A DNA stretch of 64,000 nucleotides from Clostridiaceae bacterium BRH_c20a (lineage in GTDB: Bacteria; Bacillota; Peptococcia; Peptococcales; BICA1-8). The number at the start of each line of letters is the position of its first letter. Position 1 is the first letter of the stretch. The notes under the pieces were generated by a model that saw nothing but the letters and a program-made list of their open reading frames with translations, was not told the DNA's origin and made no database searches. The DNA lies in the NCBI GenBank assembly GCA_000961765.1, contig LADT01000024.1, positions 1-64,000 on the forward strand, in the 5' to 3' direction. Below, piece by piece: positions 1 to 64,000 of the stretch. A program made the translations under genes and the position numbers.

Positions 1-2
1 GG

Positions 3-1909
3 ATCGAGTAGCCGGGGCTTCACAGCCCCAAGCCCTCACAGAACCGGACTTGCGCTACTAACGCATCCGGCTCTTCACACCACCATTCACATAGCATAGC
101 TACTTCCCATTCCTAGGTCGAATATTCTTACATGAGTTTTGGCTTTTGGTAATGGATACTTTTTCAGAAATAGATTAAACTTACCCCAATTAAAACTTTT
201 ACATTGACTTCTTCTGTTTAACCATTTGTATAGAATCCTTCCAACTTCATAAATGAAATTGCTTACTGCATTTAGATTATCCGTTACTCCATAATATCTA
301 CAATATCCTTGCAGTTTAATATTCATTTTCTGCATGAAGTCTTTAATTGGCATGTTTCTGTTCATTTTAATCCATAATTTACAACGAAGTAAGCTTGCTC
401 TATATTTCTTCTTGCTTGTCTTGCGTTTTATGCGTTTCGACCCATTTTTGTCCTTACCCATATAATGCGTAAAACCCAGAAAATCAAATGAGTTATTTCC
501 TTTACATCCTCCTGCGATATTGTCCTCATCATTATCTTCTTTTCCCAAGGATAGAATCTTCGTCTTTTCTTCTGCCACTTCCAGTTTGAATTTTCCTAGC
601 CGCTCTATCATTTCTTTGTAAAATGCTTCAGCATCTTCTTTATATTGAAAACAAAAGACCACATCATCCGCATATCTTACCATATAAGCCTTGCCCCTAC
701 ATTTCTTCCTATATACTTTTTCAAACCATAAATCTAATACATAGTGCAGGTATATATTTCCAAGAATTGGTGAGCAACACCCACCCTGAGGCGTACCTTC
801 AGGTGACTCATATTCAATGCCAGCTTCTATTATACCCGAACGCAGAAATCTGGATATCAATCTAAGTATGTTAGGGTCTATTATTCTATGCTGAACAAAT
901 CTCATTAACCATTCGTGGTCCACATTGTCAAAGAATGCTTTTATATCTGCATCTACTATATAATTGATTTCTCTTTTATTTACTATCTTATCTAGGACTT
1001 TTAGTGCATCATGACATCCTCTGTTCGGTCTAAACCCAAAAGAACATTCCAGAAAGTCTTGCTCGTAAATAGCATTTAGTATCTTTGCTAGTGCCGACTG
1101 TACTAGTTTATCCTCATATGCAGGTATCCCTAATGGTCTTTTCTTTTTAGAGCCCGGTTTGGGTATATATACTCTCTTTACTGGTTGTGGCTTGTAAGCC
1201 TGCCTTTTCATACGCTTAACTAGATCCTCTACTTTAAACTCCAGATCTTTCTCATATTCCTCTTTGGTCACTTCGTCTACTCCAGCAGCCTTCTTATTAT
1301 TCATTTCCTTGTGACATTCCTTTATTGCTTCTTTATTGATGAGATGAGCAAGTGATGTAAATTTCTCATTAGGACGCTTTCTCGCTGCTTCTGCTATCCT
1401 GGCTAGATTCGTTTCCATACTTTTCTACCTCCGTATGTGTAGCATATGTTTCTCTAACAAGGGCAATGTTGTGTTACCGCCTTTCCTCGACAGGCATTAC
1501 CCTGCTTCATCAGTACTATGCAGTAATCTGACTCCCTAACGTATTCGGTCTCCTAACTTTGTTATCGCTTGTTGACCTTACTTCCTCTGCGTGAAGAACA
1601 GTTAGGGTCTCCCACGTTGATGCACCATAACTATGTGTAGCATGCCAAGGTCACCGACCCCGGGGAAGCTAATATATTCTCGCTTAGCGAATATATTAGT
1701 GTTGTTTTCTACTCCGTCCAAAGTATCAACCTTCCCTACGAGATTTCGAGGCTCTATCCCTTCAGCTTGCGCTTTCGGCCTACTACCTTGCTGTCTACGC
1801 TTAACATTACAAGTTACCCGGCAATGTCCAAGACTCGCTATGAGTGATTTGCTAAATCTTTCTCAGTGGGATTCCCACCCACTATATGGTGCACCCCTGC
1901 GTGGCGCAC
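3..1909 (-). mobile_element. Group II intron (about 1.9 kb) with internal reverse transcriptase
   Basis: On the minus strand the element opens with GTGCG at 1909 and closes near position 3, ending ...CTACTCGAT. The 3' part (about 33-79) folds into a typical domain V hairpin: GAGCCGGATGCG pairs with CGC..GTCCGGTTC. A GC-rich domain VI stem follows (GGGGC/GCCCC, about 18-31). Positions 1419-1909 would be ribozyme domains I-IV, including the hairpin formed by CTAATATATTCGC and its complement near 1670-1700. The reading frame for the maturase lies in domain IV. The intron sits directly downstream of an imperfect stem-loop (1911-1942) that follows a transposase remnant. This placement and an endonuclease-free protein are what is known for bacterial class C introns. 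The boundaries are inferred from consensus ends and from a related uninterrupted copy near 3330-3342. Confidence 0.85.
87..1418 (-). CDS. ltrA: Group II intron reverse transcriptase/maturase
   Basis: A 443-residue intron-encoded protein that would copy the intron RNA into DNA at the target and help it splice. The reverse transcriptase domain fills roughly residues 60-330, with the catalytic YADD motif (MVRYADDVVF, near residue 250) and the upstream PEGTPQGG motif. A maturase (X) domain follows to the C-terminus. I see no HNH endonuclease Cys/His pattern, and the protein ends soon after the X domain, so it is the short endonuclease-free form. The start ATG at 1418 follows ACGGAGGTAGAAAAGT, a good ribosome site. 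The frame is intact, so the element may still be active. A retron or DGR enzyme is unlikely given the intron RNA ends around it. Confidence 0.95.
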   Translation of the reverse strand: METNLARIAEAARKRPNEKFTSLAHLINKEAIKECHKEMNNKKAAGVDEVTKEEYEKDLEFKVEDLVKRMKRQAYKPQPVKRVYIPKPGSKKKRPLGIPAYEDKLVQSALAKILNAIYEQDFLECSFGFRPNRGCHDALKVLDKIVNKREINYIVDADIKAFFDNVDHEWLMRFVQHRIIDPNILRLISRFLRSGIIEAGIEYESPEGTPQGGCCSPILGNIYLHYVLDLWFEKVYRKKCRGKAYMVRYADDVVFCFQYKEDAEAFYKEMIERLGKFKLEVAEEKTKILSLGKEDNDEDNIAGGCKGNNSFDFLGFTHYMGKDKNGSKRIKRKTSKKKYRASLLRCKLWIKMNRNMPIKDFMQKMNIKLQGYCRYYGVTDNLNAVSNFIYEVGRILYKWLNRRSQCKSFNWGKFNLFLKKYPLPKAKTHVRIFDLGMGSSYAM

Positions 1910-1910
1910 G

Positions 1911-1942
1911 GACGGTTCTCTTTGCTTCCAGAGAACACCGTC
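1911..1942 (-). other. Stem-loop at the intron insertion site
   Basis: An inverted repeat (GACGGTTCTCT against AGAGAACACCGTC, with a two-base bulge) lies between the stop of the transposase remnant and the first base of the intron. It looks like a terminator stem that served as the intron's landing site. The same stem, with changes, is present at about 3342-3374 without an intron. Confidence 0.6.
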
Positions 1943-2292
1943 TATTCTTCCAAATTAATTTTATGGACAACACCGTTGCTAACTCCTACAAGATTTGCAA
2001 CTTGTCTGTGGCTTAGTTTGCTGTTTTTTAATAGCTCTCTAATCAGTTCCTTTAAATATTGTGGGTTCCGGAAAATTTCTTTATAATCAATAATATTTCT
2101 TTCTTGACAATATGTTGAAATTATTTCCTGTCCCTTTTCTAATCTCATTTTTCTAAATCCTTCTTTTATTTCTAAGTACTCATTACTGTCTTCTTCAGAG
2201 TGAAAAATTTCAAATTCCTTAACATTACCTGAAAAGTAACCTAATATGAGTTCTTTTTGTTGGCGGCTTATGGTTTTTGTATATATACACAA
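1942..2292 (-). pseudogene. Transposase C-terminal remnant (HTH tail)
   Basis: An open frame of 116 codons from a TTG that lacks a clear ribosome site; the frame stays open for about ten more codons upstream before a stop. The last 35 residues (LIRELLKNSKLSHRQVANLV and onward) resemble the helix-turn-helix tail of IS200-like/REP-associated tyrosine transposases (Y1). No catalytic HUH or Tyr motif is visible, so the N-terminal catalytic domain is missing. The final 50 codons are duplicated at 3372-3521 with two amino-acid differences. Family assignment rests on the tail only. It could instead be a small regulator, but the truncated repeat copy argues for a decaying mobile element. Confidence 0.55.
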
Positions 2293-2462
2293 TAATCCTA
2301 AAATGTTAAGCCAACCTGCAGATCATAAATAATTCAAACCAATCAAGAAAATTATGCTGATGAAATGCTAATAAAAATATATAAAAACCTGAGCAATTAT
2401 TTCCATAAAAAATAAAAAATATAAGAAGACCTTAGAAAGATCTCCTTAATAATTAACTTGAA

Positions 2463-2807
2463 CTATTCCAAACCAAGTAGCCTTTTAATCCTTATTTCAA
2501 CTTCTCTAAAAGTTATATCATTTATTTCGCCGGTTTTAGAAATTAACCTTTCCTTAGATATAGCCCTAATATCCTCTGTTTTTATATAAGAATCTACTGT
2601 TAGGCCTGTTTCTGGAGCTTTTACTGGCACATGTAAAGGTTGTCTTTTATTACGCTTTGTTAATGGTACTACTACTACCATTCTCGCACCTCCAAAGTTA
2701 AAGGCATCAACAGAAATAATTAAAACTGGCCTTTTTCCGGCTTGTTCATTACCAACTACAGGGTCGAGGTTTGCAAACCAGATATCACCACGTTTCAGAA
2801 GAATCAT
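2463..2807 (-). CDS. mazF: MazF/PemK-family toxin (endoribonuclease)
   Basis: A 114-residue protein of the MazF/PemK fold, which in this family cleaves mRNA at short sequences and is held inactive by its antitoxin. The family features are the N-terminal RGDIWFANLDPVVGNEQAGK segment, with the conserved basic and Asp-Pro residues, and the RPVLIIS strand that follows. A middle VVPLTK strand and a C-terminal helix (EVEIRIKRLLGL) complete the fold. Length matches the family (110-120). The start overlaps the end of the antitoxin gene by 23 bases, the usual translational coupling. The pair lies between two transposase remnants. Confidence 0.92.
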   Translation of the reverse strand: MILLKRGDIWFANLDPVVGNEQAGKRPVLIISVDAFNFGGARMVVVVPLTKRNKRQPLHVPVKAPETGLTVDSYIKTEDIRAISKERLISKTGEINDITFREVEIRIKRLLGLE

Positions 2808-3045
2808 CCTCCAATCCGTCCATTAGGGTAACATCCATTTCCTTACGTTCCGCTAATTCATTTTTCCAGTCCTCTGCTGACATTCTTTCATATGCAACAT
2901 TAGCTTCCTCAAAAAACTTTTTTGTTTTATATTGCTTTGTAAGCTTATCTAAAATCCCTTGTAAAGTTGTATTTTCTTTTTCAGCGACCTCTTTTAACAT
3001 TTCATATGTTGAAAATGAAACTTTAATTGATTTAGTTTTGCTCAT
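2785..3045 (-). CDS. MazE-like antitoxin (ribbon-helix-helix type)
   Basis: An 86-residue partner of the MazF-like toxin. The N-terminus (MSKTKSIKVSFSTYEMLKEV) fits a ribbon-helix-helix DNA-binding domain. The acidic C-terminal half, ending LMDGLEDDSSETW, fits a toxin-binding tail that is disordered when free. I chose ATG at 3045, nine bases after GGAG; a longer frame opens at a TTG at 3060 that lies inside the ribosome site. An antitoxin of this kind normally represses its own operon; the AT-rich palindrome-like stretch just upstream (3060-3090, ATTATTCTATATATTATTCT) is a candidate operator. The toxin follows with a 23-base overlap. Confidence 0.85.
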   Translation of the reverse strand: MSKTKSIKVSFSTYEMLKEVAEKENTTLQGILDKLTKQYKTKKFFEEANVAYERMSAEDWKNELAERKEMDVTLMDGLEDDSSETW

Positions 3046-3341
3046 CCAATACCACTCCAAAGTAGAATTATTATTCTATATATTATTCTACCAAATAGTA
3101 GATGCAATATCAATTTTTAAAATTTACTTTTTTTCGTTTAGCTTATTTCTCTATTTTGTATTGACACATGCCAAAAACTGTCTCTTTTCCAATATGAATT
3201 AATTCTCCCAAACGAATTAGAGGCAAAAATTTAGCTACATCGCCTTCTTAGGTAGTTTGTCCTACTACTCCTCCTAAATTGTTCTTAGAATCCCGCCTTG
3301 AAGAATAGCGTTTCTAATCAACCCAACGGAAGGTCCGGGGA

Positions 3342-3521
3342 ACGGTTCTTTTTGCTTCCAGAGAACATCGTCTATTCTTCCAAATTAATTTTATGGACAA
3401 CACCGTTGCTAACTCCTACAGGATTTGCAACTTGTCTGTGGCTTAGTTTGCTGTTTTTTAGTAGCTCTTTAATCAGTTCCTTTAAATATTGTGGATTCCG
3501 GAAAATTTCTTTATAATCAAT
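3342..3521 (-). pseudogene. Second copy of the transposase tail, without intron
   Basis: About 180 bases nearly identical to 1913-2091. The coding part (3372-3521, minus) gives the last 50 residues of the transposase remnant with two substitutions (Arg to Lys, Leu to Pro) and the same stop. The frame is not continued upstream. Past the stop, the stem-loop and the sequence GAACCGTTCC/CCGG mark the place where the intron sits in the other copy, so this is an unoccupied relative of the intron target. The rest of the 3046-3614 gap is AT-rich without a gene that I can support. Confidence 0.75.
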
Positions 3522-3561
3522 CTATATCAAGACGGCACGGGTGGTAATGGGCATGCCAATA

Positions 3562-3589
3562 TGATCCTTCGCTATCGCTCAGGATGACA
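3562..3589. repeat. Intergenic palindromic-family half site (GATCCTTCGCTATCGCTCAGGATGACA)
   Basis: A single arm of the dispersed repeat seen more fully near 14916, 23245 and 60228. It sits between the transposase fragment and the end of the next minus-strand gene. Confidence 0.7.
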
Positions 3590-3614
3590 GGAATGCTTTA
3601 GTTAGTGGTAGCCT

Positions 3615-4253
3615 TCACATTTTAGCACTTATCCAAATAATAAAAGCCAGTAAAAGAATAACCAGTGCTAGATCGATTAAACCTCTAAAGGAATTTATCT
3701 TTGTCGTCTTATTTATCTGGTCTTTCATCTCAGCAATAATATCTTCATAACAATAAATTTCACTAAATCTTATGAATTTTACGCTTAATGAGGTGCTGAC
3801 TATCCCTTCAGGTTTTATCTTGATAACAGCTTCCCCTTGGTCTAAAGTAATCAAGCTTTCCGACAAGTTCTCTGAGATTTCATAATTTAATTCATATTTC
3901 CTCAAGATTTGTGATGCAATCGATAAGAACTGGTCATCCTTAATATTTACCGCTATAAAATCTTTACTACTAAAAAAATTTCTAGTTAGAAACAAAAAGG
4001 CTACGGTTACAACTAGTAAAATAACCAATAAGTATATTTTCGAGCCAGTCAGGATATTTTCTTCAAAAAAGAAAATATCTACAAGACTAGAAACAAAAAA
4101 AACCACACTTAAAAACTTTGATAAGAAGTCAACTACTTTAAATTCTTGGTAAAAGTTTTTTTCTTTACGCTTTTTGAAAACAACAGAAATAATTTGTATA
4201 ATAAATAAAACCACGAGCATAGTGGTTAATGTTAAATTTAATCTATCCACCAT
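3615..4253 (-). CDS. Hypothetical membrane protein with a C-terminal tail anchor
   Basis: 212 residues that I do not recognise. Hydrophobic stretches suggest three N-terminal membrane segments (about residues 7-27, 45-62 and 72-90), a soluble middle part of about 95 residues rich in Ile/Ser/Glu, and a last membrane helix at about 192-210 (ALVILLLAFIIWISAKM). The soluble part (FIAVNIKDDQFLSIASQILR...) resembles small alpha/beta domains of bacterial PH-like or DUF5673-like membrane proteins, but this is only an impression. The start ATG at 4253 follows AGAGAG, a weak ribosome site. It may share a transcript with the DUF3786 gene upstream. Confidence 0.6.
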   Translation of the reverse strand: MVDRLNLTLTTMLVVLFIIQIISVVFKKRKEKNFYQEFKVVDFLSKFLSVVFFVSSLVDIFFFEENILTGSKIYLLVILLVVTVAFLFLTRNFFSSKDFIAVNIKDDQFLSIASQILRKYELNYEISENLSESLITLDQGEAVIKIKPEGIVSTSLSVKFIRFSEIYCYEDIIAEMKDQINKTTKINSFRGLIDLALVILLLAFIIWISAKM

Positions 4254-4325
4254 TATCTCTCTTTCTGTTCTTTAATTTTCAAGGCTTTATAATGAAGCAG
4301 CTATCAACTAGGGATACCTTAAACC

Positions 4326-4970
4326 CTATTTTTTTTCGATAGCATATTGCTCTAAAATCAGGGCCTTTATTAGTCTGCATAAAGCTCCGGTATCCTCTAT
4401 ATGCATTTGATCTGATGTTGTGCGATCCAAAAGAATCTGACAGGTAGAAGGTATACCCTCTTCACCCTCCCAAAATTGGATTAACACCGGGATTCTTGGG
4501 ACAAATTCACCCCTTGCTGCTACATCGGCCTTGGTATCTAATAGAGTAAATCCTAATTTAGTTAATATAATGGGGACTAACGCCTTATCACATTCTGTGA
4601 AAAATCTTCCTAGCGGTTCCAAAGCGCCCATCATAATATTTCGATAATATAAATTACCATGGGGCAGTTCCCTGTAGGATACCCATTCATTTTGAAGAGG
4701 AATTTCCGCAGCATGGGATAAGTAATTTAACAAAATCAGTTCCCAATAAATTGATATGGGTTTTTCCGGGGATTCCTTTAAAAACATCTGACCTTCAGGA
4801 TATTCAATTTGGATTTTATGACCAAAACTTTCAACACTAAAAGAATTAGTGCCCTGATCATAGGGTAGTAAGGTCACCTTTGAAATAATTTCCGGTGACA
4901 GTTGCTGAAATTTCTTCCTGCTTTGTTCAAATGCCGCTGTTAACCAGCCTTCCCGTGGATTTTTCTCCAT
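4326..4970 (-). CDS. DUF3786 domain protein
   Basis: 214 residues matching the pattern of DUF3786, a family of unknown function found mostly in strict anaerobes. The recognisable parts are the YRELPHGNLYYRN segment, the region around GPLGRFF-like LEPLGRFFTECD, and the block PVLIQFWEGEEGIPSTCQIL with following ILLDRTTSDQMHIEDTGAL. I place the start at ATG 4970, seven bases after GGAGG; the frame continues ten codons further to 5000 but those codons contain the ribosome site. Soluble, no signal peptide. Some family members lie near corrinoid or CO-dehydrogenase genes, but no such neighbour is present here. Confidence 0.75.
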   Translation of the reverse strand: MEKNPREGWLTAAFEQSRKKFQQLSPEIISKVTLLPYDQGTNSFSVESFGHKIQIEYPEGQMFLKESPEKPISIYWELILLNYLSHAAEIPLQNEWVSYRELPHGNLYYRNIMMGALEPLGRFFTECDKALVPIILTKLGFTLLDTKADVAARGEFVPRIPVLIQFWEGEEGIPSTCQILLDRTTSDQMHIEDTGALCRLIKALILEQYAIEKK

Positions 4971-5049
4971 AAAGACGCCTCCATTATTTAAATATGTCAC
5001 TTGTATAATTATAAGATATTATAATTATTAAGTAAAATATTATTCATCA

Positions 5050-5078
5050 TTGACAATATTCAGTGCATATAATAAAAT
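5050..5078 (+). promoter_or_regulatory. SigA-type promoter of the cation-efflux gene
   Basis: TTGACA at 5050-5055 and TAAAAT at 5073-5078 are separated by 17 bases; transcription would start near 5085 and give a leader of about 145 bases before the gene. Confidence 0.65.
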
Positions 5079-5084
5079 ATAAAA

Positions 5085-5207
5085 AATATTAAGCAGGCAG
5101 GTGTACCAATAGGTATACTAGAGCCGGGCTTCTGCTGAAGCAGTGGATATATAAATCCATGGGCATTTTCGGAAAACGATTATCCCATGGATTTTTTTCT
5201 TTGTCAA
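5085..5207 (+). promoter_or_regulatory. Structured leader with intrinsic terminator; candidate NiCo-type riboswitch
   Basis: The leader contains a stem GTGTACC/GGTATAC (5101-5118), a junction GAGCCGGGC, a second stem CTGC-TGAA-GCAG (5132-5143), and then a strong terminator. The terminator arms are AAATCCATGGG (5153-5163) and CCCATGGATTT (5183-5193), followed by seven Ts. Inside its loop TTTTC/GGAAAA can form another stem, so a four-way junction alternative to the terminator is possible. The NiCo (czcD) riboswitch is known to control cation-efflux genes by this type of attenuation, and AGGCAGG near 5095 is reminiscent of its junction. The match is from memory and partial; the attenuator itself is clear. 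Confidence 0.5.
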
Positions 5208-5231
5208 AAACAGCTGAAGGGATTGGTTTTT

Positions 5232-6110
5232 ATGGCAACTGATAACTTTAAGAAGGTAAAACAGGTGCTTTGGATAATTCTTTTTGCAAACCTGGCTGTG
5301 GCGGTATTAAAAATTATCATTGGAAGTACTATTAAAAGTGCCAGCATGACTGCAGATGGGTTTCATTCACTTTCTGATGCATCATCTAATATAGTTGGTT
5401 TAATTGGTATCCAGTACGCTTCCAAGCCGGTAGACGAAGACCATCCTTACGGACACAGAAAATTTGAAACACTTGCCGGGTTGTTTATTGCTAGTATGCT
5501 CTTTGTAGTTAGCGGAAAAATTATCCTCGGTGCAATTGATAGATTCATGAACCCCATTATACCTAATATTACCTTAGAGAGCCTTATTTTACTTCTCGTA
5601 ACACTATCTATTAATATATTTGTGTGTGTATTTGAATATAGAAAGGGGAAGAAATTAAATAGCCGGATTTTAATTTCCGACTCAATGCATACAAAAAGCG
5701 ATATCTATGTCTCAATTGGTGTATTAGTTACACTTATTTCTATTAGACTTGGTTTACCACCGGTGATTGATCCCATAGCATCCCTAATAGTGGCCGTATT
5801 TATAATTCACGCAGCTTATGAAATCTTTAGAGATAATAGTGAGGTTCTAGTTGACAAAGCAGTAGTTGATACTGAGAAAATAAGGACTATCGCCCAGAGT
5901 TTTGAACAGGTTAAAGACACACATAATATTCGAAGTCGGGGATGTGAATATGACTTGCATATAGATATGCATATTATGATTGAACCTGATATGAGTGTCA
6001 AAGAATCCCATGAATTAATCCTAAATATACAAGAAAAAATCTGTGAAGAAGTAGACGGAAATGTACAGATTATAGCCCATCTCGAGCCATATCGTGAAGT
6101 AATACGGTAG
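5232..6110 (+). CDS. Cation diffusion facilitator family metal efflux protein
   Basis: A 292-residue inner-membrane antiporter that exports divalent metal ions in exchange for protons. About six membrane helices precede a cytosolic domain of about 85 residues. The paired metal sites of the family are visible: ADGFHSLSDASSN in helix 2 and DSMHTKSD in helix 5. The C-terminal domain carries His/Asp-rich YDLHIDMHIMI, typical of the regulatory metal site. Start chosen at ATG 5232, eight bases after AAGGGA. An ATG at 5187 in the same frame lies inside the terminator hairpin of the leader and is unlikely to be used. Control by the leader RNA suggests induction by its metal; Ni/Co, Zn or Fe/Mn cannot be told from sequence. 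Confidence 0.93.
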   Translation: MATDNFKKVKQVLWIILFANLAVAVLKIIIGSTIKSASMTADGFHSLSDASSNIVGLIGIQYASKPVDEDHPYGHRKFETLAGLFIASMLFVVSGKIILGAIDRFMNPIIPNITLESLILLLVTLSINIFVCVFEYRKGKKLNSRILISDSMHTKSDIYVSIGVLVTLISIRLGLPPVIDPIASLIVAVFIIHAAYEIFRDNSEVLVDKAVVDTEKIRTIAQSFEQVKDTHNIRSRGCEYDLHIDMHIMIEPDMSVKESHELILNIQEKICEEVDGNVQIIAHLEPYREVIR

Positions 6111-6246
6111 GTAGCCAATCGCACACTTCCTCGCCATGGATGTCAACTTTCCTCCTAATATCTACCTCTGAATTGAAATACTCGTGTGTTAAGGAATCCT
6201 TTTTAATCCCTGCTGCTATTAAAACTTTAGAAATTATTGTGCTTCT

Positions 6247-7956
6247 TCAATTTTTTAGCTTAAACTTCTTTGCCATAGATGTTAATTTTTCCGACGCCTC
6301 AGCAAGGGAGTTAGCTGCTTGAACAACTGACTCCATGGAACTATTTTGTTGTTGAGCAAATGCACTAGCTTCCTCAATACCTGCAGAACTATCCTGAGCT
6401 ATAGAAGCTACTTGCTCAATACTAAGTGTTATTTCCTTGCTGCTAATATTAAGGGTATTTAATGTCGAAGAGACATTTTGAATCTTTTCTGTCATTTGTT
6501 TTACTTCTGTACTAATTTGCTGGAAGTTTTCACCTGTATGCTTTATTTGTTCAGTTCCTTGCTCAACTTCACGATAACCCTTTTCTAAGGAAGTAGTAAC
6601 AGCCCGGGACTCTTTCTGAATGCCTTGAACAATTGATGTAATTTCGGAAAGTGAGCTCCCTACTTGATCAGCAAGCTTTCTAACTTCTTCTGCCACTACA
6701 GCAAATCCCCTACCTGATTCACCTGCTCTTGCTGCCTCTATTGCCGCATTCAAAGCAAGAAGGCTTGTTTGTGCAGCAATATCATTAATAACTTGGACAA
6801 GTATAGAAATTTTCTTAATCATATTTTCTAAATCCTGCACCTTACTTACAGAATCGTTAAATATATTATTGATCATACTCATCTGTGTCACAGAGATATC
6901 CATTTGTTCATTTCCCTGACTTGCTAGATTTAATACTTTTACAGACGCTTCTTTTAATAACTCTCCCTCTTTATCAGCCTCTACAATGTTGTCAGTAAAA
7001 CTATTGGCTGAAACAGTAATTTGGTTTGATGCCTCTGCCTGCTGTTGGGTCCCGGTAGAAATCTGTTCCATGATTAATGAAATTTGCTCACTTCCCTTTT
7101 GTACTTCATTGGCTATTTGTTTTAATTCTTCACTTTGAGAGGATACTTCCTGGGATGTACCTGTTAGTTCCGTTAATATATTTCGTAAATTAATAATCAT
7201 AGCATTAGTTGAATTTGCAAGTTGTCCGATTTCATCATTACCGTTATAGTTCAGCTTATTTACTAATAAATTTCCATCTGCTACTGCCCTATTCATTTCC
7301 ACTATTTGCTTTAAATTACGATTTACTCCTATACTTACCAAAATGATTGTAAAAGTGCCTAACAATCCCGCTGCTATAAGAGAAGTTATTAAAACCTTTA
7401 TAGTCCTTTGAATACTATTGATGGCATCAGCTACAGCTATATCTCTGGCCTCATTAATTATTACTTTTAGCTCTTTTAAGAGGCTTATTATCTGATCACG
7501 GATTTGGGAGGTTTGTTTGCGTAATACAATTTTTTTAGTTTCATCATCTTTTTTTACGGCCTGAACAATTCTATTAATAAAAATATCCCTCGCCGTTTTA
7601 TCATATTGTTCAATTTTTTGATATATCTCTTTGGGTTTTTCCTCCTCTAATGCTTCTACTATTTCTTCTTGTAAAATTTTTATTTCTTCATCAATTTTAC
7701 TATATCCTGACACATTACTCTCGTTTTCAAAGGTTATGTATTCTGCAATTCTTATATCCTTTGCTTGAAACAGAGATTCAAGCTCGGTTATTGTAATCGC
7801 CCGTTCCCCTCCCCGCACTAGTACGTCAACTGTGTTCTTAATATCACTAAGAGATCTATAGACCATCAATGTAGCAGCAGAAAATAAGATAGTAGTTAAA
7901 ATAAGGGCTATACTATATTTAAAGCCTATAGGAATATTTCGCCACCTTAAACCCAT
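6247..7956 (-). CDS. Methyl-accepting chemotaxis protein (membrane)
   Basis: 569 residues with the standard layout. There is a first membrane helix (about residues 11-33) and an extracytoplasmic helical sensor of about 150 residues resembling the four-helix-bundle ligand domain. A second membrane helix (about 195-215), a HAMP linker and a long cytoplasmic coiled coil follow. The signalling hairpin is clear ([20 protein letters not shown] and following [15 protein letters not shown]), which binds CheA and CheW. Start set at ATG 7956, six bases after AAAGGGGGAG; an ATG seven codons upstream precedes the ribosome site. Gln/Glu pairs in the bundle mark methylation sites. The ligand cannot be predicted. 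Confidence 0.95.
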
Positions 7957-8129
7957 TGTTTTCTCCCCCTTTGTCATAATAAGATTTTCAATTAATTCTT
8001 CTCAGATATCTAAAAATTAATACTACCAAATTTTAGTTAATCTTAATACTACTATAATAAATCAAAATATTCTATAATTTTATAAAATCTTACTTATTAA
8101 TATTAATTATACTTACTTTTTTGGTGGAA

Positions 8130-8156
8130 AAAGAAAAAATCGCACTAATGTGCGAT
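8130..8156 (-). terminator. Intrinsic terminator of the diguanylate cyclase gene
   Basis: Stem ATCGCAC/GTGCGAT with a four-base loop, followed on the minus strand by TTTTTTC. The stop codon of the gene lies in the stem. Confidence 0.85.
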
Positions 8157-9593
8157 ATAAGAGCCTTCTTCATATGTTACTACAACATCTCTAGCAGCAT
8201 TCTTTCCCCTATAGAGAGCATTATCAGCTAATTTTATTAACTCCTCTGCATTCTTGGCATCGGAAGGAACTGTTGAGACACCTATTGTAACTGTAAGTTT
8301 CCCGTTAGGAAGCTTCTCTTCTCCTCTTATGGATGTTTCCTTTATCTTTATGCGAATTCGTTCTGCAACCTCTATGGCTTTTTGTTTATCCATGCCTGGC
8401 AAAATTACGGTAAACTCTTCACCACCATAACGGGCTACAATATCAGTAGTTCTAAAGCTTTCCTTTAAGATTCCTCCAATTTCTCTTAAAACTTTATCCC
8501 CTTCAAGGTGACCATAGAGGTCATTATATTTTTTAAAAAAATCTATATCAATTATTAACAAGCTAAGGGTGGATTTATAAGCCTTAGCAATCTCGGTAGG
8601 CAAACGCTGGCGGAAATAACGAAAATTATAAAGTTCTGTTAACTCATCGGTAACTGCCATATTAGCCATTTCATAATGGGCATCTAAAAGCTGGCGTTCC
8701 ATCTCCTTCTGCTCTGATATATCACGGTAAATACCAATTGCCCCCATTATTTCTTTTTCGGCATCATCATACACCCTAAAGGTTTCAACTAAATAAGTTT
8801 TTTGCTTACCATGTTTATCAATAAAGGTTCTTATATCATCTTTATGTACTTTACCAGTTTCCAGAGTTTCTGTTATTAAACTAGTATACTTTCCGTTTTC
8901 ATCAAATTTTCGCCCTTTATAATATAATTCCCAATCATACGCACCACTTGTGTCATTCTCACAACGTCCATAGATGATTTCAGCGGCTGGATTCAAGATT
9001 CTTGTATGGCCTTGAGCATCGATAAATTGAATACCATTATTGGTGGAACTAAGCATAATTTTAAATATTTTCGAAAGCTGCCGAAGCTTTTTATTATTTT
9101 CTTTCTGGTTATGTAGTAGGTGTACTGATAGAAAGCTAATAAAAACAGCGAAAAACCCCCAATTTATTGCTTCCATTCTTAAAACAGGATTAATAAATGA
9201 GGTAATGACATAGGTAATAGTTAATAAAGCAGTCCCGACCAAAAATTCACGAAAGTTCTTATAAAAAAATATAATTGTTAAAGTATGCAAATAATACAAG
9301 AAAAAAACAAATGGACTATATGTTGTTAGGGAGATTGTTATTAAAGATATTAAAACCAAAAGCCGTAAGATCCATACCAAATTGTTGTCAGATTTACGCC
9401 AGGTAATGGGGGACACTATTATTACTAATAATACAGCAAATAAGTAAAAACTAAATGTCCAAGTTCCTAATACAGTCATAAAATCGTTTATAAATAAATC
9501 AAGAGCATATATATAAAGAACTAGGAAGCCATTAATATATGGTAGATATTTTTTTGTGTTAATTTCCTTTATTCCCCAGTAATCAATGGCCAC
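8145..9593 (-). CDS. Membrane PAS-GGDEF diguanylate cyclase
   Basis: 482 residues. Five to six N-terminal hydrophobic helices (about residues 17-165) form a membrane sensor. A PAS domain (about 175-295, with NGIQFIDAQGHTRILNPAAE) and a GGDEF domain (about 310-475) follow. The active site reads GGEEF, which is catalytically competent, so it should make cyclic di-GMP from two GTP. The product-inhibition site RxxD is present as RTTD five residues before it. The start is GTG 9593, four bases after GGGGTGA. It lies between chemotaxis genes and likely feeds motility or sporulation decisions; its own input is unknown. Confidence 0.94.
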   Translation of the reverse strand: MAIDYWGIKEINTKKYLPYINGFLVLYIYALDLFINDFMTVLGTWTFSFYLFAVLLVIIVSPITWRKSDNNLVWILRLLVLISLITISLTTYSPFVFFLYYLHTLTIIFFYKNFREFLVGTALLTITYVITSFINPVLRMEAINWGFFAVFISFLSVHLLHNQKENNKKLRQLSKIFKIMLSSTNNGIQFIDAQGHTRILNPAAEIIYGRCENDTSGAYDWELYYKGRKFDENGKYTSLITETLETGKVHKDDIRTFIDKHGKQKTYLVETFRVYDDAEKEIMGAIGIYRDISEQKEMERQLLDAHYEMANMAVTDELTELYNFRYFRQRLPTEIAKAYKSTLSLLIIDIDFFKKYNDLYGHLEGDKVLREIGGILKESFRTTDIVARYGGEEFTVILPGMDKQKAIEVAERIRIKIKETSIRGEEKLPNGKLTVTIGVSTVPSDAKNAEELIKLADNALYRGKNAARDVVVTYEEGSYIAH

Positions 9594-9701
9594 GATATCA
9601 CCCCATTTTTAGTGATAAATTTAAATGTTAAAATATTATTCTACATTTTCCTCTTAATTCCTTTATATGTAAATAACAATATTTATTTATTATAACTAAT
9701 A

Positions 9702-9738
9702 ATAAGCGGCAAAGAAAGCTTTTCTTTGCCGCTTTTGT
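9702..9738 (-). terminator. Intrinsic terminator after the amidase gene
   Basis: AAGCGGCAAAG pairs with CTTTGCCGCTT around a short loop; T-runs are present on both sides, so it may work in both directions, but the gene it closes is on the minus strand. Confidence 0.8.
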
Positions 9739-9755
9739 TAATCTGCATTTAAATT

Positions 9756-10535
9756 TTATCTATATGCGTCCTCAAAACGGTCCTCAAAACAGGTCATTTT
9801 TTTTCTTACTATTTCAATTTGTTTTAAATCCAATTGAACCACTTTTAGCTCTTCCCTTTCTCCGGCTTCATATAAAATCTCTCCTAAGGGATCTATAATC
9901 ATAGAATGACCGAAAAAATCCGTACTTCCTTCTTGCCCTACTCTATTTACAGCTACCACAAACAATTGATTTTCAATTGCTCTTGCCTGATTAAGAATGC
10001 GCCATGGATGCATTCGTGGGTGGGGCCATTGAGCGGGAACAAATATTACCTTTGCCCCATCCAAAGCTAAAGCTCTGCTCAATTCGGGAAAGCGCAGGTC
10101 ATAACAAATCATTAATCCACAGGTAATGCCATCTAGCTCGAAGGTAGCCCTTTTTGTACCCCGCTCAATATATTCTCCCTCATTCATTAAGCCAAATAGG
10201 TGAATTTTACTGTAATCAAAAATCCTTTTACCCTGCCGATCAAAAACATAGGCAGTATTATAAACTTTTCCCCCTTTTTTATCAGCTACAGAGCCAGCTA
10301 TTATATTTATCCCTAACTCTTTAGCTAATTCACCTATACGTAAGGCACTAGGTAACCCTTCACTATCAGCTATTGCATCAACTCTTTTTAAATCATAGCT
10401 GGTATTCCACATTTCTGGTAAAAGGATCACATCAGGGTTTTCTCTAGCTACCTTCCGCACCAACTCTTCCGCCTTTTTCAGATTCTCTTCTGGTTGACCC
10501 AGCATGACATCCATTTGAATTGCCGCAACCTTCAT
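9756..10535 (-). CDS. Carbon-nitrogen hydrolase (omega-amidase/Nit2-like)
   Basis: 259 residues of the nitrilase superfamily, close to the branch that hydrolyses alpha-ketoglutaramate and related amides. The catalytic Glu-Lys-Cys triad is visible: ILLPEMWN, KIHLFG and LMICYDLRFPELSR. Length is normal for the branch. Start at ATG 10535, five bases after GGAGGTGA; a methionine five codons upstream lies in front of that site. Cytosolic, probably homo-oligomeric. It follows cheW by about 70 bases on the same strand and may share its transcript. A deaminated-glutathione amidase role is also possible. Confidence 0.92.
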   Translation of the reverse strand: MKVAAIQMDVMLGQPEENLKKAEELVRKVARENPDVILLPEMWNTSYDLKRVDAIADSEGLPSALRIGELAKELGINIIAGSVADKKGGKVYNTAYVFDRQGKRIFDYSKIHLFGLMNEGEYIERGTKRATFELDGITCGLMICYDLRFPELSRALALDGAKVIFVPAQWPHPRMHPWRILNQARAIENQLFVVAVNRVGQEGSTDFFGHSMIIDPLGEILYEAGEREELKVVQLDLKQIEIVRKKMTCFEDRFEDAYR

Positions 10536-10607
10536 AAACTCACCTCCCATTCAATCTTTACACTTACACTTCTTCACTCTTTCACTATTATTTCTATTAC
10601 CCTATTA

Positions 10608-11060
10608 CTAAACTACCTTCTTTATCTCGTTTAATTCCTCGCTGCTTAAAGTATTTTCTAAGTCCAATAAAATAAGCAGACGTCCTTCTAGTTTTCCTAC
10701 ACCGATTATCCCACTTTGGTTAAAGCTATTTAACAAGGTTGGCGTAGGTTCAATAGCCTCTTCCGGAATCCTTAAAACCTCAGAAACCTCATCAGCTATT
10801 ATACCGATAGTTTTGTCATCTACTTTAACTACTACAATTCGAGTATCCTCTGTTACTTGGGAATCCACCTGATAAAAACGTCTTTTCAGATCTACAACTG
10901 GAATAACCTGTCCCCGCAAATTAACTATTCCTTTTATGAATAGTGGTGCCTCTGGAATTCTAGTAATATCTTGATATCGAACTATTTCCTGAATGCCGGA
11001 TATTTCTAATCCATATTCTTCACTTAAAATTCTAAACACAACTACCTGCTTATCTGCCAT
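10608..11060 (-). CDS. cheW: Chemotaxis coupling protein CheW
   Basis: 150 residues covering a single CheW/SH3-like domain: QVVVFRILSEEYGLEISGIQEI at the start, then IPEAPLFIKGIVNLRGQVIP, DLKRRF and the C-terminal ILLDLENTL strand. The protein links chemoreceptors to the kinase CheA at polar arrays. No CheA or flagellar genes lie in the window, so this is an isolated or accessory copy near two chemoreceptor genes. The start ATG at 11060 is preceded by GTGAGGGA, an adequate site. Confidence 0.95.
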   Translation of the reverse strand: MADKQVVVFRILSEEYGLEISGIQEIVRYQDITRIPEAPLFIKGIVNLRGQVIPVVDLKRRFYQVDSQVTEDTRIVVVKVDDKTIGIIADEVSEVLRIPEEAIEPTPTLLNSFNQSGIIGVGKLEGRLLILLDLENTLSSEELNEIKKVV

Positions 11061-11214
11061 ATTTATCCCTCACTTAGATAATTTTATTTGTATAATCAGT
11101 ATTTTCGCCTTTAGTCTTCTCTTTTCCTTTTCAAGATACAATATTCTTCCATTATATTATGTTATAATTAGGTGTTATTATTTAAAAATTCTATAATAGG
11201 AGGCGTCATAATTA

Positions 11215-11514
11215 ATGCTTATGTTTATTGAAACTAATTCATCCTTTATTAAAGCCATCTTTTTAATTGGTTATTTTGTTTTGTTATTATATGCCTTTGG
11301 TAAAGGTAAAGAGATAAGAATTAGGCGTAAAGAAAAAGCCTTCCGAAAAAAGCTCTACAGCATATTAGAAACTGAAAACCTTCCCCTTTATAAAGGAGAA
11401 AATACTGTCAACTGGTCTAAGGTTTATATTATGCTAAAGGATATTACCCCTTCACCAGAAAGAGATGAGGTCATGGAGATTGTGAGAGCCAAAAAAAATG
11501 CTAGGAAAAGGTAG
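11215..11514 (+). CDS. Small membrane-anchored protein of unknown function
   Basis: 99 residues that I do not recognise. An N-terminal membrane helix (about residues 12-28, IFLIGYFVLLLYAF) is followed by a very basic segment and a soluble tail containing a short motif NWSKVYIMLKDITPSPERDE. The ribosome site AGGAGG lies ten bases before the ATG at 11215. The charge pattern (basic just after the helix, RIRRKEKAFRKK) predicts a cytosolic C-terminus. It is transcribed away from cheW and precedes a DUF4349 lipoprotein by about 100 bases, so the two may share a transcript. Confidence 0.7.
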   Translation: MLMFIETNSSFIKAIFLIGYFVLLLYAFGKGKEIRIRRKEKAFRKKLYSILETENLPLYKGENTVNWSKVYIMLKDITPSPERDEVMEIVRAKKNARKR

Positions 11515-11621
11515 CTAGCGTCTTTATGGTGATTATTTATGGAACCTTTTAGCAGTAGAACTCGTCAATAGAAGAAAGTGTCCGTGAATTAATTTCCAAA
11601 GAGATGAAGGAGGGTAAAAAA

Positions 11622-12548
11622 GTGAGACTTAGAAGGATTTTACCAATAATAATGATTATTGCCATAGTTTTAACTTTTTCCGGCTGCGGAGCATCAAAAA
11701 ACGCAGAAATGACTCAATCAGAAATGCCTAAATCTGAAGCGAAACAGCAAGCACCAACAGAACCTGTAGGCTTTAATAATAACCAAGCCGACATGGCAGA
11801 TTCTGCACAGAAGGAAATGGAAGGTAATACTACCATAGACAGCGGCAGAAAGATAATAAGCTCCGCCTATCTAATAATGGAAACTAATAACTTTGATGAG
11901 GTCACAACGGCTATCATAAATCAAACAAATTCGGTTGGCGGCTATATTGAAAGCTCTGATATTTCAGGCAGAAGGTTAAATAATCAAGGTACTGTTCAAA
12001 ATAGAAGGGCCTTTTTTAAACTGCGAATTCCAGAAGCAAGATTAACTGGCTTTCTCTTAGACTTTAATAACCTCGGGAATGTAATTAATAGTCAAACTCG
12101 CGGGGAAGACATTACCAGCCAGTACTTTGATACAGAAGCAAGGCTTAAATCTTTACATATACATGAGGAAAGACTCTTAGAAATTCTAAAAAAAGCGGCC
12201 AAGATTGAGGATGTCATTACTTTAGAGAAGGAATTGTCAAATATCAGATATCAAATTGAAAACTTTACAGGCACACTGAAAAAATGGGATAATCTTGTAA
12301 GCTTTGCCACCTTAGATGTTGAGGTAATGGAGGTTCAAGAGATTCTAGCAGCTCAACAAGCACCAGTTTTACTACAGGATAAGATGGCCAGCGGCTTTAG
12401 TAATTCGGTAAAACTTTTAACAGAGCTTTCCAAAGGCTTTTTAATAATAATAGTTTCCTTAATCCCCTTTGCAGTTATCTTTGTTCCCCTTGGCCTCGTA
12501 GCCTTATATGTTTATAGAAAACGCAATAATGAGCAGATGAAGCAGTAA
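11622..12548 (+). CDS. DUF4349 lipoprotein
   Basis: 308 residues. A signal peptide ends in the lipobox FSGC (about residue 21), then a low-complexity Gln/Glu/Met linker. A DUF4349 domain follows (about 75-260), recognisable by the GGYIESSDISGRR strand, the RIPEARLTGFL block and a coiled-coil hairpin with LEKELSNIRYQIE. It ends in a membrane helix at about 275-300 and a basic tail. Family members are envelope proteins of unknown role. I set the start at GTG 11622, seven bases after AAGGAGGG; the ATG at 11604 precedes that site. Confidence 0.87.
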   Translation: MRLRRILPIIMIIAIVLTFSGCGASKNAEMTQSEMPKSEAKQQAPTEPVGFNNNQADMADSAQKEMEGNTTIDSGRKIISSAYLIMETNNFDEVTTAIINQTNSVGGYIESSDISGRRLNNQGTVQNRRAFFKLRIPEARLTGFLLDFNNLGNVINSQTRGEDITSQYFDTEARLKSLHIHEERLLEILKKAAKIEDVITLEKELSNIRYQIENFTGTLKKWDNLVSFATLDVEVMEVQEILAAQQAPVLLQDKMASGFSNSVKLLTELSKGFLIIIVSLIPFAVIFVPLGLVALYVYRKRNNEQMKQ

Positions 12549-12552
12549 AGCC

Positions 12553-12586
12553 AAAAGACCCTGACTAATTTCAGTCAGGGTCTTTT
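12553..12586. terminator. Bidirectional intrinsic terminator
   Basis: AAAAGACCCTGACT and AGTCAGGGTCTTTT form a 14-base-pair stem with a six-base loop between two convergent genes. A/T runs on both sides let it serve both strands; the sirtuin stop codon (12571) lies inside it. Confidence 0.93.
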
Positions 12587-13314
12587 AATATCTTATTTAG
12601 ATAATCCAAGATTTCCCCTGCTTTTCCTCTGATTAATAAATCAGCCTGGTCATCCATATCAGTTGGCTCTAGATTAATGATGACCAGTTTTGCACCGACA
12701 CCCTTGGCTTCTAGTGGAAAGAAATTTGCCGGAGAAACTTCTAGTGAAGATCCTATTACAATAAATAAATGACTCCTTCTCGACTCAATATCAGCCTGCC
12801 TTAAAGCTTCCTGTGGGAGCATTTCACCAAAAAGAATGACACCTGGCTTTAGCATCTGACCGCATGAACAGCGGGGAATCGATTCCCCTTCTAGCACTTG
12901 AGGTGGATAAACCTGCTTGCATTTTAAACATACGGCTTCCCTTAATGTACCATGGAGCTCAATAACACGGTTGGAGCCTGCCCGATGATGCAACCCGTCA
13001 ACATTCTGAGTAATAATAGCCTGGATTAACCTATCCTTTTCCCACAGAGCCAAAATTTTATGTCCCTTATGGGGAGAAGCCTCCCCTAAGGTAGCTAAAC
13101 GCATTCTGTAAAATTCATAAAACTCTTCCGGGTTTTGGTTCATAGCCTCTACAGAAGCCAGCTTTGTAGGGTCTTTTTGCTTCCAGAGACCTGTTTTCGA
13201 ACGGAAATCAGGTAATCCGGCCTCAGTACTCATACCTGCACCTGTGAAAATAACGGTATGGGTGGACTTCAAGAGCCAATCGACTAAGATTTCCAACTTG
13301 TCTCTATCCTGCAA
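12571..13314 (-). CDS. NAD-dependent protein deacylase (Sir2 family)
   Basis: 247 residues of a bacterial sirtuin that removes acyl groups from lysines using NAD. Visible motifs in order: FTGAGMSTEAGLPDFRS (NAD binding), TQNVDGLHHRAG with the catalytic His region (VIELHGTL), four Cys for zinc (CLKC and CSCG), and the GSSLEVSPAN block. Length is typical (230-250). The start at 13314 has a weak ribosome site (GGTGGTGA lies four to ten bases upstream). It stands alone between a shared terminator and a repeat-rich gap. Confidence 0.95.
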   Translation of the reverse strand: MQDRDKLEILVDWLLKSTHTVIFTGAGMSTEAGLPDFRSKTGLWKQKDPTKLASVEAMNQNPEEFYEFYRMRLATLGEASPHKGHKILALWEKDRLIQAIITQNVDGLHHRAGSNRVIELHGTLREAVCLKCKQVYPPQVLEGESIPRCSCGQMLKPGVILFGEMLPQEALRQADIESRRSHLFIVIGSSLEVSPANFFPLEAKGVGAKLVIINLEPTDMDDQADLLIRGKAGEILDYLNKILKDPD

Positions 13315-13335
13315 AGTTTCACCACCTTGCTTTAG

Positions 13336-13426
13336 TTACTAGTGACTGGTGACAAGGAAAGACGTGTCACCATGAATGCTTTACTATCTTGACGTGCCAC
13401 CGTGCCACCGTGCCACCGTGTCACCG
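13336..13426. repeat. Short tandem repeats (7-bp TGACTGG-type and 8-bp CGTGCCAC)
   Basis: AGTGACTGGTGAC (two 7-bp units) at about 13341-13353 and CGTGCCAC in nearly four tandem copies at 13393-13426. The rest of the gap to 13590 has imperfect GGCAC/GTGACAC stretches but no gene that I can support. Confidence 0.8.
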
Positions 13427-13590
13427 AAAATTGATGAATGATATTTTTTTGCTGCATCCCTTTTATTAACATGCAAGTAAAATCCCCTTATTTTTATCGA
13501 TGGCACGGCGGCACATCTCGGCAAATTGCCATTCATCGTGACACGTCAGGGAATCTTCACATACTTGGTCGCACGTCTTTCACTATTTCA

Positions 13591-14610
13591 CTATCCCTTA
13601 TACAGGATATTTTTATTTACATAACGGACATCTTTAGTTCCTGTCAAAATCATAGTTTTCCTTAGGTCAAATTTAAAGTTATCCAGCATTACCTTAATAC
13701 CCTCAGCTCCACCACCGATAGCAGCTATAGTGGGTGGTCTGCCAATAACTACTGCATGGGCACCTAAAGCCAGACATTTTAAAACATCCAAACCAGTTCT
13801 GATCCCACCATCAATTAAAACAGTCATTTTATCTCCTACTGCACTAGCAATTTCTGGGAGCACTTCTGCTGTTCCTGCACAATGGTCCATGGCTCTCCCC
13901 CCATGGTTAGAAACTACAATTGCACTAGCCCCAGCTTCTGCAGCAATTAATGCGTCAACGGGAGTCATAATTCCCTTAAGTATTACGGGCAGAGTTGTGC
14001 TAGCTACTATTTCTCTTAACTCCATTAGGGTTTTAGGTTCAACAGATAAGCCTTTTATATTTTTATGAATTAATGCTGCTGCATCAATATCTATACCTAC
14101 GGCTATTGCCCCTGCTTCTTCCGCCTCCTTAATATTTGCGATAATCTCTGCCTGAGGTCGAGGTTTAATTATAGGAATGGCTAAGCCAGGATATTTTTTC
14201 GAACTCTCTAGTCCTATTTTATAAATAGCAGAATCTGGACCATCACCTGTCATACCAATAGTTTCTGATAATTGGGCTCCTTGTAACCAATTATCTACCA
14301 GTTCTTCTTCTGTTATGCAGCTGTTGAAATTTATTTTCACTCCAGCAACTGCTCCCAAAATTACTGGCAAGCTCAACTTTTGACCGAAAATTTCTACTGA
14401 CATCTCCGGTTCTTTAACATCATGTAGAGTACGTAGATTTAATTTATAATTAGCCAGGGCTTGATAATTATTAATAAATGAAGCTCCTGTACCGGGAGAG
14501 CCCATACCTGGCATTTGACCGCGACAGACCACCCCATTACAAACCGGACAGACCTTACAAATCGGGTTTAGCTTCTCCCGGGCATTATCCTGTATTTCTT
14601 TCCAATTCAT
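13591..14610 (-). CDS. FMN-dependent alpha-hydroxy-acid oxidoreductase family protein
   Basis: 339 residues of the FMN TIM-barrel family that includes lactate and glycolate oxidases and isopentenyl-diphosphate isomerase type 2. The core motif VVSNHGGRAMDH supplies the catalytic His region, LIDGGIRTGLDVLKCLALGA binds the phosphate of FMN, and VILKGIMTPVDA supplies the barrel Lys. An N-terminal extension has a Cys cluster (CKVCPVCNGVVCRG) absent from aerobic oxidases, a feature of the clostridial branch that suggests an Fe-S site or metal; such enzymes probably pass electrons to a carrier rather than oxygen. Start at ATG 14610 after GGAGG. Substrate unknown. Confidence 0.87.
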   Translation of the reverse strand: MNWKEIQDNAREKLNPICKVCPVCNGVVCRGQMPGMGSPGTGASFINNYQALANYKLNLRTLHDVKEPEMSVEIFGQKLSLPVILGAVAGVKINFNSCITEEELVDNWLQGAQLSETIGMTGDGPDSAIYKIGLESSKKYPGLAIPIIKPRPQAEIIANIKEAEEAGAIAVGIDIDAAALIHKNIKGLSVEPKTLMELREIVASTTLPVILKGIMTPVDALIAAEAGASAIVVSNHGGRAMDHCAGTAEVLPEIASAVGDKMTVLIDGGIRTGLDVLKCLALGAHAVVIGRPPTIAAIGGGAEGIKVMLDNFKFDLRKTMILTGTKDVRYVNKNILYKG

Positions 14611-14685
14611 CAATTAATTCCTCCTTAGAACATTATATATACTCTAATATTCTAAATTAATTAGACAAATTCCTTTAAAAAACTA

Positions 14686-14707
14686 AAAGTCGATTTCTAT
14701 CGACTTT
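14686..14707 (-). terminator. Candidate intrinsic terminator upstream of the FMN oxidoreductase
   Basis: AAAGTCGAT/ATCGACTTT with a TTCT loop; on the minus strand the stem is followed by TAGTTTTTT. It would end a transcript coming from the structured element at 14746-14838. Confidence 0.5.
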
Positions 14708-14745
14708 GGTCTATGGTCTCACCAGTATTACTAGTAACTAAAAAA

Positions 14746-14838
14746 GAGGATAGGGTTCAGCATTAGCCTCCGTCCTGGGGGACGTACATGGATGAGACTA
14801 AGCTATTACCCTTCCCCAAAACTGTTTTATATTTTGGG
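14746..14838. other. Unidentified structured element in a 520-base gap
   Basis: Between the FMN oxidoreductase and the next gene the only order is a long imperfect hairpin. AGGGTTCAGCATTAGCCTC (14752-14770) faces GAGACTAAGCTATTACCCT (14794-14812), with an inner stem CGTCC/GGACG (14771-14784). A second hairpin, CCCAAAA/TTTTGGG, abuts it at 14814-14838. Bulges on both sides of paired segments look like those of a functional RNA rather than a simple terminator. I could not match it to a riboswitch or small-RNA class I know. The rest of the gap holds dispersed repeats (14855-14880 and 14916-14980). Confidence 0.4.
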
Positions 14839-14915
14839 ACAATTTTTAAAGTATCGTGCCCAGTGCCCAGTGACCAGAAAAAAATTGAGACTTTAGCCGA
14901 TGAACAATTGTGTTC

Positions 14916-14980
14916 CCGTCATTCTGAACGTAGTGAAAAATCTTAAGATCCTTCGGTCGTTCCTCCCTCAGGATGACACA
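14916..14980. repeat. Dispersed palindromic repeat (AAGATCCTTCGG...CAGGATGACA family)
   Basis: Two arms, GTCATTCTGAACGTAGTGAA and a facing AAGATCCTTCGGTCGTTCC...CAGGATGACAC, make an imperfect inverted repeat. Relatives occur at 3562, 23245 and 60228. Such repeats are common in clostridial genomes; no transposase is linked. Confidence 0.75.
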
Positions 14981-15129
14981 ATCAGTATCTTTCATAGCAA
15001 TGCTATAAAAGCAAATACCTTTAGCTATAATAACCGAAAGTCGACCTAGACCATACCCAATTTCTTAACTATTCTGGGCCCCGGTCACTGGCCACTGAGC
15101 ACCGACCCAATATCTTCACCCACTAGAAT

Positions 15130-15651
15130 TTACGGCAGCTGTGAGCCGTCAAAGAAATCTTCATCTAGAGGAAGCTCATTACCTATTTTTGTTAATTCAA
15201 CTTTTGTAAAGCAGTGCCGGTAATCACCAGGTCCTCTTTTACCAAAAAACTTCTCCGGTAAGATCTTGATACCCAATTCATCAATTTCCAAGTCCATTAA
15301 TATATTGTTTTTATCATCAAAAACTATATACCGATATTCTTTGATTTCTGGGAAAATATAGGTTAAATTCATGGCATGGGAGGCTGCCCAATGCCAAATA
15401 TCGTTTTTAAATGTTATTGATCCAAAATCAGGGATAAATTCTACAAAAACAGCTCCCTTGTCCTCAGCAAAAGTAACTTCACAGCTATTTAATTTAGTAA
15501 AATGTTTTTCTGAAAACATCTTTACCCGTTCACCTATGAAGTTTTGTAAGGGAACATCAATTTCACCCTGTACAGAACTGGATATATTGGTGCAACCAGC
15601 ACATAAGAAAATCATAATTAGAACACATATATACTTTTGAAAATTTAGCAG
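15130..15651 (-). CDS. Probable lipoprotein of unknown function, likely CTG start
   Basis: The first ATG (15615) opens a 161-residue frame beginning in the middle of a signal peptide (MIFLCAGC). No ribosome site precedes it. In the same frame a CTG at 15651 lies eight bases after AGGAGG and adds twelve residues (LLNFQKYICVLI) that complete a hydrophobic signal ending in CAGC, a lipid-attachment Cys. I therefore propose CTG as start, giving 173 residues. The mature domain contains WHWAASHAMNLTYIFPEIKE and ends near a Cys (RHCFTKVEL). I do not recognise a family; it is probably exported and membrane bound. Confidence 0.6.
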   Translation of the reverse strand: MLNFQKYICVLIMIFLCAGCTNISSSVQGEIDVPLQNFIGERVKMFSEKHFTKLNSCEVTFAEDKGAVFVEFIPDFGSITFKNDIWHWAASHAMNLTYIFPEIKEYRYIVFDDKNNILMDLEIDELGIKILPEKFFGKRGPGDYRHCFTKVELTKIGNELPLDEDFFDGSQLP

Positions 15652-15840
15652 TTTAAAGACCTCCTAGCCTTTTTAAGTGAAAAAGTGGCACCGCCTACAT
15701 CTTATTGTTTCCAGGAGGTTTTATATTTATTATTGACGAAAAAGATTAAACTTTGTTCCCACAAGAAAGGGGTGTATTATCAGCTCCTTTAGCGGGAGTC
15801 ATGTAAACAGGTCCAGTTGCCAATGGAATTTGCTTACTAT

Positions 15841-15873
15841 AAAAAAGGACATCGGGGATCATTCCCCGATGTC
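15841..15873 (-). terminator. Intrinsic terminator after the soluble chemoreceptor
   Basis: GACATCGGGG/CCCCGATGTC with a six-base loop, followed on the minus strand by CCTTTTTT. It would end the hypE-chemoreceptor transcript. Confidence 0.9.
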
Positions 15874-15881
15874 GCAACCTT

Positions 15882-16739
15882 TTATTTAGTAAGCTTGTAC
15901 ATGTTATTTGCAAAACCTGTTAAATCATTTGCCATAGATGTTAAATCTGTACTAGCGGCAGTAATTTCTTCAATTACTCCTGCTTGTTCTTGGACAGCAT
16001 TATCAATTTCATTAATCCTTTCAGTTAACCGAAGGATTTCCTTTTGAATGCCTCCCAAAGCTTCTGTAATCTCTTTAACTGACTTTCCACTATCTGTGGC
16101 CATTTTTCGTATTTCCTCGGCTACCACACCAAAGCCACGGCCCAATTCTCCTACCCGCGCTGCCTCAATGGCAGCATTTAAGCCAAGCAAATTGGTTTGC
16201 TGGGCAATGGCTTTGATGAAAGAAACGATTTTGTCAGTTCTGGCAATATCTTCATTTACAGCCTTCCCCAGATCATTTATTGAACTAATTGTTCCTGATA
16301 GTTCTTGAGCCTGAGCTGACATCTCTTCCATTGCCGAGGAAAGTTCCTGGGAGGAATTATCTAAGTTCTTAGCAACTTCTACTATTTTTTGATATGTATC
16401 CAAACTTTGGTTTGTTATAATACACCCAATAACTATATTCCCTTCTTCGGAAAAAACTGGTGTAGCACAACTCAAATAAGGTACTCCACAGCGGGATCTT
16501 TCTTTACTAATCATAGTAACAATTTTGTTTCCCGTCTTTAGGCATTTATCCGGCATAGAGCCCTCTGCTACAGGACTACCATCTTTTAAGCCTAAATTAA
16601 CTTTACTACTGGGTACATAGGCCAGAAGCATATTTTTATCGTAAATAAAAATGCCTACATCTTCTTCAAGGACGGCGTTAAAAAAAGGTGCAATGTCTTT
16701 AAACTTGAATAATGTATCTTCGGTAGTTTTAATAATCAT
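15882..16739 (-). CDS. Soluble chemoreceptor with Cys-containing sensor domain
   Basis: 285 residues without any membrane segment. Residues about 1-115 form a compact sensor (PAS/GAF-sized) with four Cys (66, 84, 91, 106) around [11 protein letters not shown]. The rest is a short chemoreceptor signalling domain with the conserved hairpin [20 protein letters not shown] and [15 protein letters not shown]. The Cys set could bind a metal, Fe-S cluster or react with redox signals; that is inference. It begins only 41 bases after the stop of hypE on the same strand, so it may be transcribed with the hydrogenase maturation genes and could steer cells by redox or hydrogen status. Confidence 0.9.
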
Positions 16740-16780
16740 CCTATGACCCCCATCTTGTTATTTATTTTATTGAAATTCTT

Positions 16781-17791
16781 TTAACAGATTCTAGGCAGAG
16801 GGTCTCCTTCAAGCATCCTTAAGACCCGTAATGTTCCCAATTCCGTTTCCATTACCACCTTAGAGCAATGGGCATCAGTTACCTCGCCGATTATGCTGGC
16901 GTTTTTACCGATGTCATATTTGCGTATTTCTTCTAGTACTTGACGGGCATCTTTGTTAGCAACAACTATAATAACCTTACCTTCATTTGCCAGATATAAG
17001 GGGTCCAGTCCCAGCATTGAGCAGGCACCTTTGACCTGAGGCTGTACAGGCAAGGCTTCTTCATGCAGCTTTATACCCAAATTAGCCTGTTGCGCCAACT
17101 CATTTAAAGTTGTAGCCAGCCCTCCACGAGTGGGATCACGCATACATTTGATGCTTGCTCCCGTATTAAGTACTCCATCAATTAAATAATTAAGATATGT
17201 ACAATCACTGGCCAAAGGAGGTGAAAAATCTAAGCTTTCCCGAGCAGCTAGGATAGCAATTCCGTGGTTACCTACCGGCCCGCTGACAATAATCTTATCA
17301 CCGGGGACCATTTTTTGGGGTCGCAAGTCCAAATTAGGTGGAACTATCCCGATCCCAGATGTATTTATAAAAATCTTATCACAGGCTCCATGTTCTACTA
17401 CCTTGGTATCACCGGCCACAATCTGAACGCCGGCTTCCCGAGCTGTATTACCCAGGGAAAACATCAGTTTGTCCAATTCCTCCACAGGCAAGCCTTCTTC
17501 AATAATTAAACCCAAGGTAAGATATAAGGGCTTAGCCCCCATAACTGCCAGATCGTTTACTGTACCGCAAACAGAGAGCTTGCCGATATCCCCGCCTGGA
17601 AAAAAGATAGGACTTACTACATAGGAGTCGGTGGTGAAGGCTATTTTATGAGAAGAAAATTTAATTAGAGCTGAGTCCAACTCTTGTTGCAGATAAGCAT
17701 TTCCCAAATTCTTCTGAAACACTTCCCTGATTAGTCTTTGAGTTTTCAACCCTCCAGCTCCATGGGACAAAAGTATTCTTTCATCGGCCAA
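16781..17791 (-). CDS. hypE: Hydrogenase maturation protein HypE
   Basis: HypE dehydrates the carbamoyl group on its C-terminal Cys to a thiocyanate, the source of CN ligands for the NiFe site. The protein begins with the ILLSHGAGG glycine loop, has the ATP-binding block around FTTDSYVVSP, and ends in the required PRIC with Cys at the very end. The open frame reaches back to 17899, but the HypE-like sequence starts at a TTG at 17791, five bases after GGGGGTGA; this gives 336 residues, the usual length, and overlaps hypD by 11 bases. It is the last maturation gene of the operon. Confidence 0.94.
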   Translation of the reverse strand: MADERILLSHGAGGLKTQRLIREVFQKNLGNAYLQQELDSALIKFSSHKIAFTTDSYVVSPIFFPGGDIGKLSVCGTVNDLAVMGAKPLYLTLGLIIEEGLPVEELDKLMFSLGNTAREAGVQIVAGDTKVVEHGACDKIFINTSGIGIVPPNLDLRPQKMVPGDKIIVSGPVGNHGIAILAARESLDFSPPLASDCTYLNYLIDGVLNTGASIKCMRDPTRGGLATTLNELAQQANLGIKLHEEALPVQPQVKGACSMLGLDPLYLANEGKVIIVVANKDARQVLEEIRKYDIGKNASIIGEVTDAHCSKVVMETELGTLRVLRMLEGDPLPRIC

Positions 17792-18872
17792 TAACTTCAC
17801 CCCCCGCATAATAATAACTGGCTGCACAAGCCCCTTCTGATGATACCATACAGGGACCCACAGGAAAAGCGGGAGTACACATTTTACTAAAAAGTGCACA
17901 TTCTTCCGGCTTTAAGATACCCTTTAGAATATTACCGCAAATACATCCTGAGGGAGCAAGCTGGACTAATGTATCCTGCAATCCAAATTTAAATATAGCA
18001 TCATATTGAACATATTCGGGACGAAGCCTAAGACCACTGTCTTTAATTTCCCCCATGCCCCGCCATAAAGAATTAAAGGGAGTAAAATATTTGTCCATTA
18101 TCTCCAAAGCTATTTTATTACCTTCGGTTTTTACTCCCCTCTTGTACTGGTTTTCCACCTTGTAATCAGCATTTTCCAACTGCCGACTAATAAATAAAAT
18201 ACTCTCTAGAATGTCACCGGGCTCAAAGCCGGAAACCACACAAGCCCTTTGATATTCCCTGGGGATAAATTCATAAGGAATGGTACCAATAATAGTACTA
18301 ACATGACCGGGAAGCAGGAAACCATGGATTTCTGTTTCCTGGTCAGATAAAAGGGCTTTCAAGGCAGGTATTACCAGCTTATGCATACAAACAATACTAA
18401 AATTATCCACTCCTGTTTTATGGGCATCTTCCAGAGCAAATGCTACCGTGGGAGTAGTAGTTTCAAAGCCTACAGCTAAAAAAACGATTTCCTTTTCAGG
18501 ATTATTACGGGCTAAATTTACAGCATCTAAAGGAGAATAGACAATCCTCACATCAGCACCTTGGGCCTGCATTTCTTGCAGGCTACCGGTAGAACCTGGC
18601 ACCCGCAGCATATCACCAAAGGTGGTAATAATTACCTCGCGCTTTTTAGCTAATATTAAAATCCTCTCAATATCTTCCTGGGCGGTAACACAAACAGGAC
18701 AGCCGGGGCCGGAAATTAGCTCAATATTTGCAGGCAAGAGCTGCTTTATGCCTGCTTTAGCAATTGCCATAGTATGGGTACCGCAAACCTCCATTATCCT
18801 GATATGACTCTCGTTATTTATTCCTTTTAGTAATTTTTTTACCGTAATTTTATTTAGTTTCAATTTGAGCAT
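17781..18872 (-). CDS. hypD: Hydrogenase maturation protein HypD
   Basis: 363 residues. HypD carries a 4Fe-4S cluster and works with HypC to assemble the Fe(CN)2CO unit. The family motifs are clear: EVCGTHTMAI, SGPGCPVCVT, GFETTTPT and the C-terminal Cys-rich segment (CICGNILKG, then CALFSKMCTPAF and GPCMVSSEGACAA). Start taken at ATG 18872, six bases after GGGAGGAG, within the end of hypC (23-base overlap). A longer frame to 18911 would run across hypC and is not supported. Confidence 0.96.
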   Translation of the reverse strand: MLKLKLNKITVKKLLKGINNESHIRIMEVCGTHTMAIAKAGIKQLLPANIELISGPGCPVCVTAQEDIERILILAKKREVIITTFGDMLRVPGSTGSLQEMQAQGADVRIVYSPLDAVNLARNNPEKEIVFLAVGFETTTPTVAFALEDAHKTGVDNFSIVCMHKLVIPALKALLSDQETEIHGFLLPGHVSTIIGTIPYEFIPREYQRACVVSGFEPGDILESILFISRQLENADYKVENQYKRGVKTEGNKIALEIMDKYFTPFNSLWRGMGEIKDSGLRLRPEYVQYDAIFKFGLQDTLVQLAPSGCICGNILKGILKPEECALFSKMCTPAFPVGPCMVSSEGACAASYYYAGGEVIGR

Positions 18873-19077
18873 AGTACTCCTCCCACAACTGCAGCGTATC
18901 CTTGGCTTCATCAGGACTTAGGTGCTGGATTGAAAACCCCGCATGAATTAAGACATAATCGCCCACCTTTACTTCTGGTGTCAGCATCATGTTTATTTTA
19001 AAGGTGGTACCTTCTAAATCTACCTCAGCCCAAGGTTCTTCAACTTTAAGCACCTTTGCCGGAACTGCTACACACAT
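18850..19077 (-). CDS. hypC: Hydrogenase maturation chaperone HypC
   Basis: 75 residues with the defining N-terminal MCVAVPAKV, whose Cys2 binds the Fe(CN)2CO unit and the hydrogenase large-subunit precursor, then an OB-fold with GDYVLIHAGFSIQHL. The start overlaps the end of hypF by 32 bases and the end overlaps hypD by 23 bases, so translation is coupled. Confidence 0.96.
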   Translation of the reverse strand: MCVAVPAKVLKVEEPWAEVDLEGTTFKINMMLTPEVKVGDYVLIHAGFSIQHLSPDEAKDTLQLWEEYYAQIETK

Positions 19078-21325
19078 TGGCTAACCTCCCTCCGATTACA
19101 GCCTGCCCCAAACTCAATCCGCCGTCATTAGCCGGCACTTGGTTGTGTAGGAGCGGCTCAAATCCTTTTTCCTTTAACATTGGTACTAGTATTTCTACTA
19201 AAAGCTTATTCTGCATTACGCCACCACTTAGGGCTACCTTCCGAGAAGGCAGCAAATTTTCTAGTGCCTGACAAGTTGTAACAATCATCTCTGCTACAGT
19301 TAGGTGAAATTTAGCAGCAATTTTCTCCTCCTTAATTCCCTGGGAAATTTCTTTCAAAATTCCCTTCCACATCCTGCCGGTAGAAATTAGTATAGGCGAT
19401 AGTTCCTTTTGCTCTAATTCAAAGTCATAACCTTTTCCCTGAAAACTTCGGTCAGCTAATTCCTCCATTTCAATTGCGGCCTGACCTTCATAGTTTACCT
19501 TGGTACAAATTCCCAATAAGGCACTAACTGCATCAAATAAACGTCCACAGCTAGAGGTCAAAGGACAATTGAAACCAGCTTCTAACTGCTGGATGATTAT
19601 TGCTATTTCTTCCTTCTTAAGGCTTTGCAAATTTTCGGTTGCTTGCCAAACACCTGCTTGACCAAAATATTGATATAGGTAGCTTACCGTCATTCGAAAA
19701 GGCTCTTTAACAGCCGCCTCTCCACCCGGTAGAGGAACATATTCTAAATGAGCCAATCGCTCAAATCCATTGAAATCCCCTAAAAGGAATTCCATTCCCC
19801 AAATATTGCCATCAGTGCCATACCCAGTACCATCACAGATAACTCCTAGGGCTTTTTCGGCATGATTGTTATCTGCGAGACAGCTAGCTAGGTGGGCATG
19901 GTGATGCTGAACCTTAATAACCGGCTTTTTCAATTCACAACCCCACTTTTGTGAATTATATTCCGGATGCAGGTCAACAATGACAGCCTGAGGCTTAATT
20001 GAAAGGTACTCCTGCATCCTTTCCGCGGTAAGAGTATACTCCTTATAATTATTGTAATTATCTAAATCACCCATATGCTGGCTTAAAAAAGCCTTCGTGC
20101 CTTTTGTTAAGCAAAAGGTGCTTTTTAAGTCACCACCACAGGCCAACACCGCAATCTGCTCAGGAATTTCTACCGGTAATGGGACATAGCCCCGGGCCCT
20201 GCGGTAAATTTGAGTCTGACCATTAATAACTCGAATAACTGAATCATCACACCGGTTGTAGATCTCCCTATTGTGCAAAAGATAGTAATCGGCACTATCA
20301 TGAAGCTCTAACAAAGCAGTCCCATCCTGATAGATCAGGGGATTATTGCTGATATTGCCGCTAGTCATCACTAAAAGCTCCAGTTCCCCACTAAACAATA
20401 GCAGGTGTAGGGGAGTGTAAGGAAGCATGACTCCTAATGTCTCTACTCCCGGCGCTAAACTCAAGGGTAGCTTGTGAGATTTACGAGGCAAAATTACAAT
20501 AGGTGCTTGGGGGCTATCCAATAACTCAGCTTCCTTAGAGGTAACATAGCAGTATTTTTGCACTATTTCAATATTTTTTGCCATTACAGCAAAAGGCTTT
20601 GCTTCCCTTTTTTTATTCTGACGCATCCGATTGACAGCCTGTACGTTTTTAGCATCGCATACTAAATGGTACCCGCCTAACCCCTTAACAGCTAAAATAT
20701 GACCTTTAAGCAGTAGTTCAGGGAGAGTTACGTCAAAAATAGCCTTGCCTTTGCCATCACAAAGCTTAATTTGGGGTCCACATTCCGGACAGGCATTAGG
20801 CTGAGCATGAAACCTTCGATTTAACGGGTTATGGTATTCTTCTTCACACATTGAACACATAGGAAATCCAGCCATAGTAGTCTTGGGACGGTCATAAGGA
20901 ACCCCTTTGATAATGGTAAAGCGGGGTCCGCAGTTGGTACAATTGGTAAAAGGATATTTGTATCGCCTGTTTTCCCCTCTTGTCACATCCTCATAACATT
21001 TAGGGCATAAAGCTAAGTCAGGGGAAATCAATACTTCCTGTTCTCCTCCTCCCCGACTCTCAACTATAGTAAATTCTTGATATCCTTCCGCTTTTTCCTC
21101 AAGAATTGCTTTTTCTTTAATTATCGATGAGCGAGGAGGGTTATTAAACAATGCAAATATGAAGGCATCTATATTTTTTTTAGAGCCTTCAGCATGAATA
21201 ATAACACCTTGGGAATTATTTAAGACCCAGCCCTTAATATTATTATTATGGGCGTTGGAATATACAAAGGGTCGAAAACCTACTCCCTGAACAACACCCT
21301 TAATTTCAATCCTTTTGGCCTCCAT
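19046..21325 (-). CDS. hypF: Carbamoyltransferase HypF
   Basis: 759 residues; makes the carbamoyl group from carbamoyl phosphate and loads it on HypE. Domains in order: acylphosphatase (1-90, GVVQGVGFRPFVY), two zinc fingers (about 105-180, with CPKCYEDV, NCTNCGPRF, CSMCEEEYH and CPECGP), a YrdC-like domain (about 200-375, KGLGGYHLVCDA), and a Kae1-like domain (about 385-745) with the metal-binding QHHHAHLASCLADN. Length is standard. The start overlaps hypB by 20 bases. The C-terminus runs 32 bases into hypC, an unusually long tail after the conserved GLSLGQAVIG. Confidence 0.96.
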   Translation of the reverse strand: MEAKRIEIKGVVQGVGFRPFVYSNAHNNNIKGWVLNNSQGVIIHAEGSKKNIDAFIFALFNNPPRSSIIKEKAILEEKAEGYQEFTIVESRGGGEQEVLISPDLALCPKCYEDVTRGENRRYKYPFTNCTNCGPRFTIIKGVPYDRPKTTMAGFPMCSMCEEEYHNPLNRRFHAQPNACPECGPQIKLCDGKGKAIFDVTLPELLLKGHILAVKGLGGYHLVCDAKNVQAVNRMRQNKKREAKPFAVMAKNIEIVQKYCYVTSKEAELLDSPQAPIVILPRKSHKLPLSLAPGVETLGVMLPYTPLHLLLFSGELELLVMTSGNISNNPLIYQDGTALLELHDSADYYLLHNREIYNRCDDSVIRVINGQTQIYRRARGYVPLPVEIPEQIAVLACGGDLKSTFCLTKGTKAFLSQHMGDLDNYNNYKEYTLTAERMQEYLSIKPQAVIVDLHPEYNSQKWGCELKKPVIKVQHHHAHLASCLADNNHAEKALGVICDGTGYGTDGNIWGMEFLLGDFNGFERLAHLEYVPLPGGEAAVKEPFRMTVSYLYQYFGQAGVWQATENLQSLKKEEIAIIIQQLEAGFNCPLTSSCGRLFDAVSALLGICTKVNYEGQAAIEMEELADRSFQGKGYDFELEQKELSPILISTGRMWKGILKEISQGIKEEKIAAKFHLTVAEMIVTTCQALENLLPSRKVALSGGVMQNKLLVEILVPMLKEKGFEPLLHNQVPANDGGLSLGQAVIGGRLANVCSSSGKGA

Positions 21326-21971
21326 TGACCATCATTCCCTCCAACCATTTTAACCAAGAATCTAAACCGGTTTCTTGTAAGGCCGCTACCTCAAAAACCT
21401 CCATTTGGGGATTTATCCTTTTTATATCCTGATAAAAATCATCAAGAGAAAAGTTGCTGTAAGGAAGAAGATCCATCTTGTTTAGAATACAGGCCTTGGC
21501 CCTTGTAAAAATAGTTGGGTACTTAGCAGGCTTATCACTACCTTCGGCTATACTCAAAACTACTACCTTAGCATCTTCCGCCAATTCAAAGGTAGCAGGG
21601 CAAACTAGATTTCCTACGTTTTCAATAATGATAAAATCCAAATTATCTAAATCCAATTGTTCTGCAGCTTTTAAAACCATGTTTGCATCTAGGTGACAGG
21701 CCCCTTTAGTCTCAATCTGCACTACGGGAACATTTAGCTTTGCGATGCGATCGGCATCCCGGGTTGTTAAAATATCCCCTTCAATAACACCTACTCGGTA
21801 CTTCTCAGTAAGCCTTGGTATACTGTGCTCTAGAAGGGTTGTTTTACCTGCGCCCGGCGAGCTAATAAGGTTAATCACAGTGATACCCTTTGCTCGAAAT
21901 CTTTCCTTTAATTGTCCAGCCACCTCATCATTTGCCTGGAGAATATTAGTTTTAACTTTAATCTGGGTCAT
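21306..21971 (-). CDS. hypB: Hydrogenase nickel-insertion GTPase HypB
   Basis: 221 residues of a SIMIBI-class GTPase. P-loop LISSPGAGKTTLLE, the metal-binding ETKGACHLDANMV (Cys and His at the dimer interface), and NKMDLLPY for guanine recognition are present. The His-rich nickel-storage stretch and the N-terminal CxxGC motif of some HypB proteins are absent. The start is ATG 21971, overlapping hypA by 14 bases; the frame extends eight codons further but those codons contain the ribosome site. Works with HypA to deliver nickel after the iron unit is in place. Confidence 0.95.
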   Translation of the reverse strand: MTQIKVKTNILQANDEVAGQLKERFRAKGITVINLISSPGAGKTTLLEHSIPRLTEKYRVGVIEGDILTTRDADRIAKLNVPVVQIETKGACHLDANMVLKAAEQLDLDNLDFIIIENVGNLVCPATFELAEDAKVVVLSIAEGSDKPAKYPTIFTRAKACILNKMDLLPYSNFSLDDFYQDIKRINPQMEVFEVAALQETGLDSWLKWLEGMMVNGGQKD

Positions 21972-22329
21972 TGTTCCCTTCCTCCTCCCCATCACCTTCT
22001 ATATATTCAACATAAAATTCATTTCCTTGAAACATCGCTCCACCCAAATGGGAACACTGGGGACAGGAATAACCATAAGTTTTCCAGAGAAACTCATGGT
22101 TACAAGAACCACATCTAACTAATGCCGGCAACTCTTTATATAAAAGGGTTGCACCTGCTGCAATTGTACCAGCACTACTGACCTCGAAACCAAATTGTAA
22201 AGCATCACTAACTATACCGCCTAACTCCCCCCCTACCACGGAAACTGTGGTAACCTTTATCAAATTATTTTCTTCCGCCGACTTTGTGACTATTTCTAAA
22301 AGATTTTGGGCTAAGGAAAGTTCATGCAT
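21958..22329 (-). CDS. hypA: Hydrogenase nickel-insertion protein HypA
   Basis: 123 residues starting with MHELSLAQNLLEIV, where Met1, His2 and Glu3 bind nickel. A zinc site of two CxxC pairs (VRCGSCNHEF and YSCPQCSHLG) lies near residues 75-100. The C-terminal tail is acidic (EGDGEEEGNNDPD), slightly longer than usual. It is the first of the six hyp genes, which run hypA-B-F-C-D-E with overlaps throughout. The upstream 350 bases contain only repeats, so the promoter must lie among them or in the protease gene further upstream. Confidence 0.96.
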   Translation of the reverse strand: MHELSLAQNLLEIVTKSAEENNLIKVTTVSVVGGELGGIVSDALQFGFEVSSAGTIAAGATLLYKELPALVRCGSCNHEFLWKTYGYSCPQCSHLGGAMFQGNEFYVEYIEGDGEEEGNNDPD

Positions 22330-22354
22330 TTTTTTGTCTCCTCCGTCGAGCTAA

Positions 22355-22562
22355 TAAGTGAGTGACTGGTGACTGGTGACTGGTGACTAGTAACAAGTCT
22401 ATGGTCTATGGTCTATGGTCTATGGTCTATAGTCTATAGTCTATAGTCTATAGTCTATAGTCTATAGCTAATCTTATTCCTTTTATCTATGTGTCCCTAA
22501 GGGGTTCGTATTTTCTACATTCTACATTCTACATTCTACATTCTACATTCATATCTTTGGTC
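22355..22562. repeat. Cluster of 7-bp tandem arrays upstream of hypA
   Basis: Three arrays in a row. TGACTGG units lie at about 22360-22391. Ten or so copies of TCTATGG changing half way to TCTATAG lie at 22398-22468. Five copies of CTACATT lie at 22514-22550. A lone TCTATGG follows at 22560. Each array is perfect or nearly so and each has a different 7-base unit. No spacer-repeat order as in CRISPR is present. Confidence 0.95.
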
Positions 22563-22579
22563 TATGGTCTTATCTATAG

Positions 22580-22678
22580 GGTAGGAGATCGCCGCGCTAC
22601 GCTCGCGATGACAATATAAACGACTAGTGTTTTCTGGACCCTGGGCACTGGGCACTGATCACTGGGCACCGACCCGTA
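22580..22678. repeat. Dispersed GGAGATCGCCGCGCTACGC repeat plus GGGCACT units
   Basis: GGTAGGAGATCGCCGCGCTACGC...GATGACAAT at 22580-22615 recurs almost unchanged at 23909-23946, each time followed by ACGACTAGTGTTTTCTGG. Next to it, GGGCACT-like 7-bp units run from about 22641 to 22675. Together with 22355-22562 this fills the gap between the protease gene and hypA. Confidence 0.85.
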
Positions 22679-22682
22679 ATAT

Positions 22683-23141
22683 TCACCCTGAAGTCAGCTC
22701 TTTCAACACCAGCTCACAAACCTCCGGAACTACTTCTGCTACCTTAGTAGTCAGCTTTTCACTAAAGGTTAGCACATCATCTACCTCCACGGCAAAAATG
22801 ATCAGCTTTTCGGGTAGTTTTACGCCCAACTGATCACCCAACTGCCAGGCAGTGTACAGATTAATATCATGAACAGAAGCAAGCCTTTGGGAAAAGGCAA
22901 GGTCATCCTTATCAAGCTTATAGATGTCCCCCACCTTTCCCTCTTTAGTCTGAATGGCATCTACCAGAATAGCGGTATCATAACCTGTCAATAAATCCAG
23001 CAGGTTAAAACCCGCTAGGGAGGCTTCAACTACCTCCACCTCTGGTCCAACTTTATTTCTTAGAACCTCAGCAACTTTATTTCCTACACCATCATCTGTC
23101 AAAATAGGATTACCCAAGCCTACTACTATTGATTTTTTCAT
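22683..23141 (-). CDS. [NiFe]-hydrogenase maturation protease (HyaD/HycI family)
   Basis: 152 residues. The enzyme trims the C-terminal peptide of the large subunit after nickel insertion. The nickel-sensing residues are in the usual places: VGLGNPILTDDGVG with the conserved Asp, the EASLAGFNLLDLL block, ILVDAIQ, and a His within SVHDINLYTA. Length is typical. Its expected substrate, encoded 0.9 kb upstream (24029-25498), still has a C-terminal extension after its last metal motif. Stands between repeat-filled gaps rather than tightly coupled to neighbours. Confidence 0.93.
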   Translation of the reverse strand: MKKSIVVGLGNPILTDDGVGNKVAEVLRNKVGPEVEVVEASLAGFNLLDLLTGYDTAILVDAIQTKEGKVGDIYKLDKDDLAFSQRLASVHDINLYTAWQLGDQLGVKLPEKLIIFAVEVDDVLTFSEKLTTKVAEVVPEVCELVLKELTSG

Positions 23142-23244
23142 AGAGCCTCCATCTTGTTAGTTACTGGTGACTGGTGGACCGAAGTGAGACCACTGAAAAA
23201 GTCCAGTTCCGTGTCATTGATATGAAAACTATTGATTGTTGCTG

Positions 23245-23324
23245 TGTCATCCTGAGGGAGGAACGACCGAAGGATCTTAAGATTCTTCACTACGTAAGAT
23301 CCTTCGCTATCGCTCAGGATGACA
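23245..23324. repeat. Dispersed palindromic repeat, near complete copy
   Basis: ATCCTGAGGGAGGAACGACC followed by GAAGGATCTTAAG and a facing AAGATCCTTCGC...CAGGATGAC give a long imperfect hairpin. The remaining part of the 23142-23529 gap contains three direct copies of TGTCAGAC (23373, 23404, 23436; spacing 31-32) and GGGCACT-like units near 23466-23505, but no gene. Confidence 0.8.
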
Positions 23325-23529
23325 AGCTTGGCTATTTGCCTTAACTTTTTCAGTGCCTTGGGACGAAGTTTGTGTCAGACGCAATACTATCCCCCCGAAG
23401 TAGTGTCAGACGCAAAATCCTTACCCTTGAGCATTTGTCAGACCCAGTATCCAATCCCAGAAGTCCTTCTGGGCACCGATCACAGGACACTGGGCACCGA
23501 CCCAAGAATTTACCCTTTAGAAATTAAAG

Positions 23530-23718
23530 CTATCCATTAACAACAATTGCTTCTTCCGGGCAGACAACTACACAGCTCTGACAGATCATGCACTCAGGAA
23601 CAAGGTCATTTCTAACATTACAGTAATTCTCATCAAGAAATAGAATTTCTGGTGGGCAGGCTTTAACACAATCGCCGCAACCATTACATTTTTCTTTGTT
23701 TACATATATTTCTACCAT
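23530..23718 (-). CDS. 2[4Fe-4S] ferredoxin
   Basis: 62 residues with two cluster motifs, CNGCGDCVKACP near the start and CMICQSCVVVCP near the end, the usual clostridial-type pattern with extra residues between. I use ATG 23718; a GTG four codons upstream sits directly on the GGAG site. Placed between the hydrogenase/Hdr genes and the protease, it is a plausible acceptor of the low-potential electrons produced by the bifurcating complex; that role is inferred from position. Repeat-rich gaps of about 300-390 bases separate it from both neighbours. Confidence 0.93.
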   Translation of the reverse strand: MVEIYVNKEKCNGCGDCVKACPPEILFLDENYCNVRNDLVPECMICQSCVVVCPEEAIVVNG

Positions 23719-23774
23719 AATGTAACACACTCCTTCTTTTTATATAAGATATTTTTATGGATATTAGTTATTGG

Positions 23775-23990
23775 TGATTAGTGACTGGTGGTCTATCGTC
23801 TATCGTCTATCGTCTATCGTCTATGGTCTATGGTCTATGGTCTATGGTCTATGGTCTAATCTACATTCTACATTCTTATGGTCTATTGTCTATGGTCTAC
23901 ATGGTTAAAGGGTAGGAGATCGCCGCGCTACGCTCGCGATGACAATAAGGACGACTAGTGTTTTCTGGGCACTGAACACTGGGCCCAACC
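23775..23990. repeat. 7-bp tandem arrays and dispersed repeats downstream of mvhA
   Basis: GTCTATC units (about 23790-23823) pass into GTCTATG units (to about 23858), then two CTACATT units (23860-23876). The second copy of the GGAGATCGCCGCGC repeat follows at 23909-23946 and degenerate GGGCACT units at 23958-23985. The stretch fills the gap between mvhA and the ferredoxin gene; I see no terminator that is clearly formed. Confidence 0.92.
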
Positions 23991-24028
23991 CCAAACCGGG
24001 CGGGCATGGAAACCCGCCCCTACCATTT

Positions 24029-25498
24029 TTACCATTCCAAATCCATAATTTTTTCCCCGCTGGTATTATAAACCCTTATTAATAAAGGAAGCTTACCGGT
24101 GAGGGTATGGGTGGAACAGCCAAAACAAGGGTCATATGCCCGGAAGGCCATCTCTACCATATTTTTAGCAGCTTCATCTACTTTACCCTCTTTTATTAAA
24201 CCCTTGGCTGCTTTATCTACCGACATATTCATAGCTCCATAGCCATGGGCGCTGGCTACTACTAAGTTGGCTTTTTTAATCATCCCCCGCTCATCAGTTA
24301 CATAATGATGCATCAATGTTCCCCTAGGGGCTTCCACTATCCCGATACCTTCTGTAGGTGTTTGGGTTGGGATGGATCTAATATCTGTGCTGGTGATTTC
24401 CGAGTCCTGGGATAATTCTAACATTCTTTCAGCAGCATACATCAATTCTACCAATCTAGCCCAGTGGTGAGCTAAAGTAGCTTTTGCCGGCTTACCACCT
24501 AAGGTTGAGTACATTTCTTGATAGGCCTTATTTGCCCGAGCAGTAGCCATACCATCAGCAGCATTTAAGCGGCCTAAGGGTCCAACCCAGACTAGCCCGC
24601 TTTCAATACCGTCAACTAGGCCTTTCCAGCCTACATTTTTCAGGTAAGGGAACTTAAGGTAAGACCAAGGTTCCACATGTTCAGCGAAGTGATTATTATA
24701 TTCGTTAGCATTAAACCGAACATATTCCTTGCCTTCAGGATCGGTGATTCGCATAATCCCATCATAAAAATTAACATGATTATTTTCATCCACCATACCC
24801 ATAGAGTAAGGATTTAAGCTATAGGCATCACTTAGAATCAAATCTACATAAGCTTTATTTTTCAATACTACATCACGGAAAATTTGTAGAGAAACCTCGG
24901 CAAAATCCACTAAGGATAAAGCCATGCTTTCAATTTGCTGCCGTTCTTCTTCAGTAATGGGCTTACTCATACCCCCTGGCAGGCCGCATACGGGATGGGT
25001 AGCCTTGCCGCCAATCATGGCCTGGATTTTCTGGGCGTAGGAACGGTGTTTGATTACCTCCTGCCCGGTTTCCAACCCCACCTTAGCTATTACCCCTAAG
25101 ATATTGCGATCTTTTTTATCAGCACCGGGACCAACTACAAAATCAGGAGCTGCTAAAGCATAAAAATGGGCAATATGGGAATGGAGCATATGAGCATTAA
25201 ATAATAGTTCTCTTAGTTTTTTAGCGGTATGAGGGGGATCAACATGCCAAACTGCATCTAGAGCTTTAGTTGATGCTATATGATGTGCTTCAGGACAAAC
25301 ACCGCAGATTCTAGAAGTTATCCTGGGCATTTCTTCCGCAGGGCGGCCCTCACAAAACTTTTCAAAGCCTCTCAGTTCAGGAATTTGCAGGTAGGCCCGC
25401 TCGACATTACCGGCATCATTTAAGAAAATTTCTATCTTCCCATGACCCTCTAGGCGGGTTATGGGATCTATAGTAACCCTTGTTTTACAAACGCTCAT
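24029..25498 (-). CDS. mvhA: [NiFe]-hydrogenase large subunit (MvhA type)
   Basis: 489 residues; carries the Ni-Fe site that splits H2. The N-terminal ligand motif is RICGVCPEAHHIAS (two Cys) and the C-terminal one DPCFGCSTH (two Cys and His). About 25 residues follow the His (TLTGKLPLLIRVYN...), so the protein is made as a precursor for the protease at 22683. The sequence type is that of the F420-non-reducing (methyl-viologen) group 3c enzymes, known as partners of heterodisulfide reductase. It is the last gene of a six-gene run hdrC-B-A-mvhD-G-A; two bases separate it from mvhG. Confidence 0.95.
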   Translation of the reverse strand: MSVCKTRVTIDPITRLEGHGKIEIFLNDAGNVERAYLQIPELRGFEKFCEGRPAEEMPRITSRICGVCPEAHHIASTKALDAVWHVDPPHTAKKLRELLFNAHMLHSHIAHFYALAAPDFVVGPGADKKDRNILGVIAKVGLETGQEVIKHRSYAQKIQAMIGGKATHPVCGLPGGMSKPITEEERQQIESMALSLVDFAEVSLQIFRDVVLKNKAYVDLILSDAYSLNPYSMGMVDENNHVNFYDGIMRITDPEGKEYVRFNANEYNNHFAEHVEPWSYLKFPYLKNVGWKGLVDGIESGLVWVGPLGRLNAADGMATARANKAYQEMYSTLGGKPAKATLAHHWARLVELMYAAERMLELSQDSEITSTDIRSIPTQTPTEGIGIVEAPRGTLMHHYVTDERGMIKKANLVVASAHGYGAMNMSVDKAAKGLIKEGKVDEAAKNMVEMAFRAYDPCFGCSTHTLTGKLPLLIRVYNTSGEKIMDLEW

Positions 25499-25500
25499 TT

Positions 25501-26466
25501 TTATTCTCCTCCCTTCTTGTAGTCATAGATTAAGGATTTAGCTAAGCTGAACCGGTATACTGTTCCTGCGGGGTCTTCCCAGGTTGCAGCCAGCTCCTGA
25601 GCACTTTTTTCATCCTTAACATCCATGATACTAGCAATGGCATTTAACAGCTTAGCACCCTGGTCACTAACCTTTTCAGAAGGTCCATAGCAGCCTCTGC
25701 AGGGCATATTGTTATTTGTACATCTATGACCACAGCCATCTCTAGTTACAGGCCCACAACAGATTAGTCCTTGTTCTAGGAGACATTTTTTAGGATCAGC
25801 TATTATCTCAAAGGGCCGTTTAAACTGGGTAATTTTCTTTTCAGTTTTTTCCCTCTCACAGGTATCACACAGAGATTTAATACCGGCAATAGTAGTGCCT
25901 TTAGGCGGAAGATTACCGGTAACAATTGCTAGAATAGCTGTCCAGATAGTTTCCGGGGTAGGAGGACAGCCTGGAACATAATAATCCACATTTACTACTT
26001 GGTCGAGACTCCATACCCGGTCATAAATTCTGGGGAGATGAAGCTCGCCCTCAGGTCCAGGATAATTGGTATCAGGGCGGATATCTTCTTCATTAATGGT
26101 AGTAGCCGTTTCCTGATAAACAGTATTAAAGATTTCTTCCCTATTGGTTAAATTAGCTAAGCCTGGAATTCCGCCCCAGGCGGCACAAGCACCAAAGGCT
26201 ATCATAAACTTGGACCTTGCCCTTAAAGCTTTGGCTATTTCCTCCTGTTCTGATGTCCTGATAGCACCATTAAAGAGACATACATCTATTGAACCTGGTT
26301 CCATCTTATAAATATCCTCATATTTAAAATCCATAGCTATGGGCCAAAGAACAATATCAGCAGCTTCCGCAATATCAAGAATTTTTTCATCAGTATCCAA
26401 AATGGCCACATCACAACCGCCACAGGCGGCTGCCCAATAAATAGCTAATTGTAATTTAGGAGCCAC
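25501..26466 (-). CDS. mvhG: [NiFe]-hydrogenase small subunit (MvhG type)
   Basis: 321 residues holding the Fe-S clusters that carry electrons away from the Ni-Fe site. The proximal cluster ligands are visible: AACGGCDVAILD, GACAAWGG, VPGCPPTP and a later Cys in LICCGPVTRDGC. More Cys follow in CGHRCTNNNMPCRGCYGPSE, giving the ligands of further [4Fe-4S] clusters. No twin-arginine signal is present, so the enzyme is cytosolic. Overlaps mvhD by 11 bases. Confidence 0.95.
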   Translation of the reverse strand: MAPKLQLAIYWAAACGGCDVAILDTDEKILDIAEAADIVLWPIAMDFKYEDIYKMEPGSIDVCLFNGAIRTSEQEEIAKALRARSKFMIAFGACAAWGGIPGLANLTNREEIFNTVYQETATTINEEDIRPDTNYPGPEGELHLPRIYDRVWSLDQVVNVDYYVPGCPPTPETIWTAILAIVTGNLPPKGTTIAGIKSLCDTCEREKTEKKITQFKRPFEIIADPKKCLLEQGLICCGPVTRDGCGHRCTNNNMPCRGCYGPSEKVSDQGAKLLNAIASIMDVKDEKSAQELAATWEDPAGTVYRFSLAKSLIYDYKKGGE

Positions 26467-26965
26467 AGTTTAAACCTCCCTTCTCTTCTGCTGCAGCCGC
26501 TGCTTCTTTAGCTGATGCTGCAACTTCATCCATTACCACATCTAACTGGTCCCCCATTTTTTTCTGATAAGGACCAACCTTTTTGATATCTTCAACCATT
26601 TGTTCTACAATTTTCCCAAACCTCTCACCCTCTGAGGCTGAGACCCAGACCTGCTTAAAGCGTTCAGGCTCAATGCCTATTTGCGTTAAGAGCCTAGCTA
26701 CTAGGGGAGTTCTTCTTAAGGTTTTAATATTGCCATCTACATAGTGACAATCACCGGGGTGACAGCCACTTATTAAAACACCATCTGCCCCCTCTTGAAA
26801 AGCTTTTAGGATTAGAGTCGGCTCCACCCTTCCTGAACACATAACCTTGACAATTCTGATATTAGCGGGATATCTTAGCCTTGATGTTCCCGCTAGATCC
26901 GCACCTGCATAACTGCACCAATTACAAAGTATTCCTAAAATTTTGGGTTCGAATTTATCATTCAT
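26456..26965 (-). CDS. mvhD: MvhD, hydrogenase-Hdr linker iron-sulfur subunit
   Basis: 169 residues, the [2Fe-2S] subunit that bridges hydrogenase and HdrA. The Cys ligands lie in LCNWCSYAGADLAG, VMCSGRVEP and ISGCHPGDCHYVDG, the usual pattern. The C-terminus is a short helical Ala-rich extension (AASAKEAAAAAEEKG) not needed for the fold. It overlaps hdrA by four bases (ATGA) and mvhG by 11, so all subunits are co-translated. Confidence 0.95.
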   Translation of the reverse strand: MNDKFEPKILGILCNWCSYAGADLAGTSRLRYPANIRIVKVMCSGRVEPTLILKAFQEGADGVLISGCHPGDCHYVDGNIKTLRRTPLVARLLTQIGIEPERFKQVWVSASEGERFGKIVEQMVEDIKKVGPYQKKMGDQLDVVMDEVAASAKEAAAAAEEKGGLNCGS

Positions 26966-28914
26966 GCTAAAACCCCCTCAATTTGGGCTAATAATTGGTC
27001 ATCATTAAAGTGTGATACCTTGATAGCACCAGACGGACAACCCGCCGCACAAGTACCGCAGCCTTTACATACCGCTTCATTTATTTCAGCCCGCAATGTT
27101 TCTTCATTAAGCTTGATAGCCCTATAAGTACAAAGCCCGATACAAATTTGGCACCCTGCACACTGTTCACTATCGATGCTAGCAGAAATAGGCGAAATTT
27201 TTACTTTTCCGGTAGCAATAATAGCAAGGGATTGGGCTGCTGCCGCTGACCCTTGAGCTACCGAATCTGGGATATCCTTAGGGGACTGACAGCAGCCGGC
27301 TAAATATATACCATCAGTTGTTGTTGTTACTGGGTCTAATTTAATATGGGATTCCATGAAGAAACCATCACCGCTTCTTGAGATTCCCAAGGTCTGGGCT
27401 ACTTTTTCAGCATCTACCCTAGGTTCTAAAGCAGTATTTAAAATTACCATATCCACCGGTATTTCCCGGTATTGGCCTAAGAGAGTATCCTCTGCTTTAA
27501 CAACTAATCTGCCGTCTTTTTGGGCAACTTCTGCCCCTTTACCCCGGATAAAATGTACCCCTTCTTCTTGAACCCGGTTATAAAATTCTTCATAGCCCTT
27601 ACCAAAGGTACGCATATCTATATAAAATTCATACACCTCTGCATCACAATGGTCTTTGACCAGGTGGGCAAATTTGACAGAACTCATGCAGCATACTCGA
27701 GAGCAATATTTGTTATAGTTCTCATCCCTGCTGCCTACACAGTGAATGACGGCTACACTCTTTGGTTCTGTGCCATCCGCTAAGGTAATATGACCGGAGG
27801 TTGGCCCCGAGGCATTTGTCATCCGCTCAAATTGCAGGCCGTTAATAACATTGGGATATTTGCCATATCCATACTGTGGTGACCGCTTAGCATCAAATAG
27901 ATCAAAGCCCGTTGCAAGGATAATTGAGCCTACTTTAAATTCATGGATAGTCTCATGCTGATTGAAGTTAATTGCTTTTGCGCCACAGGCTTTAACACAT
28001 GCTAAAGTGCATTTTTTGCGGGTTAACAAAAGACAATTCTCATCATCTATAACCGCTTTTAAAGGCACTGCCTGGGGAAAGGGTATATATGCTGCTGACC
28101 TTTTACTCAGCCCCTCATCAAATTCATGGGGAATGCGGTTTTTCATGATACAGGCACTAGCACAATCACCACAGCCGGTACACTTATCATGATTTATATA
28201 CCGGGGTTTTTCCCGTACTGTTACCGTAAAGTTCCCCACATAGCCATCAACCTTGATAACCTCAGAGCTGGTGTATAATTCAATATTGGGGCTTTGACCC
28301 ACATCAACCATCTTAGGAGTTAAAATACAGGCCGCACAATCAAGGGTAGGGAAGGTTTTATCGAACTTAGCCATATTTCCGCCTATGTACTGCTTTTGTT
28401 CAATTAAATATACCTTATGACCTGCCTCCGCTACCTGCAAAGCCGCTTGGATACCGGAAATTCCCCCGCCTAACACCAAGGTAGTATTTGTAACTGGAAC
28501 TTCTCGCTCTTCAATAGGCTCGTGGAGCTTAACCCTTTTGACAGCTCCTTTGACCAATGACAAAGCCTTCTTGGTAGCCTCTTCCTTATCCTTGGTAACC
28601 CAGGATACGTGTTCCCGGATATTTGCCATCTCTAAGAGATAACCATTAAGTCCTGCTCCTTCAAGGGCCCTACGGAAAGTTGGCTCATGCATCCTAGGTG
28701 AACAGGCGGCTACCACCACACGATCCAGGCCCTTTTCTCTAATATCATTTTTAATCATTTCCTGTCCGGGATCGGAACACATATATTTGTAATCCTTAGC
28801 AACAACCACTTCACCTAGTTTACCTATCTCTTCAGTAACTTTAGCACAGTTGACAACTCCGTTAATATTAGAGCCGCAGTGACAGACATAAACACCAATC
28901 TTATGATCGCTCAT
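26962..28914 (-). CDS. hdrA: Heterodisulfide reductase subunit A (flavin, bifurcating)
   Basis: 650 residues; the FAD of HdrA is the site where electrons from H2 are split into one high- and one low-potential path in methanogens. Layout: N-terminal cluster domain (VCHCGSNINGVVNC), FAD-binding domain (about 148-180, LVLGGGISGIQAALQ), an inserted ferredoxin motif (CTGCGDCASACIMKNRIP, about 240), the CVGSRDEN...CSRVCCM segment near 400, and two C-terminal [4Fe-4S] motifs (CAGCQICIGLC and CKGCGTCAAGCP). Full length for the bacterial/methanogen type, with no Sec. The low-potential electrons probably go to ferredoxin; the high-potential acceptor in bacteria is not known. Confidence 0.95.
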   Translation of the reverse strand: MSDHKIGVYVCHCGSNINGVVNCAKVTEEIGKLGEVVVAKDYKYMCSDPGQEMIKNDIREKGLDRVVVAACSPRMHEPTFRRALEGAGLNGYLLEMANIREHVSWVTKDKEEATKKALSLVKGAVKRVKLHEPIEEREVPVTNTTLVLGGGISGIQAALQVAEAGHKVYLIEQKQYIGGNMAKFDKTFPTLDCAACILTPKMVDVGQSPNIELYTSSEVIKVDGYVGNFTVTVREKPRYINHDKCTGCGDCASACIMKNRIPHEFDEGLSKRSAAYIPFPQAVPLKAVIDDENCLLLTRKKCTLACVKACGAKAINFNQHETIHEFKVGSIILATGFDLFDAKRSPQYGYGKYPNVINGLQFERMTNASGPTSGHITLADGTEPKSVAVIHCVGSRDENYNKYCSRVCCMSSVKFAHLVKDHCDAEVYEFYIDMRTFGKGYEEFYNRVQEEGVHFIRGKGAEVAQKDGRLVVKAEDTLLGQYREIPVDMVILNTALEPRVDAEKVAQTLGISRSGDGFFMESHIKLDPVTTTTDGIYLAGCCQSPKDIPDSVAQGSAAAAQSLAIIATGKVKISPISASIDSEQCAGCQICIGLCTYRAIKLNEETLRAEINEAVCKGCGTCAAGCPSGAIKVSHFNDDQLLAQIEGVLA

Positions 28915-28930
28915 ATAAACACTCCCTCCC

Positions 28931-29797
28931 TTAACCGATTTTCTCTAAAGCTTTATTTGACGAAACAATTCCCCGTTGTATACCTAGCTGGCTTTTACTC
29001 ATACCCATGGCCAATCCCATCAGCTGAGTGAAATATATTATAGGCAGTTCCCCTGTGCGGTTAAACTTATTGTTAATCTGGCCTTGATAAGCATCTAAAT
29101 TAAGCTGGCACATTGGGCAGGTAACAACAACCATTTCTGCTCCAACTTTTCTGGCCTCTTCTAAAATACTATCAACCATCTTAAAGGCTAATTCTGGCTG
29201 GGTAGTAATCAAGCTGCTGCCACAGCAGTGACTTTTTTGGCTAAAGGGTAAAACCTTTGCACCTAGAGCTTCCATTAATTGATCTAAAGCTTGGGGGTCC
29301 TCAGGGTCATCAAAGCCTAAAGGGCGAACTAATTGGCACCCTGAATAGGAAACAATCTTTATATCCTTTAAGGTTTTTGTGACCATTTCTTTAACTTTAG
29401 CTAACCCTATATCCTCCATTATCATTTCTAATAGATGGCGAACCTTGGGCATTCCGGTTAGACTAAGTCCCGTTTGACTAAAAATATCTATAACCCCTTC
29501 TCGGATCTCTTTATACTTAACCATATTATGTTGAACCTTTTTCAAACTCATATAGCAGGCATTACAGGGTACAATAAGGTCACCTTTGTTTTCAGCGGCC
29601 AAAGCCAAATTCCTAGCCGGTAAAATCTGAGCCTGTAATTGATTTAAAGAAGGAGTGATTGTTGCCCCACAGCAATTCCAATCTGGAACCTCCTCAAGCT
29701 TTATTTCTAAACATCCTAAAACACCTTTAACTGATTCGTCATAATCCCTAGCTGAAGCATGCAGAGAGCAGCCCGGATAATATTGATAAGCTATCAT
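28931..29797 (-). CDS. hdrB: Heterodisulfide reductase subunit B
   Basis: 288 residues with two CCG domains: PDWNCCGATIT (about residue 40) and KSHCCGSSLIT (about 188), plus YYPGCSLHAS and SYSGCQLVRP that complete the Cys sets. In methanogens these bind two noncubane [4Fe-4S] clusters that reduce the CoM-CoB disulfide. Bacteria lack those coenzymes, so the physiological disulfide or other acceptor is unknown here. Overlaps hdrC by one base (29797) and is followed by hdrA after 16 bases. Confidence 0.95.
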   Translation of the reverse strand: MIAYQYYPGCSLHASARDYDESVKGVLGCLEIKLEEVPDWNCCGATITPSLNQLQAQILPARNLALAAENKGDLIVPCNACYMSLKKVQHNMVKYKEIREGVIDIFSQTGLSLTGMPKVRHLLEMIMEDIGLAKVKEMVTKTLKDIKIVSYSGCQLVRPLGFDDPEDPQALDQLMEALGAKVLPFSQKSHCCGSSLITTQPELAFKMVDSILEEARKVGAEMVVVTCPMCQLNLDAYQGQINNKFNRTGELPIIYFTQLMGLAMGMSKSQLGIQRGIVSSNKALEKIG

Positions 29798-30342
29798 TAT
29801 TCACCTCCCCTTTCTTGGGCTAGCTTCATAATCTTTTGTAGTTGGTCTTGATTTCGCACTTTAGGAGCGATAAAGGCAGCCCTGCCCTTAATTATCATCT
29901 TCATGCCCAAAGGTGCAAATTCTAGCAGTTTTGCGGGGTTAGTTTGGAAGCTGTACTTCATGATCAGCTCTGTTTCGTTCATACGCCCTCTTTTTTCAAT
30001 CAAACCCTGAAAGGCACTATAAAAGCCGGTAATATCTTTGTTCTCCTTTTTAGTTTGTTCCTTCCAGGCTAGGTTTTTAAGAATATACATGATGTCAGTG
30101 AACTTAATACCCCGCGGACAGCGGGTTGTGCAGGAGTAGCATGATGCGCATTTCCAGATGTCAAGGCTTTTTAGTACAGTATCCTTTTGATTTGCACGAA
30201 TAAGTGAGATTAGCTTGCGAGGAGTATACTGCATAGCATGGCTAGTTGGACAGGAACCCGTGCAGGTACCGCACTGCATACAGGCGGTAATTTTTTCCCC
30301 ACCGGGATAGCTCATAATTTCACTAGTAAAGTCCTCAAACAT
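29797..30342 (-). CDS. hdrC: Heterodisulfide reductase subunit C
   Basis: 181 residues with two ferredoxin-type motifs, CMQCGTCTGSCPTSH and CASCYSCTTRCPRG, that pass electrons from HdrA to HdrB. The helical C-terminal half is typical of the family. First gene of the operon, starting at ATG 30342 after AAGGAGGCGGATAC. The 318 bases upstream (30343-30660) are very AT-rich and must carry the operon promoter; I could not point to convincing -35/-10 elements. Confidence 0.95.
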   Translation of the reverse strand: MFEDFTSEIMSYPGGEKITACMQCGTCTGSCPTSHAMQYTPRKLISLIRANQKDTVLKSLDIWKCASCYSCTTRCPRGIKFTDIMYILKNLAWKEQTKKENKDITGFYSAFQGLIEKRGRMNETELIMKYSFQTNPAKLLEFAPLGMKMIIKGRAAFIAPKVRNQDQLQKIMKLAQERGGE

Positions 30343-30636
30343 GTATCCGCCTCCTTTTTGTTATTTTATTCACAATTCAGAGAACTAGTCTCTTTATTAA
30401 TAATATCAGAATAATTCGGAATATTTAATAAAACTTTTTTATACTATTCTAAATATTGCATAAATACGAAATTGTTAAAATATTCACATATATCAGCCTA
30501 TTATTGCGAAAGAAAGCACAAATTCATATTAGCTATAAAATAAATTTATTTTGGTTTATATTTAAAAATTTGCTTAGGCTTAGTCCGTTTTTTTAATTGA
30601 GAATTCGTTTTTAAATAATTAATAGATTGAAATAAA

Positions 30637-30656
30637 CGAGCCGGCTAGGGCTCGCT
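30637..30656 (-). terminator. Intrinsic terminator after the small protein gene
   Basis: CGAGCCCTAGCCGGCTCG followed on the minus strand by TTTATTT. A similar stem (GCGAGCC/GGGCTCGC) follows the paralogous small gene near 48772-48792. Confidence 0.8.
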
Positions 30657-30660
30657 TATA

Positions 30661-30816
30661 CTACTTCTTATTATTAAATCCCTGGGGATTAAATTGCTTT
30701 ACAATATCCTGAACCGCTTTTTTTATTTCTTCACCCGGGTTGTCTCCTTTTAAGGATTTATTTAAATTTTCGGTAAAATTATCCATTATTGACTTTATCT
30801 TCTTATCCTTTCCCAT
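30661..30816 (-). CDS. Small protein of a new paralogous pair (copy 1, 51 aa)
   Basis: The frame runs from ATG 30816 to TAG 30661. The protein starts MGKDKKIKSIMDNFTENLNK and continues SLKGDNPGEEIKKAVQDIVK, then QFNPQGFNNKK. A second gene at 48816-48974 has the same length and pattern (FTEN, KSL.G.NP..EI..AV.D, then NP). The conservation and ribosome-site-like GGAAGGG upstream show that both are real genes. The frame overlaps the end of the amidohydrolase gene by 14 bases and is closed by its own terminator, so it is the last gene of the TPR-ligase-amidohydrolase unit. It appears helical and soluble; I know no family for it. Confidence 0.8.
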   Translation of the reverse strand: MGKDKKIKSIMDNFTENLNKSLKGDNPGEEIKKAVQDIVKQFNPQGFNNKK

Positions 30817-31672
30817 TCCACCAAACCCTTCCTTTTTGTTTGATATTTTCCTGATTGGACTTTTCTTTAACTGGTCCCTCTTTGGCTACCCTTTCTCTAC
30901 TTACCATCTCTTTAGAACTTAAATTTAGGAGCAAACTGATATTTCCACCTAGTATCCGTTCCTTATCCCCATCTGATAGATCAAGCAGAAGAATTTTCTT
31001 TATTTCTGCTGCCGGGTGAGATAATGGAAATTCCGAACCAAAGACTATTTTTCTAGGCCCCGCTTTTTTAACAGCTTCTTTTATGTGAAGAAAGTTTCCG
31101 GTTGAAGTTTCCAGAAAAAAATTGTTCAGCTCTCTAGCAGCTTCTAAACCATCCTGGTCAGCAGGCCCGAAGCCCATGTGACCTAAAATATAATTAGTTT
31201 TCGGGAATTGCTTTGCTAAAGCTGCAAACTTGACAGTAGAAGCACCTGGACTATACACTACATGGGTGTATACTGGATAACCATAATTCCCGCACAATTC
31301 TGTCAACTCTGCTATCGCTTTACTGGAAAAGGAAAATTGATGGGTCATAGGTGATAATTTTAATCCTTTATACCCCGTTCTAAGAGCCTGCTCTAATTTA
31401 TTTGCAGCATTAGCCTCATGGGGATCAATACAGAAATACCCTCTAAGCACATCTGGGTTGGCTTTAATAGATTTTTGAACATACTCATTATTTGGAACTA
31501 GGTTCTCCGGATTTTTCCGACCGATAATATACTCAGTCATTATTCTAACATCCATCATACCGCCAGGAACTACTACACCCTGGTCAATACCTGCTTCCTT
31601 TATTTGCTTTAAATAAAGCTCAGCATTACCATAATCTGTCTCAGAAATATGTGCATGGGCATCTATTATCAT
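30803..31672 (-). CDS. Metal-dependent amidohydrolase (amidohydrolase 2 type)
   Basis: 289 residues of a TIM-barrel hydrolase. The HxH metal motif is at the N-terminus (IIDAHAHIS); further expected ligands are in YPVYTHVV and ILGHMGFGP. The last barrel strand reads FGSEFPLSHP where most relatives have Asp, so Glu replaces the usual catalytic acid. The C-terminal 40 residues are polar and basic, unlike the family, and overlap the small protein gene. It begins 11 bases after the ligase gene upstream. A decarboxylase, lactonase or cyclising amide hydrolase role are all possible; the ligase-amidohydrolase pairing recalls benzoxazole-forming pathways. Confidence 0.85.
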   Translation of the reverse strand: MIIDAHAHISETDYGNAELYLKQIKEAGIDQGVVVPGGMMDVRIMTEYIIGRKNPENLVPNNEYVQKSIKANPDVLRGYFCIDPHEANAANKLEQALRTGYKGLKLSPMTHQFSFSSKAIAELTELCGNYGYPVYTHVVYSPGASTVKFAALAKQFPKTNYILGHMGFGPADQDGLEAARELNNFFLETSTGNFLHIKEAVKKAGPRKIVFGSEFPLSHPAAEIKKILLLDLSDGDKERILGGNISLLLNLSSKEMVSRERVAKEGPVKEKSNQENIKQKGRVWWNGKG

Positions 31673-31683
31673 TTAAATCTCTC

Positions 31684-33009
31684 CTATTCCTTTAGTACTC
31701 GAATGGTTTTAGCTTGTGGACGAGGAATTTTAGGTACAAACTCCATTTCACAAGGAATGCCAAGTGCATATTCCATTTTGCTTGCTAGTTTATCAGCTAA
31801 TTCGGAAGTAGGCTGTACCCCTTCAACCAATTCGGTACGAATTTTTAATTTATCGTTATCTCCTTCTTTGATTATAAATTGATACCAATTACCAATCTCC
31901 GGCAGACGCATTAAAAATTCCTCCAGATAGAAGGGAGAAAAATTAACTCCATTGACAATTACTTCATCCACAACCCGCCCCCTCATAAATAACCTAGGAA
32001 ATTTAACACCGCACTTGCAAGGCTCTGTGTCAATATAGCCTAAATCTTGAGTGCGATAACGGATTAGTGGGGTATCAATTCTTAATAGACAGGTAGCAAC
32101 TATTTCCCCGATTTGTCCGGGCTCTAGTACGTTTCCTGTTTTGGGATCAATTATTTCGACAATTGTATGGGTAAGAGGAATATGATAGCCGTTATGTTCA
32201 TTACATTCAATACCAAGAAAACCTGCTTCTAAAGAACCATAATAAAAGTTTGCTGCTGCCCCCCAAATTTTTTCCACCCTATTGCGAAAAGCAGGCGAAC
32301 AGCCTTCACCGGTTAACCATATTTTCTTAATAGGGAGACTTCTTAAATCAAAATCTTCTTCTAAAGCTTTTTCGTATAAGGTCATAGAATAAGATGGTGT
32401 AGTCATGATTACATTAGGCTTTAAGTCCCGCAGCAATTTTATAGATTTTTCCGGTGTTGAATATGCCCCACCTTTGCCGGCGGGAATAACCGTTGCAAGA
32501 CAGCCGTCTAGAAACACTTTATGAAAAGCCAGCCCAGCTGAGCTCATTTCATAGGGCAGGGCGTTAAAGCACAGATCTCCGGGATCGACATCAAATACGC
32601 CAGGATACTCAGGGGCCAAATCATGCAGGTACAAATCTCTCCAGGAGTGCATGATATAAATTTGTTCACCACCGGTAGTACCGGTGGAAACATGGATTAA
32701 ACCAATATCTTTTTTATCACAGGCTAAAAGAACCCAAGGATTACCCCGCAGCTCATCTTTAGTTGTAAAAGGTAATTTGGCCAGGTCAGCTAAACTTTTT
32801 ATAGCTTGGGGCTGGATATTAGCCTCAGTCATCTTTTGGTGATAAAAATCTGTATTCCGATATGCGCTATTAATAACTTCTTTTAAAGCAGCAGCTTGAA
32901 AATCCTTAAGTCTTGCTAAAGGTAAGCTATCGGCTGGCCCGGTCAGATAACGGGTTATAAATAAAGGTGTTCTGGCATTTCTTATTTTCTTTTCATATTT
33001 AGAAGCCAT
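31684..33009 (-). CDS. Phenylacetate-CoA ligase-like adenylating enzyme (1)
   Basis: 441 residues of the PaaK branch of AMP-forming ligases, which activate aromatic carboxylic acids as acyl-AMP and usually pass them to CoA. Visible: N-terminal YRNTDFYHQKM, the Ser/Thr/Gly loop HVSTGTTGGEQ, the FYYGSLEAGFLGIECNEHNG acceptor region with AMP-binding residues, and PLIRYRTQDLGYID. The zinc-type Cys pair of PaaK relatives is present (EPCKCGVKF). The C-terminal domain is short but complete. Start at ATG 33009, eight bases after GAGGAG; five bases separate it from the TPR gene. It differs clearly from the two ligases at 45-49 kb. Confidence 0.9.
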   Translation of the reverse strand: MASKYEKKIRNARTPLFITRYLTGPADSLPLARLKDFQAAALKEVINSAYRNTDFYHQKMTEANIQPQAIKSLADLAKLPFTTKDELRGNPWVLLACDKKDIGLIHVSTGTTGGEQIYIMHSWRDLYLHDLAPEYPGVFDVDPGDLCFNALPYEMSSAGLAFHKVFLDGCLATVIPAGKGGAYSTPEKSIKLLRDLKPNVIMTTPSYSMTLYEKALEEDFDLRSLPIKKIWLTGEGCSPAFRNRVEKIWGAAANFYYGSLEAGFLGIECNEHNGYHIPLTHTIVEIIDPKTGNVLEPGQIGEIVATCLLRIDTPLIRYRTQDLGYIDTEPCKCGVKFPRLFMRGRVVDEVIVNGVNFSPFYLEEFLMRLPEIGNWYQFIIKEGDNDKLKIRTELVEGVQPTSELADKLASKMEYALGIPCEMEFVPKIPRPQAKTIRVLKE

Positions 33010-33014
33010 TCTTT

Positions 33015-35123
33015 TCACTCCTCAATATCAATATCCACTAATTCTCTATAAGAGGGATCGCTAGCTACTTCTAAAAGCTGTTTCCAAGCTTTTTGGGACC
33101 GTTTATAATCACCTGTACGCTTATAGAGAGCACCTAAATCATAAATAACACGCCAATAAAGCTCCTCTGAAATTTTACTTTTTCCCTGTTCAAAGGCATT
33201 TTTCACAAATTTCAAGTCTTTGGCTGCTTTATCTGCAAGAGGGAAAAAAGCTTCAGGCAAGGAAGCAAAAAGATATCCTCGCAGTAAGCGCAACTGAGGA
33301 TTTGTATTATCTTTACTGATGGCTTTTTTTAACATTTTCAAGCCTTGGATTGCATTACCAAACATAGTGTTGGGATCATTGGCATCACGACCCAGAAGAG
33401 CTATGGAACTGGCGTAATAACCTAAAGCTATAGGGTCATCAGGGTCCATTTCATGTACCTTTTCCAGAATGGCATGGGCTTTTTGGACTGCTGCTTTATG
33501 ACCTGCCACTCCTATATCATGCAGGCGTATGCCTTCTGTTAATAAATCTTCTTTACTATGCATGGAAGCTATTTTAGTATCTATATCTCCTAAATCAGCA
33601 CCCAACTGTTCCTGAATTAAATTGTGATATTTATCATACGGTGTTTGGGCCAATAGTTTATCCCAAGTCTCCTCAGCCTGATCATCCATATCTAAACGTT
33701 TGTAACAAACTCCTAAATCATATAAAATCTGCCAGTAAGTATCCCGGTCTAACAACTGCTCATTTTCTTCATAACCTTGGATGATAAATTCAAAATCAGT
33801 AATAGCTGTGGCGGTACGTCTAAAGAAGCTTTCCGGAAGTCTAAAACTTTGATATGCCCTAATTAGCCGAATTGTCATATTTTTGGGGTTATCATTAGCT
33901 ACCTTGTCTAATAACTTTGCCGCTTTTATTGCATTAACAAATAAATTGCTAGAAATTTTACTATCCCTTCCGGTCATTGATAGGCAGTCAGCATAATAAG
34001 CTGTAATAAGGTCATTATCCGGGTTGGCTTTATTGGCTTTGTTAAAGTAATCAAAGGCTTTACCGGTTGCCTCTTTATCTCCAGTTTTAGCGGCCATATA
34101 GAGCTTGATACCTTCACTAAATGATTCCTTAGTTTCCAGATTGGAAAATTTTTGCTCATCTTCATAAAAACCATCTCCATCTTTCTGAGCAGCAATAGGT
34201 TCATCTGATTTTATAATTTCTCCATTACTTAAAGGCTCCTCTTCCAGCGGTTTTACTATCAAATCTACCTCTTTAGTAACAGGTAATTCTTGGATAATAT
34301 CTGCTTTTTCACCTTTTTTATCTTTTTTGGATTTCGTTATGCCTTCTTTTTTTAATAACTTAATATATTTTTCATCAGAAGTAACTTCTAAAAGCTTTTG
34401 CCACGTTTTTTTAGCCTCATCATGCCTATTTAAATTTTTATAAGCTCCTCCTAAGTCATAAAGAAGCTTTAAGTAATAACTTTCTGTAAAAATGTTCTGA
34501 TCTTTTTCATATCGGGAAATCATGTGTTTAAAGTCCTCTACAGCCGTGTCGGTACGGTGAAAATACATTTCCGGAAGCCGGTAGCAAACATTAGCTCGAA
34601 GAATCCGAACTTGAGTATTTTCAGGATTTATTTTAACAACTTGATCCAAGATTTTTAATCCTTCCAGAGCTTTATTCATGCGCTCATTTGGATTAATTGA
34701 ATCCCTGCCTAAGAGGGAAATAATACTGCCTAAATACCCTTTGGCTTCTACATTTTCAGGTTCTTGTTCCAAAAATTCCTTCAATAATTTATGAGCTTCG
34801 ACTACCGCTTTTTTGTCCCCTGCTACCCCTAAATCATGCAATTTTATTGCCTCTTCTAAAATTTTTTCAGTGCCATTAACCTCTTTGGTATGTAGTTCCT
34901 CTTTGACTTGAGCCTCTGTTTCTTTGCCATCTTCAACAAAGAAATTTTCTAGTTTTACTGCCTCTCCCCAAGATTCTTGGTTATTTTCCGCCTCTTCACC
35001 GAGAGACCTTTCATTCATATCGATAATTTCATTTTGCTTTTCCCTTTTGGTTTCTGGCAAATTATTTTTTTCTTTTTTAACAAAACCTATGGCCCATGGA
35101 ACTTTACGATTTTTATCCGCCAT
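33015..35123 (-). CDS. TPR-type protein with three long internal repeats
   Basis: 702 residues. After a charged, low-complexity N-terminus (1-85) there are three copies of a module of about 165 residues (about 90-255, 335-500 and 530-695). Each has the order LHD(L/I)GVAG-like start, LGRD/TGRD near residue 60, an R(L/I)LRA/G helix, a PE.FF/YF.R block and a final YDLG.(A/C)YK....A..W..LL. Linkers between modules are acidic and Lys-rich. The helices fit tetratricopeptide repeats fused into a larger unit. It probably forms a scaffold; no signal peptide. First gene of a unit with ligase 1, the amidohydrolase and the small protein. It starts at ATG 35123 after AAAGGAGG. Confidence 0.85.
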   Translation of the reverse strand: MADKNRKVPWAIGFVKKEKNNLPETKREKQNEIIDMNERSLGEEAENNQESWGEAVKLENFFVEDGKETEAQVKEELHTKEVNGTEKILEEAIKLHDLGVAGDKKAVVEAHKLLKEFLEQEPENVEAKGYLGSIISLLGRDSINPNERMNKALEGLKILDQVVKINPENTQVRILRANVCYRLPEMYFHRTDTAVEDFKHMISRYEKDQNIFTESYYLKLLYDLGGAYKNLNRHDEAKKTWQKLLEVTSDEKYIKLLKKEGITKSKKDKKGEKADIIQELPVTKEVDLIVKPLEEEPLSNGEIIKSDEPIAAQKDGDGFYEDEQKFSNLETKESFSEGIKLYMAAKTGDKEATGKAFDYFNKANKANPDNDLITAYYADCLSMTGRDSKISSNLFVNAIKAAKLLDKVANDNPKNMTIRLIRAYQSFRLPESFFRRTATAITDFEFIIQGYEENEQLLDRDTYWQILYDLGVCYKRLDMDDQAEETWDKLLAQTPYDKYHNLIQEQLGADLGDIDTKIASMHSKEDLLTEGIRLHDIGVAGHKAAVQKAHAILEKVHEMDPDDPIALGYYASSIALLGRDANDPNTMFGNAIQGLKMLKKAISKDNTNPQLRLLRGYLFASLPEAFFPLADKAAKDLKFVKNAFEQGKSKISEELYWRVIYDLGALYKRTGDYKRSQKAWKQLLEVASDPSYRELVDIDIEE

Positions 35124-35312
35124 TAAACAAATTCCTCCTTTAGAATTATGTATTGTGTTTGAAAATAGTCAAAGTATTCTATTATAAAATATTCTTTTAT
35201 GTCTATTTTGTGATAAATATACCTACTGCAATTTTCCCAAATTATCTAAAGTAACCCTTTTATTTTTACCTCCGTAGTATATAAGGAAGAAAGTTAAAAG
35301 GAGTGTATAAAC

Positions 35313-36515
35313 TTGAAAAGTCAGCTATTTAAAAAAATTAGTATTGTATTGCTACTATTCTTTTTTATCTTGACTGCAGGATGCAGCGGGGATAAAACCA
35401 CTCAACCTGAGCAGAACCCCATAAAAATAGGTTTATTGGTTCCCTACACAGGAGTTTTTGCCAGCAATGGTTATGACATTACCCGAGGTATTGAATTATA
35501 TTTTGATGAAATAGGCTGGAAAGCAGCAGGACTGGAAATTAAGCTTCTAAAAGAGGACAGCGAAATGAAAGGTCCCGTTGCTCTGCAAAAGGCTCGCCGT
35601 TTAGTAGAGAGTGAACAAATAGATATCCTGACAGGAATCGTCAGCAGTTCAGTTGCTTATGCTTTACGAGATTATATAGTTGCCAATGAAGTTCCCCTGA
35701 TTCTAGCTAATGCCGGAGCAGCCGAATTGACAAAAGAACAAGGCAGCAAATATATATTTAGAGTATCTTTTGCCAACGGCCAGTATGAATATCCCATGGG
35801 CGACTACGTTTTTAATGAATTAAAGCTGGGGAAAATTACCGTCCTGGCCCCTGATTATGCAGCCGGCCATGAAAAAGCCCAAGGTTTTATGGACGGTTTT
35901 AAAACCAGTGGCGGTGAGATTATCCAAGAAATCTATCCTCCGCTGGGAACCACGGATTTTGGTCCATATTTAGCTCAGATTAATAAAGATGCTGATGCTG
36001 TTTGGGTTCATTTTTCAGGAACCGATTCTATCAGCTTTGTTAATCAATATGCAGAATACGGTCTGAAAGACAAAATTCCCTTGTTAAGCAGCGGCGACCT
36101 TGTTGACGAATCCTCCTTACCTCACCAGGGTGATGCCCCTATTGGCATTATCAGCTCCCACCATTACAGTGCCGCTTTAAATACTCCGGAAAACCAAAAG
36201 TATGTAAAAGACTATCGGGCCAAATATAATGATGACCCAAATATGTTTTCCGAGCAAGGTTATGTAGCTGCCCGGGTAACAGTAGAAGCAATTGAAGCTT
36301 TAGAGGGAGATATTTCCGATACTGAAAAATTATTATCTTCAATCAAGAAAGTGGAGTTCAAAGCCCCCCGGGGACCTTTTAGTTTTGATCCAAAAACCCA
36401 GAATGTCATCTTTGACACCTATATCCGTAAGACAGAAAAAATAGACGGTAAATTAAGAAATACAGTTATCCATACCATACCTGCTGATAAAAACCCCTGG
36501 TATCTGCTAAAATAG
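35313..36515 (+). CDS. livK: Branched-chain-amino-acid-type ABC transporter binding lipoprotein (1)
   Basis: 400 residues starting at TTG 35313 after AAAAGGAG. The signal peptide ends in the lipobox TAGC (Cys about residue 24). The mature part is a type-I periplasmic-binding fold starting with PIKIGLLVPYTGVFA. It is anchored outside and delivers ligand to LivHM. Ligand specificity in this family ranges from branched-chain amino acids to amides, urea and aromatic acids, and the catabolic/biosynthetic genes here suggest an aromatic or heterocyclic ligand. Very similar to the second binding protein at 41062. Confidence 0.92.
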   Translation: MKSQLFKKISIVLLLFFFILTAGCSGDKTTQPEQNPIKIGLLVPYTGVFASNGYDITRGIELYFDEIGWKAAGLEIKLLKEDSEMKGPVALQKARRLVESEQIDILTGIVSSSVAYALRDYIVANEVPLILANAGAAELTKEQGSKYIFRVSFANGQYEYPMGDYVFNELKLGKITVLAPDYAAGHEKAQGFMDGFKTSGGEIIQEIYPPLGTTDFGPYLAQINKDADAVWVHFSGTDSISFVNQYAEYGLKDKIPLLSSGDLVDESSLPHQGDAPIGIISSHHYSAALNTPENQKYVKDYRAKYNDDPNMFSEQGYVAARVTVEAIEALEGDISDTEKLLSSIKKVEFKAPRGPFSFDPKTQNVIFDTYIRKTEKIDGKLRNTVIHTIPADKNPWYLLK

Positions 36516-36527
36516 GAGGAATTTTCA

Positions 36528-37397
36528 ATGGATTCTGCCCAAATAATAATTCAGGCTTTAAATGGGCTATCTTATGGCCTCCTGCTTTTCTTACTGGCCA
36601 CCGGGCTTTCCCTTATCTTTGGATTAATGGGGGTTATTAATCTAGCCCACGGTTCCTTTTATATGTTAGGTGCTTACGTGGGTCTGGCAATTATCAATCT
36701 AACAGGAAACTTTGTCCTGGCTTTACTAGGTGCAGCTTTAATACTAGCGTTTGTTGGTATTTTAGTAGAACGTTTCTTTATACAAAGGCTTTATAAAAGA
36801 GAATTAGACCAGGTGCTTTTAACCTTCGGTTTTGCTTATATATTTATGGATGTTGCCAAATGGATTTGGGGAGGAACCCCTCGGTCCCTCCCCAAACCCC
36901 CTTTCTTGAATAGCTCACTAAATATTCTTGGAGAAGCATTTCCTGTATATCGCATAGCAATGATCATTATTGGGTTATTTGTAGCTTTAGCTTTATGGTT
37001 ATTTCTGGAAAGAACACGGGTAGGGGCTGTCATTAGAGCAGGTGTTGATGACCAAGAAATGGTAAAGGCCATGGGAATTAACATTAAAATATTCTTTACC
37101 GGCATTTTTGCTTTAGGGGCCTTTTTGGCTGCCTTTGGAGGTGTAATAGGCGGCCCAATTATGGGGGCTTACCTTGGTTTGGATTTCAATATTCTGGTCC
37201 TAGCTTTAGCCGTGGTAGTCGTTGGGGGTCTGGGCACTTTAAAAGGTGCTTTTTGGGGTAGTATTTTAATTGGCTTTATTGAAACCTTTGGTAAAGTTTT
37301 CTTTATCAACTTTGCTATAGTAACTATTTACATTGCTATGGCATTAATCTTAATATTTAAACCTGCCGGGTTGCTAGGTAAGGAGGAATCCTATTGA
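36528..37397 (+). CDS. livH: ABC transporter permease LivH type
   Basis: 289 residues with about eight membrane helices and the family motifs GLSLIFGLMGVINLAHGSFYM near the start and VVVVGGLGTLKGAFWGS near the end. Start at ATG 36528 after GGAGGAATTTTCA; 12 bases after the binding-protein gene. It overlaps livM by four bases. Forms the membrane channel with LivM. Confidence 0.94.
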   Translation: MDSAQIIIQALNGLSYGLLLFLLATGLSLIFGLMGVINLAHGSFYMLGAYVGLAIINLTGNFVLALLGAALILAFVGILVERFFIQRLYKRELDQVLLTFGFAYIFMDVAKWIWGGTPRSLPKPPFLNSSLNILGEAFPVYRIAMIIIGLFVALALWLFLERTRVGAVIRAGVDDQEMVKAMGINIKIFFTGIFALGAFLAAFGGVIGGPIMGAYLGLDFNILVLALAVVVVGGLGTLKGAFWGSILIGFIETFGKVFFINFAIVTIYIAMALILIFKPAGLLGKEESY

Positions 37398-38377
37398 TTT
37401 CAATTCTTAATAAACTCATACCAGCTGAAACTAACCTTCCTTGGCTAGCTAAAGTAACAATGCTGCTAATTTTAGTTTTGCTCCCATTTATCTTAAGTTC
37501 CTACGGACTTAGCTTATTAACAAAGGTATTAATCTTCGGACTCTTTGCTATGAGTCTTGATATCTTAGTTGGATTTACAGGATTGGTTTCTTTTAATCAT
37601 GCTTCTTTTTTCGGAGTAGCAGCCTATACAGTTGGCATTTTAGTCAACCGTGGATTTGAAAACTTTTGGCTTTTACTCATTCCGGGGATTGCCATAGCAT
37701 TACTTTTGGCAGGATTGCTAGGTTTACTGATTTTAAGAAGCAGTGGGGCCTATTTTCTAATGATAACTCTGGCCTTTGGACAAATGCTTTTTGCTCTAGC
37801 CTGGAAATGGCGTTCTTTGACCGGAGGAGATGATGATGGGTTACCTGGGATTGGCAGGCCGGAAATAGGCCTTCCTATTTCTATGTGGAATGAACAAAAT
37901 TTCTATTTTCTAGTTTTAATATTATTTATAGGCAGTTTTTTACTGATAAAAAAAGTTATTAAGTCCCCCTTTGGTAAATCCATTGTCGGTACACGGGAAA
38001 ATGAACTCCGTATGCAGTCTTTAGGCTATAATACATGGCTTATTAAGTACATATCTTATATTATTGCCGCAGGATTCGCAGCACTGGCGGGTATTTTATA
38101 TACCTATTTTAATGGTTTTATTTCCCCCCAAGAACTCGACTGGTCAATGTCCGGATATATCCTATTAATGGTTATTATTGGAGGTGCAGGAACCTTAGTA
38201 GGTCCTGTTGTCGGAGCCGCAGTGATAATTATTTTACAAAATCTAATTAGCACCTATACCGAACTATGGCCCTTATTTATGGGTTTAATCTTTATACTTT
38301 GTGTTTTGTTTGCAAGAGATGGCATAGTAGGCTCTCTACTAAAACTCTATCAAAAAAAGGTTGGGGAAATGAAATGA
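37394..38377 (+). CDS. livM: ABC transporter permease LivM type
   Basis: 327 residues, about nine membrane helices, with LVGFTGLVSFNHASFFGVAA and ILYTYFNGFISPQELDWSMS. It starts with TTG at 37394, overlapping the livH stop (TTGA). The end overlaps livG by four bases. Second channel half of the transporter. Confidence 0.94.
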   Translation: MISILNKLIPAETNLPWLAKVTMLLILVLLPFILSSYGLSLLTKVLIFGLFAMSLDILVGFTGLVSFNHASFFGVAAYTVGILVNRGFENFWLLLIPGIAIALLLAGLLGLLILRSSGAYFLMITLAFGQMLFALAWKWRSLTGGDDDGLPGIGRPEIGLPISMWNEQNFYFLVLILFIGSFLLIKKVIKSPFGKSIVGTRENELRMQSLGYNTWLIKYISYIIAAGFAALAGILYTYFNGFISPQELDWSMSGYILLMVIIGGAGTLVGPVVGAAVIIILQNLISTYTELWPLFMGLIFILCVLFARDGIVGSLLKLYQKKVGEMK

Positions 38378-39072
38378 AAGCTTTAGAAATAAAGAATATT
38401 AGTAAAAGCTATGGAGGCCTTGATGTTTTAATAAATGTATATTTTACTTTAGAGCAAGGGGAAAGGAGGGCCATTATAGGGCCTAATGGTGCGGGAAAAA
38501 CAAGTTTGTTCAACATTATCAGCGGTATCATAAAGCCTGATTCCGGAGAAATTTATCTTCTAGGCCAAAATGTTACCCGTTTATCAACATACCTTAGATC
38601 CAGATTAGGTTTAGCCCGTACCTTCCAAAGAAATACTCTTTTTAACAATTTGAGCATACTGGATAATGTTGAATTAGCCCTTCATAGTACTAAATCCGAC
38701 TCAAATATTAAAGATATATTAAGAAATTGGGGATTGTGGGACAAAAGAAAAGTTATAGTTAAAGAATTATCCTATGGTGAACAAAGACAAATAGAAATAC
38801 TATTAGCATTGGTTCAATCTCCGAAAATAATTATCCTGGATGAACCTACAGCCGGTATGTCACCAATGGAAACAAAAACAATTACTGAAATGATTAAATC
38901 CCTATCCCGGGATATTACTGTTTTAATTATCGAACATGACATGGATGTTGTTTTTAATCTTGCCGATGGAATCAGTGTTCTGCATAACGGACAAATATTA
39001 TGCGAAGGAAGCCCCGATGAAATAAAATCTAATCCGCTGGTAAAAGAAGTCTACCTCGGTACGGATCATTAG
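38374..39072 (+). CDS. livG: ABC transporter ATPase LivG type
   Basis: 232 residues with Walker A GPNGAGKTSLFN, signature LSYGEQRQIEI and Walker B IIILDEPTAGM, plus the LivG-type TFQRNTLF segment after the Q loop. The frame is open back to 38266, but those codons lie within livM; ATG 38374 overlaps the livM stop (ATGA) and begins the ATPase. Drives transport together with LivF. Confidence 0.95.
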   Translation: MKALEIKNISKSYGGLDVLINVYFTLEQGERRAIIGPNGAGKTSLFNIISGIIKPDSGEIYLLGQNVTRLSTYLRSRLGLARTFQRNTLFNNLSILDNVELALHSTKSDSNIKDILRNWGLWDKRKVIVKELSYGEQRQIEILLALVQSPKIIILDEPTAGMSPMETKTITEMIKSLSRDITVLIIEHDMDVVFNLADGISVLHNGQILCEGSPDEIKSNPLVKEVYLGTDH

Positions 39073-39086
39073 GAGGCAAGATCATC

Positions 39087-39782
39087 ATGTTACAGTTAAC
39101 TGATGTGCACACGTATTATGGAGATAGTCATATATTGCAAGGAGTAACCCTAGAAGTTCCCCAAGGTTCTGTGATAGCCTTACTGGGTCGAAATGGAATG
39201 GGCAAAACAACTACAATTCATTCTATAATTGGCTTTACTCCACCGGTAAAGGGTCAAATAGTTTTTGAAGGTAAAAATATTGTCGGTTTTCAACCATATC
39301 AGATAGCTCAATTAGGTATAGCCCTTGTTCCTCAAGGAAGGAGAATTTTTCCTTCATTAACCGTCAAGGAAAATCTAACTATCGGCTGGCAAAAAAAGAA
39401 AGGTCAATTAGATAATGACTTAAAACATATTTACAGTTTATTTCCTGTCTTAAAAAAAAGAGAAAAACATTCCGGTAAACACCTAAGCGGCGGAGAACAG
39501 CAAATGCTGGCTATCGGCAGAGCATTAATGACCCATCCGAAATTGATTTTAATGGATGAACCTTTAGAAGGGTTAGCTCCCACCATTATCCAAGACATTT
39601 ATAAAAAAATCATAGAACTTAAATCCAGCGGTTACTCAATACTGTTAGTAGAGCAAAATATCCATTTAGCCCTTAAAATCGCTGACTATGTCTATATCAT
39701 GAATAAAGGGAAAATCGCCTATCATGGAGATACAAAGCAAGAACAAATAAAAGAAGAAATCAAAAAGTATTTAAGTATCTAA
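39087..39782 (+). CDS. livF: ABC transporter ATPase LivF type
   Basis: 231 residues with Walker A GRNGMGKTTTIHS, signature LSGGEQQMLAIGRAL and Walker B LILMDEPLEGLAP, the standard LivF pattern. Fourteen bases after livG, start ATG 39087 after TAGGAGGCAAGATC. Closes the transporter core. Confidence 0.95.
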   Translation: MLQLTDVHTYYGDSHILQGVTLEVPQGSVIALLGRNGMGKTTTIHSIIGFTPPVKGQIVFEGKNIVGFQPYQIAQLGIALVPQGRRIFPSLTVKENLTIGWQKKKGQLDNDLKHIYSLFPVLKKREKHSGKHLSGGEQQMLAIGRALMTHPKLILMDEPLEGLAPTIIQDIYKKIIELKSSGYSILLVEQNIHLALKIADYVYIMNKGKIAYHGDTKQEQIKEEIKKYLSI

Positions 39783-39818
39783 TCTAATCAGGAAATAGCC
39801 TTAGGAGGAACTTAATAA

Positions 39819-41015
39819 ATGAATAAACGGGTTGTTGTCAATATAGGAACCATTGTATCAGGTGACACTAGTAAAGGGTTTTTAAAAGGGGATACCATAA
39901 TTATTGAAAAAGGAAAGATTTCAGCAATTGGTTATTCAACTAATCTAAATTTTAACAATGCAGAACTTGTTATTGATGCAGCAGGTATGATGGTTACACC
40001 TGGTTTAATTGATTCCCATACTCACCCTGTTATTGGTGACTGGACACCCCGGCAGAAAGCTATTAATTGGATGGAAGGAGCACTAAACGGAGGAGTTACA
40101 ACAATTATTTCCCAGGGAGTAGTCCATTTGCCAGGCAGGCCGCAAAATAGATCTGCCGCCAAAGCTTTGGCCATTCTATGTGCAGCTATTGGAGATAACT
40201 ATCGTCCAGGTGGAATTAAGAGTCACCAAGGAACCGTGCCTTTAGAAGCAGGTTTGACCGAACAGGATTTTAGGGAAATGGCGGAAAACGGTGTGAAAAT
40301 TATTGGGGAAATCGGAGTTGTGGGTAAACTGCACCACCCCGAGGACATTGCCGAAATGCTTAGCTGGGCGAGGCAATATGGTATGATTGTACCGCTTCAT
40401 TTTGGAGCCCGCTCTATTCCCGGGTCTGCAAGAATTTGGTCGGAAGAAGTTGAAAAGATTAGACCTGATGTAGTTTTGCACTTAAACGGTGGTCCTGTAG
40501 GTGCACCCTGGCCGGAAGTAAAGAAGGTTATTGAGGATAGTAAGGCAGTTTTGGAATTGGTATATACCGGCAACCCTAAGTTAATGTATGATGCCATAGA
40601 GTTAATAAAGGGACGCAACGAATATCATCGAGTCTTAATTGGTTCCGATACACCATCAGGAGGAGGGCTAATTCCTTCAGCCATTCTCAAATGCATTTTA
40701 CAAATAGCATCTCTGAACCAGGTCCCTCCCGAAATCGCCATTGCTATGGCTACAGGAACAACATCAGATTTATATAAACTCAATACCGGAAAAATCGAAA
40801 TTGGTAGAGAAGCTGATTTGTTAATTATGGATGCACCCTTGGATTCAGCAGCCCATGATGCTATGGAGGCAATAAAAATGGGCGATCTTCCCGCAATCGA
40901 AATAATTATGATTGATGGCGAAATAGTTGTAATAGAGGCTGCGAATACTTTTCGCTCTTCAAAAACACCCTTGTTAAAAGTAAATAAAGGATCGCAAATA
41001 ATTAATCATTGCTAA
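39819..41015 (+). CDS. Enamidase-like amidohydrolase
   Basis: 398 residues of a bimetal TIM-barrel amidohydrolase. The N-terminal NIGTIVSGD, VTPGLIDSHTHP (metal His), TPRQKAINWMEGALNGGVTT, HLPGRPQ, RPGGIKSHQG, SIPGS, DVVLHLNGGP and LIGSDTPSGGGLIPS follow, in order, what I remember of the enamidase of Eubacterium barkeri. That enzyme opens the ring of 6-oxotetrahydronicotinate during nicotinate fermentation. All expected ligands (two His, later His, final Asp) are there. Other nicotinate genes are not in the window, so the substrate may be another cyclic enamide or lactam. It sits between livF and a second binding protein, pointing to uptake followed by ring opening. Confidence 0.85.
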   Translation: MNKRVVVNIGTIVSGDTSKGFLKGDTIIIEKGKISAIGYSTNLNFNNAELVIDAAGMMVTPGLIDSHTHPVIGDWTPRQKAINWMEGALNGGVTTIISQGVVHLPGRPQNRSAAKALAILCAAIGDNYRPGGIKSHQGTVPLEAGLTEQDFREMAENGVKIIGEIGVVGKLHHPEDIAEMLSWARQYGMIVPLHFGARSIPGSARIWSEEVEKIRPDVVLHLNGGPVGAPWPEVKKVIEDSKAVLELVYTGNPKLMYDAIELIKGRNEYHRVLIGSDTPSGGGLIPSAILKCILQIASLNQVPPEIAIAMATGTTSDLYKLNTGKIEIGREADLLIMDAPLDSAAHDAMEAIKMGDLPAIEIIMIDGEIVVIEAANTFRSSKTPLLKVNKGSQIINHC

Positions 41016-41061
41016 TAGGTCGACAGTTCATAGCCAATAGTATTAAAAGGAGGCAATTGAA

Positions 41062-42288
41062 ATGAAGCGAAAATATATTTTAAAAATTATTATTATTTTA
41101 CTAATAGTACCACTACTTTTTTTTATTGGATGTACTAAAAATAATCAAAATTCAATCAACACAGTTGACAAGGAGAAAACCCCTGCCGCTGAAAGCAAAA
41201 AAATTAAAGTGGGAGTTTTACTTCCATATACCGGTGTTTTTGCAGATTTAGCTGAAAATAATGAACGGGGAATGCGGATTGCCTTTGAAGAAGCAGCGGC
41301 TGAAAACAATAACTATCAAATTGTAATGATTAAAGAGGATACTGAAGCAACTCCTAATGTTGGACTGCAAAAGGCTAAAAAGCTGGTCCTAAGTGATAAG
41401 GTTGATTTAATTATAGGGATTGTCAGCAGTAGTGTTGCCTATGCAGTAAAGGATTTTGTTGATCAGCAGAAAATCCCGGTGATTATTACCGTATCAGAGG
41501 CTCGAGAACTAACCAGGGAAAAAGGCAGCCCCTATATCTTCCGTACCTTTTTAGCTGCCGGGCAGGCTGACTATCCTTTCGGAAAATATGCTAATGAAAA
41601 TTTGGGTTATAAAACTGCAGTGATTATGGGTCCTGATTATGCCGCCGGGCACGAAAAAGCTGACGCTTTTATTCAAGGTTTTACTGAAGCCGGTGGGCAA
41701 ATAGTGCAAGAAATTTATCCTCCTCTAGGAAGTAGTGATTATGGGCCTTATCTGAGCCAGCTAAAACAGGCGGATTTTGTTTGGACTTTCTTAGGAGGAG
41801 GTAATGATGCTATCAAGTTTGTAAAGCAATATGAAGAATACGGGATTAAAGCTAAAATGCCCCTATTATTTTCCGGCGGTGGAGTAGATGAATCAATTCT
41901 GCCTAGTATAGGAGATGCAGCCATCGGAATTGTAAGTGTTTCCAACTATAGTGCTTTGTTAGATACTCCCGAAAATAAGGAATTAGTTAAAGCAACAACT
42001 AATAAATATAACATAGTCCCCAATCAATTCTTAAATGCAGGTTATGTTGCTGCAAAAACCGCCTTGAGTGCCATTGATAAATTAGAAGGAAATATAGAAG
42101 AAAAAGATAAGTTTCTTAAAGCGCTAAAAAGTGTTGAGTTCCCGGCACCTCAAGGGCTATTCAGATTTCATCCTGAAAGTCAGAATGGCATATTTGATGC
42201 CTATATCCGGCGAGTTGAAAAACTCTCAGACGGTACTCTCGGTAATGTTGTTATCGATAAAATTCCTAATGTCACTGACCGTTGGTAA
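41062..42288 (+). CDS. livK: Branched-chain-amino-acid-type ABC transporter binding lipoprotein (2)
   Basis: 408 residues, clearly a duplicate of the protein at 35313 (shared KIKVGVLLPYTGVFA, GPDYAAGHEKADAFIQGF, QEIYPPLGSSDYGPYL). The signal peptide ends in the lipobox FIGC. Start ATG 41062 after AAAAGGAGGC. Keeping two different binding proteins for one transporter suggests two related ligands or a changed specificity after duplication. Confidence 0.92.
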   Translation: MKRKYILKIIIILLIVPLLFFIGCTKNNQNSINTVDKEKTPAAESKKIKVGVLLPYTGVFADLAENNERGMRIAFEEAAAENNNYQIVMIKEDTEATPNVGLQKAKKLVLSDKVDLIIGIVSSSVAYAVKDFVDQQKIPVIITVSEARELTREKGSPYIFRTFLAAGQADYPFGKYANENLGYKTAVIMGPDYAAGHEKADAFIQGFTEAGGQIVQEIYPPLGSSDYGPYLSQLKQADFVWTFLGGGNDAIKFVKQYEEYGIKAKMPLLFSGGGVDESILPSIGDAAIGIVSVSNYSALLDTPENKELVKATTNKYNIVPNQFLNAGYVAAKTALSAIDKLEGNIEEKDKFLKALKSVEFPAPQGLFRFHPESQNGIFDAYIRRVEKLSDGTLGNVVIDKIPNVTDRW

Positions 42289-42381
42289 ATATGAAACTGT
42301 ATAAGTTATATTTATAAAGATAAAAATATATTGAGATAAATTAAGATATATTGAGAAAGATAATTAAAAAGGAGCACATTA

Positions 42382-42831
42382 ATGGATAGAAATATTAGAG
42401 GAATGATTGCAGGAGCTATTGGTGGCATAACTATGAATATTTGGAGTTTTTTTTCTTACCACGCATTAGGTTTTGCCAAACTCCGTTTTCCTGACTGGAG
42501 TTCTCTGATGATTTTTGAAAAGAAACCCGAAAGCTTATCTATGTTTATAATAGCATTACTAACTCAACTTGCCTGGTCCGGTTTTTTGGGTGCGCTTTTT
42601 GCTCATGCCATTCCTCTTATTTCATCAAAAGGCTATTTAATTAAAGGGGCTTTTTATGGTTTCCTGGCTAGCTTTTTAATCTATGTTATTCCTACCTTGT
42701 TTCAGCATCCAATCCATGAAATATTTGATTTTGGAACAGTAGTCACAGACATTATTGGAGGAGTAATCTGGGGTATAACTACAGTAGTAGTACTAAAATA
42801 TCTTGATGATAAAATCACAACAAAAGTATAA
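42382..42831 (+). CDS. Hypothetical four-helix membrane protein
   Basis: 149 residues with four membrane segments (about residues 8-28, 52-75, 85-105 and 120-140), beginning MDRNIRGMIAGAIGGITMNI, a Gly-rich start seen in small YagU/DUF1440-type membrane proteins. I do not assign a function. Ribosome site AAAAAGGAG lies seven to ten bases before the ATG. It is the last gene of the plus-strand transporter unit, with 93 bases of AT-rich sequence (repeats of TATATTGAGA) before it. Confidence 0.7.
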   Translation: MDRNIRGMIAGAIGGITMNIWSFFSYHALGFAKLRFPDWSSLMIFEKKPESLSMFIIALLTQLAWSGFLGALFAHAIPLISSKGYLIKGAFYGFLASFLIYVIPTLFQHPIHEIFDFGTVVTDIIGGVIWGITTVVVLKYLDDKITTKV

Positions 42832-42842
42832 TAAAAATTTAT

Positions 42843-42878
42843 AAAAAAGGCCGTGCAGCTTATATATTCCACACGGCT
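42843..42878 (-). terminator. Intrinsic terminator of the aldolase gene
   Basis: GCCGTG/CACGGC with a larger loop, followed on the minus strand by CTTTTTTATA. A-rich sequence on the other side may also serve the convergent membrane-protein gene. Confidence 0.75.
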
Positions 42879-42905
42879 CCTAAATCTTCTTAGTATGAAC
42901 AAAGC

Positions 42906-43700
42906 TTACAATTCAGCTACTTCTTTTAGTTTTTCCCTTGGCATATCTTCATCTATCACCCGGCGGATAAGGCGGGCAAGGTGAGTGGGATTATGATGCT
43001 GAAATACATTCCTGCCTATGGAAACCCCTTTTGCACCAGCTTTAATTGCATCATCAATCATCACCAATAGATCATAGGTTGAATTTACTTTCTGCCCCCC
43101 TGCAATGATTACAGGAACTTTGACAGCTTGAGTAACCTCCTGGAAGGTTTCAACAGACCCAGTATAATTTACTTTTATTATATCAGCGCCAATTTCTTCT
43201 GCAACACGGGCGGCATGTTTTATTTTTACGGGATCATATTCATTTTCTTTTATGCCATCTCTGACATACATCATTGCTAAAAGAGGCATTCCCCATTGGT
43301 CACAATATTCAGCCACTTTACCCATGTCTTTTAGCATCGAACCTTCAGAATCCCCCCCCAGGTTAACGTGTACTGAAACCGCAGTTGCCCCAAGCTTAAT
43401 AGCATGCTCTACTGAGGAAACCAGTTCCTTACTATTTGGTACAGGACCTAAAGCAGTAGAAGCAGATAAATGTACGATAAGCTCACATTTTCCAGCGTTT
43501 AAATCTCCGGCAATCTGTTTAACCAGACCTTTATGAACTATTACTGCATCTGCTCCACCTTCTGCAACCATTTTGACCATTCCAGGCATATCAGTTAAAC
43601 CGGCAACCGGTCCAATGGTTATACCGTGATCCATAGGTACGGTAAATAACCGCTGAGAATGTTTAAATAATTTATTTAACCGCATTTCTTTTCCAGTCAC
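42906..43700 (-). CDS. Class I aldolase of the ADH-synthase/GriI type
   Basis: 264 residues of the DhnA-like aldolase family. TVPMDHGITIGPVAGL and GADIIKVNYTG, with the Schiff-base Lys, are visible, as are a phosphate loop (IIAGGQK) and SIGRNVFQH. In archaea this family (MJ0400) makes 2-amino-3,7-dideoxy-heptulosonate from aspartate semialdehyde; in Streptomyces griseus GriI makes the corresponding C7 amino sugar on the way to 3-amino-4-hydroxybenzoate. The dehydroquinate synthase II next to it acts on these products. Start at GTG 43700, eight bases after GGAGG; the frame runs five codons further. Which of the two routes applies cannot be told from sequence. Confidence 0.86.
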   Translation of the reverse strand: MTGKEMRLNKLFKHSQRLFTVPMDHGITIGPVAGLTDMPGMVKMVAEGGADAVIVHKGLVKQIAGDLNAGKCELIVHLSASTALGPVPNSKELVSSVEHAIKLGATAVSVHVNLGGDSEGSMLKDMGKVAEYCDQWGMPLLAMMYVRDGIKENEYDPVKIKHAARVAEEIGADIIKVNYTGSVETFQEVTQAVKVPVIIAGGQKVNSTYDLLVMIDDAIKAGAKGVSIGRNVFQHHNPTHLARLIRRVIDEDMPREKLKEVAEL

Positions 43701-43754
43701 TTTATTTACCTCCACTCAATTTTTTAGCTAATTGTATACTCATTAGCCACTTTT

Positions 43755-43860
43755 ACATACTATAGTCTATAATCTATTGACAATTGAGCATTGACTATAG
43801 TCTATCTACTATCTACTATCTACTAGCGACTATAACCTATTGACTATCGACTATTAGCCC
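43755..43860. repeat. Degenerate 7-bp repeats between aldolase and dehydroquinate synthase genes
   Basis: Units of the ACTATAGTCT type at 43760-43770 and 43794-43806, then CTATCTA in three copies (43803-43826), then TGACTAT-like units to 43858. Confidence 0.8.
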
Positions 43861-43885
43861 TGACTTACAGTTTTGCAATCGCTAT

Positions 43886-45010
43886 TTATTTTTCAATTAT
43901 TGTTTCTTTGATTTTAATGCCCACATGCCTGCCCGCATCACAAGTATACGCTAATAATTTTGTTCCTGGCTTAATTTCAGTTGCATTTAAAGGTTTACCT
44001 TCGGCACCCATAATTCTGATATGCCAGTCGTCTTGAACAATTACACTGATTTCTTTATTTCCTACTTCTCCACTGATTAAGAGCAGCGGCCTGACTTCTA
44101 TCTTAACTCTGCCCACACTTAGCTCCCTGGCTTCGCCCTGAGTATTAATGCAGAGGACTTTACTGCCTGCTTTGAGGTCAGTAAGGTATTCTGCTTTATC
44201 CTCGGGCATCCAAATATAAGAATGAACGGCTCCGGCATTTACCCTAAAAGGCCGCAAGTTCATATAAGGGAGGTAGTGGGTTTCGGAACAAACAAAAATA
44301 CCTCCCTCGGAAGTAGATCCCACCAGCATACCTTCATCCTGAGTCATTAAACCGGTAGTATCAATACAGGCCCTTGCTCCCATACCTATATGCTTTACCT
44401 CGGTGACAACAAGAGGTTGTAAATCAATATGCTCAATTCCTTGGACGGCGAGAAATTGATTGGTTTTTATAATTTCTGACAACTGATTTGTTGCTAACAG
44501 TACACCATCACTACCTTGCTCCATTACCCCTAATGCTACCTGTAAACCTTCAAAAGTAGTTTCCCGCTTTAAAAGGACTGTTTTATCTTTTTGCAGCTTG
44601 GCAATAATCAATTCCAAAGGGATATTAGTCGGCAGGTCAAAATCAACCACTGCATAGTCAAATTTTTCCGCTTCTTCCCAAACATTTTCCAGAGCTTCAC
44701 GGTCGGAAATAAAAAGGGAAAGACATGTTTTATAACCCTGCTCTTTTGCCAAGTCCAGGATTTGCTGATTAAAAGATATTACTATCTCCCCTTCAGCAAT
44801 ATCTTCTAAATCCTCCTCATCTTCTACAAATGTCATAAATTTTGTTTTCAGTGGAAAGTGCCCATCCCGGCGTTGGATCGGCGTTATCACAACTCTATTA
44901 ATGTTGGAGTTATTAATGAGGCTCCAAATATCCTGCCGTTCCAGGGATATTTCTCGCCCATCAAACCAAATATTATTTCGTTGATTTTCCTTTTTCTTAA
45001 AATTTTCCAT
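43886..45010 (-). CDS. 3-dehydroquinate synthase II family (GriH/AroB'-like)
   Basis: 374 residues of the family that in archaea converts the heptulosonate to 3-dehydroquinate by oxidative deamination and cyclisation. In actinomycetes (GriH) it forms 3-amino-4-hydroxybenzoate. The signature block is clear: VGSTSEGGIFVCSETHYLPY followed by MNLRPFRVNAGAVHSYIW. Start ATG 45010 after AAGGGATGAGAGT. The usual bacterial AroB (type I) is unrelated. Nearby aromatic-acid ligases make a secondary-metabolite or specialised-cofactor role at least as likely as primary aromatic amino-acid synthesis. Confidence 0.88.
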   Translation of the reverse strand: MENFKKKENQRNNIWFDGREISLERQDIWSLINNSNINRVVITPIQRRDGHFPLKTKFMTFVEDEEDLEDIAEGEIVISFNQQILDLAKEQGYKTCLSLFISDREALENVWEEAEKFDYAVVDFDLPTNIPLELIIAKLQKDKTVLLKRETTFEGLQVALGVMEQGSDGVLLATNQLSEIIKTNQFLAVQGIEHIDLQPLVVTEVKHIGMGARACIDTTGLMTQDEGMLVGSTSEGGIFVCSETHYLPYMNLRPFRVNAGAVHSYIWMPEDKAEYLTDLKAGSKVLCINTQGEARELSVGRVKIEVRPLLLISGEVGNKEISVIVQDDWHIRIMGAEGKPLNATEIKPGTKLLAYTCDAGRHVGIKIKETIIEK

Positions 45011-45109
45011 ACTCTCATCCCTTCGATATTTAATGTTAAATAGCCTTATAATAACAGCTTATTAATAAAACTATAACTATGGCACTTGAACCAATAAAAT
45101 AAAAAAAAT

Positions 45110-45290
45110 AAATACTGCAAACTTCCCGGCAGGCTTTACTCCCCAGCTTTTAGCTGCAGCTGACTTTAACTGTGACAGAAATTTGGATCTGGCTGTAACC
45201 AATCACAAACACAATCTCCACCCTATTAGGTAATGGAAATGGTACTTTTTCAAGCACCTAGTGGTTTCTCAGTTGGTAATGGAGGAGTAT
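45110..45290 (+). pseudogene. Relic of an FG-GAP/VCBS repeat protein
   Basis: One frame reads ANFPAGFTPQLL then AADFNCDRNLDLAVTNHKHN (45117-45220); the next frame continues LLGNGNGTFSS (45222-45255) and FSVGNGG appears shortly after in a further frame. This is the order of an FG-GAP/VCBS calcium-binding repeat (ADFNGDGxxDLAV, then LLGNGDGTF) with at least one frameshift and a stop. No start or ribosome site remains. It must be debris of a large surface protein. The remainder of the 45011-45386 gap holds only the next terminator. Confidence 0.7.
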
Positions 45291-45323
45291 TAACAACCCG
45301 TGGTGTACCCATGTGGTGAGAAA

Positions 45324-45362
45324 ATAAAAGTACCCGTTGGACTACCAACGGGTACTTTTATT
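45324..45362. terminator. Bidirectional intrinsic terminator
   Basis: AAAAGTACCCGTTGG/CCAACGGGTACTTTT, a 15-base-pair stem with a four-base loop, flanked by A- and T-runs. It ends the ligase gene on the minus strand. Confidence 0.95.
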
Positions 45363-45386
45363 TTTCTGGTGAGGCAATAAGCCTTT

Positions 45387-46643
45387 CTAAATTTTTACCG
45401 GCTTGAGATAAGTTTTCTGTTCCAGTTCTTCTGCTGTATAAATATAGCGGGGTTTACCAACTTCTGCAACTTCAAATAGTTCTTTACGGTCATAAAGAGT
45501 TCCTTTAGGTACAATTTCTATTTCTAATTTAAGCTTATACCTTTCTTCCAAATTATTGATTAAATCCGTACTAACACTATCACCACTCTTTTCTTCCTCT
45601 ACTACAAATTTTAGTCCTTCGGCATTGGGACCAGCTACCCAGAAGCGCTGACAGGGAAAGGATGATACTATTTCTGTTAAATCCCAGCAATCTAGAATTC
45701 GACTACCCAGCTTAATAATCTCACTACTACGTCCATGATGCTCAAAGGAATATTCCTCGCCACAAGTACATTTTCCAGGTAATATTCGAGCCCTATCTCC
45801 AGTCACATACCGGATAATTGGTGCCGCTTGCTTCTTTAGAGTTGTAATTACAAGGTTCCCGATTTGACCAGATTCAACTTCCTTAATTAATTGATTATCT
45901 AAAATTTCAAAAATGCACTCATCCCCTGGAATGTGATGTCTGCCGAATTGACAGCTGATTGCACCCGAACCTATTTCTGTCATCCCAAAATTATCAGTAA
46001 TAGGCACTCCCCAGATACCCTCCAGTAATTTCCTTTTTCCCGTAGTAAGGGCTTCTCCCGCCGTAAAAATAGCTCGTAAATTGGGGAAATCTTTTGAAGG
46101 TTCTAGTCCCATAATTTCAGCAGTTTCAGCTATGAGAAGAGCCTGTTGAGGTAAACCTGCCAGAACTGTAACTTTAAGCTTTTGCATTAAATCAATGACT
46201 CTAGTAAAGGGGGTTATAGTTGTCCTAGAGCTTGCTGGAATAACACATGCACCTTTTGATTGAGCAGCAAAATGTAAATTATGTGCTATGGAAGATATGG
46301 CATAAGGAAATCTTATTAACAAAATATCTTTTTTTGTAAATTTAAGCCCACCGGAATTAATATTCTTAGCATGCAGACGAATATCCTCTTTTGTTACCCA
46401 TGTAGAAATAGGTCTGCCTGTAGTGCCAAAGGATTCATGGTATTGATACAGCTTTTTATGAGGAACACATACCAAATCAAAAGGTGAAATTTCCCTAAGG
46501 TCTTCTTTTGTAGTTAAAGGAATCTTCTTAAATTCATGGATTGAACTTAGCAGTTCATCAGGAAGGCGTTCACGATAAAAGGGTGCTTTTCGACAGTGTT
46601 CAATAAATTGATTTATAGCCGTTAATCTATTTTCATGTACCAT
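45387..46643 (-). CDS. Phenylacetate-CoA ligase-like adenylating enzyme (2)
   Basis: 418 residues of a PaaK-related branch shorter than classical PaaK. Visible: HCRKAPFYRERLP at the start, the loop ESFGTTGRPIS, VTVLAGLPQQALLIAE, FTAGEALTTGKRKLLE, the AMP-binding DNFGMTEIG, PIIRYVTGDRARI and the CTCGEEY Cys pair. The C-terminal domain ends KPRYIYTAEE. Residue for residue it is close to ligase 3 (47493-48746), clearly from duplication. It could activate an aromatic acid as AMP ester, with CoA or an amine as acceptor. Start ATG 46643 after GGGGGG. Confidence 0.88.
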   Translation of the reverse strand: MVHENRLTAINQFIEHCRKAPFYRERLPDELLSSIHEFKKIPLTTKEDLREISPFDLVCVPHKKLYQYHESFGTTGRPISTWVTKEDIRLHAKNINSGGLKFTKKDILLIRFPYAISSIAHNLHFAAQSKGACVIPASSRTTITPFTRVIDLMQKLKVTVLAGLPQQALLIAETAEIMGLEPSKDFPNLRAIFTAGEALTTGKRKLLEGIWGVPITDNFGMTEIGSGAISCQFGRHHIPGDECIFEILDNQLIKEVESGQIGNLVITTLKKQAAPIIRYVTGDRARILPGKCTCGEEYSFEHHGRSSEIIKLGSRILDCWDLTEIVSSFPCQRFWVAGPNAEGLKFVVEEEKSGDSVSTDLINNLEERYKLKLEIEIVPKGTLYDRKELFEVAEVGKPRYIYTAEELEQKTYLKPVKI

Positions 46644-46963
46644 GTTCTACCCCCCAGCGGAAATTGCATCTCGTCACTTGTAATAATAATGAGTGAAACC
46701 TCTTTCTAAGATAATATTCCTTACCTGAGCAATTGATGATAAAAAATAAATTTGTGACTACCTTTCTTTTTTAGTAGAAAATATATTTTTGAAAAAAAGT
46801 TATACCTAGCTTTAAGAATAGAACAGTTTAGAGTTTTTAGTAAAAGGAAATTAAGAAGGCCAATTTGTATTTATTATCATATCTTACTATTAGGGGATGA
46901 TTCCTAACTAACTATTAGATTAGCGAAAGTTTACCACCTTGAAAATTAGGAGGGAGAATTAGT

Positions 46964-47290
46964 ATGTGTAGTACATGGAAGAGTTTACCTGATGGGAATA
47001 GTACGAACACACCAAAGCTAGTTTCTAAAGAAGGCATTAAGAAGATCCTCCAAGCATTGGAGAATGCGGCAGTCTTAGAGAAACTGAAGCAGAACAATGC
47101 TAGTTCAACTGATACACTTAGCCTCCCTGAGACTTCTAGACCAATAGACCTAACATGCGTTAGTGAGTTTATTCAAATTTTAGAACAAGTCGCAGCTCCA
47201 GATAGCACACAGGAACTAACCATAGATAACTTACTAAAAGGACTTAATGGAATAAAGGAATCACTGTTAAGCCAAGTCAAGTCTCAATAA
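46964..47290 (+). CDS. Hypothetical soluble protein, 108 aa
   Basis: The gene starts at ATG 46964 after a strong AGGAGGGAG. The protein is helical and polar with no membrane segment: MCSTWKSLPDGNSTNTPK, two amphipathic helices (KEGIKKILQALENAAVLEKL and TCVSEFIQILEQVAAPD), and a final LLKGLNGIKESLLSQV. I recognise no family. A CATATCTTA element at 46878-46886 resembles a sigma-E/K -10 box but lacks a matching -35, so sporulation control is only a guess. It lies alone on the plus strand between ligases 2 and 3. The 320-base gap before it shows nothing else. Confidence 0.65.
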   Translation: MCSTWKSLPDGNSTNTPKLVSKEGIKKILQALENAAVLEKLKQNNASSTDTLSLPETSRPIDLTCVSEFIQILEQVAAPDSTQELTIDNLLKGLNGIKESLLSQVKSQ

Positions 47291-47410
47291 CAATAAATGC
47301 GACCAGGCTCGATGTAATCTTTGATTTTCTCCAGAAAGTGATGTTTTTGGCTGGCTCAGGTTTTCTCAGTAACAACTCAACCACCATTCTCTACCAGAGG
47401 AATAAAAAAT

Positions 47411-47480
47411 TTCAAATAACAAATAACAAATAACCACCAAAAGAGCACCTGTTGGAATTCCAGCAGGTACTCTTTTTTTA
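47411..47480. terminator. AAATAAC tandem repeats plus bidirectional terminator
   Basis: Three copies of AAATAAC (47414-47435) precede a stem AGAGCACCTGTTGG/CCAGCAGGTACTCT (47442-47474) with T-run. It closes ligase 3 on the minus strand and possibly the 108-aa gene on the plus strand. Confidence 0.9.
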
Positions 47481-47492
47481 ATAATAGTTTTT

Positions 47493-48746
47493 TTAAATAT
47501 TAGCCGTTAGATAAGCCTTTTGCTCCATTTCTCGCGAAGTAAAGATATAACGAGGCTTACCTACCTCAGCAACTGTAAAAAGCCCATTTCTGTCATATAG
47601 GGTTCCTTTAGGTACAATTTCTATTTCTATTTTCAGATTACACTTTACTTCCAAAGCATTGATTAAATCTTGTGTTACACTATCTCCACTTTTTTCTTCT
47701 TCAACTATGAACTTTACGCCGTCAGCTTTTGGACCTGCTACCCAAAAACGCTGACAAGGAAGGTGTGATATTATATCACTTAAATCCCAGCAATCCAAAA
47801 CCCGGTTATCAATTTTCAAAACATCACTGCTGCGCCCATGGTGTTCGAAGGAATATTCTTCCCCGCAAGGGCATTTCTCCGGTACTATTTTAGCTCTATC
47901 GCCGGTCAAGTAACGAATAACAGGTGTGCCTTTTTTCTTTAATGTTGTAATAACAAGGCTGCCTATTGAACCAGGTTCCACTTCAGTCTGTAAATCATCA
48001 GCCAAAATCTCAAAAATAAATTCATCTTCCGGTATGTGGTGCCGTCCAAATTGACAATTGGTAATACCTGAACCTATTTCCGTCATTCCAAAATTATCGG
48101 TAATGGGTACTCTCCAAATACTTTCCAATAATTGACGCTTGCCTCTGGTAAGAGGTTCCCCTGCTGAAAAAATAGCCCTTAAATGGGGGAAGTCCTGAGC
48201 AGGGTTTAGTCCCATAAGCTCAGCAGTTTCAGCTAGGAGAAGGGCTTGCAGAGGCAAACCGGCAAAAATTGTAACTTTTAATTTTTGCATAAGATTGATG
48301 GTTCTGGTAAAAGGAGTGACAGTAGTTCTAGAACTTGCGGGGATAACACATGCGCCTTTTGCTTGAACAGCAGGATGTACGATATGTGCTATTAATGAAA
48401 GAGCGTAGGGAAATCTTATTAGTACTATATCGTTTTTGGTAAACTCAAGCCCACCGGAATTAATATTTTTCATGTGCAGATGAAGGTCTTCTTTAGTTAA
48501 CCATGAAGAAATAGGTGAACCCGTAGTCCCGAAGGATTCATGGTATTCATAGAGCTTTTTCTGGGGAACACATACTAGTCCATATGGTGAGTTATTTCTA
48601 AGATCTTCTTTAGTAATGAGAGGAATCTTCTTAAACTCTGCGAGAGAATCTATTGGTTTAGCAGGCATGCGCTCACGATAAAAAGATGCTTTTCGGCAGT
48701 GTTTAATAAGTTTATTAATAGACTGTAATCTATTTTCAAATGACAT
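47493..48746 (-). CDS. Phenylacetate-CoA ligase-like adenylating enzyme (3)
   Basis: 417 residues, paralogue of ligase 2 along its whole length (shared HCRKA.FYRER.P, YHESFGTTG.PIS, GACVIPASSRTT, PITDNFGMTEIG, CQFGRHHIP, CGEEYSFEHHGRSS). Most differences are conservative, but sites near the middle (for example AAQSKGA against AVQAKGA) vary, so substrates may differ slightly. The start at 48746 follows GAGGAGGAGAAC. The small protein gene lies immediately upstream, beyond its own terminator. Confidence 0.88.
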   Translation of the reverse strand: MSFENRLQSINKLIKHCRKASFYRERMPAKPIDSLAEFKKIPLITKEDLRNNSPYGLVCVPQKKLYEYHESFGTTGSPISSWLTKEDLHLHMKNINSGGLEFTKNDIVLIRFPYALSLIAHIVHPAVQAKGACVIPASSRTTVTPFTRTINLMQKLKVTIFAGLPLQALLLAETAELMGLNPAQDFPHLRAIFSAGEPLTRGKRQLLESIWRVPITDNFGMTEIGSGITNCQFGRHHIPEDEFIFEILADDLQTEVEPGSIGSLVITTLKKKGTPVIRYLTGDRAKIVPEKCPCGEEYSFEHHGRSSDVLKIDNRVLDCWDLSDIISHLPCQRFWVAGPKADGVKFIVEEEKSGDSVTQDLINALEVKCNLKIEIEIVPKGTLYDRNGLFTVAEVGKPRYIFTSREMEQKAYLTANI

Positions 48747-48771
48747 GACATGTTCTCCTCCTCTTAAAACA

Positions 48772-48792
48772 AGCGAGCCCCATAGGGCTCGC
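48772..48792 (-). terminator. Intrinsic terminator between small protein 2 and ligase 3
   Basis: GCGAGCC/GGCTCGC with a short loop, followed on the minus strand by TTGTTTTAA. It may be partial, so ligase 3 could still be read from upstream. Confidence 0.75.
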
Positions 48793-48815
48793 TGGAAACA
48801 GTATACTATAGGGGG

Positions 48816-48974
48816 CTATTCTTTGTTATTAATATTCACTGCATCAGGATTTATCTTTTTGAGCATATCCCATACCGCGTTTTGAATTTCTTGGCTGGGG
48901 TTCTCTCCTTGTAATGATTTAGTAATATTTTCAGTAAAATCTTTTACTATGGATTGCAGTTCATTATTGCCCAT
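48816..48974 (-). CDS. Small protein of a new paralogous pair (copy 2, 52 aa)
   Basis: The frame runs from ATG 48974 to TAG 48816. The protein starts MGNNELQSIVKDFTENITKS and continues LQGENPSQEIQNAVWDMLKK, then INPDAVNINNKE. It aligns with copy 1 (30661-30816) over its whole length without gaps until the last few residues. AAAGGAGG stands 10 bases before the start. Both copies lie next to an adenylating ligase and a GAGCC-stem terminator. Predicted helical, soluble, no Cys. Unknown family. Confidence 0.82.
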   Translation of the reverse strand: MGNNELQSIVKDFTENITKSLQGENPSQEIQNAVWDMLKKINPDAVNINNKE

Positions 48975-49084
48975 CCCACCTTTTCCTCCTTTGTAAATTA
49001 AACTCCTACTAAAATAATATTCTTATTACTAGTAATGGGTGCTAAAAGATATTAATTTTTAACTTTTACGCTGTTGTTTTAGTA

Positions 49085-49113
49085 AAAAAAAGAAAAAACC
49101 TGCTTTGCAGGTA
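49085..49113 (-). terminator. Intrinsic terminator of the nitroreductase gene
   Basis: ACCTGC/GCAGGT with a three-base loop, followed on the minus strand by TTTTTTC and more Ts. Confidence 0.88.
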
Positions 49114-49140
49114 TCTCAAGTACCTAACCCTTATCAAGTT

Positions 49141-49761
49141 TCACCCAATAATCTCTAAAATTTCATCTAAAGCTTTACGGGAAGTTGGTTTGGGTATCTG
49201 TGCCGGTCTGCCTAAGGGAATTAAGGCTTTTAATTGCCATGGTTCTTCTGCCTCTAGAAGCTTTTCTATTTCCGGGGCAGCAATATTAGGGGCACACATC
49301 CAGCAGGTACCATATCCCTTAACATGTGCAGCAAGTAAAATATTTTGGATTGCTGCACCAATACTTTGAATATCTACATACCCCCGTAAACGCTGAATCT
49401 CCTGTTCGGAATAGCCTAAAGAACGGAAAGCTTCCTCTGACTTATTTTTACCATAGGGCTTCATAAAGACTGAAATAGTAACCGGTGCCTGATTGAAAAA
49501 TGTTGAATAAGACTTCGCACCATGCAATTCAGCTCTGCCACTTTCTACAGAAAGCTTATCAATTTTATCTATAACTAATTGGGACATTTGAGCGAGAATA
49601 GTTTTATTTTTAATAATTACAAACTTCCACATCTGCTGATTAGATGCACTAGGTGCCCAGCGTGCAGCATCAATAATATCTCTGAGGTCTTGATCTGGTA
49701 TTGGTTCATCTAAAAACTGACGCACACTCCTTCTTTCTAATATTGCCTGCATTAATTCCAT
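49141..49761 (-). CDS. Nitroreductase family flavoprotein
   Basis: 206 residues of the FMN nitroreductase fold: ILERRSVRQFLDEPIP and ARWAPSASNQQMW at the N-terminus, AAIQNILLAAHVKGYGTCWM in the middle, and IPLGRP near the C-terminus. Members reduce nitro, quinone or enone groups, or dehydrogenate/oxidise rings in natural-product pathways. Start at ATG 49761; the ribosome site AAAGGA is about ten bases upstream, and the frame extends 14 codons further without a better site. The neighbouring aromatic-acid genes suggest an aromatic substrate. Confidence 0.9.
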   Translation of the reverse strand: MELMQAILERRSVRQFLDEPIPDQDLRDIIDAARWAPSASNQQMWKFVIIKNKTILAQMSQLVIDKIDKLSVESGRAELHGAKSYSTFFNQAPVTISVFMKPYGKNKSEEAFRSLGYSEQEIQRLRGYVDIQSIGAAIQNILLAAHVKGYGTCWMCAPNIAAPEIEKLLEAEEPWQLKALIPLGRPAQIPKPTSRKALDEILEIIG

Positions 49762-49796
49762 ATCACTATCATTCCTTTCGTTATGCTCAATGTACA

Positions 49797-49898
49797 ATCT
49801 CAATTCTCAACTCTAAATACTACATTTAAATTCTACATTCTAAATTTTACATTCTAAATTTTCTTCTAAATTCTAAATTCTAAATTCTAAATAGTACT
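49797..49898. repeat. 7-bp tandem arrays (ATTCTAA/CTACATT type)
   Basis: Repeated 7-bp units related to AAATTCT and CTACATT. At 49868-49893 the unit AAATTCT occurs three to four times without change. It lies upstream of the nitroreductase gene and next to the 6S-like RNA promoter. Confidence 0.9.
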
Positions 49899-49966
49899 TT
49901 CCTCCCTAATGGAAATTTACCCATTATCCTACTAATGAAAACTCCGCTGAATGTGTTATAATAAAT

Positions 49967-50180
49967 CTTGCCTCCCAAAGAGGCTAACCTGCAGTATCTA
50001 GTCTAACCAAATAGTTTTTAACCAACACTATATATACGGGAGTTTGCGTCTTGACGGCTATGTTAGACCACCAAAGCAGTGGAAAACAGAACTTACAAGC
50101 AGAACACCCACCTGCTGAGGCAGGTTAAAAACGTGCGGTTGACTTATACCGTGGGCAATAAACTTGCTAGGCAAGTTTAG
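49967..50180 (+). ncRNA. ssrS: Probable 6S RNA
   Basis: A stretch of about 210 bases without open frame, preceded by an extended -10 box (TGTGTTATAAT, 49953-49962). The ends pair (CTTGCC near 49967 with GGCAAG at 50170-50175). GTCTAAC (about 50000) pairs with GTTAGAC (50064-50070) to give a long terminal arm. The 3' half has AAGCAGAACACCCACCTGC, then TGAGGCAGGTT, a local hairpin in the position and style of 6S RNAs of clostridia. The RNA ends with a hairpin AACTTGC/GCAAGTT. 6S RNA binds the housekeeping RNA polymerase in stationary phase. Identification is by memory of the pattern; tmRNA, SRP and RNase P RNA do not fit. Confidence 0.6.
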
Positions 50181-50258
50181 TTACTAGTGACTAGTGACTG
50201 GTAAAACCAAATTTTTTAACTACTATCTCATTCTTAACCTCAACCTTAACCTTATTTA

Positions 50259-50367
50259 TCAATTTGCGGGTCACAGTTGACTGGTAATGTACCCCATTAC
50301 CGGTGCACGGTGCAACTCCTGCAACCCGCTCCATACATAAAAAATCGCCTTCAGGGCGATTTTTTTA
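50259..50367 (+). ncRNA. Structured transcript end: long hairpin followed by a strong terminator
   Basis: GCGGGT (50267) pairs with ACCCGC (50325-50330) and inside it GGTAATG/CATTACC forms a tight loop, making a hairpin of about 65 bases. Thirty bases on, AAAAATCGCC/GGGCGATTTTTTT (50339-50367) is a textbook terminator. This may be the end of a separate small RNA or of readthrough from the 6S-like gene. I could not assign it to a class. The rest of the 49762-50502 gap holds short 7-bp units (50180-50202) and GGGCAC-like units (50458-50490). Confidence 0.45.
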
Positions 50368-50502
50368 GTGGAAAAGCCGAACAGTGAAAAAGTGGAAAAG
50401 ATAAAAACAACAAACCTACATAAAGAAAAGTAGGCTTACTGGTTCTAATGCATTTTTGGGGCACTGGACACGGGGCAACTGGGCACCGATTGTCTGCCCT
50501 TT

Positions 50503-51222
50503 TTACTCTTTCACCGGCTCCTTTAGCAATTCCGCCTCAACATTCTTAAGATGGTAAAGCATTTTTCCCTTTACACCTTCCACATCCCTTAGCTTTAAGG
50601 CTTCTACAATTTCCTTGTGCTCATTTAAAGAACGAAAAGGTCTACCTGGAATGCTTAAAGCCTGGCAACGACTGTCATTCATTAGATCCAGAAGATCATG
50701 CATAACCCGAACAATAACCTTGTTGCCTGTAGCCTCAGCTAAAAGTGTATGAAACTCACTATCCTGCTTTGCCAATATCACCAGATCATCTTTTGTATCC
50801 TGCAAAGCGTTTAAGGTCTTTTCTACTAGAAGATTCAATTTTTTTATTTCCTCATTATCTGCCCTTTGGCAAGCCCAAATAGCATTTTGTGTTTCGAGAA
50901 GCTTCCTTAATTCAAATAAATCTTTTAAGGTGTGACTATCTATAACATTCTGGTTGGCAAAATCTTTTAAAATGCTAGCTGTTGATTCCTTTTCAGTTAT
51001 AAATACACCCTGTCCATGTTTTATTTCTACCATTCCCGCAGCGGCTAGCATCTTTAATGCCTCACGTAAAGAAGTCCTGCTTACCCCCATCATCTCGGAA
51101 AGACTTCTCTCCGCCGGTAGCTTATCTCCCGGCTTTAAATCACCGTGCATAATTGCGGCAGTTAATTCTTTTAAAATCCTTTCATAAACACTGGTCGGGT
51201 CTTTTTTGATTGGACCAAACAA
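50503..51222 (-). CDS. FadR-subfamily GntR transcription regulator
   Basis: 239 residues. N-terminal winged helix-turn-helix (about 10-75) with GDKLPAERSLSEMMGVSRTS and LREALKMLAAAGMVEIKHGQG. The helical FCD ligand domain (about 95-230) has Asp/His residues for metal (DSEFHTLLAEATGN, and LNEHKEIVEAL). Such regulators sense small organic acids. It stands at the edge of the ligase cluster on the same strand and is the best candidate for its control. Start ATG 51222 with AGGAGGCTGTACATT upstream. Confidence 0.93.
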   Translation of the reverse strand: MFGPIKKDPTSVYERILKELTAAIMHGDLKPGDKLPAERSLSEMMGVSRTSLREALKMLAAAGMVEIKHGQGVFITEKESTASILKDFANQNVIDSHTLKDLFELRKLLETQNAIWACQRADNEEIKKLNLLVEKTLNALQDTKDDLVILAKQDSEFHTLLAEATGNKVIVRVMHDLLDLMNDSRCQALSIPGRPFRSLNEHKEIVEALKLRDVEGVKGKMLYHLKNVEAELLKEPVKE

Positions 51223-51375
51223 TGTACAGCCTCCTCTAATATCCGTATCAATTTAATTATGCCATAAGCAAGCTTTTCATATAATCCGTATTTCTTTCTA
51301 CATAATCTTAATTAGTTCCTTCCATTTGTTAGATTTTCCTTTTAAATATATTTATATTTTTCTTTTAATGGCTAA

Positions 51376-51403
51376 ACACTCTCTCACTCTTAAACATACC
51401 ATA
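51376..51403 (+). promoter_or_regulatory. Sigma-E/K-like sporulation promoter of the CotS gene
   Basis: AC at 51376-51377, 17 bases, then CATACCATA (51395-51403), matching AC-N16/17-CATANNNTA. The coding start follows 38 bases later. Confidence 0.55.
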
Positions 51404-51440
51404 GAGTAAGAAATCCTAATAAGGGGGGAATCAAAAGTAC

Positions 51441-52475
51441 ATGGATCACAGTATCTATAAAGATTATGTAAAAGACGCCTCTACAGTTATAAAAGAATAT
51501 CCCATCCAGGTCATGTATATAAAACGATACCTGTACCAATCCAATAAAGCTGTCTGGCATATTAAATCAAATAATAAAAATTATGCCTTAAAAAGGTATT
51601 TATTAAATAAAGACCAGTGGAATGTGATGATATCTGCCTACAACTACCTAAGTAAAGAAGTAAACAATGTCGCTCCATTGATACATACAAAGAATGCTGA
51701 ACCTTGGGTTATGGATAATGATTGTTATTATATTTTAACTAATTGGGTTAAGGGTAGGCCACCAGATTATTCTAATTCCGAAGATATAACTAAATTAACC
51801 CGGGGTATAGCGGAGCTCCATCAGGCAGCCAAGGATTATAAAGTACCGGCGATTCTAAAAATTGATAAGCATTTGGGTAAATGGCCTCTCCTGACACGGC
51901 GCAAACAGGGTTTGCTTTTAGAATATAAATATGAAGCGGAAACAAATAGTTCTGATATTTTTTGCAAGCTGTATCTAAAACACTATCAGAATTTTTTTGA
52001 GCTTTTTGAAGAGGTTTCAGAAGTTTTCGAAAGTAAAATTTATGGGGATTGGGTTGATAAAATAAAGAGGTCCCCTTGTCTATGTGTTAATGGATTTTTA
52101 CCCCAAAATTTCTCTTTAGGTGAGGAAAATGCCTTTTGGCTGTTACATCTGGATAACATTTGCTTAGATTTGCCGGCTCGGGACTTAAGAAAATTAATTT
52201 TTAAAACTATGTATTTCCAGAAGAACTGGTGTGCTAATACTGTTTCACTGATTTTACGAAACTATTTAGATATCTACCCATTATCAAAGGAGGAACTTAG
52301 AGTACTTCTAGCGGAATTAAAAGCCCCTCACATTTTCTTTAATGTTACTACCAATTATTTTTTAAAGCAAAAGCCTAACTGGAGTAAAGAGATATTTAGA
52401 TCAAAAATGATAAATGCAATTAGATTTGAACAGAATAAAATAGACATATTGAGCAGGTTTTGGCAGCTGGTTTAG
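51441..52475 (+). CDS. CotS-family spore coat protein (kinase-like fold)
   Basis: 344 residues of the CotS/YutH branch of the aminoglycoside-phosphotransferase fold. Signs: the N-terminal lobe with YALKRYL (the ATP-lysine region), hinge YILTNWVKGRPPDY, and GIAELHQAAK. The usual catalytic HGDxxxxN is degenerate (VNGFLPQNFSL), while a later Asp is kept in LLHLDNICLD. It is likely a spore coat component rather than an active kinase, though some family members keep activity. The ribosome site AAGGGGGGAATC and a sporulation-type promoter precede it. Confidence 0.88.
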   Translation: MDHSIYKDYVKDASTVIKEYPIQVMYIKRYLYQSNKAVWHIKSNNKNYALKRYLLNKDQWNVMISAYNYLSKEVNNVAPLIHTKNAEPWVMDNDCYYILTNWVKGRPPDYSNSEDITKLTRGIAELHQAAKDYKVPAILKIDKHLGKWPLLTRRKQGLLLEYKYEAETNSSDIFCKLYLKHYQNFFELFEEVSEVFESKIYGDWVDKIKRSPCLCVNGFLPQNFSLGEENAFWLLHLDNICLDLPARDLRKLIFKTMYFQKNWCANTVSLILRNYLDIYPLSKEELRVLLAELKAPHIFFNVTTNYFLKQKPNWSKEIFRSKMINAIRFEQNKIDILSRFWQLV

Positions 52476-52618
52476 AGGAAAGGGGACACACCTGCTGAGT
52501 TTGGGATAAGATATTTAGTCAGGAATGTCCCCAACGAATGAAAGAGGGCACACCTAACTAGATGTTGGAGGTTGGATGTAACTAACTTCTACCCCCTAAC
52601 TTCTAGCTTCCAAATAAC

Positions 52619-52645
52619 AAAAACTTGGCTTTCGCCAAGTTTTTG
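52619..52645. terminator. Intrinsic terminator between convergent genes
   Basis: ACTTGGC/GCCAAGT with a TTTC loop, A-run before and T-run after; serves CotS (plus) and the Pro-rich proteins (minus). Confidence 0.88.
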
Positions 52646-52649
52646 TTAT

Positions 52650-52940
52650 TTATTGACACTCTTCTTGATATATTGCTCTAACCATTTCAAGCATTTCTCT
52701 AACTATTCTTTGGATTTCTACCGGCGGGTAATCCATTCCTGGTCCTGGCGGCATTGGCATTGGTGGACATGGCATTGGTCCATGTCCCGGACAGGGATAA
52801 AATGGATACTGCATTCCTTGCCCCATATAAGGATATTGCATTTCTAGACCGGGATAATATGGATACTCCATTCCTAAAAAAGGATATTGCATTTCCGGTC
52901 CTTGATATGGCATAGGGTATTGCGGACAGTTTCTATACAT
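52650..52940 (-). CDS. Pro/Met/Tyr-rich small protein (spore-coat-like), 96 aa
   Basis: Low-complexity repeats of the type MQYP(F/Y)-GxEYPYYPG-LEMQYPYMG occupy residues 1-70, followed by a 23-residue amphipathic helix (VEIQRIVREMLEMVRAIYQE). The helix resembles that of the next protein upstream (EEMYMILGEMYEMIRCIYEQ), so the two form a small family: a Pro-rich arm and a conserved C-terminal helix that may self-associate. Composition resembles spore coat or exosporium proteins. ATG 52940 after AAAGGGGG. It is read after the 67-aa gene, 59 bases apart. Confidence 0.75.
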   Translation of the reverse strand: MYRNCPQYPMPYQGPEMQYPFLGMEYPYYPGLEMQYPYMGQGMQYPFYPCPGHGPMPCPPMPMPPGPGMDYPPVEIQRIVREMLEMVRAIYQEECQ

Positions 52941-52999
52941 TTATTTTCGTACCCCCTTTATCAAATAATTTTAATTAAAAGGCTCTTACCTTTTTATTT

Positions 53000-53203
53000 C
53001 TACTCTGCCGTTTCCTGTTCATAGATACATCTTATCATTTCATACATCTCTCCAAGTATCATATACATTTCCTCAAATGTCATAGGCTGCATTGGTGGCA
53101 TTGGAGTTGGCGGCATTGGCATTGGTTGTGGCTGCGGCGGAAAAAACCAGCTTTGACCTGGCGGTGGCTGAAATCCTGGTTGCATAAACTGTCTATACAT
53201 CAT
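53000..53203 (-). CDS. Pro/Met-rich small protein (spore-coat-like), 67 aa
   Basis: Residues 1-42 are Pro, Gln, Met and Phe rich (QPPPGQSWFFPPQPQPMPMP). The last 25 residues form the helix shared with the 96-aa protein downstream. A sigma-K-like promoter lies just upstream and a strong ribosome site (AAAGGAGGG) before ATG 53203 (or the next ATG). The Met-rich pattern is odd for a structural protein; metal or oxidant scavenging in the spore surface is a possibility but only inference. Confidence 0.75.
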   Translation of the reverse strand: MMYRQFMQPGFQPPPGQSWFFPPQPQPMPMPPTPMPPMQPMTFEEMYMILGEMYEMIRCIYEQETAE

Positions 53204-53235
53204 AATAAAATCCCTCCTTTAATTAATCTACTATA

Positions 53236-53262
53236 TATAATATGCACTACTTGCAAAATGGT
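53236..53262 (-). promoter_or_regulatory. Sigma-K-like promoter of the Pro-rich gene pair
   Basis: On the minus strand AC (53262-53261), 16 bases, then CATATTATA (53244-53236), an exact match to the sigma-K consensus spacing; the start codon lies 33 bases further. Confidence 0.65.
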
Positions 53263-53327
53263 TTTTAGAAAAACTTAGGCAAAAAGAGACATTCGTTTTA
53301 AATAAAGTATTTTATAAACTCTTTCGT

Positions 53328-53987
53328 TTAATTTTTTTCAAGTAATCCAAGTCTATCAAGTATAACTGCCAGCATTTCACGGGTAACAGGAGCCTTAGGA
53401 TGCCAAATCCCTTCTCCGTAACCAATTATAATTCCTGACTTAATTGCCTTTTCTACACTTTGTTTTGCCCAATCCGAGGGTATTTCACTTTCAATTAATT
53501 CCTGCGCTTTTAATGCTTCTTCTACTTTCGGAAAAAGACTGCATTCTTTTGCGACATTAAGTAATTTTTCGGCATATTTAGGGTCGGTAGCATAACCACA
53601 CTCTTGAAGTTGTCTAGCATATTTCTCAGGATAATATGCAACAGCCACTGCTGGCTCATAACGACTAGTTCGTAGAATAAAGGAGGCATAATCATTAAAA
53701 GATTCTTGATAAGAATGATATGCTCTAAAGTATGAATCGACTTTTATCAGTTTTTCACCTTGATACTCTAAAGTAGAAACAAGGATACTTCCAGCCGGCC
53801 CTTCTCCTTTAATATTAAATAAGTTATAACTGCTTTTAGCGGTTTGAGTGTTTTTAAGAATATATTTACCATACCCGGTTTCTAGGGCTGCTTGTGCAAC
53901 CATGATAACTGCCGGTAGACCTGTTCCTCTTTGGGTTTTTACTGCCAAAGGAAGGATTGTCTGAATAAATTCATCAGTATATGACAT
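53328..53987 (-). CDS. Glucosaminidase with C-terminal SLH domain
   Basis: 219 residues. Residues 1-150 are a glucosaminidase domain of the FlgJ/LytG type (QAALETGYGK with the catalytic Glu, NLFNIKG, FRAYHSYQESFNDYASFI). Residues about 165-215 form one SLH motif (SDWAKQSVEKAIKSGIIIGY, then HPKAPVTREMLAVILDRLGL) that binds cell-wall polymers. There is no signal peptide, so it may act inside the mother cell or spore, or use a flagellar/other export route. Start ATG 53987 after GGGGTGATTTT. It could remodel peptidoglycan during sporulation or flagellar assembly. Confidence 0.9.
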   Translation of the reverse strand: MSYTDEFIQTILPLAVKTQRGTGLPAVIMVAQAALETGYGKYILKNTQTAKSSYNLFNIKGEGPAGSILVSTLEYQGEKLIKVDSYFRAYHSYQESFNDYASFILRTSRYEPAVAVAYYPEKYARQLQECGYATDPKYAEKLLNVAKECSLFPKVEEALKAQELIESEIPSDWAKQSVEKAIKSGIIIGYGEGIWHPKAPVTREMLAVILDRLGLLEKN

Positions 53988-54076
53988 AAAATCACCCCAT
54001 TACTAAGTCTTTTTCCTAACATATTGGTGGTATTTTCTCAATCTTGAAAACCTTTCCATGCCCCGATACCTCTAAA

Positions 54077-55126
54077 TTATATTAAGCTCCAATCTACCGG
54101 CGTACCCTTGGGGATTGATTTTACAACTTTTTTTCCTATTAATATATCGTAATACTTGGGCTCCAATCCAACCCCGGGTCTAATTCTGCCTAAATTATCT
54201 TTGGTAAATTCCTCTCCACCTTCCATATCCTTGATTACATACAAAGACCTGCGCCTCTTAAGAGAATTTTTTTCCCCCAAGGTAGGTCCATAATTCACCT
54301 TGCCTAGAGCCTGCCAGGCCCGGTTAGTTTCAATAACTAATTGTCTCATCTCATCAGGTTCTAAGGAAAAAGGAGCATCTACTCCCTCTTCACTCCGGGA
54401 TAAAGTAAAATGCTTTTCTATTACTGTAGCTCCTAAGGCCACACTAGCCACGGCAACCCCTATTCCCAATGTATGGTCAGACAAGCCCACCTGACAGTTA
54501 AACAACTGCTCCATATGGGGAATAGTTAAAAGATTACAATATTCTGGGGGAGCTGGATAATTGCTGGTGCATTTAAGCAAAATCAGATCCTTACACCCTG
54601 CCTGCCCCGCTGCTTCAACTGCATCGGCAATTTCCCTGATAGATGCCATGCCGGTAGAAATAATTAGCGGCTTCCCGGTTGCAGCAGCTTTTTTAATTAA
54701 AGGTATATCCACTATTTCAAATGAAGCAATTTTGTAGCAGGGAGGATTTAATTCTTCTAAGAAATCAACAGCGGTTTCATCAAAGGGCGAACTAAAAATA
54801 TTTAACTCTAATTTACGTGCTAAACTAAATATTTTTTCATGCCATTCCCATGGAGTATAGGCTTTTTTATAAATCTGATATAAAGATTTTCCTTGCCAGA
54901 GATTTCCTTGTTCATTAATCATGAACTCATTTTCATCTATATCTAAGGTCATGGTCTCCGGGGTATAGGTTTGCATTTTTAAGGCATCCGCCCCTGCTTC
55001 CTTGGCAGCACAAACCATTTCTAGGGCCTTATCCAGAGACTGATTATGATTTCCCGACATTTCAGCAATAATAAAGGGAGGATGACCCTGACCGATTTTT
55101 CTATTCCCCACTATTATTTCTCCCAT
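54077..55126 (-). CDS. pseI: Pseudaminic acid synthase
   Basis: 349 residues of the NeuB/PseI family; condenses the 6-deoxy-AltdiNAc sugar with phosphoenolpyruvate. The NeuB barrel spans 1-270 (PFIIAEMSGNHNQSLDKALE, FSSPFDETAVDFLEEL, ISTGMAS, KCTSNYP, GLSDHTLGIG, IEKHFTL) and a SAF antifreeze-like domain spans about 290-345. The AYTPWEWHEKIFSLA and KIASFEIVDIPLIKK segments are those of PseI rather than NeuB. Start ATG 55126 after GGAGGAATAAACA. The PLP aminotransferase, dehydratase and cytidylyltransferase lie upstream, but the connecting PseG gene is broken. Confidence 0.9.
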   Translation of the reverse strand: MGEIIVGNRKIGQGHPPFIIAEMSGNHNQSLDKALEMVCAAKEAGADALKMQTYTPETMTLDIDENEFMINEQGNLWQGKSLYQIYKKAYTPWEWHEKIFSLARKLELNIFSSPFDETAVDFLEELNPPCYKIASFEIVDIPLIKKAAATGKPLIISTGMASIREIADAVEAAGQAGCKDLILLKCTSNYPAPPEYCNLLTIPHMEQLFNCQVGLSDHTLGIGVAVASVALGATVIEKHFTLSRSEEGVDAPFSLEPDEMRQLVIETNRAWQALGKVNYGPTLGEKNSLKRRRSLYVIKDMEGGEEFTKDNLGRIRPGVGLEPKYYDILIGKKVVKSIPKGTPVDWSLI

Positions 55127-55176
55127 TGTTTATTCCTCCGAGCATTTCTATTTTTCAAGCTTTAATTATTTTTCTC

Positions 55177-56315
55177 TTAGGTTGGAGGGGTAATGGTAAA
55201 GTAGATCTGCTTTTCTGCCCTATCACTTTTTTCTATTACTTCTTCCCTGCTCTGACCCACTGCTACCAGATAAAAAAATCTATCTGCGCCTGTTTTTAAT
55301 GGTTTAATAATTTTCTGGCGAGAATCCTGAAAGAAATCAGCCTTGACAATACCTGGCATTTTTAAGACCTCTTCAATTCCGTAATGTTCAATGACAACTC
55401 CTGAGGTTAGAGGCCCAGGGTCTGCAGATAAAAACTTCACTGTAACGGCCGGAAAGCTGGGGTATTTTATATATTTTTCCAACTCAATCTTTTCTCCTAA
55501 AGCAAAGTCAATTTGGAGATCCAATAAATCGTAGCCGGTAGCGTACTCAAATAATTCCTTCATTATTCCTCCAGGGACCCGGACCCCTATTTCAATAACC
55601 ATGGGTCCCTTTTCAGTAATTATGATTTGGGGGAATAACAAGCCATTTTTAAGTTCTATGGCATTAATTATATCTTCAACCAGCTTTTCCACGGCTTTAA
55701 TTGTCTCCTCAGAGTAATTACCTGGATATAAATGCCGTTGAACAACACCAAAGGATTTATATTGATCTTTAATTCGTTCCGAGATAGTTAAAGCTTTGGT
55801 TCTTCCCTCTATGACCAGCCCTACTACATTAATTTCTTCCCCTTCTAAAAACTCCTCAATGATTATTTCTTGATCTAAATCAGTGGATTTCAGTTGGTCA
55901 AGGGCTTCTTTTAGCTCTTCTTGGTTCTAATCTTAAATAATCCCCTTTGTCCACCTTGCTTGATAGGTTTAATAACCTGAGGAAAACCTATTGCTTCGGC
56001 TGTTAAAAGGACATTATTCAGCTTTATATTTATCTGAGCATATTTTGGATTTGGAATCCCGTTTTCCTTAAAAATTTCCCTCATCTTATATTTATTTGTA
56101 GTTGCTTCAATACTTTTTTGACTAATACAGGGTAAGCCTAATTGTCTGCTTACTGCTCCAATAGTCGGCAAGGGTACTTCACTAATAAGGGAAGTAATCG
56201 CTTTGATTTTTTTCTCCCCGGCAAGCTTTAAAATTGACTTTTCATCTTTGACACATAGGTTATGACTCTCATCGGCAAAGGAAAAACCGTAAGCATCTGG
56301 ATTTCTATCCACTGC
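55177..56315 (-). pseudogene. Frameshifted ATP-grasp ligase gene
   Basis: Two overlapping reading frames together give one ATP-grasp protein. The upstream part reads AVDRNPDAYGFSFADESHN, ATTNKYKMREIFKENGIPNP and FPQVIKPIKQGG up to about 55930. A one-base shift there moves the frame to ELKEALDQLKSTDLD, EIIIEEFLEGEEINVVGLV and onward to 55177, with the ATP-grasp metal block VIEIGVRVPGGIM. The start of the gene is also lost: its first intact residues are joined in frame to the tail of the pseG remnant. Homologues often sit in pseudaminic/legionaminic sugar clusters as ligases of unknown role. Confidence 0.85.
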
Positions 56316-57249
56316 AATTTCTTGCCGTTTCAATTTATCCCCAGATAGTGCTCGCAGAGCCATGGCTATTTGATCTGCCGTGACCTCAGCTGCTGTTCCC
56401 AAAAATACAGTAGCCCCGTATTCACTAGCATATTTTTGCACTGAGTATTGATTGGGCCAGTTTTAATAGAGATATTTGGTAAGCCCATGAAGGCCATTTC
56501 AGCTAAAGTAACTCCCCCGCCGCATATCCTATATCTGCCCACCCCATTAAAGCCGCCATATTTTTTGTATTTATTAAATAAACTATATTAATGCATTTAA
56601 CTTCTTTTAGTTTAGATGCCTGACCCAAAATTATCTTGGTCTTAAAAGTTTCACCTAACTCTGTAATAGCGCCAACTACTTTAGTCAATAGTCTACTATT
56701 ATCAGCTCCGCCCAAAGAGACTAAAATATTAGTACCTCTGGGAGATATCTCTCTTTGCCAATCTCTCCAAGCCATAAACTCAGCCCGTAATGAAACAAAC
56801 TGGTGACCCAATAAAAGCTTTGTATAAGGCTCCCGGGTCCTATACATCCTTTCCTGGCCGTGTAACCCTCGATTTAAAACAATATCGGCATAGTAATGGT
56901 CAAAATGACCGTAATCATCTGAAATTAATAGGTTTAGCTTTTTATTTTTGATATCCTCCACCAAAGCTATAACCATCAGCAATTACCCCGTCTATTTTTA
57001 ACTTTTGAGCAAGGTTTACTGTCAATCTGCATCTAATTGGCTGCCGCTCTCACCTGTAGAATTGTAAAGGGTCATCCTTTCGATTTTCAATATAGCCCTT
57101 ACTCGTCAGGCATTTCCTCAGCTAAAAAGAAAACCTCCCCTCCCTACTTTTTCCAGGCTTGAGCTAAGGTAAGAGATCGCATAAAATGGGCCATACCCTA
57201 TTTTAGCGTCAGCATCTACTCTAATAAGCAAATTTTTTCCAGAAAGCAT
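56316..57249 (-). pseudogene. Broken pseG (UDP-sugar hydrolase) gene
   Basis: The remnant starts well (ATG 57249, LLIRVDADAKIGYG) but then breaks. A frameshift lies near 57185 (HFMRSLTLAQAWKK in the next frame), stops at about 57144 and 57099, another shift near 57022 (LTVNLAQKLKIDGVIADG), and one near 56508. GVTLAEMAFMGLPNISIKTG follows in yet another frame. Its middle part (56503-56982) is an open frame with SLGGADNSRLLTKVVGAI, typical of PseG. The tail (QKYASEYGATVFLGTAAEV) runs in frame into the ATP-grasp remnant. PseG releases UDP from the sugar before PseI acts, so the pathway is interrupted unless another copy exists. Confidence 0.85.
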
Positions 57250-57251
57250 AT

Positions 57252-57986
57252 TCACCTTATTTCCACCTGCTTAACATGGGCATTGATTTTACTAAACTGA
57301 GGATTGATAACAAGAAAATTTATTATATCTTCCAATGTAAACCAAGGTTTCCCGCCATAAAGACCTTCAATTATCCTTTTTATTAAAAAAAAGTCCTCTT
57401 CAGTATCTACAGTTAAGCGATAGTAACTTACCTCCTGATGATAACAAACATTTTTAAGCTTAAATTGCTTAGGGTTCAGATAAATAAAAGAGGTTACATG
57501 TTCTCTGTCCAGGGGATTTTTGGCCTCAAAAAAGGATTTTTCTAAAGCACTAAAAGAAATCACACTGGTATCCATTCCTCTAGGAAAGGTTCTAACTAAT
57601 GTATTTGATACGTAATCTACCTGGGGATAAGATTTTAAAAATTCTCTAATAACAGTATCAATTACTTGGGAATCAATCAGAGGGCAATCTCCAGTTAGGC
57701 GAACTATTATGTCTGCTTTAGCATTACGGGCAGCATAATAGTAACGGCTTAAAACATCGGTTTCCGAACCACAGTAGTATGGCACTGACAATTTATGGCA
57801 TAAATCAATAATTTTTTTATCTTCACTATTGTTTGTTGTAGCTACCATAAGGCTATTAAGATATTTGGACCTAGCAACCCTTTCAATTTGCAATTGTAGT
57901 AATGGTTTTTCTAAAACTTCTTTTAATACTTTTCCAGGCAGTCTTTGGGAACCCATCCTTGCCTGGATAATGGCTGCAATCTCCAT
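57252..57986 (-). CDS. pseF: Cytidylyltransferase of the PseF/SpsF type
   Basis: 244 residues; activates the nonulosonic acid with CTP. N-terminal IAAIIQARMGSQRLPGKVL is the nucleotide-binding signature; later RLTGDCPLIDSQVI and YRLTVDTEEDFFLI bind metal. Start ATG 57986, seven bases after AGAGGTGGG. The frame is complete, in contrast to the gene directly downstream, and its stop codon overlaps the region just before the pseG remnant start. Confidence 0.9.
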   Translation of the reverse strand: MEIAAIIQARMGSQRLPGKVLKEVLEKPLLQLQIERVARSKYLNSLMVATTNNSEDKKIIDLCHKLSVPYYCGSETDVLSRYYYAARNAKADIIVRLTGDCPLIDSQVIDTVIREFLKSYPQVDYVSNTLVRTFPRGMDTSVISFSALEKSFFEAKNPLDREHVTSFIYLNPKQFKLKNVCYHQEVSYYRLTVDTEEDFFLIKRIIEGLYGGKPWFTLEDIINFLVINPQFSKINAHVKQVEIR

Positions 57987-58004
57987 TAAACCCACCTCTT
58001 TAAT

Positions 58005-59204
58005 TTACACTCTAAAACTATTAATAACTTTTTCAACTCCTTGAATCACATCCTCTACATCGGCCTCTGTCATGGCTGGGAATAGAGGTAGGGTAATACA
58101 TTCCCGGTAGAAGTCCTCTGCCTCTTTACATAAACCCTTTTTATAACCTAGCCCTTGGTAATAGGGATGAAGATAGACAGGAATGTAATGAACATTTACA
58201 CCTATGTTCTCTTTTTGTAAGGCTTGGAAAATCTTATTGCGGTCAACTGATAATCGATCTAGTCTTATGCGTAAGATATATAAATGCCAGCTGGAGTTAC
58301 AATCCTCTCTTTGGTAAGGGGTGACGACCTCCTGGATATTTTCAAATCCATCATTATACATTTGGGCATAGTGCTTTCTAAGTACAACAAATTTATTTAG
58401 TTTCTCCAGTTGACTTATACCTAAGGCAGCCTGAATATCTGTCATTCGATAATTATAGCCAAGATCTTGCATCTCATAATACCAGCTTTCCGTTCCGTTT
58501 CTTAGCTTTTCTTTGTCCCGAGTTATGCCGTGGCTTCTAAACAATAATAATTTTTCATATATACTTTTGTCATTGGTAGTAATAATCCCACCCTCACCTG
58601 TAGTGATATGCTTGACGGGATGAAAACTGAACATGGTCATTGTGCTTAATCCACCTATTTTTTTGCCTTTAAACTCTGCACCTAAAGCATGGGCCCCATC
58701 TTCAATAACCACTAAATTATATTCCGCAGCAATTTTAGCTATAGCACCAATATCAATAGGCTGACCGGTAAAGTGTACCGGAATAATAGCTTTCGTTTTG
58801 TTGTTTATCAAATTTTTTATATTTTCAGCCTCAATATTATAGGTATCAGGGTTAATATCGGCAAAAACAACAGTTCCTCCTTGATAAAGTACGCAGTTGG
58901 CACTGGCAGCAAAGGTAATTGGCGTAGTAATTACTTCATCACCTTTAGTTATGCCGGCGGCATAACATGCCCCATGTAAAGCCGCAGTCCCATTGGCAAA
59001 ACTGACAGCATATTGGGCATTTGCATACTCTGCGATTTTTTTTTCAAAGAGGTTGACTGTGGGACCTGTGGTTAAGTAGTCCCCATTTAAAATTTTAATA
59101 ACGGACTGGATATCTTTCTCATCTATCCACTGCCGGCTATAAGCTAAGTATTGTTCCCGAATGGGTTTACCGCCATTTATTGCTAATTCGCTATCCCTAG
59201 CCAT
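58005..59204 (-). CDS. pseC: PLP aminotransferase PseC
   Basis: 399 residues of the DegT/DnrJ/EryC1 sugar aminotransferase family. PLP-binding lysine in FSFHPVKHITTGEGG, the LEKK-like substrate region GDYLTTGPTVNLFEKKI, EDGAHALGAEFKGKKIG, and YNYRMTDIQAALG. The enzyme aminates the 4-keto sugar produced by PseB. Start ATG 59204 after AAGGGA. Eleven bases follow the epimerase gene. Confidence 0.92.
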   Translation of the reverse strand: MARDSELAINGGKPIREQYLAYSRQWIDEKDIQSVIKILNGDYLTTGPTVNLFEKKIAEYANAQYAVSFANGTAALHGACYAAGITKGDEVITTPITFAASANCVLYQGGTVVFADINPDTYNIEAENIKNLINNKTKAIIPVHFTGQPIDIGAIAKIAAEYNLVVIEDGAHALGAEFKGKKIGGLSTMTMFSFHPVKHITTGEGGIITTNDKSIYEKLLLFRSHGITRDKEKLRNGTESWYYEMQDLGYNYRMTDIQAALGISQLEKLNKFVVLRKHYAQMYNDGFENIQEVVTPYQREDCNSSWHLYILRIRLDRLSVDRNKIFQALQKENIGVNVHYIPVYLHPYYQGLGYKKGLCKEAEDFYRECITLPLFPAMTEADVEDVIQGVEKVINSFRV

Positions 59205-59217
59205 CAAAATCCCTTCT

Positions 59218-60162
59218 TTATAACAGATTTGTTGATTTAATCCATTCCTCTGTCTTTTTAATTCCCTCTTCCAGGTCAGTTTGGGGTTGCCAATTTAATA
59301 AATTTTTAGCTTTTTGAAAATTACATAACAGTTTTTTTATTTCACTTTGGGGATGAATATGTGGTACATGTTTTATTTTTTGCTCATTGCCACCAATCAG
59401 CATTGCTAAATCATTAATGGAAATATCTCGACCCAAGCCTGCATTAATTATTTCTCCCTCTACAGATTGAGAATAGCCTGCTGTAACTACAAAACGGGCA
59501 CAGTCTTCTACATAAAGAAGATCACGGGTTTGGGTCCCATCACCATAGATAATCAAATCCTTGCCTGCTAATTTGTTTTTAATAAAAATTGCAACAACTC
59601 CGCCCTCCCCCCCTGTCTTTTGGAAAGGACCATAGGTATTAAAAGGACGAACAATTACAATTGGCATATCATAAGCATAATAGTAGGAAAAAACCATATC
59701 CTCTGCAGCAATTTTGGAGCCTGCATAAGGCGACGCCGGTTTAGTAGGGTGGGTTTCTTTAATCCCTTCGCTATTAAAGGCACGGTCATAAACCATGCAA
59801 GTACTCATAAATACTAACTTTACCTTATTTTTTCGACACTCCTCCAGCACTTTAAAAGTACCTATGGTATCATTTTCAAAGGTTTTTGCCGGATCATCTA
59901 TACTATCTTGAACATTTATGCCGGCTGCGAGATGATAGCAAATATCAAACTTATTTCTAAATATGTCTGCCAACAGTTGACTATTGTTTATATCTCCGTG
60001 GACAAAATCCATAAAATTTGGCTCATTAAAAAAATTAGCAATATTTTTGGTCCTGCCGTTGGTAAGATTATCTACTACCCAAACTAAATGACCGTCCTTT
60101 AGCAGTTCATTAACAACCCACCTGCCGATAAAGCCACTGCCGCCTGTTACCAGTGCCCGCAA
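59218..60162 (-). CDS. NAD-dependent sugar epimerase/dehydratase
   Basis: 314 residues of the extended SDR family. N-terminal LVTGGSGFIGRW, then DLTNGRTKNIANF-like sugar binding region, catalytic Tyr-Lys in SPYAGSKIAAEDM, and RPFNTYGPFQ. Start at TTG 60162, seven bases after GGAGGG; the frame continues 14 codons upstream without a better site. Located between pseB and pseC, it may make a second sugar nucleotide or modify the pseudaminic pathway; members include UDP-glucose 4-epimerases and GDP-mannose dehydratases. Confidence 0.88.
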   Translation of the reverse strand: MRALVTGGSGFIGRWVVNELLKDGHLVWVVDNLTNGRTKNIANFFNEPNFMDFVHGDINNSQLLADIFRNKFDICYHLAAGINVQDSIDDPAKTFENDTIGTFKVLEECRKNKVKLVFMSTCMVYDRAFNSEGIKETHPTKPASPYAGSKIAAEDMVFSYYYAYDMPIVIVRPFNTYGPFQKTGGEGGVVAIFIKNKLAGKDLIIYGDGTQTRDLLYVEDCARFVVTAGYSQSVEGEIINAGLGRDISINDLAMLIGGNEQKIKHVPHIHPQSEIKKLLCNFQKAKNLLNWQPQTDLEEGIKKTEEWIKSTNLL

Positions 60163-60227
60163 AACAAATCCCTCCTCACAGTTATCACGCGTTACACGCA
60201 CCACGATAATGAAAACGTTAGTTGTGT

Positions 60228-60352
60228 GTCATCCTAAGCGATAGCGAAAGATCTTATGCAGCGAAGAATGTCAAGATCCTTCGGTCGTTCCTCCTCAGGA
60301 TGACACGGGTTGAAAAATCGTCCATCGACTATCGTCCATTGACTATCAACGT
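60228..60352. repeat. Dispersed palindromic repeat plus degenerate 7-bp units
   Basis: CATCCTAAGCGATAGCGAAAG and the facing AAGATCCTTCGGTCG...CAGGATGACAC (60228-60306) form one copy of the dispersed palindrome. TCGTCCATCGACTATCGTCC-type 7-bp units follow (60318-60352). Confidence 0.8.
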
Positions 60353-60355
60353 ATT

Positions 60356-61363
60356 TCATAGCAGTAGAATTTCTTTTTTCAACAAAGTCCGAACCTCTTC
60401 TAGGGATAATGGTTTTTGATTGTGGGAGCTATAAGTTCCTGCCTTAGCTTTCTCAGCCCCATTATAATTGTGTAGCTTTCCAAAACCCGGTGCCAGTATA
60501 TACATATTTTCTAGTTCCCACCCATCCATTGATTCTTCATAGGTCATTAACTCTTCATGTCTTTTTTCACCAGGCCGCAATCCGATATCTTCAATTTTAA
60601 TATTTTCAACATCAATACAATATTTTTTACAGGTCTCTTCAATAACGACGCTAACCAAATCCTTAAGCAAAATAACCGGCATTTTTAAAACAAATATTTC
60701 CCCGCCTTTGGCTTCCTTCAAGGCTTGAATGGTTAATTGGGTTGCATCATTCACAGTCATCATAAACCGGGTCATAAATTGATCAGTTACTGTAACCTTC
60801 CTTTCTTCAACTATTTGGTTTATAAAATAGGGTATTACTGATCCCCTAGAACCTATAACATTACCAAACCGAACACTGGTAAGAATAGTAATCCCTTTTC
60901 CTTTACTATACTCGGCAGCAGATATCAGCCTTTCTGCAGCTAACTTTGTTGCTCCATAAATATTAGTTGGGGAAATTGCTTTATCAGAACTGGTAAATAT
61001 AACTTTTTTAACTTTTTGGGCAATTGCGGCTTTAATAACATTTTGGGTACCATGTATATTAGTTAATACCGCTTCATAAGGATTATATTCACAAGCTGGG
61101 ACATGCTTCATAGCTGCAAGATGAAAGACAAAATCAATATCGTTCATAGCGCTAAACACCCGATCGAAATCCCTGACATCACCTATTAAATAACGAAGAT
61201 TCTTTTGTTTATCTAACTGGTTTTGCAGCAGGTATTGTTTATATTCATCCCTACTTAAGACCCTTATGACTTCAGGTTCCTCAAGCAAAATTTGCTTTAT
61301 TAAATTTTCTCCAATCGTACCGGTACCACCTATGATTAATACTTTAGCTCCTTTAAAAAACAT
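60356..61363 (-). CDS. pseB: UDP-GlcNAc 4,6-dehydratase PseB (inverting)
   Basis: 335 residues, first enzyme of the pseudaminic pathway. NAD site VLIIGGTGTIGENLIKQIL, FHLAAMKHVPACEYNP, SSDKAISPTNIYGATKLAAE (catalytic residues with the Lys) and FGNVIGSRGSVIPYFINQI. The GDVRDFDRV block separates it from retaining dehydratases. ATG 61363 after AGAAGGTGGG. It heads the minus-strand sugar gene run. Confidence 0.94.
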   Translation of the reverse strand: MFFKGAKVLIIGGTGTIGENLIKQILLEEPEVIRVLSRDEYKQYLLQNQLDKQKNLRYLIGDVRDFDRVFSAMNDIDFVFHLAAMKHVPACEYNPYEAVLTNIHGTQNVIKAAIAQKVKKVIFTSSDKAISPTNIYGATKLAAERLISAAEYSKGKGITILTSVRFGNVIGSRGSVIPYFINQIVEERKVTVTDQFMTRFMMTVNDATQLTIQALKEAKGGEIFVLKMPVILLKDLVSVVIEETCKKYCIDVENIKIEDIGLRPGEKRHEELMTYEESMDGWELENMYILAPGFGKLHNYNGAEKAKAGTYSSHNQKPLSLEEVRTLLKKEILLL

Positions 61364-61427
61364 TTTTGTAACCCACCTTCTCTAATATAGGTTCATTTTC
61401 TGGTACTTTACTATTCTGAAAAAAGTT

Positions 61428-61470
61428 ACTAGTTACTATGACTAGTAAAAAGCCAATAGTCGATAGCCGA
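61428..61470. repeat. Degenerate GTTACTA 7-bp units
   Basis: GTTACTAGTTACTATGACTAG at 61427-61447 and AGTCGATAGCCGAT near 61457-61470. The rest of the 61364-61752 gap is AT-rich sequence holding the promoter below. Confidence 0.6.
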
Positions 61471-61660
61471 TGTGTTTTTAATTATTCTTAGGCATAATTT
61501 CGTTACTTTCATCTTATGCTTACAACAATACTTTTGCTTAAGTTCACTAAAAATAACATTACCAAATTTATTGGGATTTGGATAAACTCTTTTATCATTG
61601 ATAATTCCTCTGAATATCTATCCTAACTTATCTTATTTTTTAAAAATATGGATCCCAAGC

Positions 61661-61689
61661 ACAATAAAATTCCCATGTATCATAATATA
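61661..61689 (+). promoter_or_regulatory. Sigma-E/K-like promoter of the DUF4183 gene
   Basis: AC (61661-61662), 18 bases, then CATAATATA (61681-61689). The spacing is one base longer than the best matches; the context (spore-surface-type gene) supports it. Confidence 0.45.
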
Positions 61690-61752
61690 TATTAGCTGTA
61701 CATTTTAATGTACTCTGTAGCTAACTATTATAAAAAGAAGGAGGAAAGCAAT

Positions 61753-62133
61753 ATGCCAACATCATTATTTAGACTTGTTGTTAGTGCTGCTACAACTACA
61801 AATACCGATACAAATCCAGCTGTTTCGAAGTACTTTTATAATTTACAGGCTGGTCACAGGACAGGTGCTGTTACTACTATTCCATCTACTTCGTTTACTG
61901 ATGATACCGGTACTGCCGTAGCTTCAAACTTAACAACTGCAACAGCAAATGATGGTTATTATTACCTGTTTGTTAACGGTGTGCTCCAACAATCCAATTT
62001 ATTTACAGTTAGTACTAATGGTTCCCAAGTAGTAATCTCTAAAACATCTACTGTTCCAGTTAGTGCCCCCATCACCTTAGCGGTAAATAATTTTGCACCT
62101 ACCTCTACCTCAACTACTACAGTAACAACCTAA
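61753..62133 (+). CDS. DUF4183 domain protein (likely spore surface)
   Basis: 126 residues, Thr/Ser/Ala rich. The DUF4183 core is visible in ANDGYYYLFVNGVLQQSNLF and the following VSTNGSQVVIS, with a Thr-rich tail (PTSTSTTTVTT). Family members occur in exosporium/BclA-like or other surface proteins of spore formers and appear beta-structured. Start ATG 61753 after GGAGGAAAGCAAT; an ATG at 61708 in frame lies before that site. No export signal, which fits assembly on the forespore from the mother cell. Confidence 0.85.
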   Translation: MPTSLFRLVVSAATTTNTDTNPAVSKYFYNLQAGHRTGAVTTIPSTSFTDDTGTAVASNLTTATANDGYYYLFVNGVLQQSNLFTVSTNGSQVVISKTSTVPVSAPITLAVNNFAPTSTSTTTVTT

Positions 62134-62148
62134 TTAATGACTAAAATA

Positions 62149-62183
62149 AGGATGGGCAAATTTCAGCCCATCCTTTCTTTTTC
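62149..62183. terminator. Bidirectional intrinsic terminator
   Basis: GGATGGGC/GCCCATCC with an eight-base loop and T-run on the plus side; the stop codon of the minus-strand TPR gene is inside it. Confidence 0.9.
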
Positions 62184-64000
62184 CACCCTGATTAGCTCAC
62201 TATAGGGAAACTGCTGATGTCCTACGTTCAATCTGTCTAAGGCATAGCCTTTACAAATACTAAAAAATTTTGAAACAATCTCAAATGGTCCACTTTGTTC
62301 TTTCAGCCATCGCTCTGCTTCGCTTTCCTTTCCCGTAAGCCATAAACTACTAATTATATAAGCCAGGGCTAGGGGATAACTAGTTTCATCCTTTCCTATC
62401 TTGTGAAAGGATGCTAATGCCTTCTCAAATTGTTGGTTCCTAAAATCAATGACCCCTAAAATATAATCAATAAACTCCTGTTTATGCTGAAACCAACTGC
62501 CCTCTAAAAACCAGTTTTTTTCCTCTAAAAATTTGGAGAATTGATTAGGATTTTCCTGAAACATTTCTTTTATTTTTTCTTGAGCCAGATTATCTAAAGG
62601 CTGCCATTGCAGTGCCCGTAAAAAGGCCGAGAAGGCCTCTTGATTTTTCTTGGCTTTTCTATAAAAATCACCTATTTCACTATGTATTTTGGAACATGTT
62701 AACTCTAAAGTAGTCAGTTCAAGAGAGCTTTCATTCATAGCGTTTTTATCCAGCGCAAAAAACTGATAAAATGCTACTAAAGATTTACTTGGTTTAGCTG
62801 GTGTTTGGGGAGCCATAGTTTGGTTAATCTCTTCTAGCGATTCCTTCAGTTTTTTTATGAAGCCTTGGGACCATACTACATATTCCAATGGCCCCAAAGG
62901 CTGTTTATCTCCTAAGCTGATTACTTTTTGAGCTGTTTCTATCTGTTCTTTGCCCAAAAATTGCTCCAAAACTTTTTGTTTAAACTCCAACTGCTTTTCT
63001 TTAGTGGAAATTTGCCCAAAAATTCTTTCAATAATCTGATAATCATTTTGTTCTGCCCACAGTACACCTAAATTGATATATTTATCCTCATTTCCTCTCT
63101 GTAATAATGGTATAAGTAGTCGTGCTTTATCCACTTTTCCTAACCATAAAAAACTTTCCATTAATGTACTAACAATTTCATATTCCTGATCTTTTAGGTC
63201 TCTATATTGGGGCTCTTCTTCAGTGAGCAATTGATGGAGAAAATGATATAAAGCTTTAATATTATTTTCTATGCTTAAAGCTTCATCCATTTCTTTTAAT
63301 ACTTGCCTGACCTTTTGCCACTTACCATGAATCCAATAGCCTTCCATTCGCTGTAATAGCATATGGTTATAGAAAGGGCTCTCTTTTAGTATTGAGGAAA
63401 AGGAAAGCTCCGCTTTTTTTAGTTCTCCTAGCATCATATAACAGGAAGCTTTTATGCTCTCTGTTTGCTCCCCTTTACCTAATAGAGATTCCAAGTTATC
63501 TAAATGGGCTAAAACTTTATGGTATTCTCGCTGTTGAAAGAGAATATCCATTATTACTATCAGCTGTTGAAGGTTACTTTCTTCTATAGATTGCTGCAAT
63601 AAATTTGCTAAAATTTCAGTATTATTTACTTTTTTAACCACGTTCCCTATTTTATATAAAATTTGGGGATTACCTTTATTCAACTCATAGGCCTGTTGAT
63701 AATAAATAAGGGCTCGGTGATAATTAAAAACTTCTTCATGGATATCTCCCAATGTTTCTAAAATTACCGTAATGTTGATTTCTGGTTCAGGTACCATGGT
63801 GTTGGACTTTCCTCTTAGCTTCAAGCCTTTCTCCAAATCACCGATAGCTTCCCCATATTCTTTCAATTGTTTTTTTAACTCCCCCCGTAAAACAAGGAAA
63901 TCCGTATATAAAGGGAAGTTCTTTATTCCTTCATCCAATACATCTAGAGCATTCTCATGTCTTTCCAGAGAGATTAAAGCCCAGCTTAAACATTTATATA
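62163..64000 (-). CDS. TPR-repeat protein, 5' end outside the window
   Basis: The frame stays open to the right edge: the sequence before the first candidate start (TTG 63938) reads LISLERHENALDVLDEGIK, still of TPR type, so the true start is beyond 64000. The visible part, about 610 residues, is made of helical tetratricopeptide repeats (ILYKIGNVVKKVNN, GDIHEEVFNYHRALIYYQQA, GDFYRKAKKNQEAFSAFLRA). Such proteins often accompany glycan biosynthesis clusters and may carry a glycosyltransferase domain in the missing N-terminal part. Ends in the shared terminator. Confidence 0.85.
   Translation of the reverse strand, partial: YKCLSWALISLERHENALDVLDEGIKNFPLYTDFLVLRGELKKQLKEYGEAIGDLEKGLKLRGKSNTMVPEPEINITVILETLGDIHEEVFNYHRALIYYQQAYELNKGNPQILYKIGNVVKKVNNTEILANLLQQSIEESNLQQLIVIMDILFQQREYHKVLAHLDNLESLLGKGEQTESIKASCYMMLGELKKAELSFSSILKESPFYNHMLLQRMEGYWIHGKWQKVRQVLKEMDEALSIENNIKALYHFLHQLLTEEEPQYRDLKDQEYEIVSTLMESFLWLGKVDKARLLIPLLQRGNEDKYINLGVLWAEQNDYQIIERIFGQISTKEKQLEFKQKVLEQFLGKEQIETAQKVISLGDKQPLGPLEYVVWSQGFIKKLKESLEEINQTMAPQTPAKPSKSLVAFYQFFALDKNAMNESSLELTTLELTCSKIHSEIGDFYRKAKKNQEAFSAFLRALQWQPLDNLAQEKIKEMFQENPNQFSKFLEEKNWFLEGSWFQHKQEFIDYILGVIDFRNQQFEKALASFHKIGKDETSYPLALAYIISSLWLTGKESEAERWLKEQSGPFEIVSKFFSICKGYALDRLNVGHQQFPYSELIRVEKERMG

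Follow-up and report, generated by a model that had tools for sequence, protein, structure and literature searches.

What are the two short reading frames that lie near PaaK-like ligase genes in this 64,000-nt stretch of DNA (the window), and what might their products do there? A sequence-only reading described them as a new pair of paralogous proteins, each linked to an adenylating ligase, and considered a carrier, a scaffold or a peptide substrate for the ligases as possible roles. The two frames and the stem-loops that follow them are:

30661..30816, minus strand: small protein copy 1 (51 aa), predicted helical hairpin; its first 14 nt are shared with the 3' end of the amidohydrolase gene
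30632..30659 (about), minus strand: stem-loop 3' of copy 1; 11 bp stem, shuffle z -3.9
48816..48974, minus strand: small protein copy 2 (52 aa), predicted helical hairpin; identified by open frame, pairwise comparison and predicted fold
48772..48793, minus strand: terminator-like stem-loop (9 bp stem with a TGTTTT tail) that separates copy 2 from ligase B2

The coordinates of both frames proved correct, and both frames are minus-strand genes, stops interrupting the plus strand. The two proteins are identical at 21 of 43 aligned positions (49%) and similar at 34 of 43 (two-sequence E = 5e-16), and their alignment, which had been described as gap-free except at the end, also contains a one-residue gap close to the N-terminus. 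Ribosome sites were confirmed for both copies, the Shine-Dalgarno sequence of copy 2 (AAAGGAGG-N10-ATG) being better than that of copy 1, where AAGGAAGG stands at a longer spacing from the start, as were GAGCC stem-loops 3' of both genes (48793-48772 and about 30659-30632). Differences between the copies at codon positions 1, 2 and 3 number 17, 3 and 23, and their dN/dS is ~0.22 (dN 0.32; dS 1.45, which is near saturation); close orthologue pairs in the family gave values of ~0.27, 0.32, 0.33 and 0.50. These ratios are not near 1 and, with the codon-position differences, indicate purifying selection on the small genes. A search of the 4.5 Mb genome revealed no copies beyond the two, and homologues are present in 21 other genomes, with a Shine-Dalgarno sequence just 5' of nearly all family members. 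A tree of 46 columns grouped both window copies, with support that became unreliable after re-rooting. The two small proteins are real and paralogous, and they belong to an undescribed, unannotated family.

The genes that accompany the two copies are:

30803..31672, minus strand: condensing amidohydrolase (ClxD/PfxB-like, Amidohydro_2); 52% identical to the P. fallax homologue, PF04909
31684..33018, minus strand: PaaK-like ligase A (ClxC/PfxA-like); 57.6% identical to the P. fallax homologue
33015..35123, minus strand: TPR protein, encoded by the gene that opens the copy-1 operon; found in the Bacillota clusters
42906..43715, minus strand: ADH-synthase-type aldolase for 3,4-AHBA; TIGR01949 322.9 bits, cut-off 299.45
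43886..45010, minus strand: DHQS-II family, 3,4-AHBA synthase-like (ClxB/PfxD-like); Pfam DHQS 343.5 bits, BagC/FevH 240 bits
45387..46643, minus strand: PaaK-like ligase B1, paralogue of B2 and 73% identical to it
47493..48746, minus strand: PaaK-like ligase B2 (ClxA/PfxC-like); best PDB match 9s3l, E 1.9e-73; 47.5% identical to the P. fallax ligase

On the minus strand, the copy-1 operon reads TPR, ligase A, amidohydrolase and small copy 1, and the copy-2 operon reads small copy 2, terminator-like stem, ligase B2, ligase B1, DHQS-II and ADH synthase. Each of the five pfx genes of Pyxidicoccus fallax (two for 3,4-AHBA synthesis, two ligases and a condensing amidohydrolase) therefore has a homologue in the window, which also encodes a TPR protein; the set is divided between two operons with one small gene each. 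Identity to the P. fallax enzymes is 58, 52, 48, 45 and 31% for ligase A, amidohydrolase, ligase B, DHQS-II and ADH synthase, respectively; the DHQS-II protein scored above the Pfam DHQS cut-off and below those of the NCBIfam equivalogs. The HxH motif, H137, H165 and E214 of the amidohydrolase are invariant in five sequences. We infer that structure 9s3l is ClxA, because its Y218, Y219, T222, N226 and K393 fit the ClxA numbering of PMC12519233, which describes a lysine contributed by the C-terminal extension of ClxA-type ligases. When ligase B is aligned with 9s3l, T222 and K393 are kept (as T222 and K397) and N226 is replaced by Ser; in ClxA, Asn226 contacts the para-hydroxyl of the substrate. 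With all five enzyme types present, the locus appears from its sequence to be a closoxazole-type benzoxazole cluster, the product being a prediction. By transfer from P. fallax and C. cavendishii, two genes would make 3-amino-4-hydroxybenzoate, ligase B would adenylate it and couple two units, the amidohydrolase would close the benzoxazole ring and ligase A would add a third unit.

Several other features of the window were recorded. The duplicated ligase B genes differ by dN 0.17 and dS 1.2. Between them, on the opposite strand, lies a 108-aa ORF with a good ribosome site (46964-47290, plus strand), which matched nothing in Pfam or NCBIfam and has no homologue among the fetched cluster loci. 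Branched-chain-amino-acid-type ABC transporter genes (35313-39782, plus strand) adjoin the cluster, as they do at four other loci (L006, L031, L141 and L142). Elsewhere are a group II intron-type reverse transcriptase (87-1418, minus strand); hydrogenase maturation genes followed by genes that resemble those of hydrogenases and heterodisulfide-reductase-type enzymes (16781-30342, minus strand); and a locus of surface-glycan (nonulosonate-type) appearance (54077-61363), with a DUF4183 protein (PF13799) nearby (61708-62133, plus strand). An ATP-grasp-type-looking gene (55177-56441, minus strand) spans two frames (55177-55692 and 55911-56441), possibly owing to a frameshift.

Do the small genes follow the ligase, as had been proposed, or the cluster as a whole? 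Iterated profile searches across the loci and genomes fetched yielded a small-protein family of 26 copies in 22 genomes (membership of one, L026, was assigned by eye from position and pattern). All but one of the 26 copies have a recognisable closoxazole/benzoxazole (clx/pfx) gene no more than 0.9 kb away, a count in which many loci had been fetched via the amidohydrolase, so that the genome searches are the fair tests of linkage. A profile search of 398 genomes of the phylum, several of which had been sources of the profile (the blind additions being G152, G379, G407, G252 and G680), gave 13 matches, with 11 among the 22 amidohydrolase-positive genomes (Fisher p 6e-14), and each of these 11 was inside the cluster. 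A match in G344 is probably due to chance because it sits within an 847-aa frame, and one in G286 (locus L134) is a real-looking short gene with no cluster. Among 299 genomes of the order of Metabacillus, four of them amidohydrolase-positive, the only confident matches were in G064 and G680, both in clusters; G680, which was unseen when the profile was built, has a full cluster with two tandem small copies at its end. Some genomes may be listed under two numbers, as G253 and G487 have the same coordinates. In cluster-bearing genomes, the confident profile matches were the cluster copies only. These results provide good support for the conclusion that the family belongs to clx/pfx-type clusters of Bacillota, and the suggested alternative, that homologues scatter with spore genes, was not borne out in general, a single one of the 26 copies being without a cluster. 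That stray family member is at 9926-10129 of L134.

Conversely, a detectable small copy is absent from about half of the Bacillota clusters, including four that have both TPR and ligase B genes (L014, L021, L025 and L145). Two small copies per cluster recur, in the window and in L013, L016 and L182. Small-positive loci carry TPR genes wherever enough sequence was available, and a close ligase B was found in 8 of 8 determinable small-positive genomes versus 3 of 11 small-negative ones (p 0.003), although this co-occurrence of the small gene with ligase B and TPR may be confounded by ancestry.

The position of the small gene within the cluster varies. It was seen after the amidohydrolase, ligase B, ligase A or ADH synthase gene, and before the TPR or ligase B gene; in Bacilli, it comes after the ADH-synthase gene, and in a genome of the same family as that of the window (G003) ligase A, amidohydrolase, small gene and ligase B stand in a row. 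Because position shifts while linkage persists, function is favoured over inherited gene order. Copy 1, which overlaps the amidohydrolase gene, is 0.87 kb from its ligase, and the small genes of Metabacillus litoralis, which follow ADH synthase, are separated from the ligase pair by ~134 kb. What had been read as a link to PaaK-like ligases is thus really a pathway link: the functional tie stands, but the small gene tracks the whole cluster, and its partner need not be a neighbouring ligase. In the Metabacillus loci L016 and L018, the TPR, amidohydrolase, DHQS-II, ADH synthase and small genes are together and both ligases are >130 kb off. The clusters that do without a small gene might suggest a passive passenger, i.e., a short gene carried along by the cluster without serving the pathway, but the persistence of linkage through changes of position, purifying selection, ribosome sites and recurrent paired copies make this improbable.

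The predicted structure bears on the remaining roles. AlphaFold predicted a two-helix hairpin (helices 3-21 and 26-41, pLDDT 85.2), in which at least 95% of members have hydrophobic residues at positions 6, 10, 13, 17, 30, 33, 34, 38 and 41. Conservation is confined to this hydrophobic face; charge is not kept (pI 4.5-10.6), and the C-terminus is variable. The family alignment contains no conserved Ser (at position 20, 14 of 21 members have A), Cys, His or acid for catalysis or a prosthetic group. Searches of the small proteins against Pfam, NCBIfam, PHROGs and PDB sequences gave no convincing family; a PDB match at 1.8e-9 to a 'circular tendon repeat protein' was rejected, as no single stretch was above threshold. 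In a Foldseek comparison with the PDB, the small protein had no match below E 3, as expected for a two-helix hairpin. Heliobacterial members have proline/threonine-rich extensions; long members with Pro/Thr-rich extensions are those at L131 (10106-10579) and L132 (11044-11427), and that of L131 ends in a zinc-ribbon-like CPNC motif.

Small size and residence in a cluster with two adenylating ligases would suit a carrier or peptide substrate that is acylated by those ligases. However, we found no phosphopantetheine serine or other nucleophile column to be conserved, and no Pfam carrier match. The hydrophobic helix face is conserved rather than the C-terminus, and in Metabacillus the small genes are ~134 kb from the ligases. 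In addition, PMC12118335 reports that the P. fallax pathway works in vitro with three purified enzymes, acting on free acids. A carrier role is therefore disfavoured and a peptide-substrate role unlikely, and in our view the acylation reading as a whole is very improbable. As about half of the clusters have no detectable copy and the P. fallax enzymes are active in vitro with no such protein present, the small protein is not required for the chemistry.

Our preferred reading, which we consider possible, is that of a scaffold or adaptor. We tentatively propose, at somewhat less than even odds, that the small protein is a non-catalytic hairpin adaptor or assembly factor, accessory to the Bacillota closoxazole-type cluster, the adaptor role and the partner being inferred. 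It would form an amphipathic two-helix hairpin, the conserved hydrophobic face of which may pair with itself, its paralogue, the TPR protein or ligase B. The hairpin would thereby hold pathway enzymes together or tune them, with no catalysis of its own, perhaps via the TPR proteins.

Alternatively, the small protein might serve in self-protection or regulation, by binding the benzoxazole product or controlling expression of the cluster. Its gene is restricted to the cluster and usually stands at the 3' end of a unit, and the terminator-like stem that splits copy 2 from ligase B2 makes it possible that copy 2 is expressed above ligase B2. Against such a role, no DNA-binding family in Pfam or NCBIfam was matched, charge is not conserved and the small gene is absent from the myxobacterial producers, so that we regard it as quite unlikely.

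A spore-related role also has to be weighed against the adaptor reading: small and TPR proteins made in the mother cell could place the benzoxazole, or its enzymes, in the spore coat. The sigma-K-like consensus (AC-N15/17-CATA-N3-T[AG]) occurs in its exact form 5' of the small gene in L012 and of the stray member in L134, and 5' of the L017 TPR gene, i.e., in 3 of 51 upstream regions versus 0.0056 per random 180-mer. Five of seven Bacilli loci also have a sigma-K-resembling motif 5' of their first TPR gene, but this relaxed motif was picked post hoc, and two of the loci (L016 and L018) are near-duplicates. A gene for a CotS-family spore coat protein (51441-52475, plus strand; TIGR02906 213.7 bits, cut-off 172.7) lies in the window at 2.4 kb from copy 2, but CotS is not close to the cluster at any other locus compared. 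The spoIVA gene is present in 21 of 22 cluster-positive genomes and does not discriminate, because 84% of the background also has it. Moreover, the myxobacterial clusters are without TPR and small genes. A sporulation link of the small genes is a lead only: that they are spore-layer components seems unlikely, and still less likely is the fuller proposal that endospore formers assemble the hairpin and TPR proteins into a mother-cell scaffold, by which a UV-absorbing, antibiotic-like benzoxazole is built or deposited in the spore layers. If true, this would be a natural-product pathway turned spore component.

How does the system compare with known ones? MbtH-like proteins are standalone accessory proteins of adenylating enzymes, and the small hairpin is comparable to them, by analogy only, as a non-catalytic protein of small size whose gene accompanies that of an adenylating enzyme. 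However, its predicted fold has two helices and no strands, and neither copy gave an MbtH-like match in Pfam or NCBIfam. Weak similarity was also seen to the C-terminal helical segment of DUF1002 (PF06207), with seven order-level matches at E 1e-4 to 9e-4; six of them look like the same 300-aa protein type, of which the tested member is DUF1002 (18.5-21.2 bits). Since DUF1002 proteins are ~300 aa as against 51-52 aa and the score is marginal, we do not claim homology.

The known clusters, according to PMC12118335, are clx of Clostridium cavendishii and pfx of Pyxidicoccus fallax DSM 14698; in P. fallax, the pfx enzymes make closoxazole A from 3,4-AHBA. Our amidohydrolase scan of genome contigs returned the P. 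fallax DSM 14698 locus itself (L030), and its gene order (ligase A, amidohydrolase, ligase B, DHQS-II, ADH synthase) is that of the pfx cluster as given in PMC12118335. This order recurs in many Bacillota loci. TPR and small genes were found neither in L030 nor mentioned in the available text of PMC12118335. Antibiotic-like clusters of this class, itself newly described, are accompanied by an overlooked, unannotated gene family that offers a cheap marker for finding related ones, and closoxazole-type clusters occur across spore-forming Bacillota with extra TPR and hairpin parts. Compared with pfx, the window has two operons, a duplicated ligase B and added TPR and small genes, and its sequence points to a new Bacillota variant of the closoxazole cluster, with TPR and hairpin parts that are missing from the characterised myxobacterial system.
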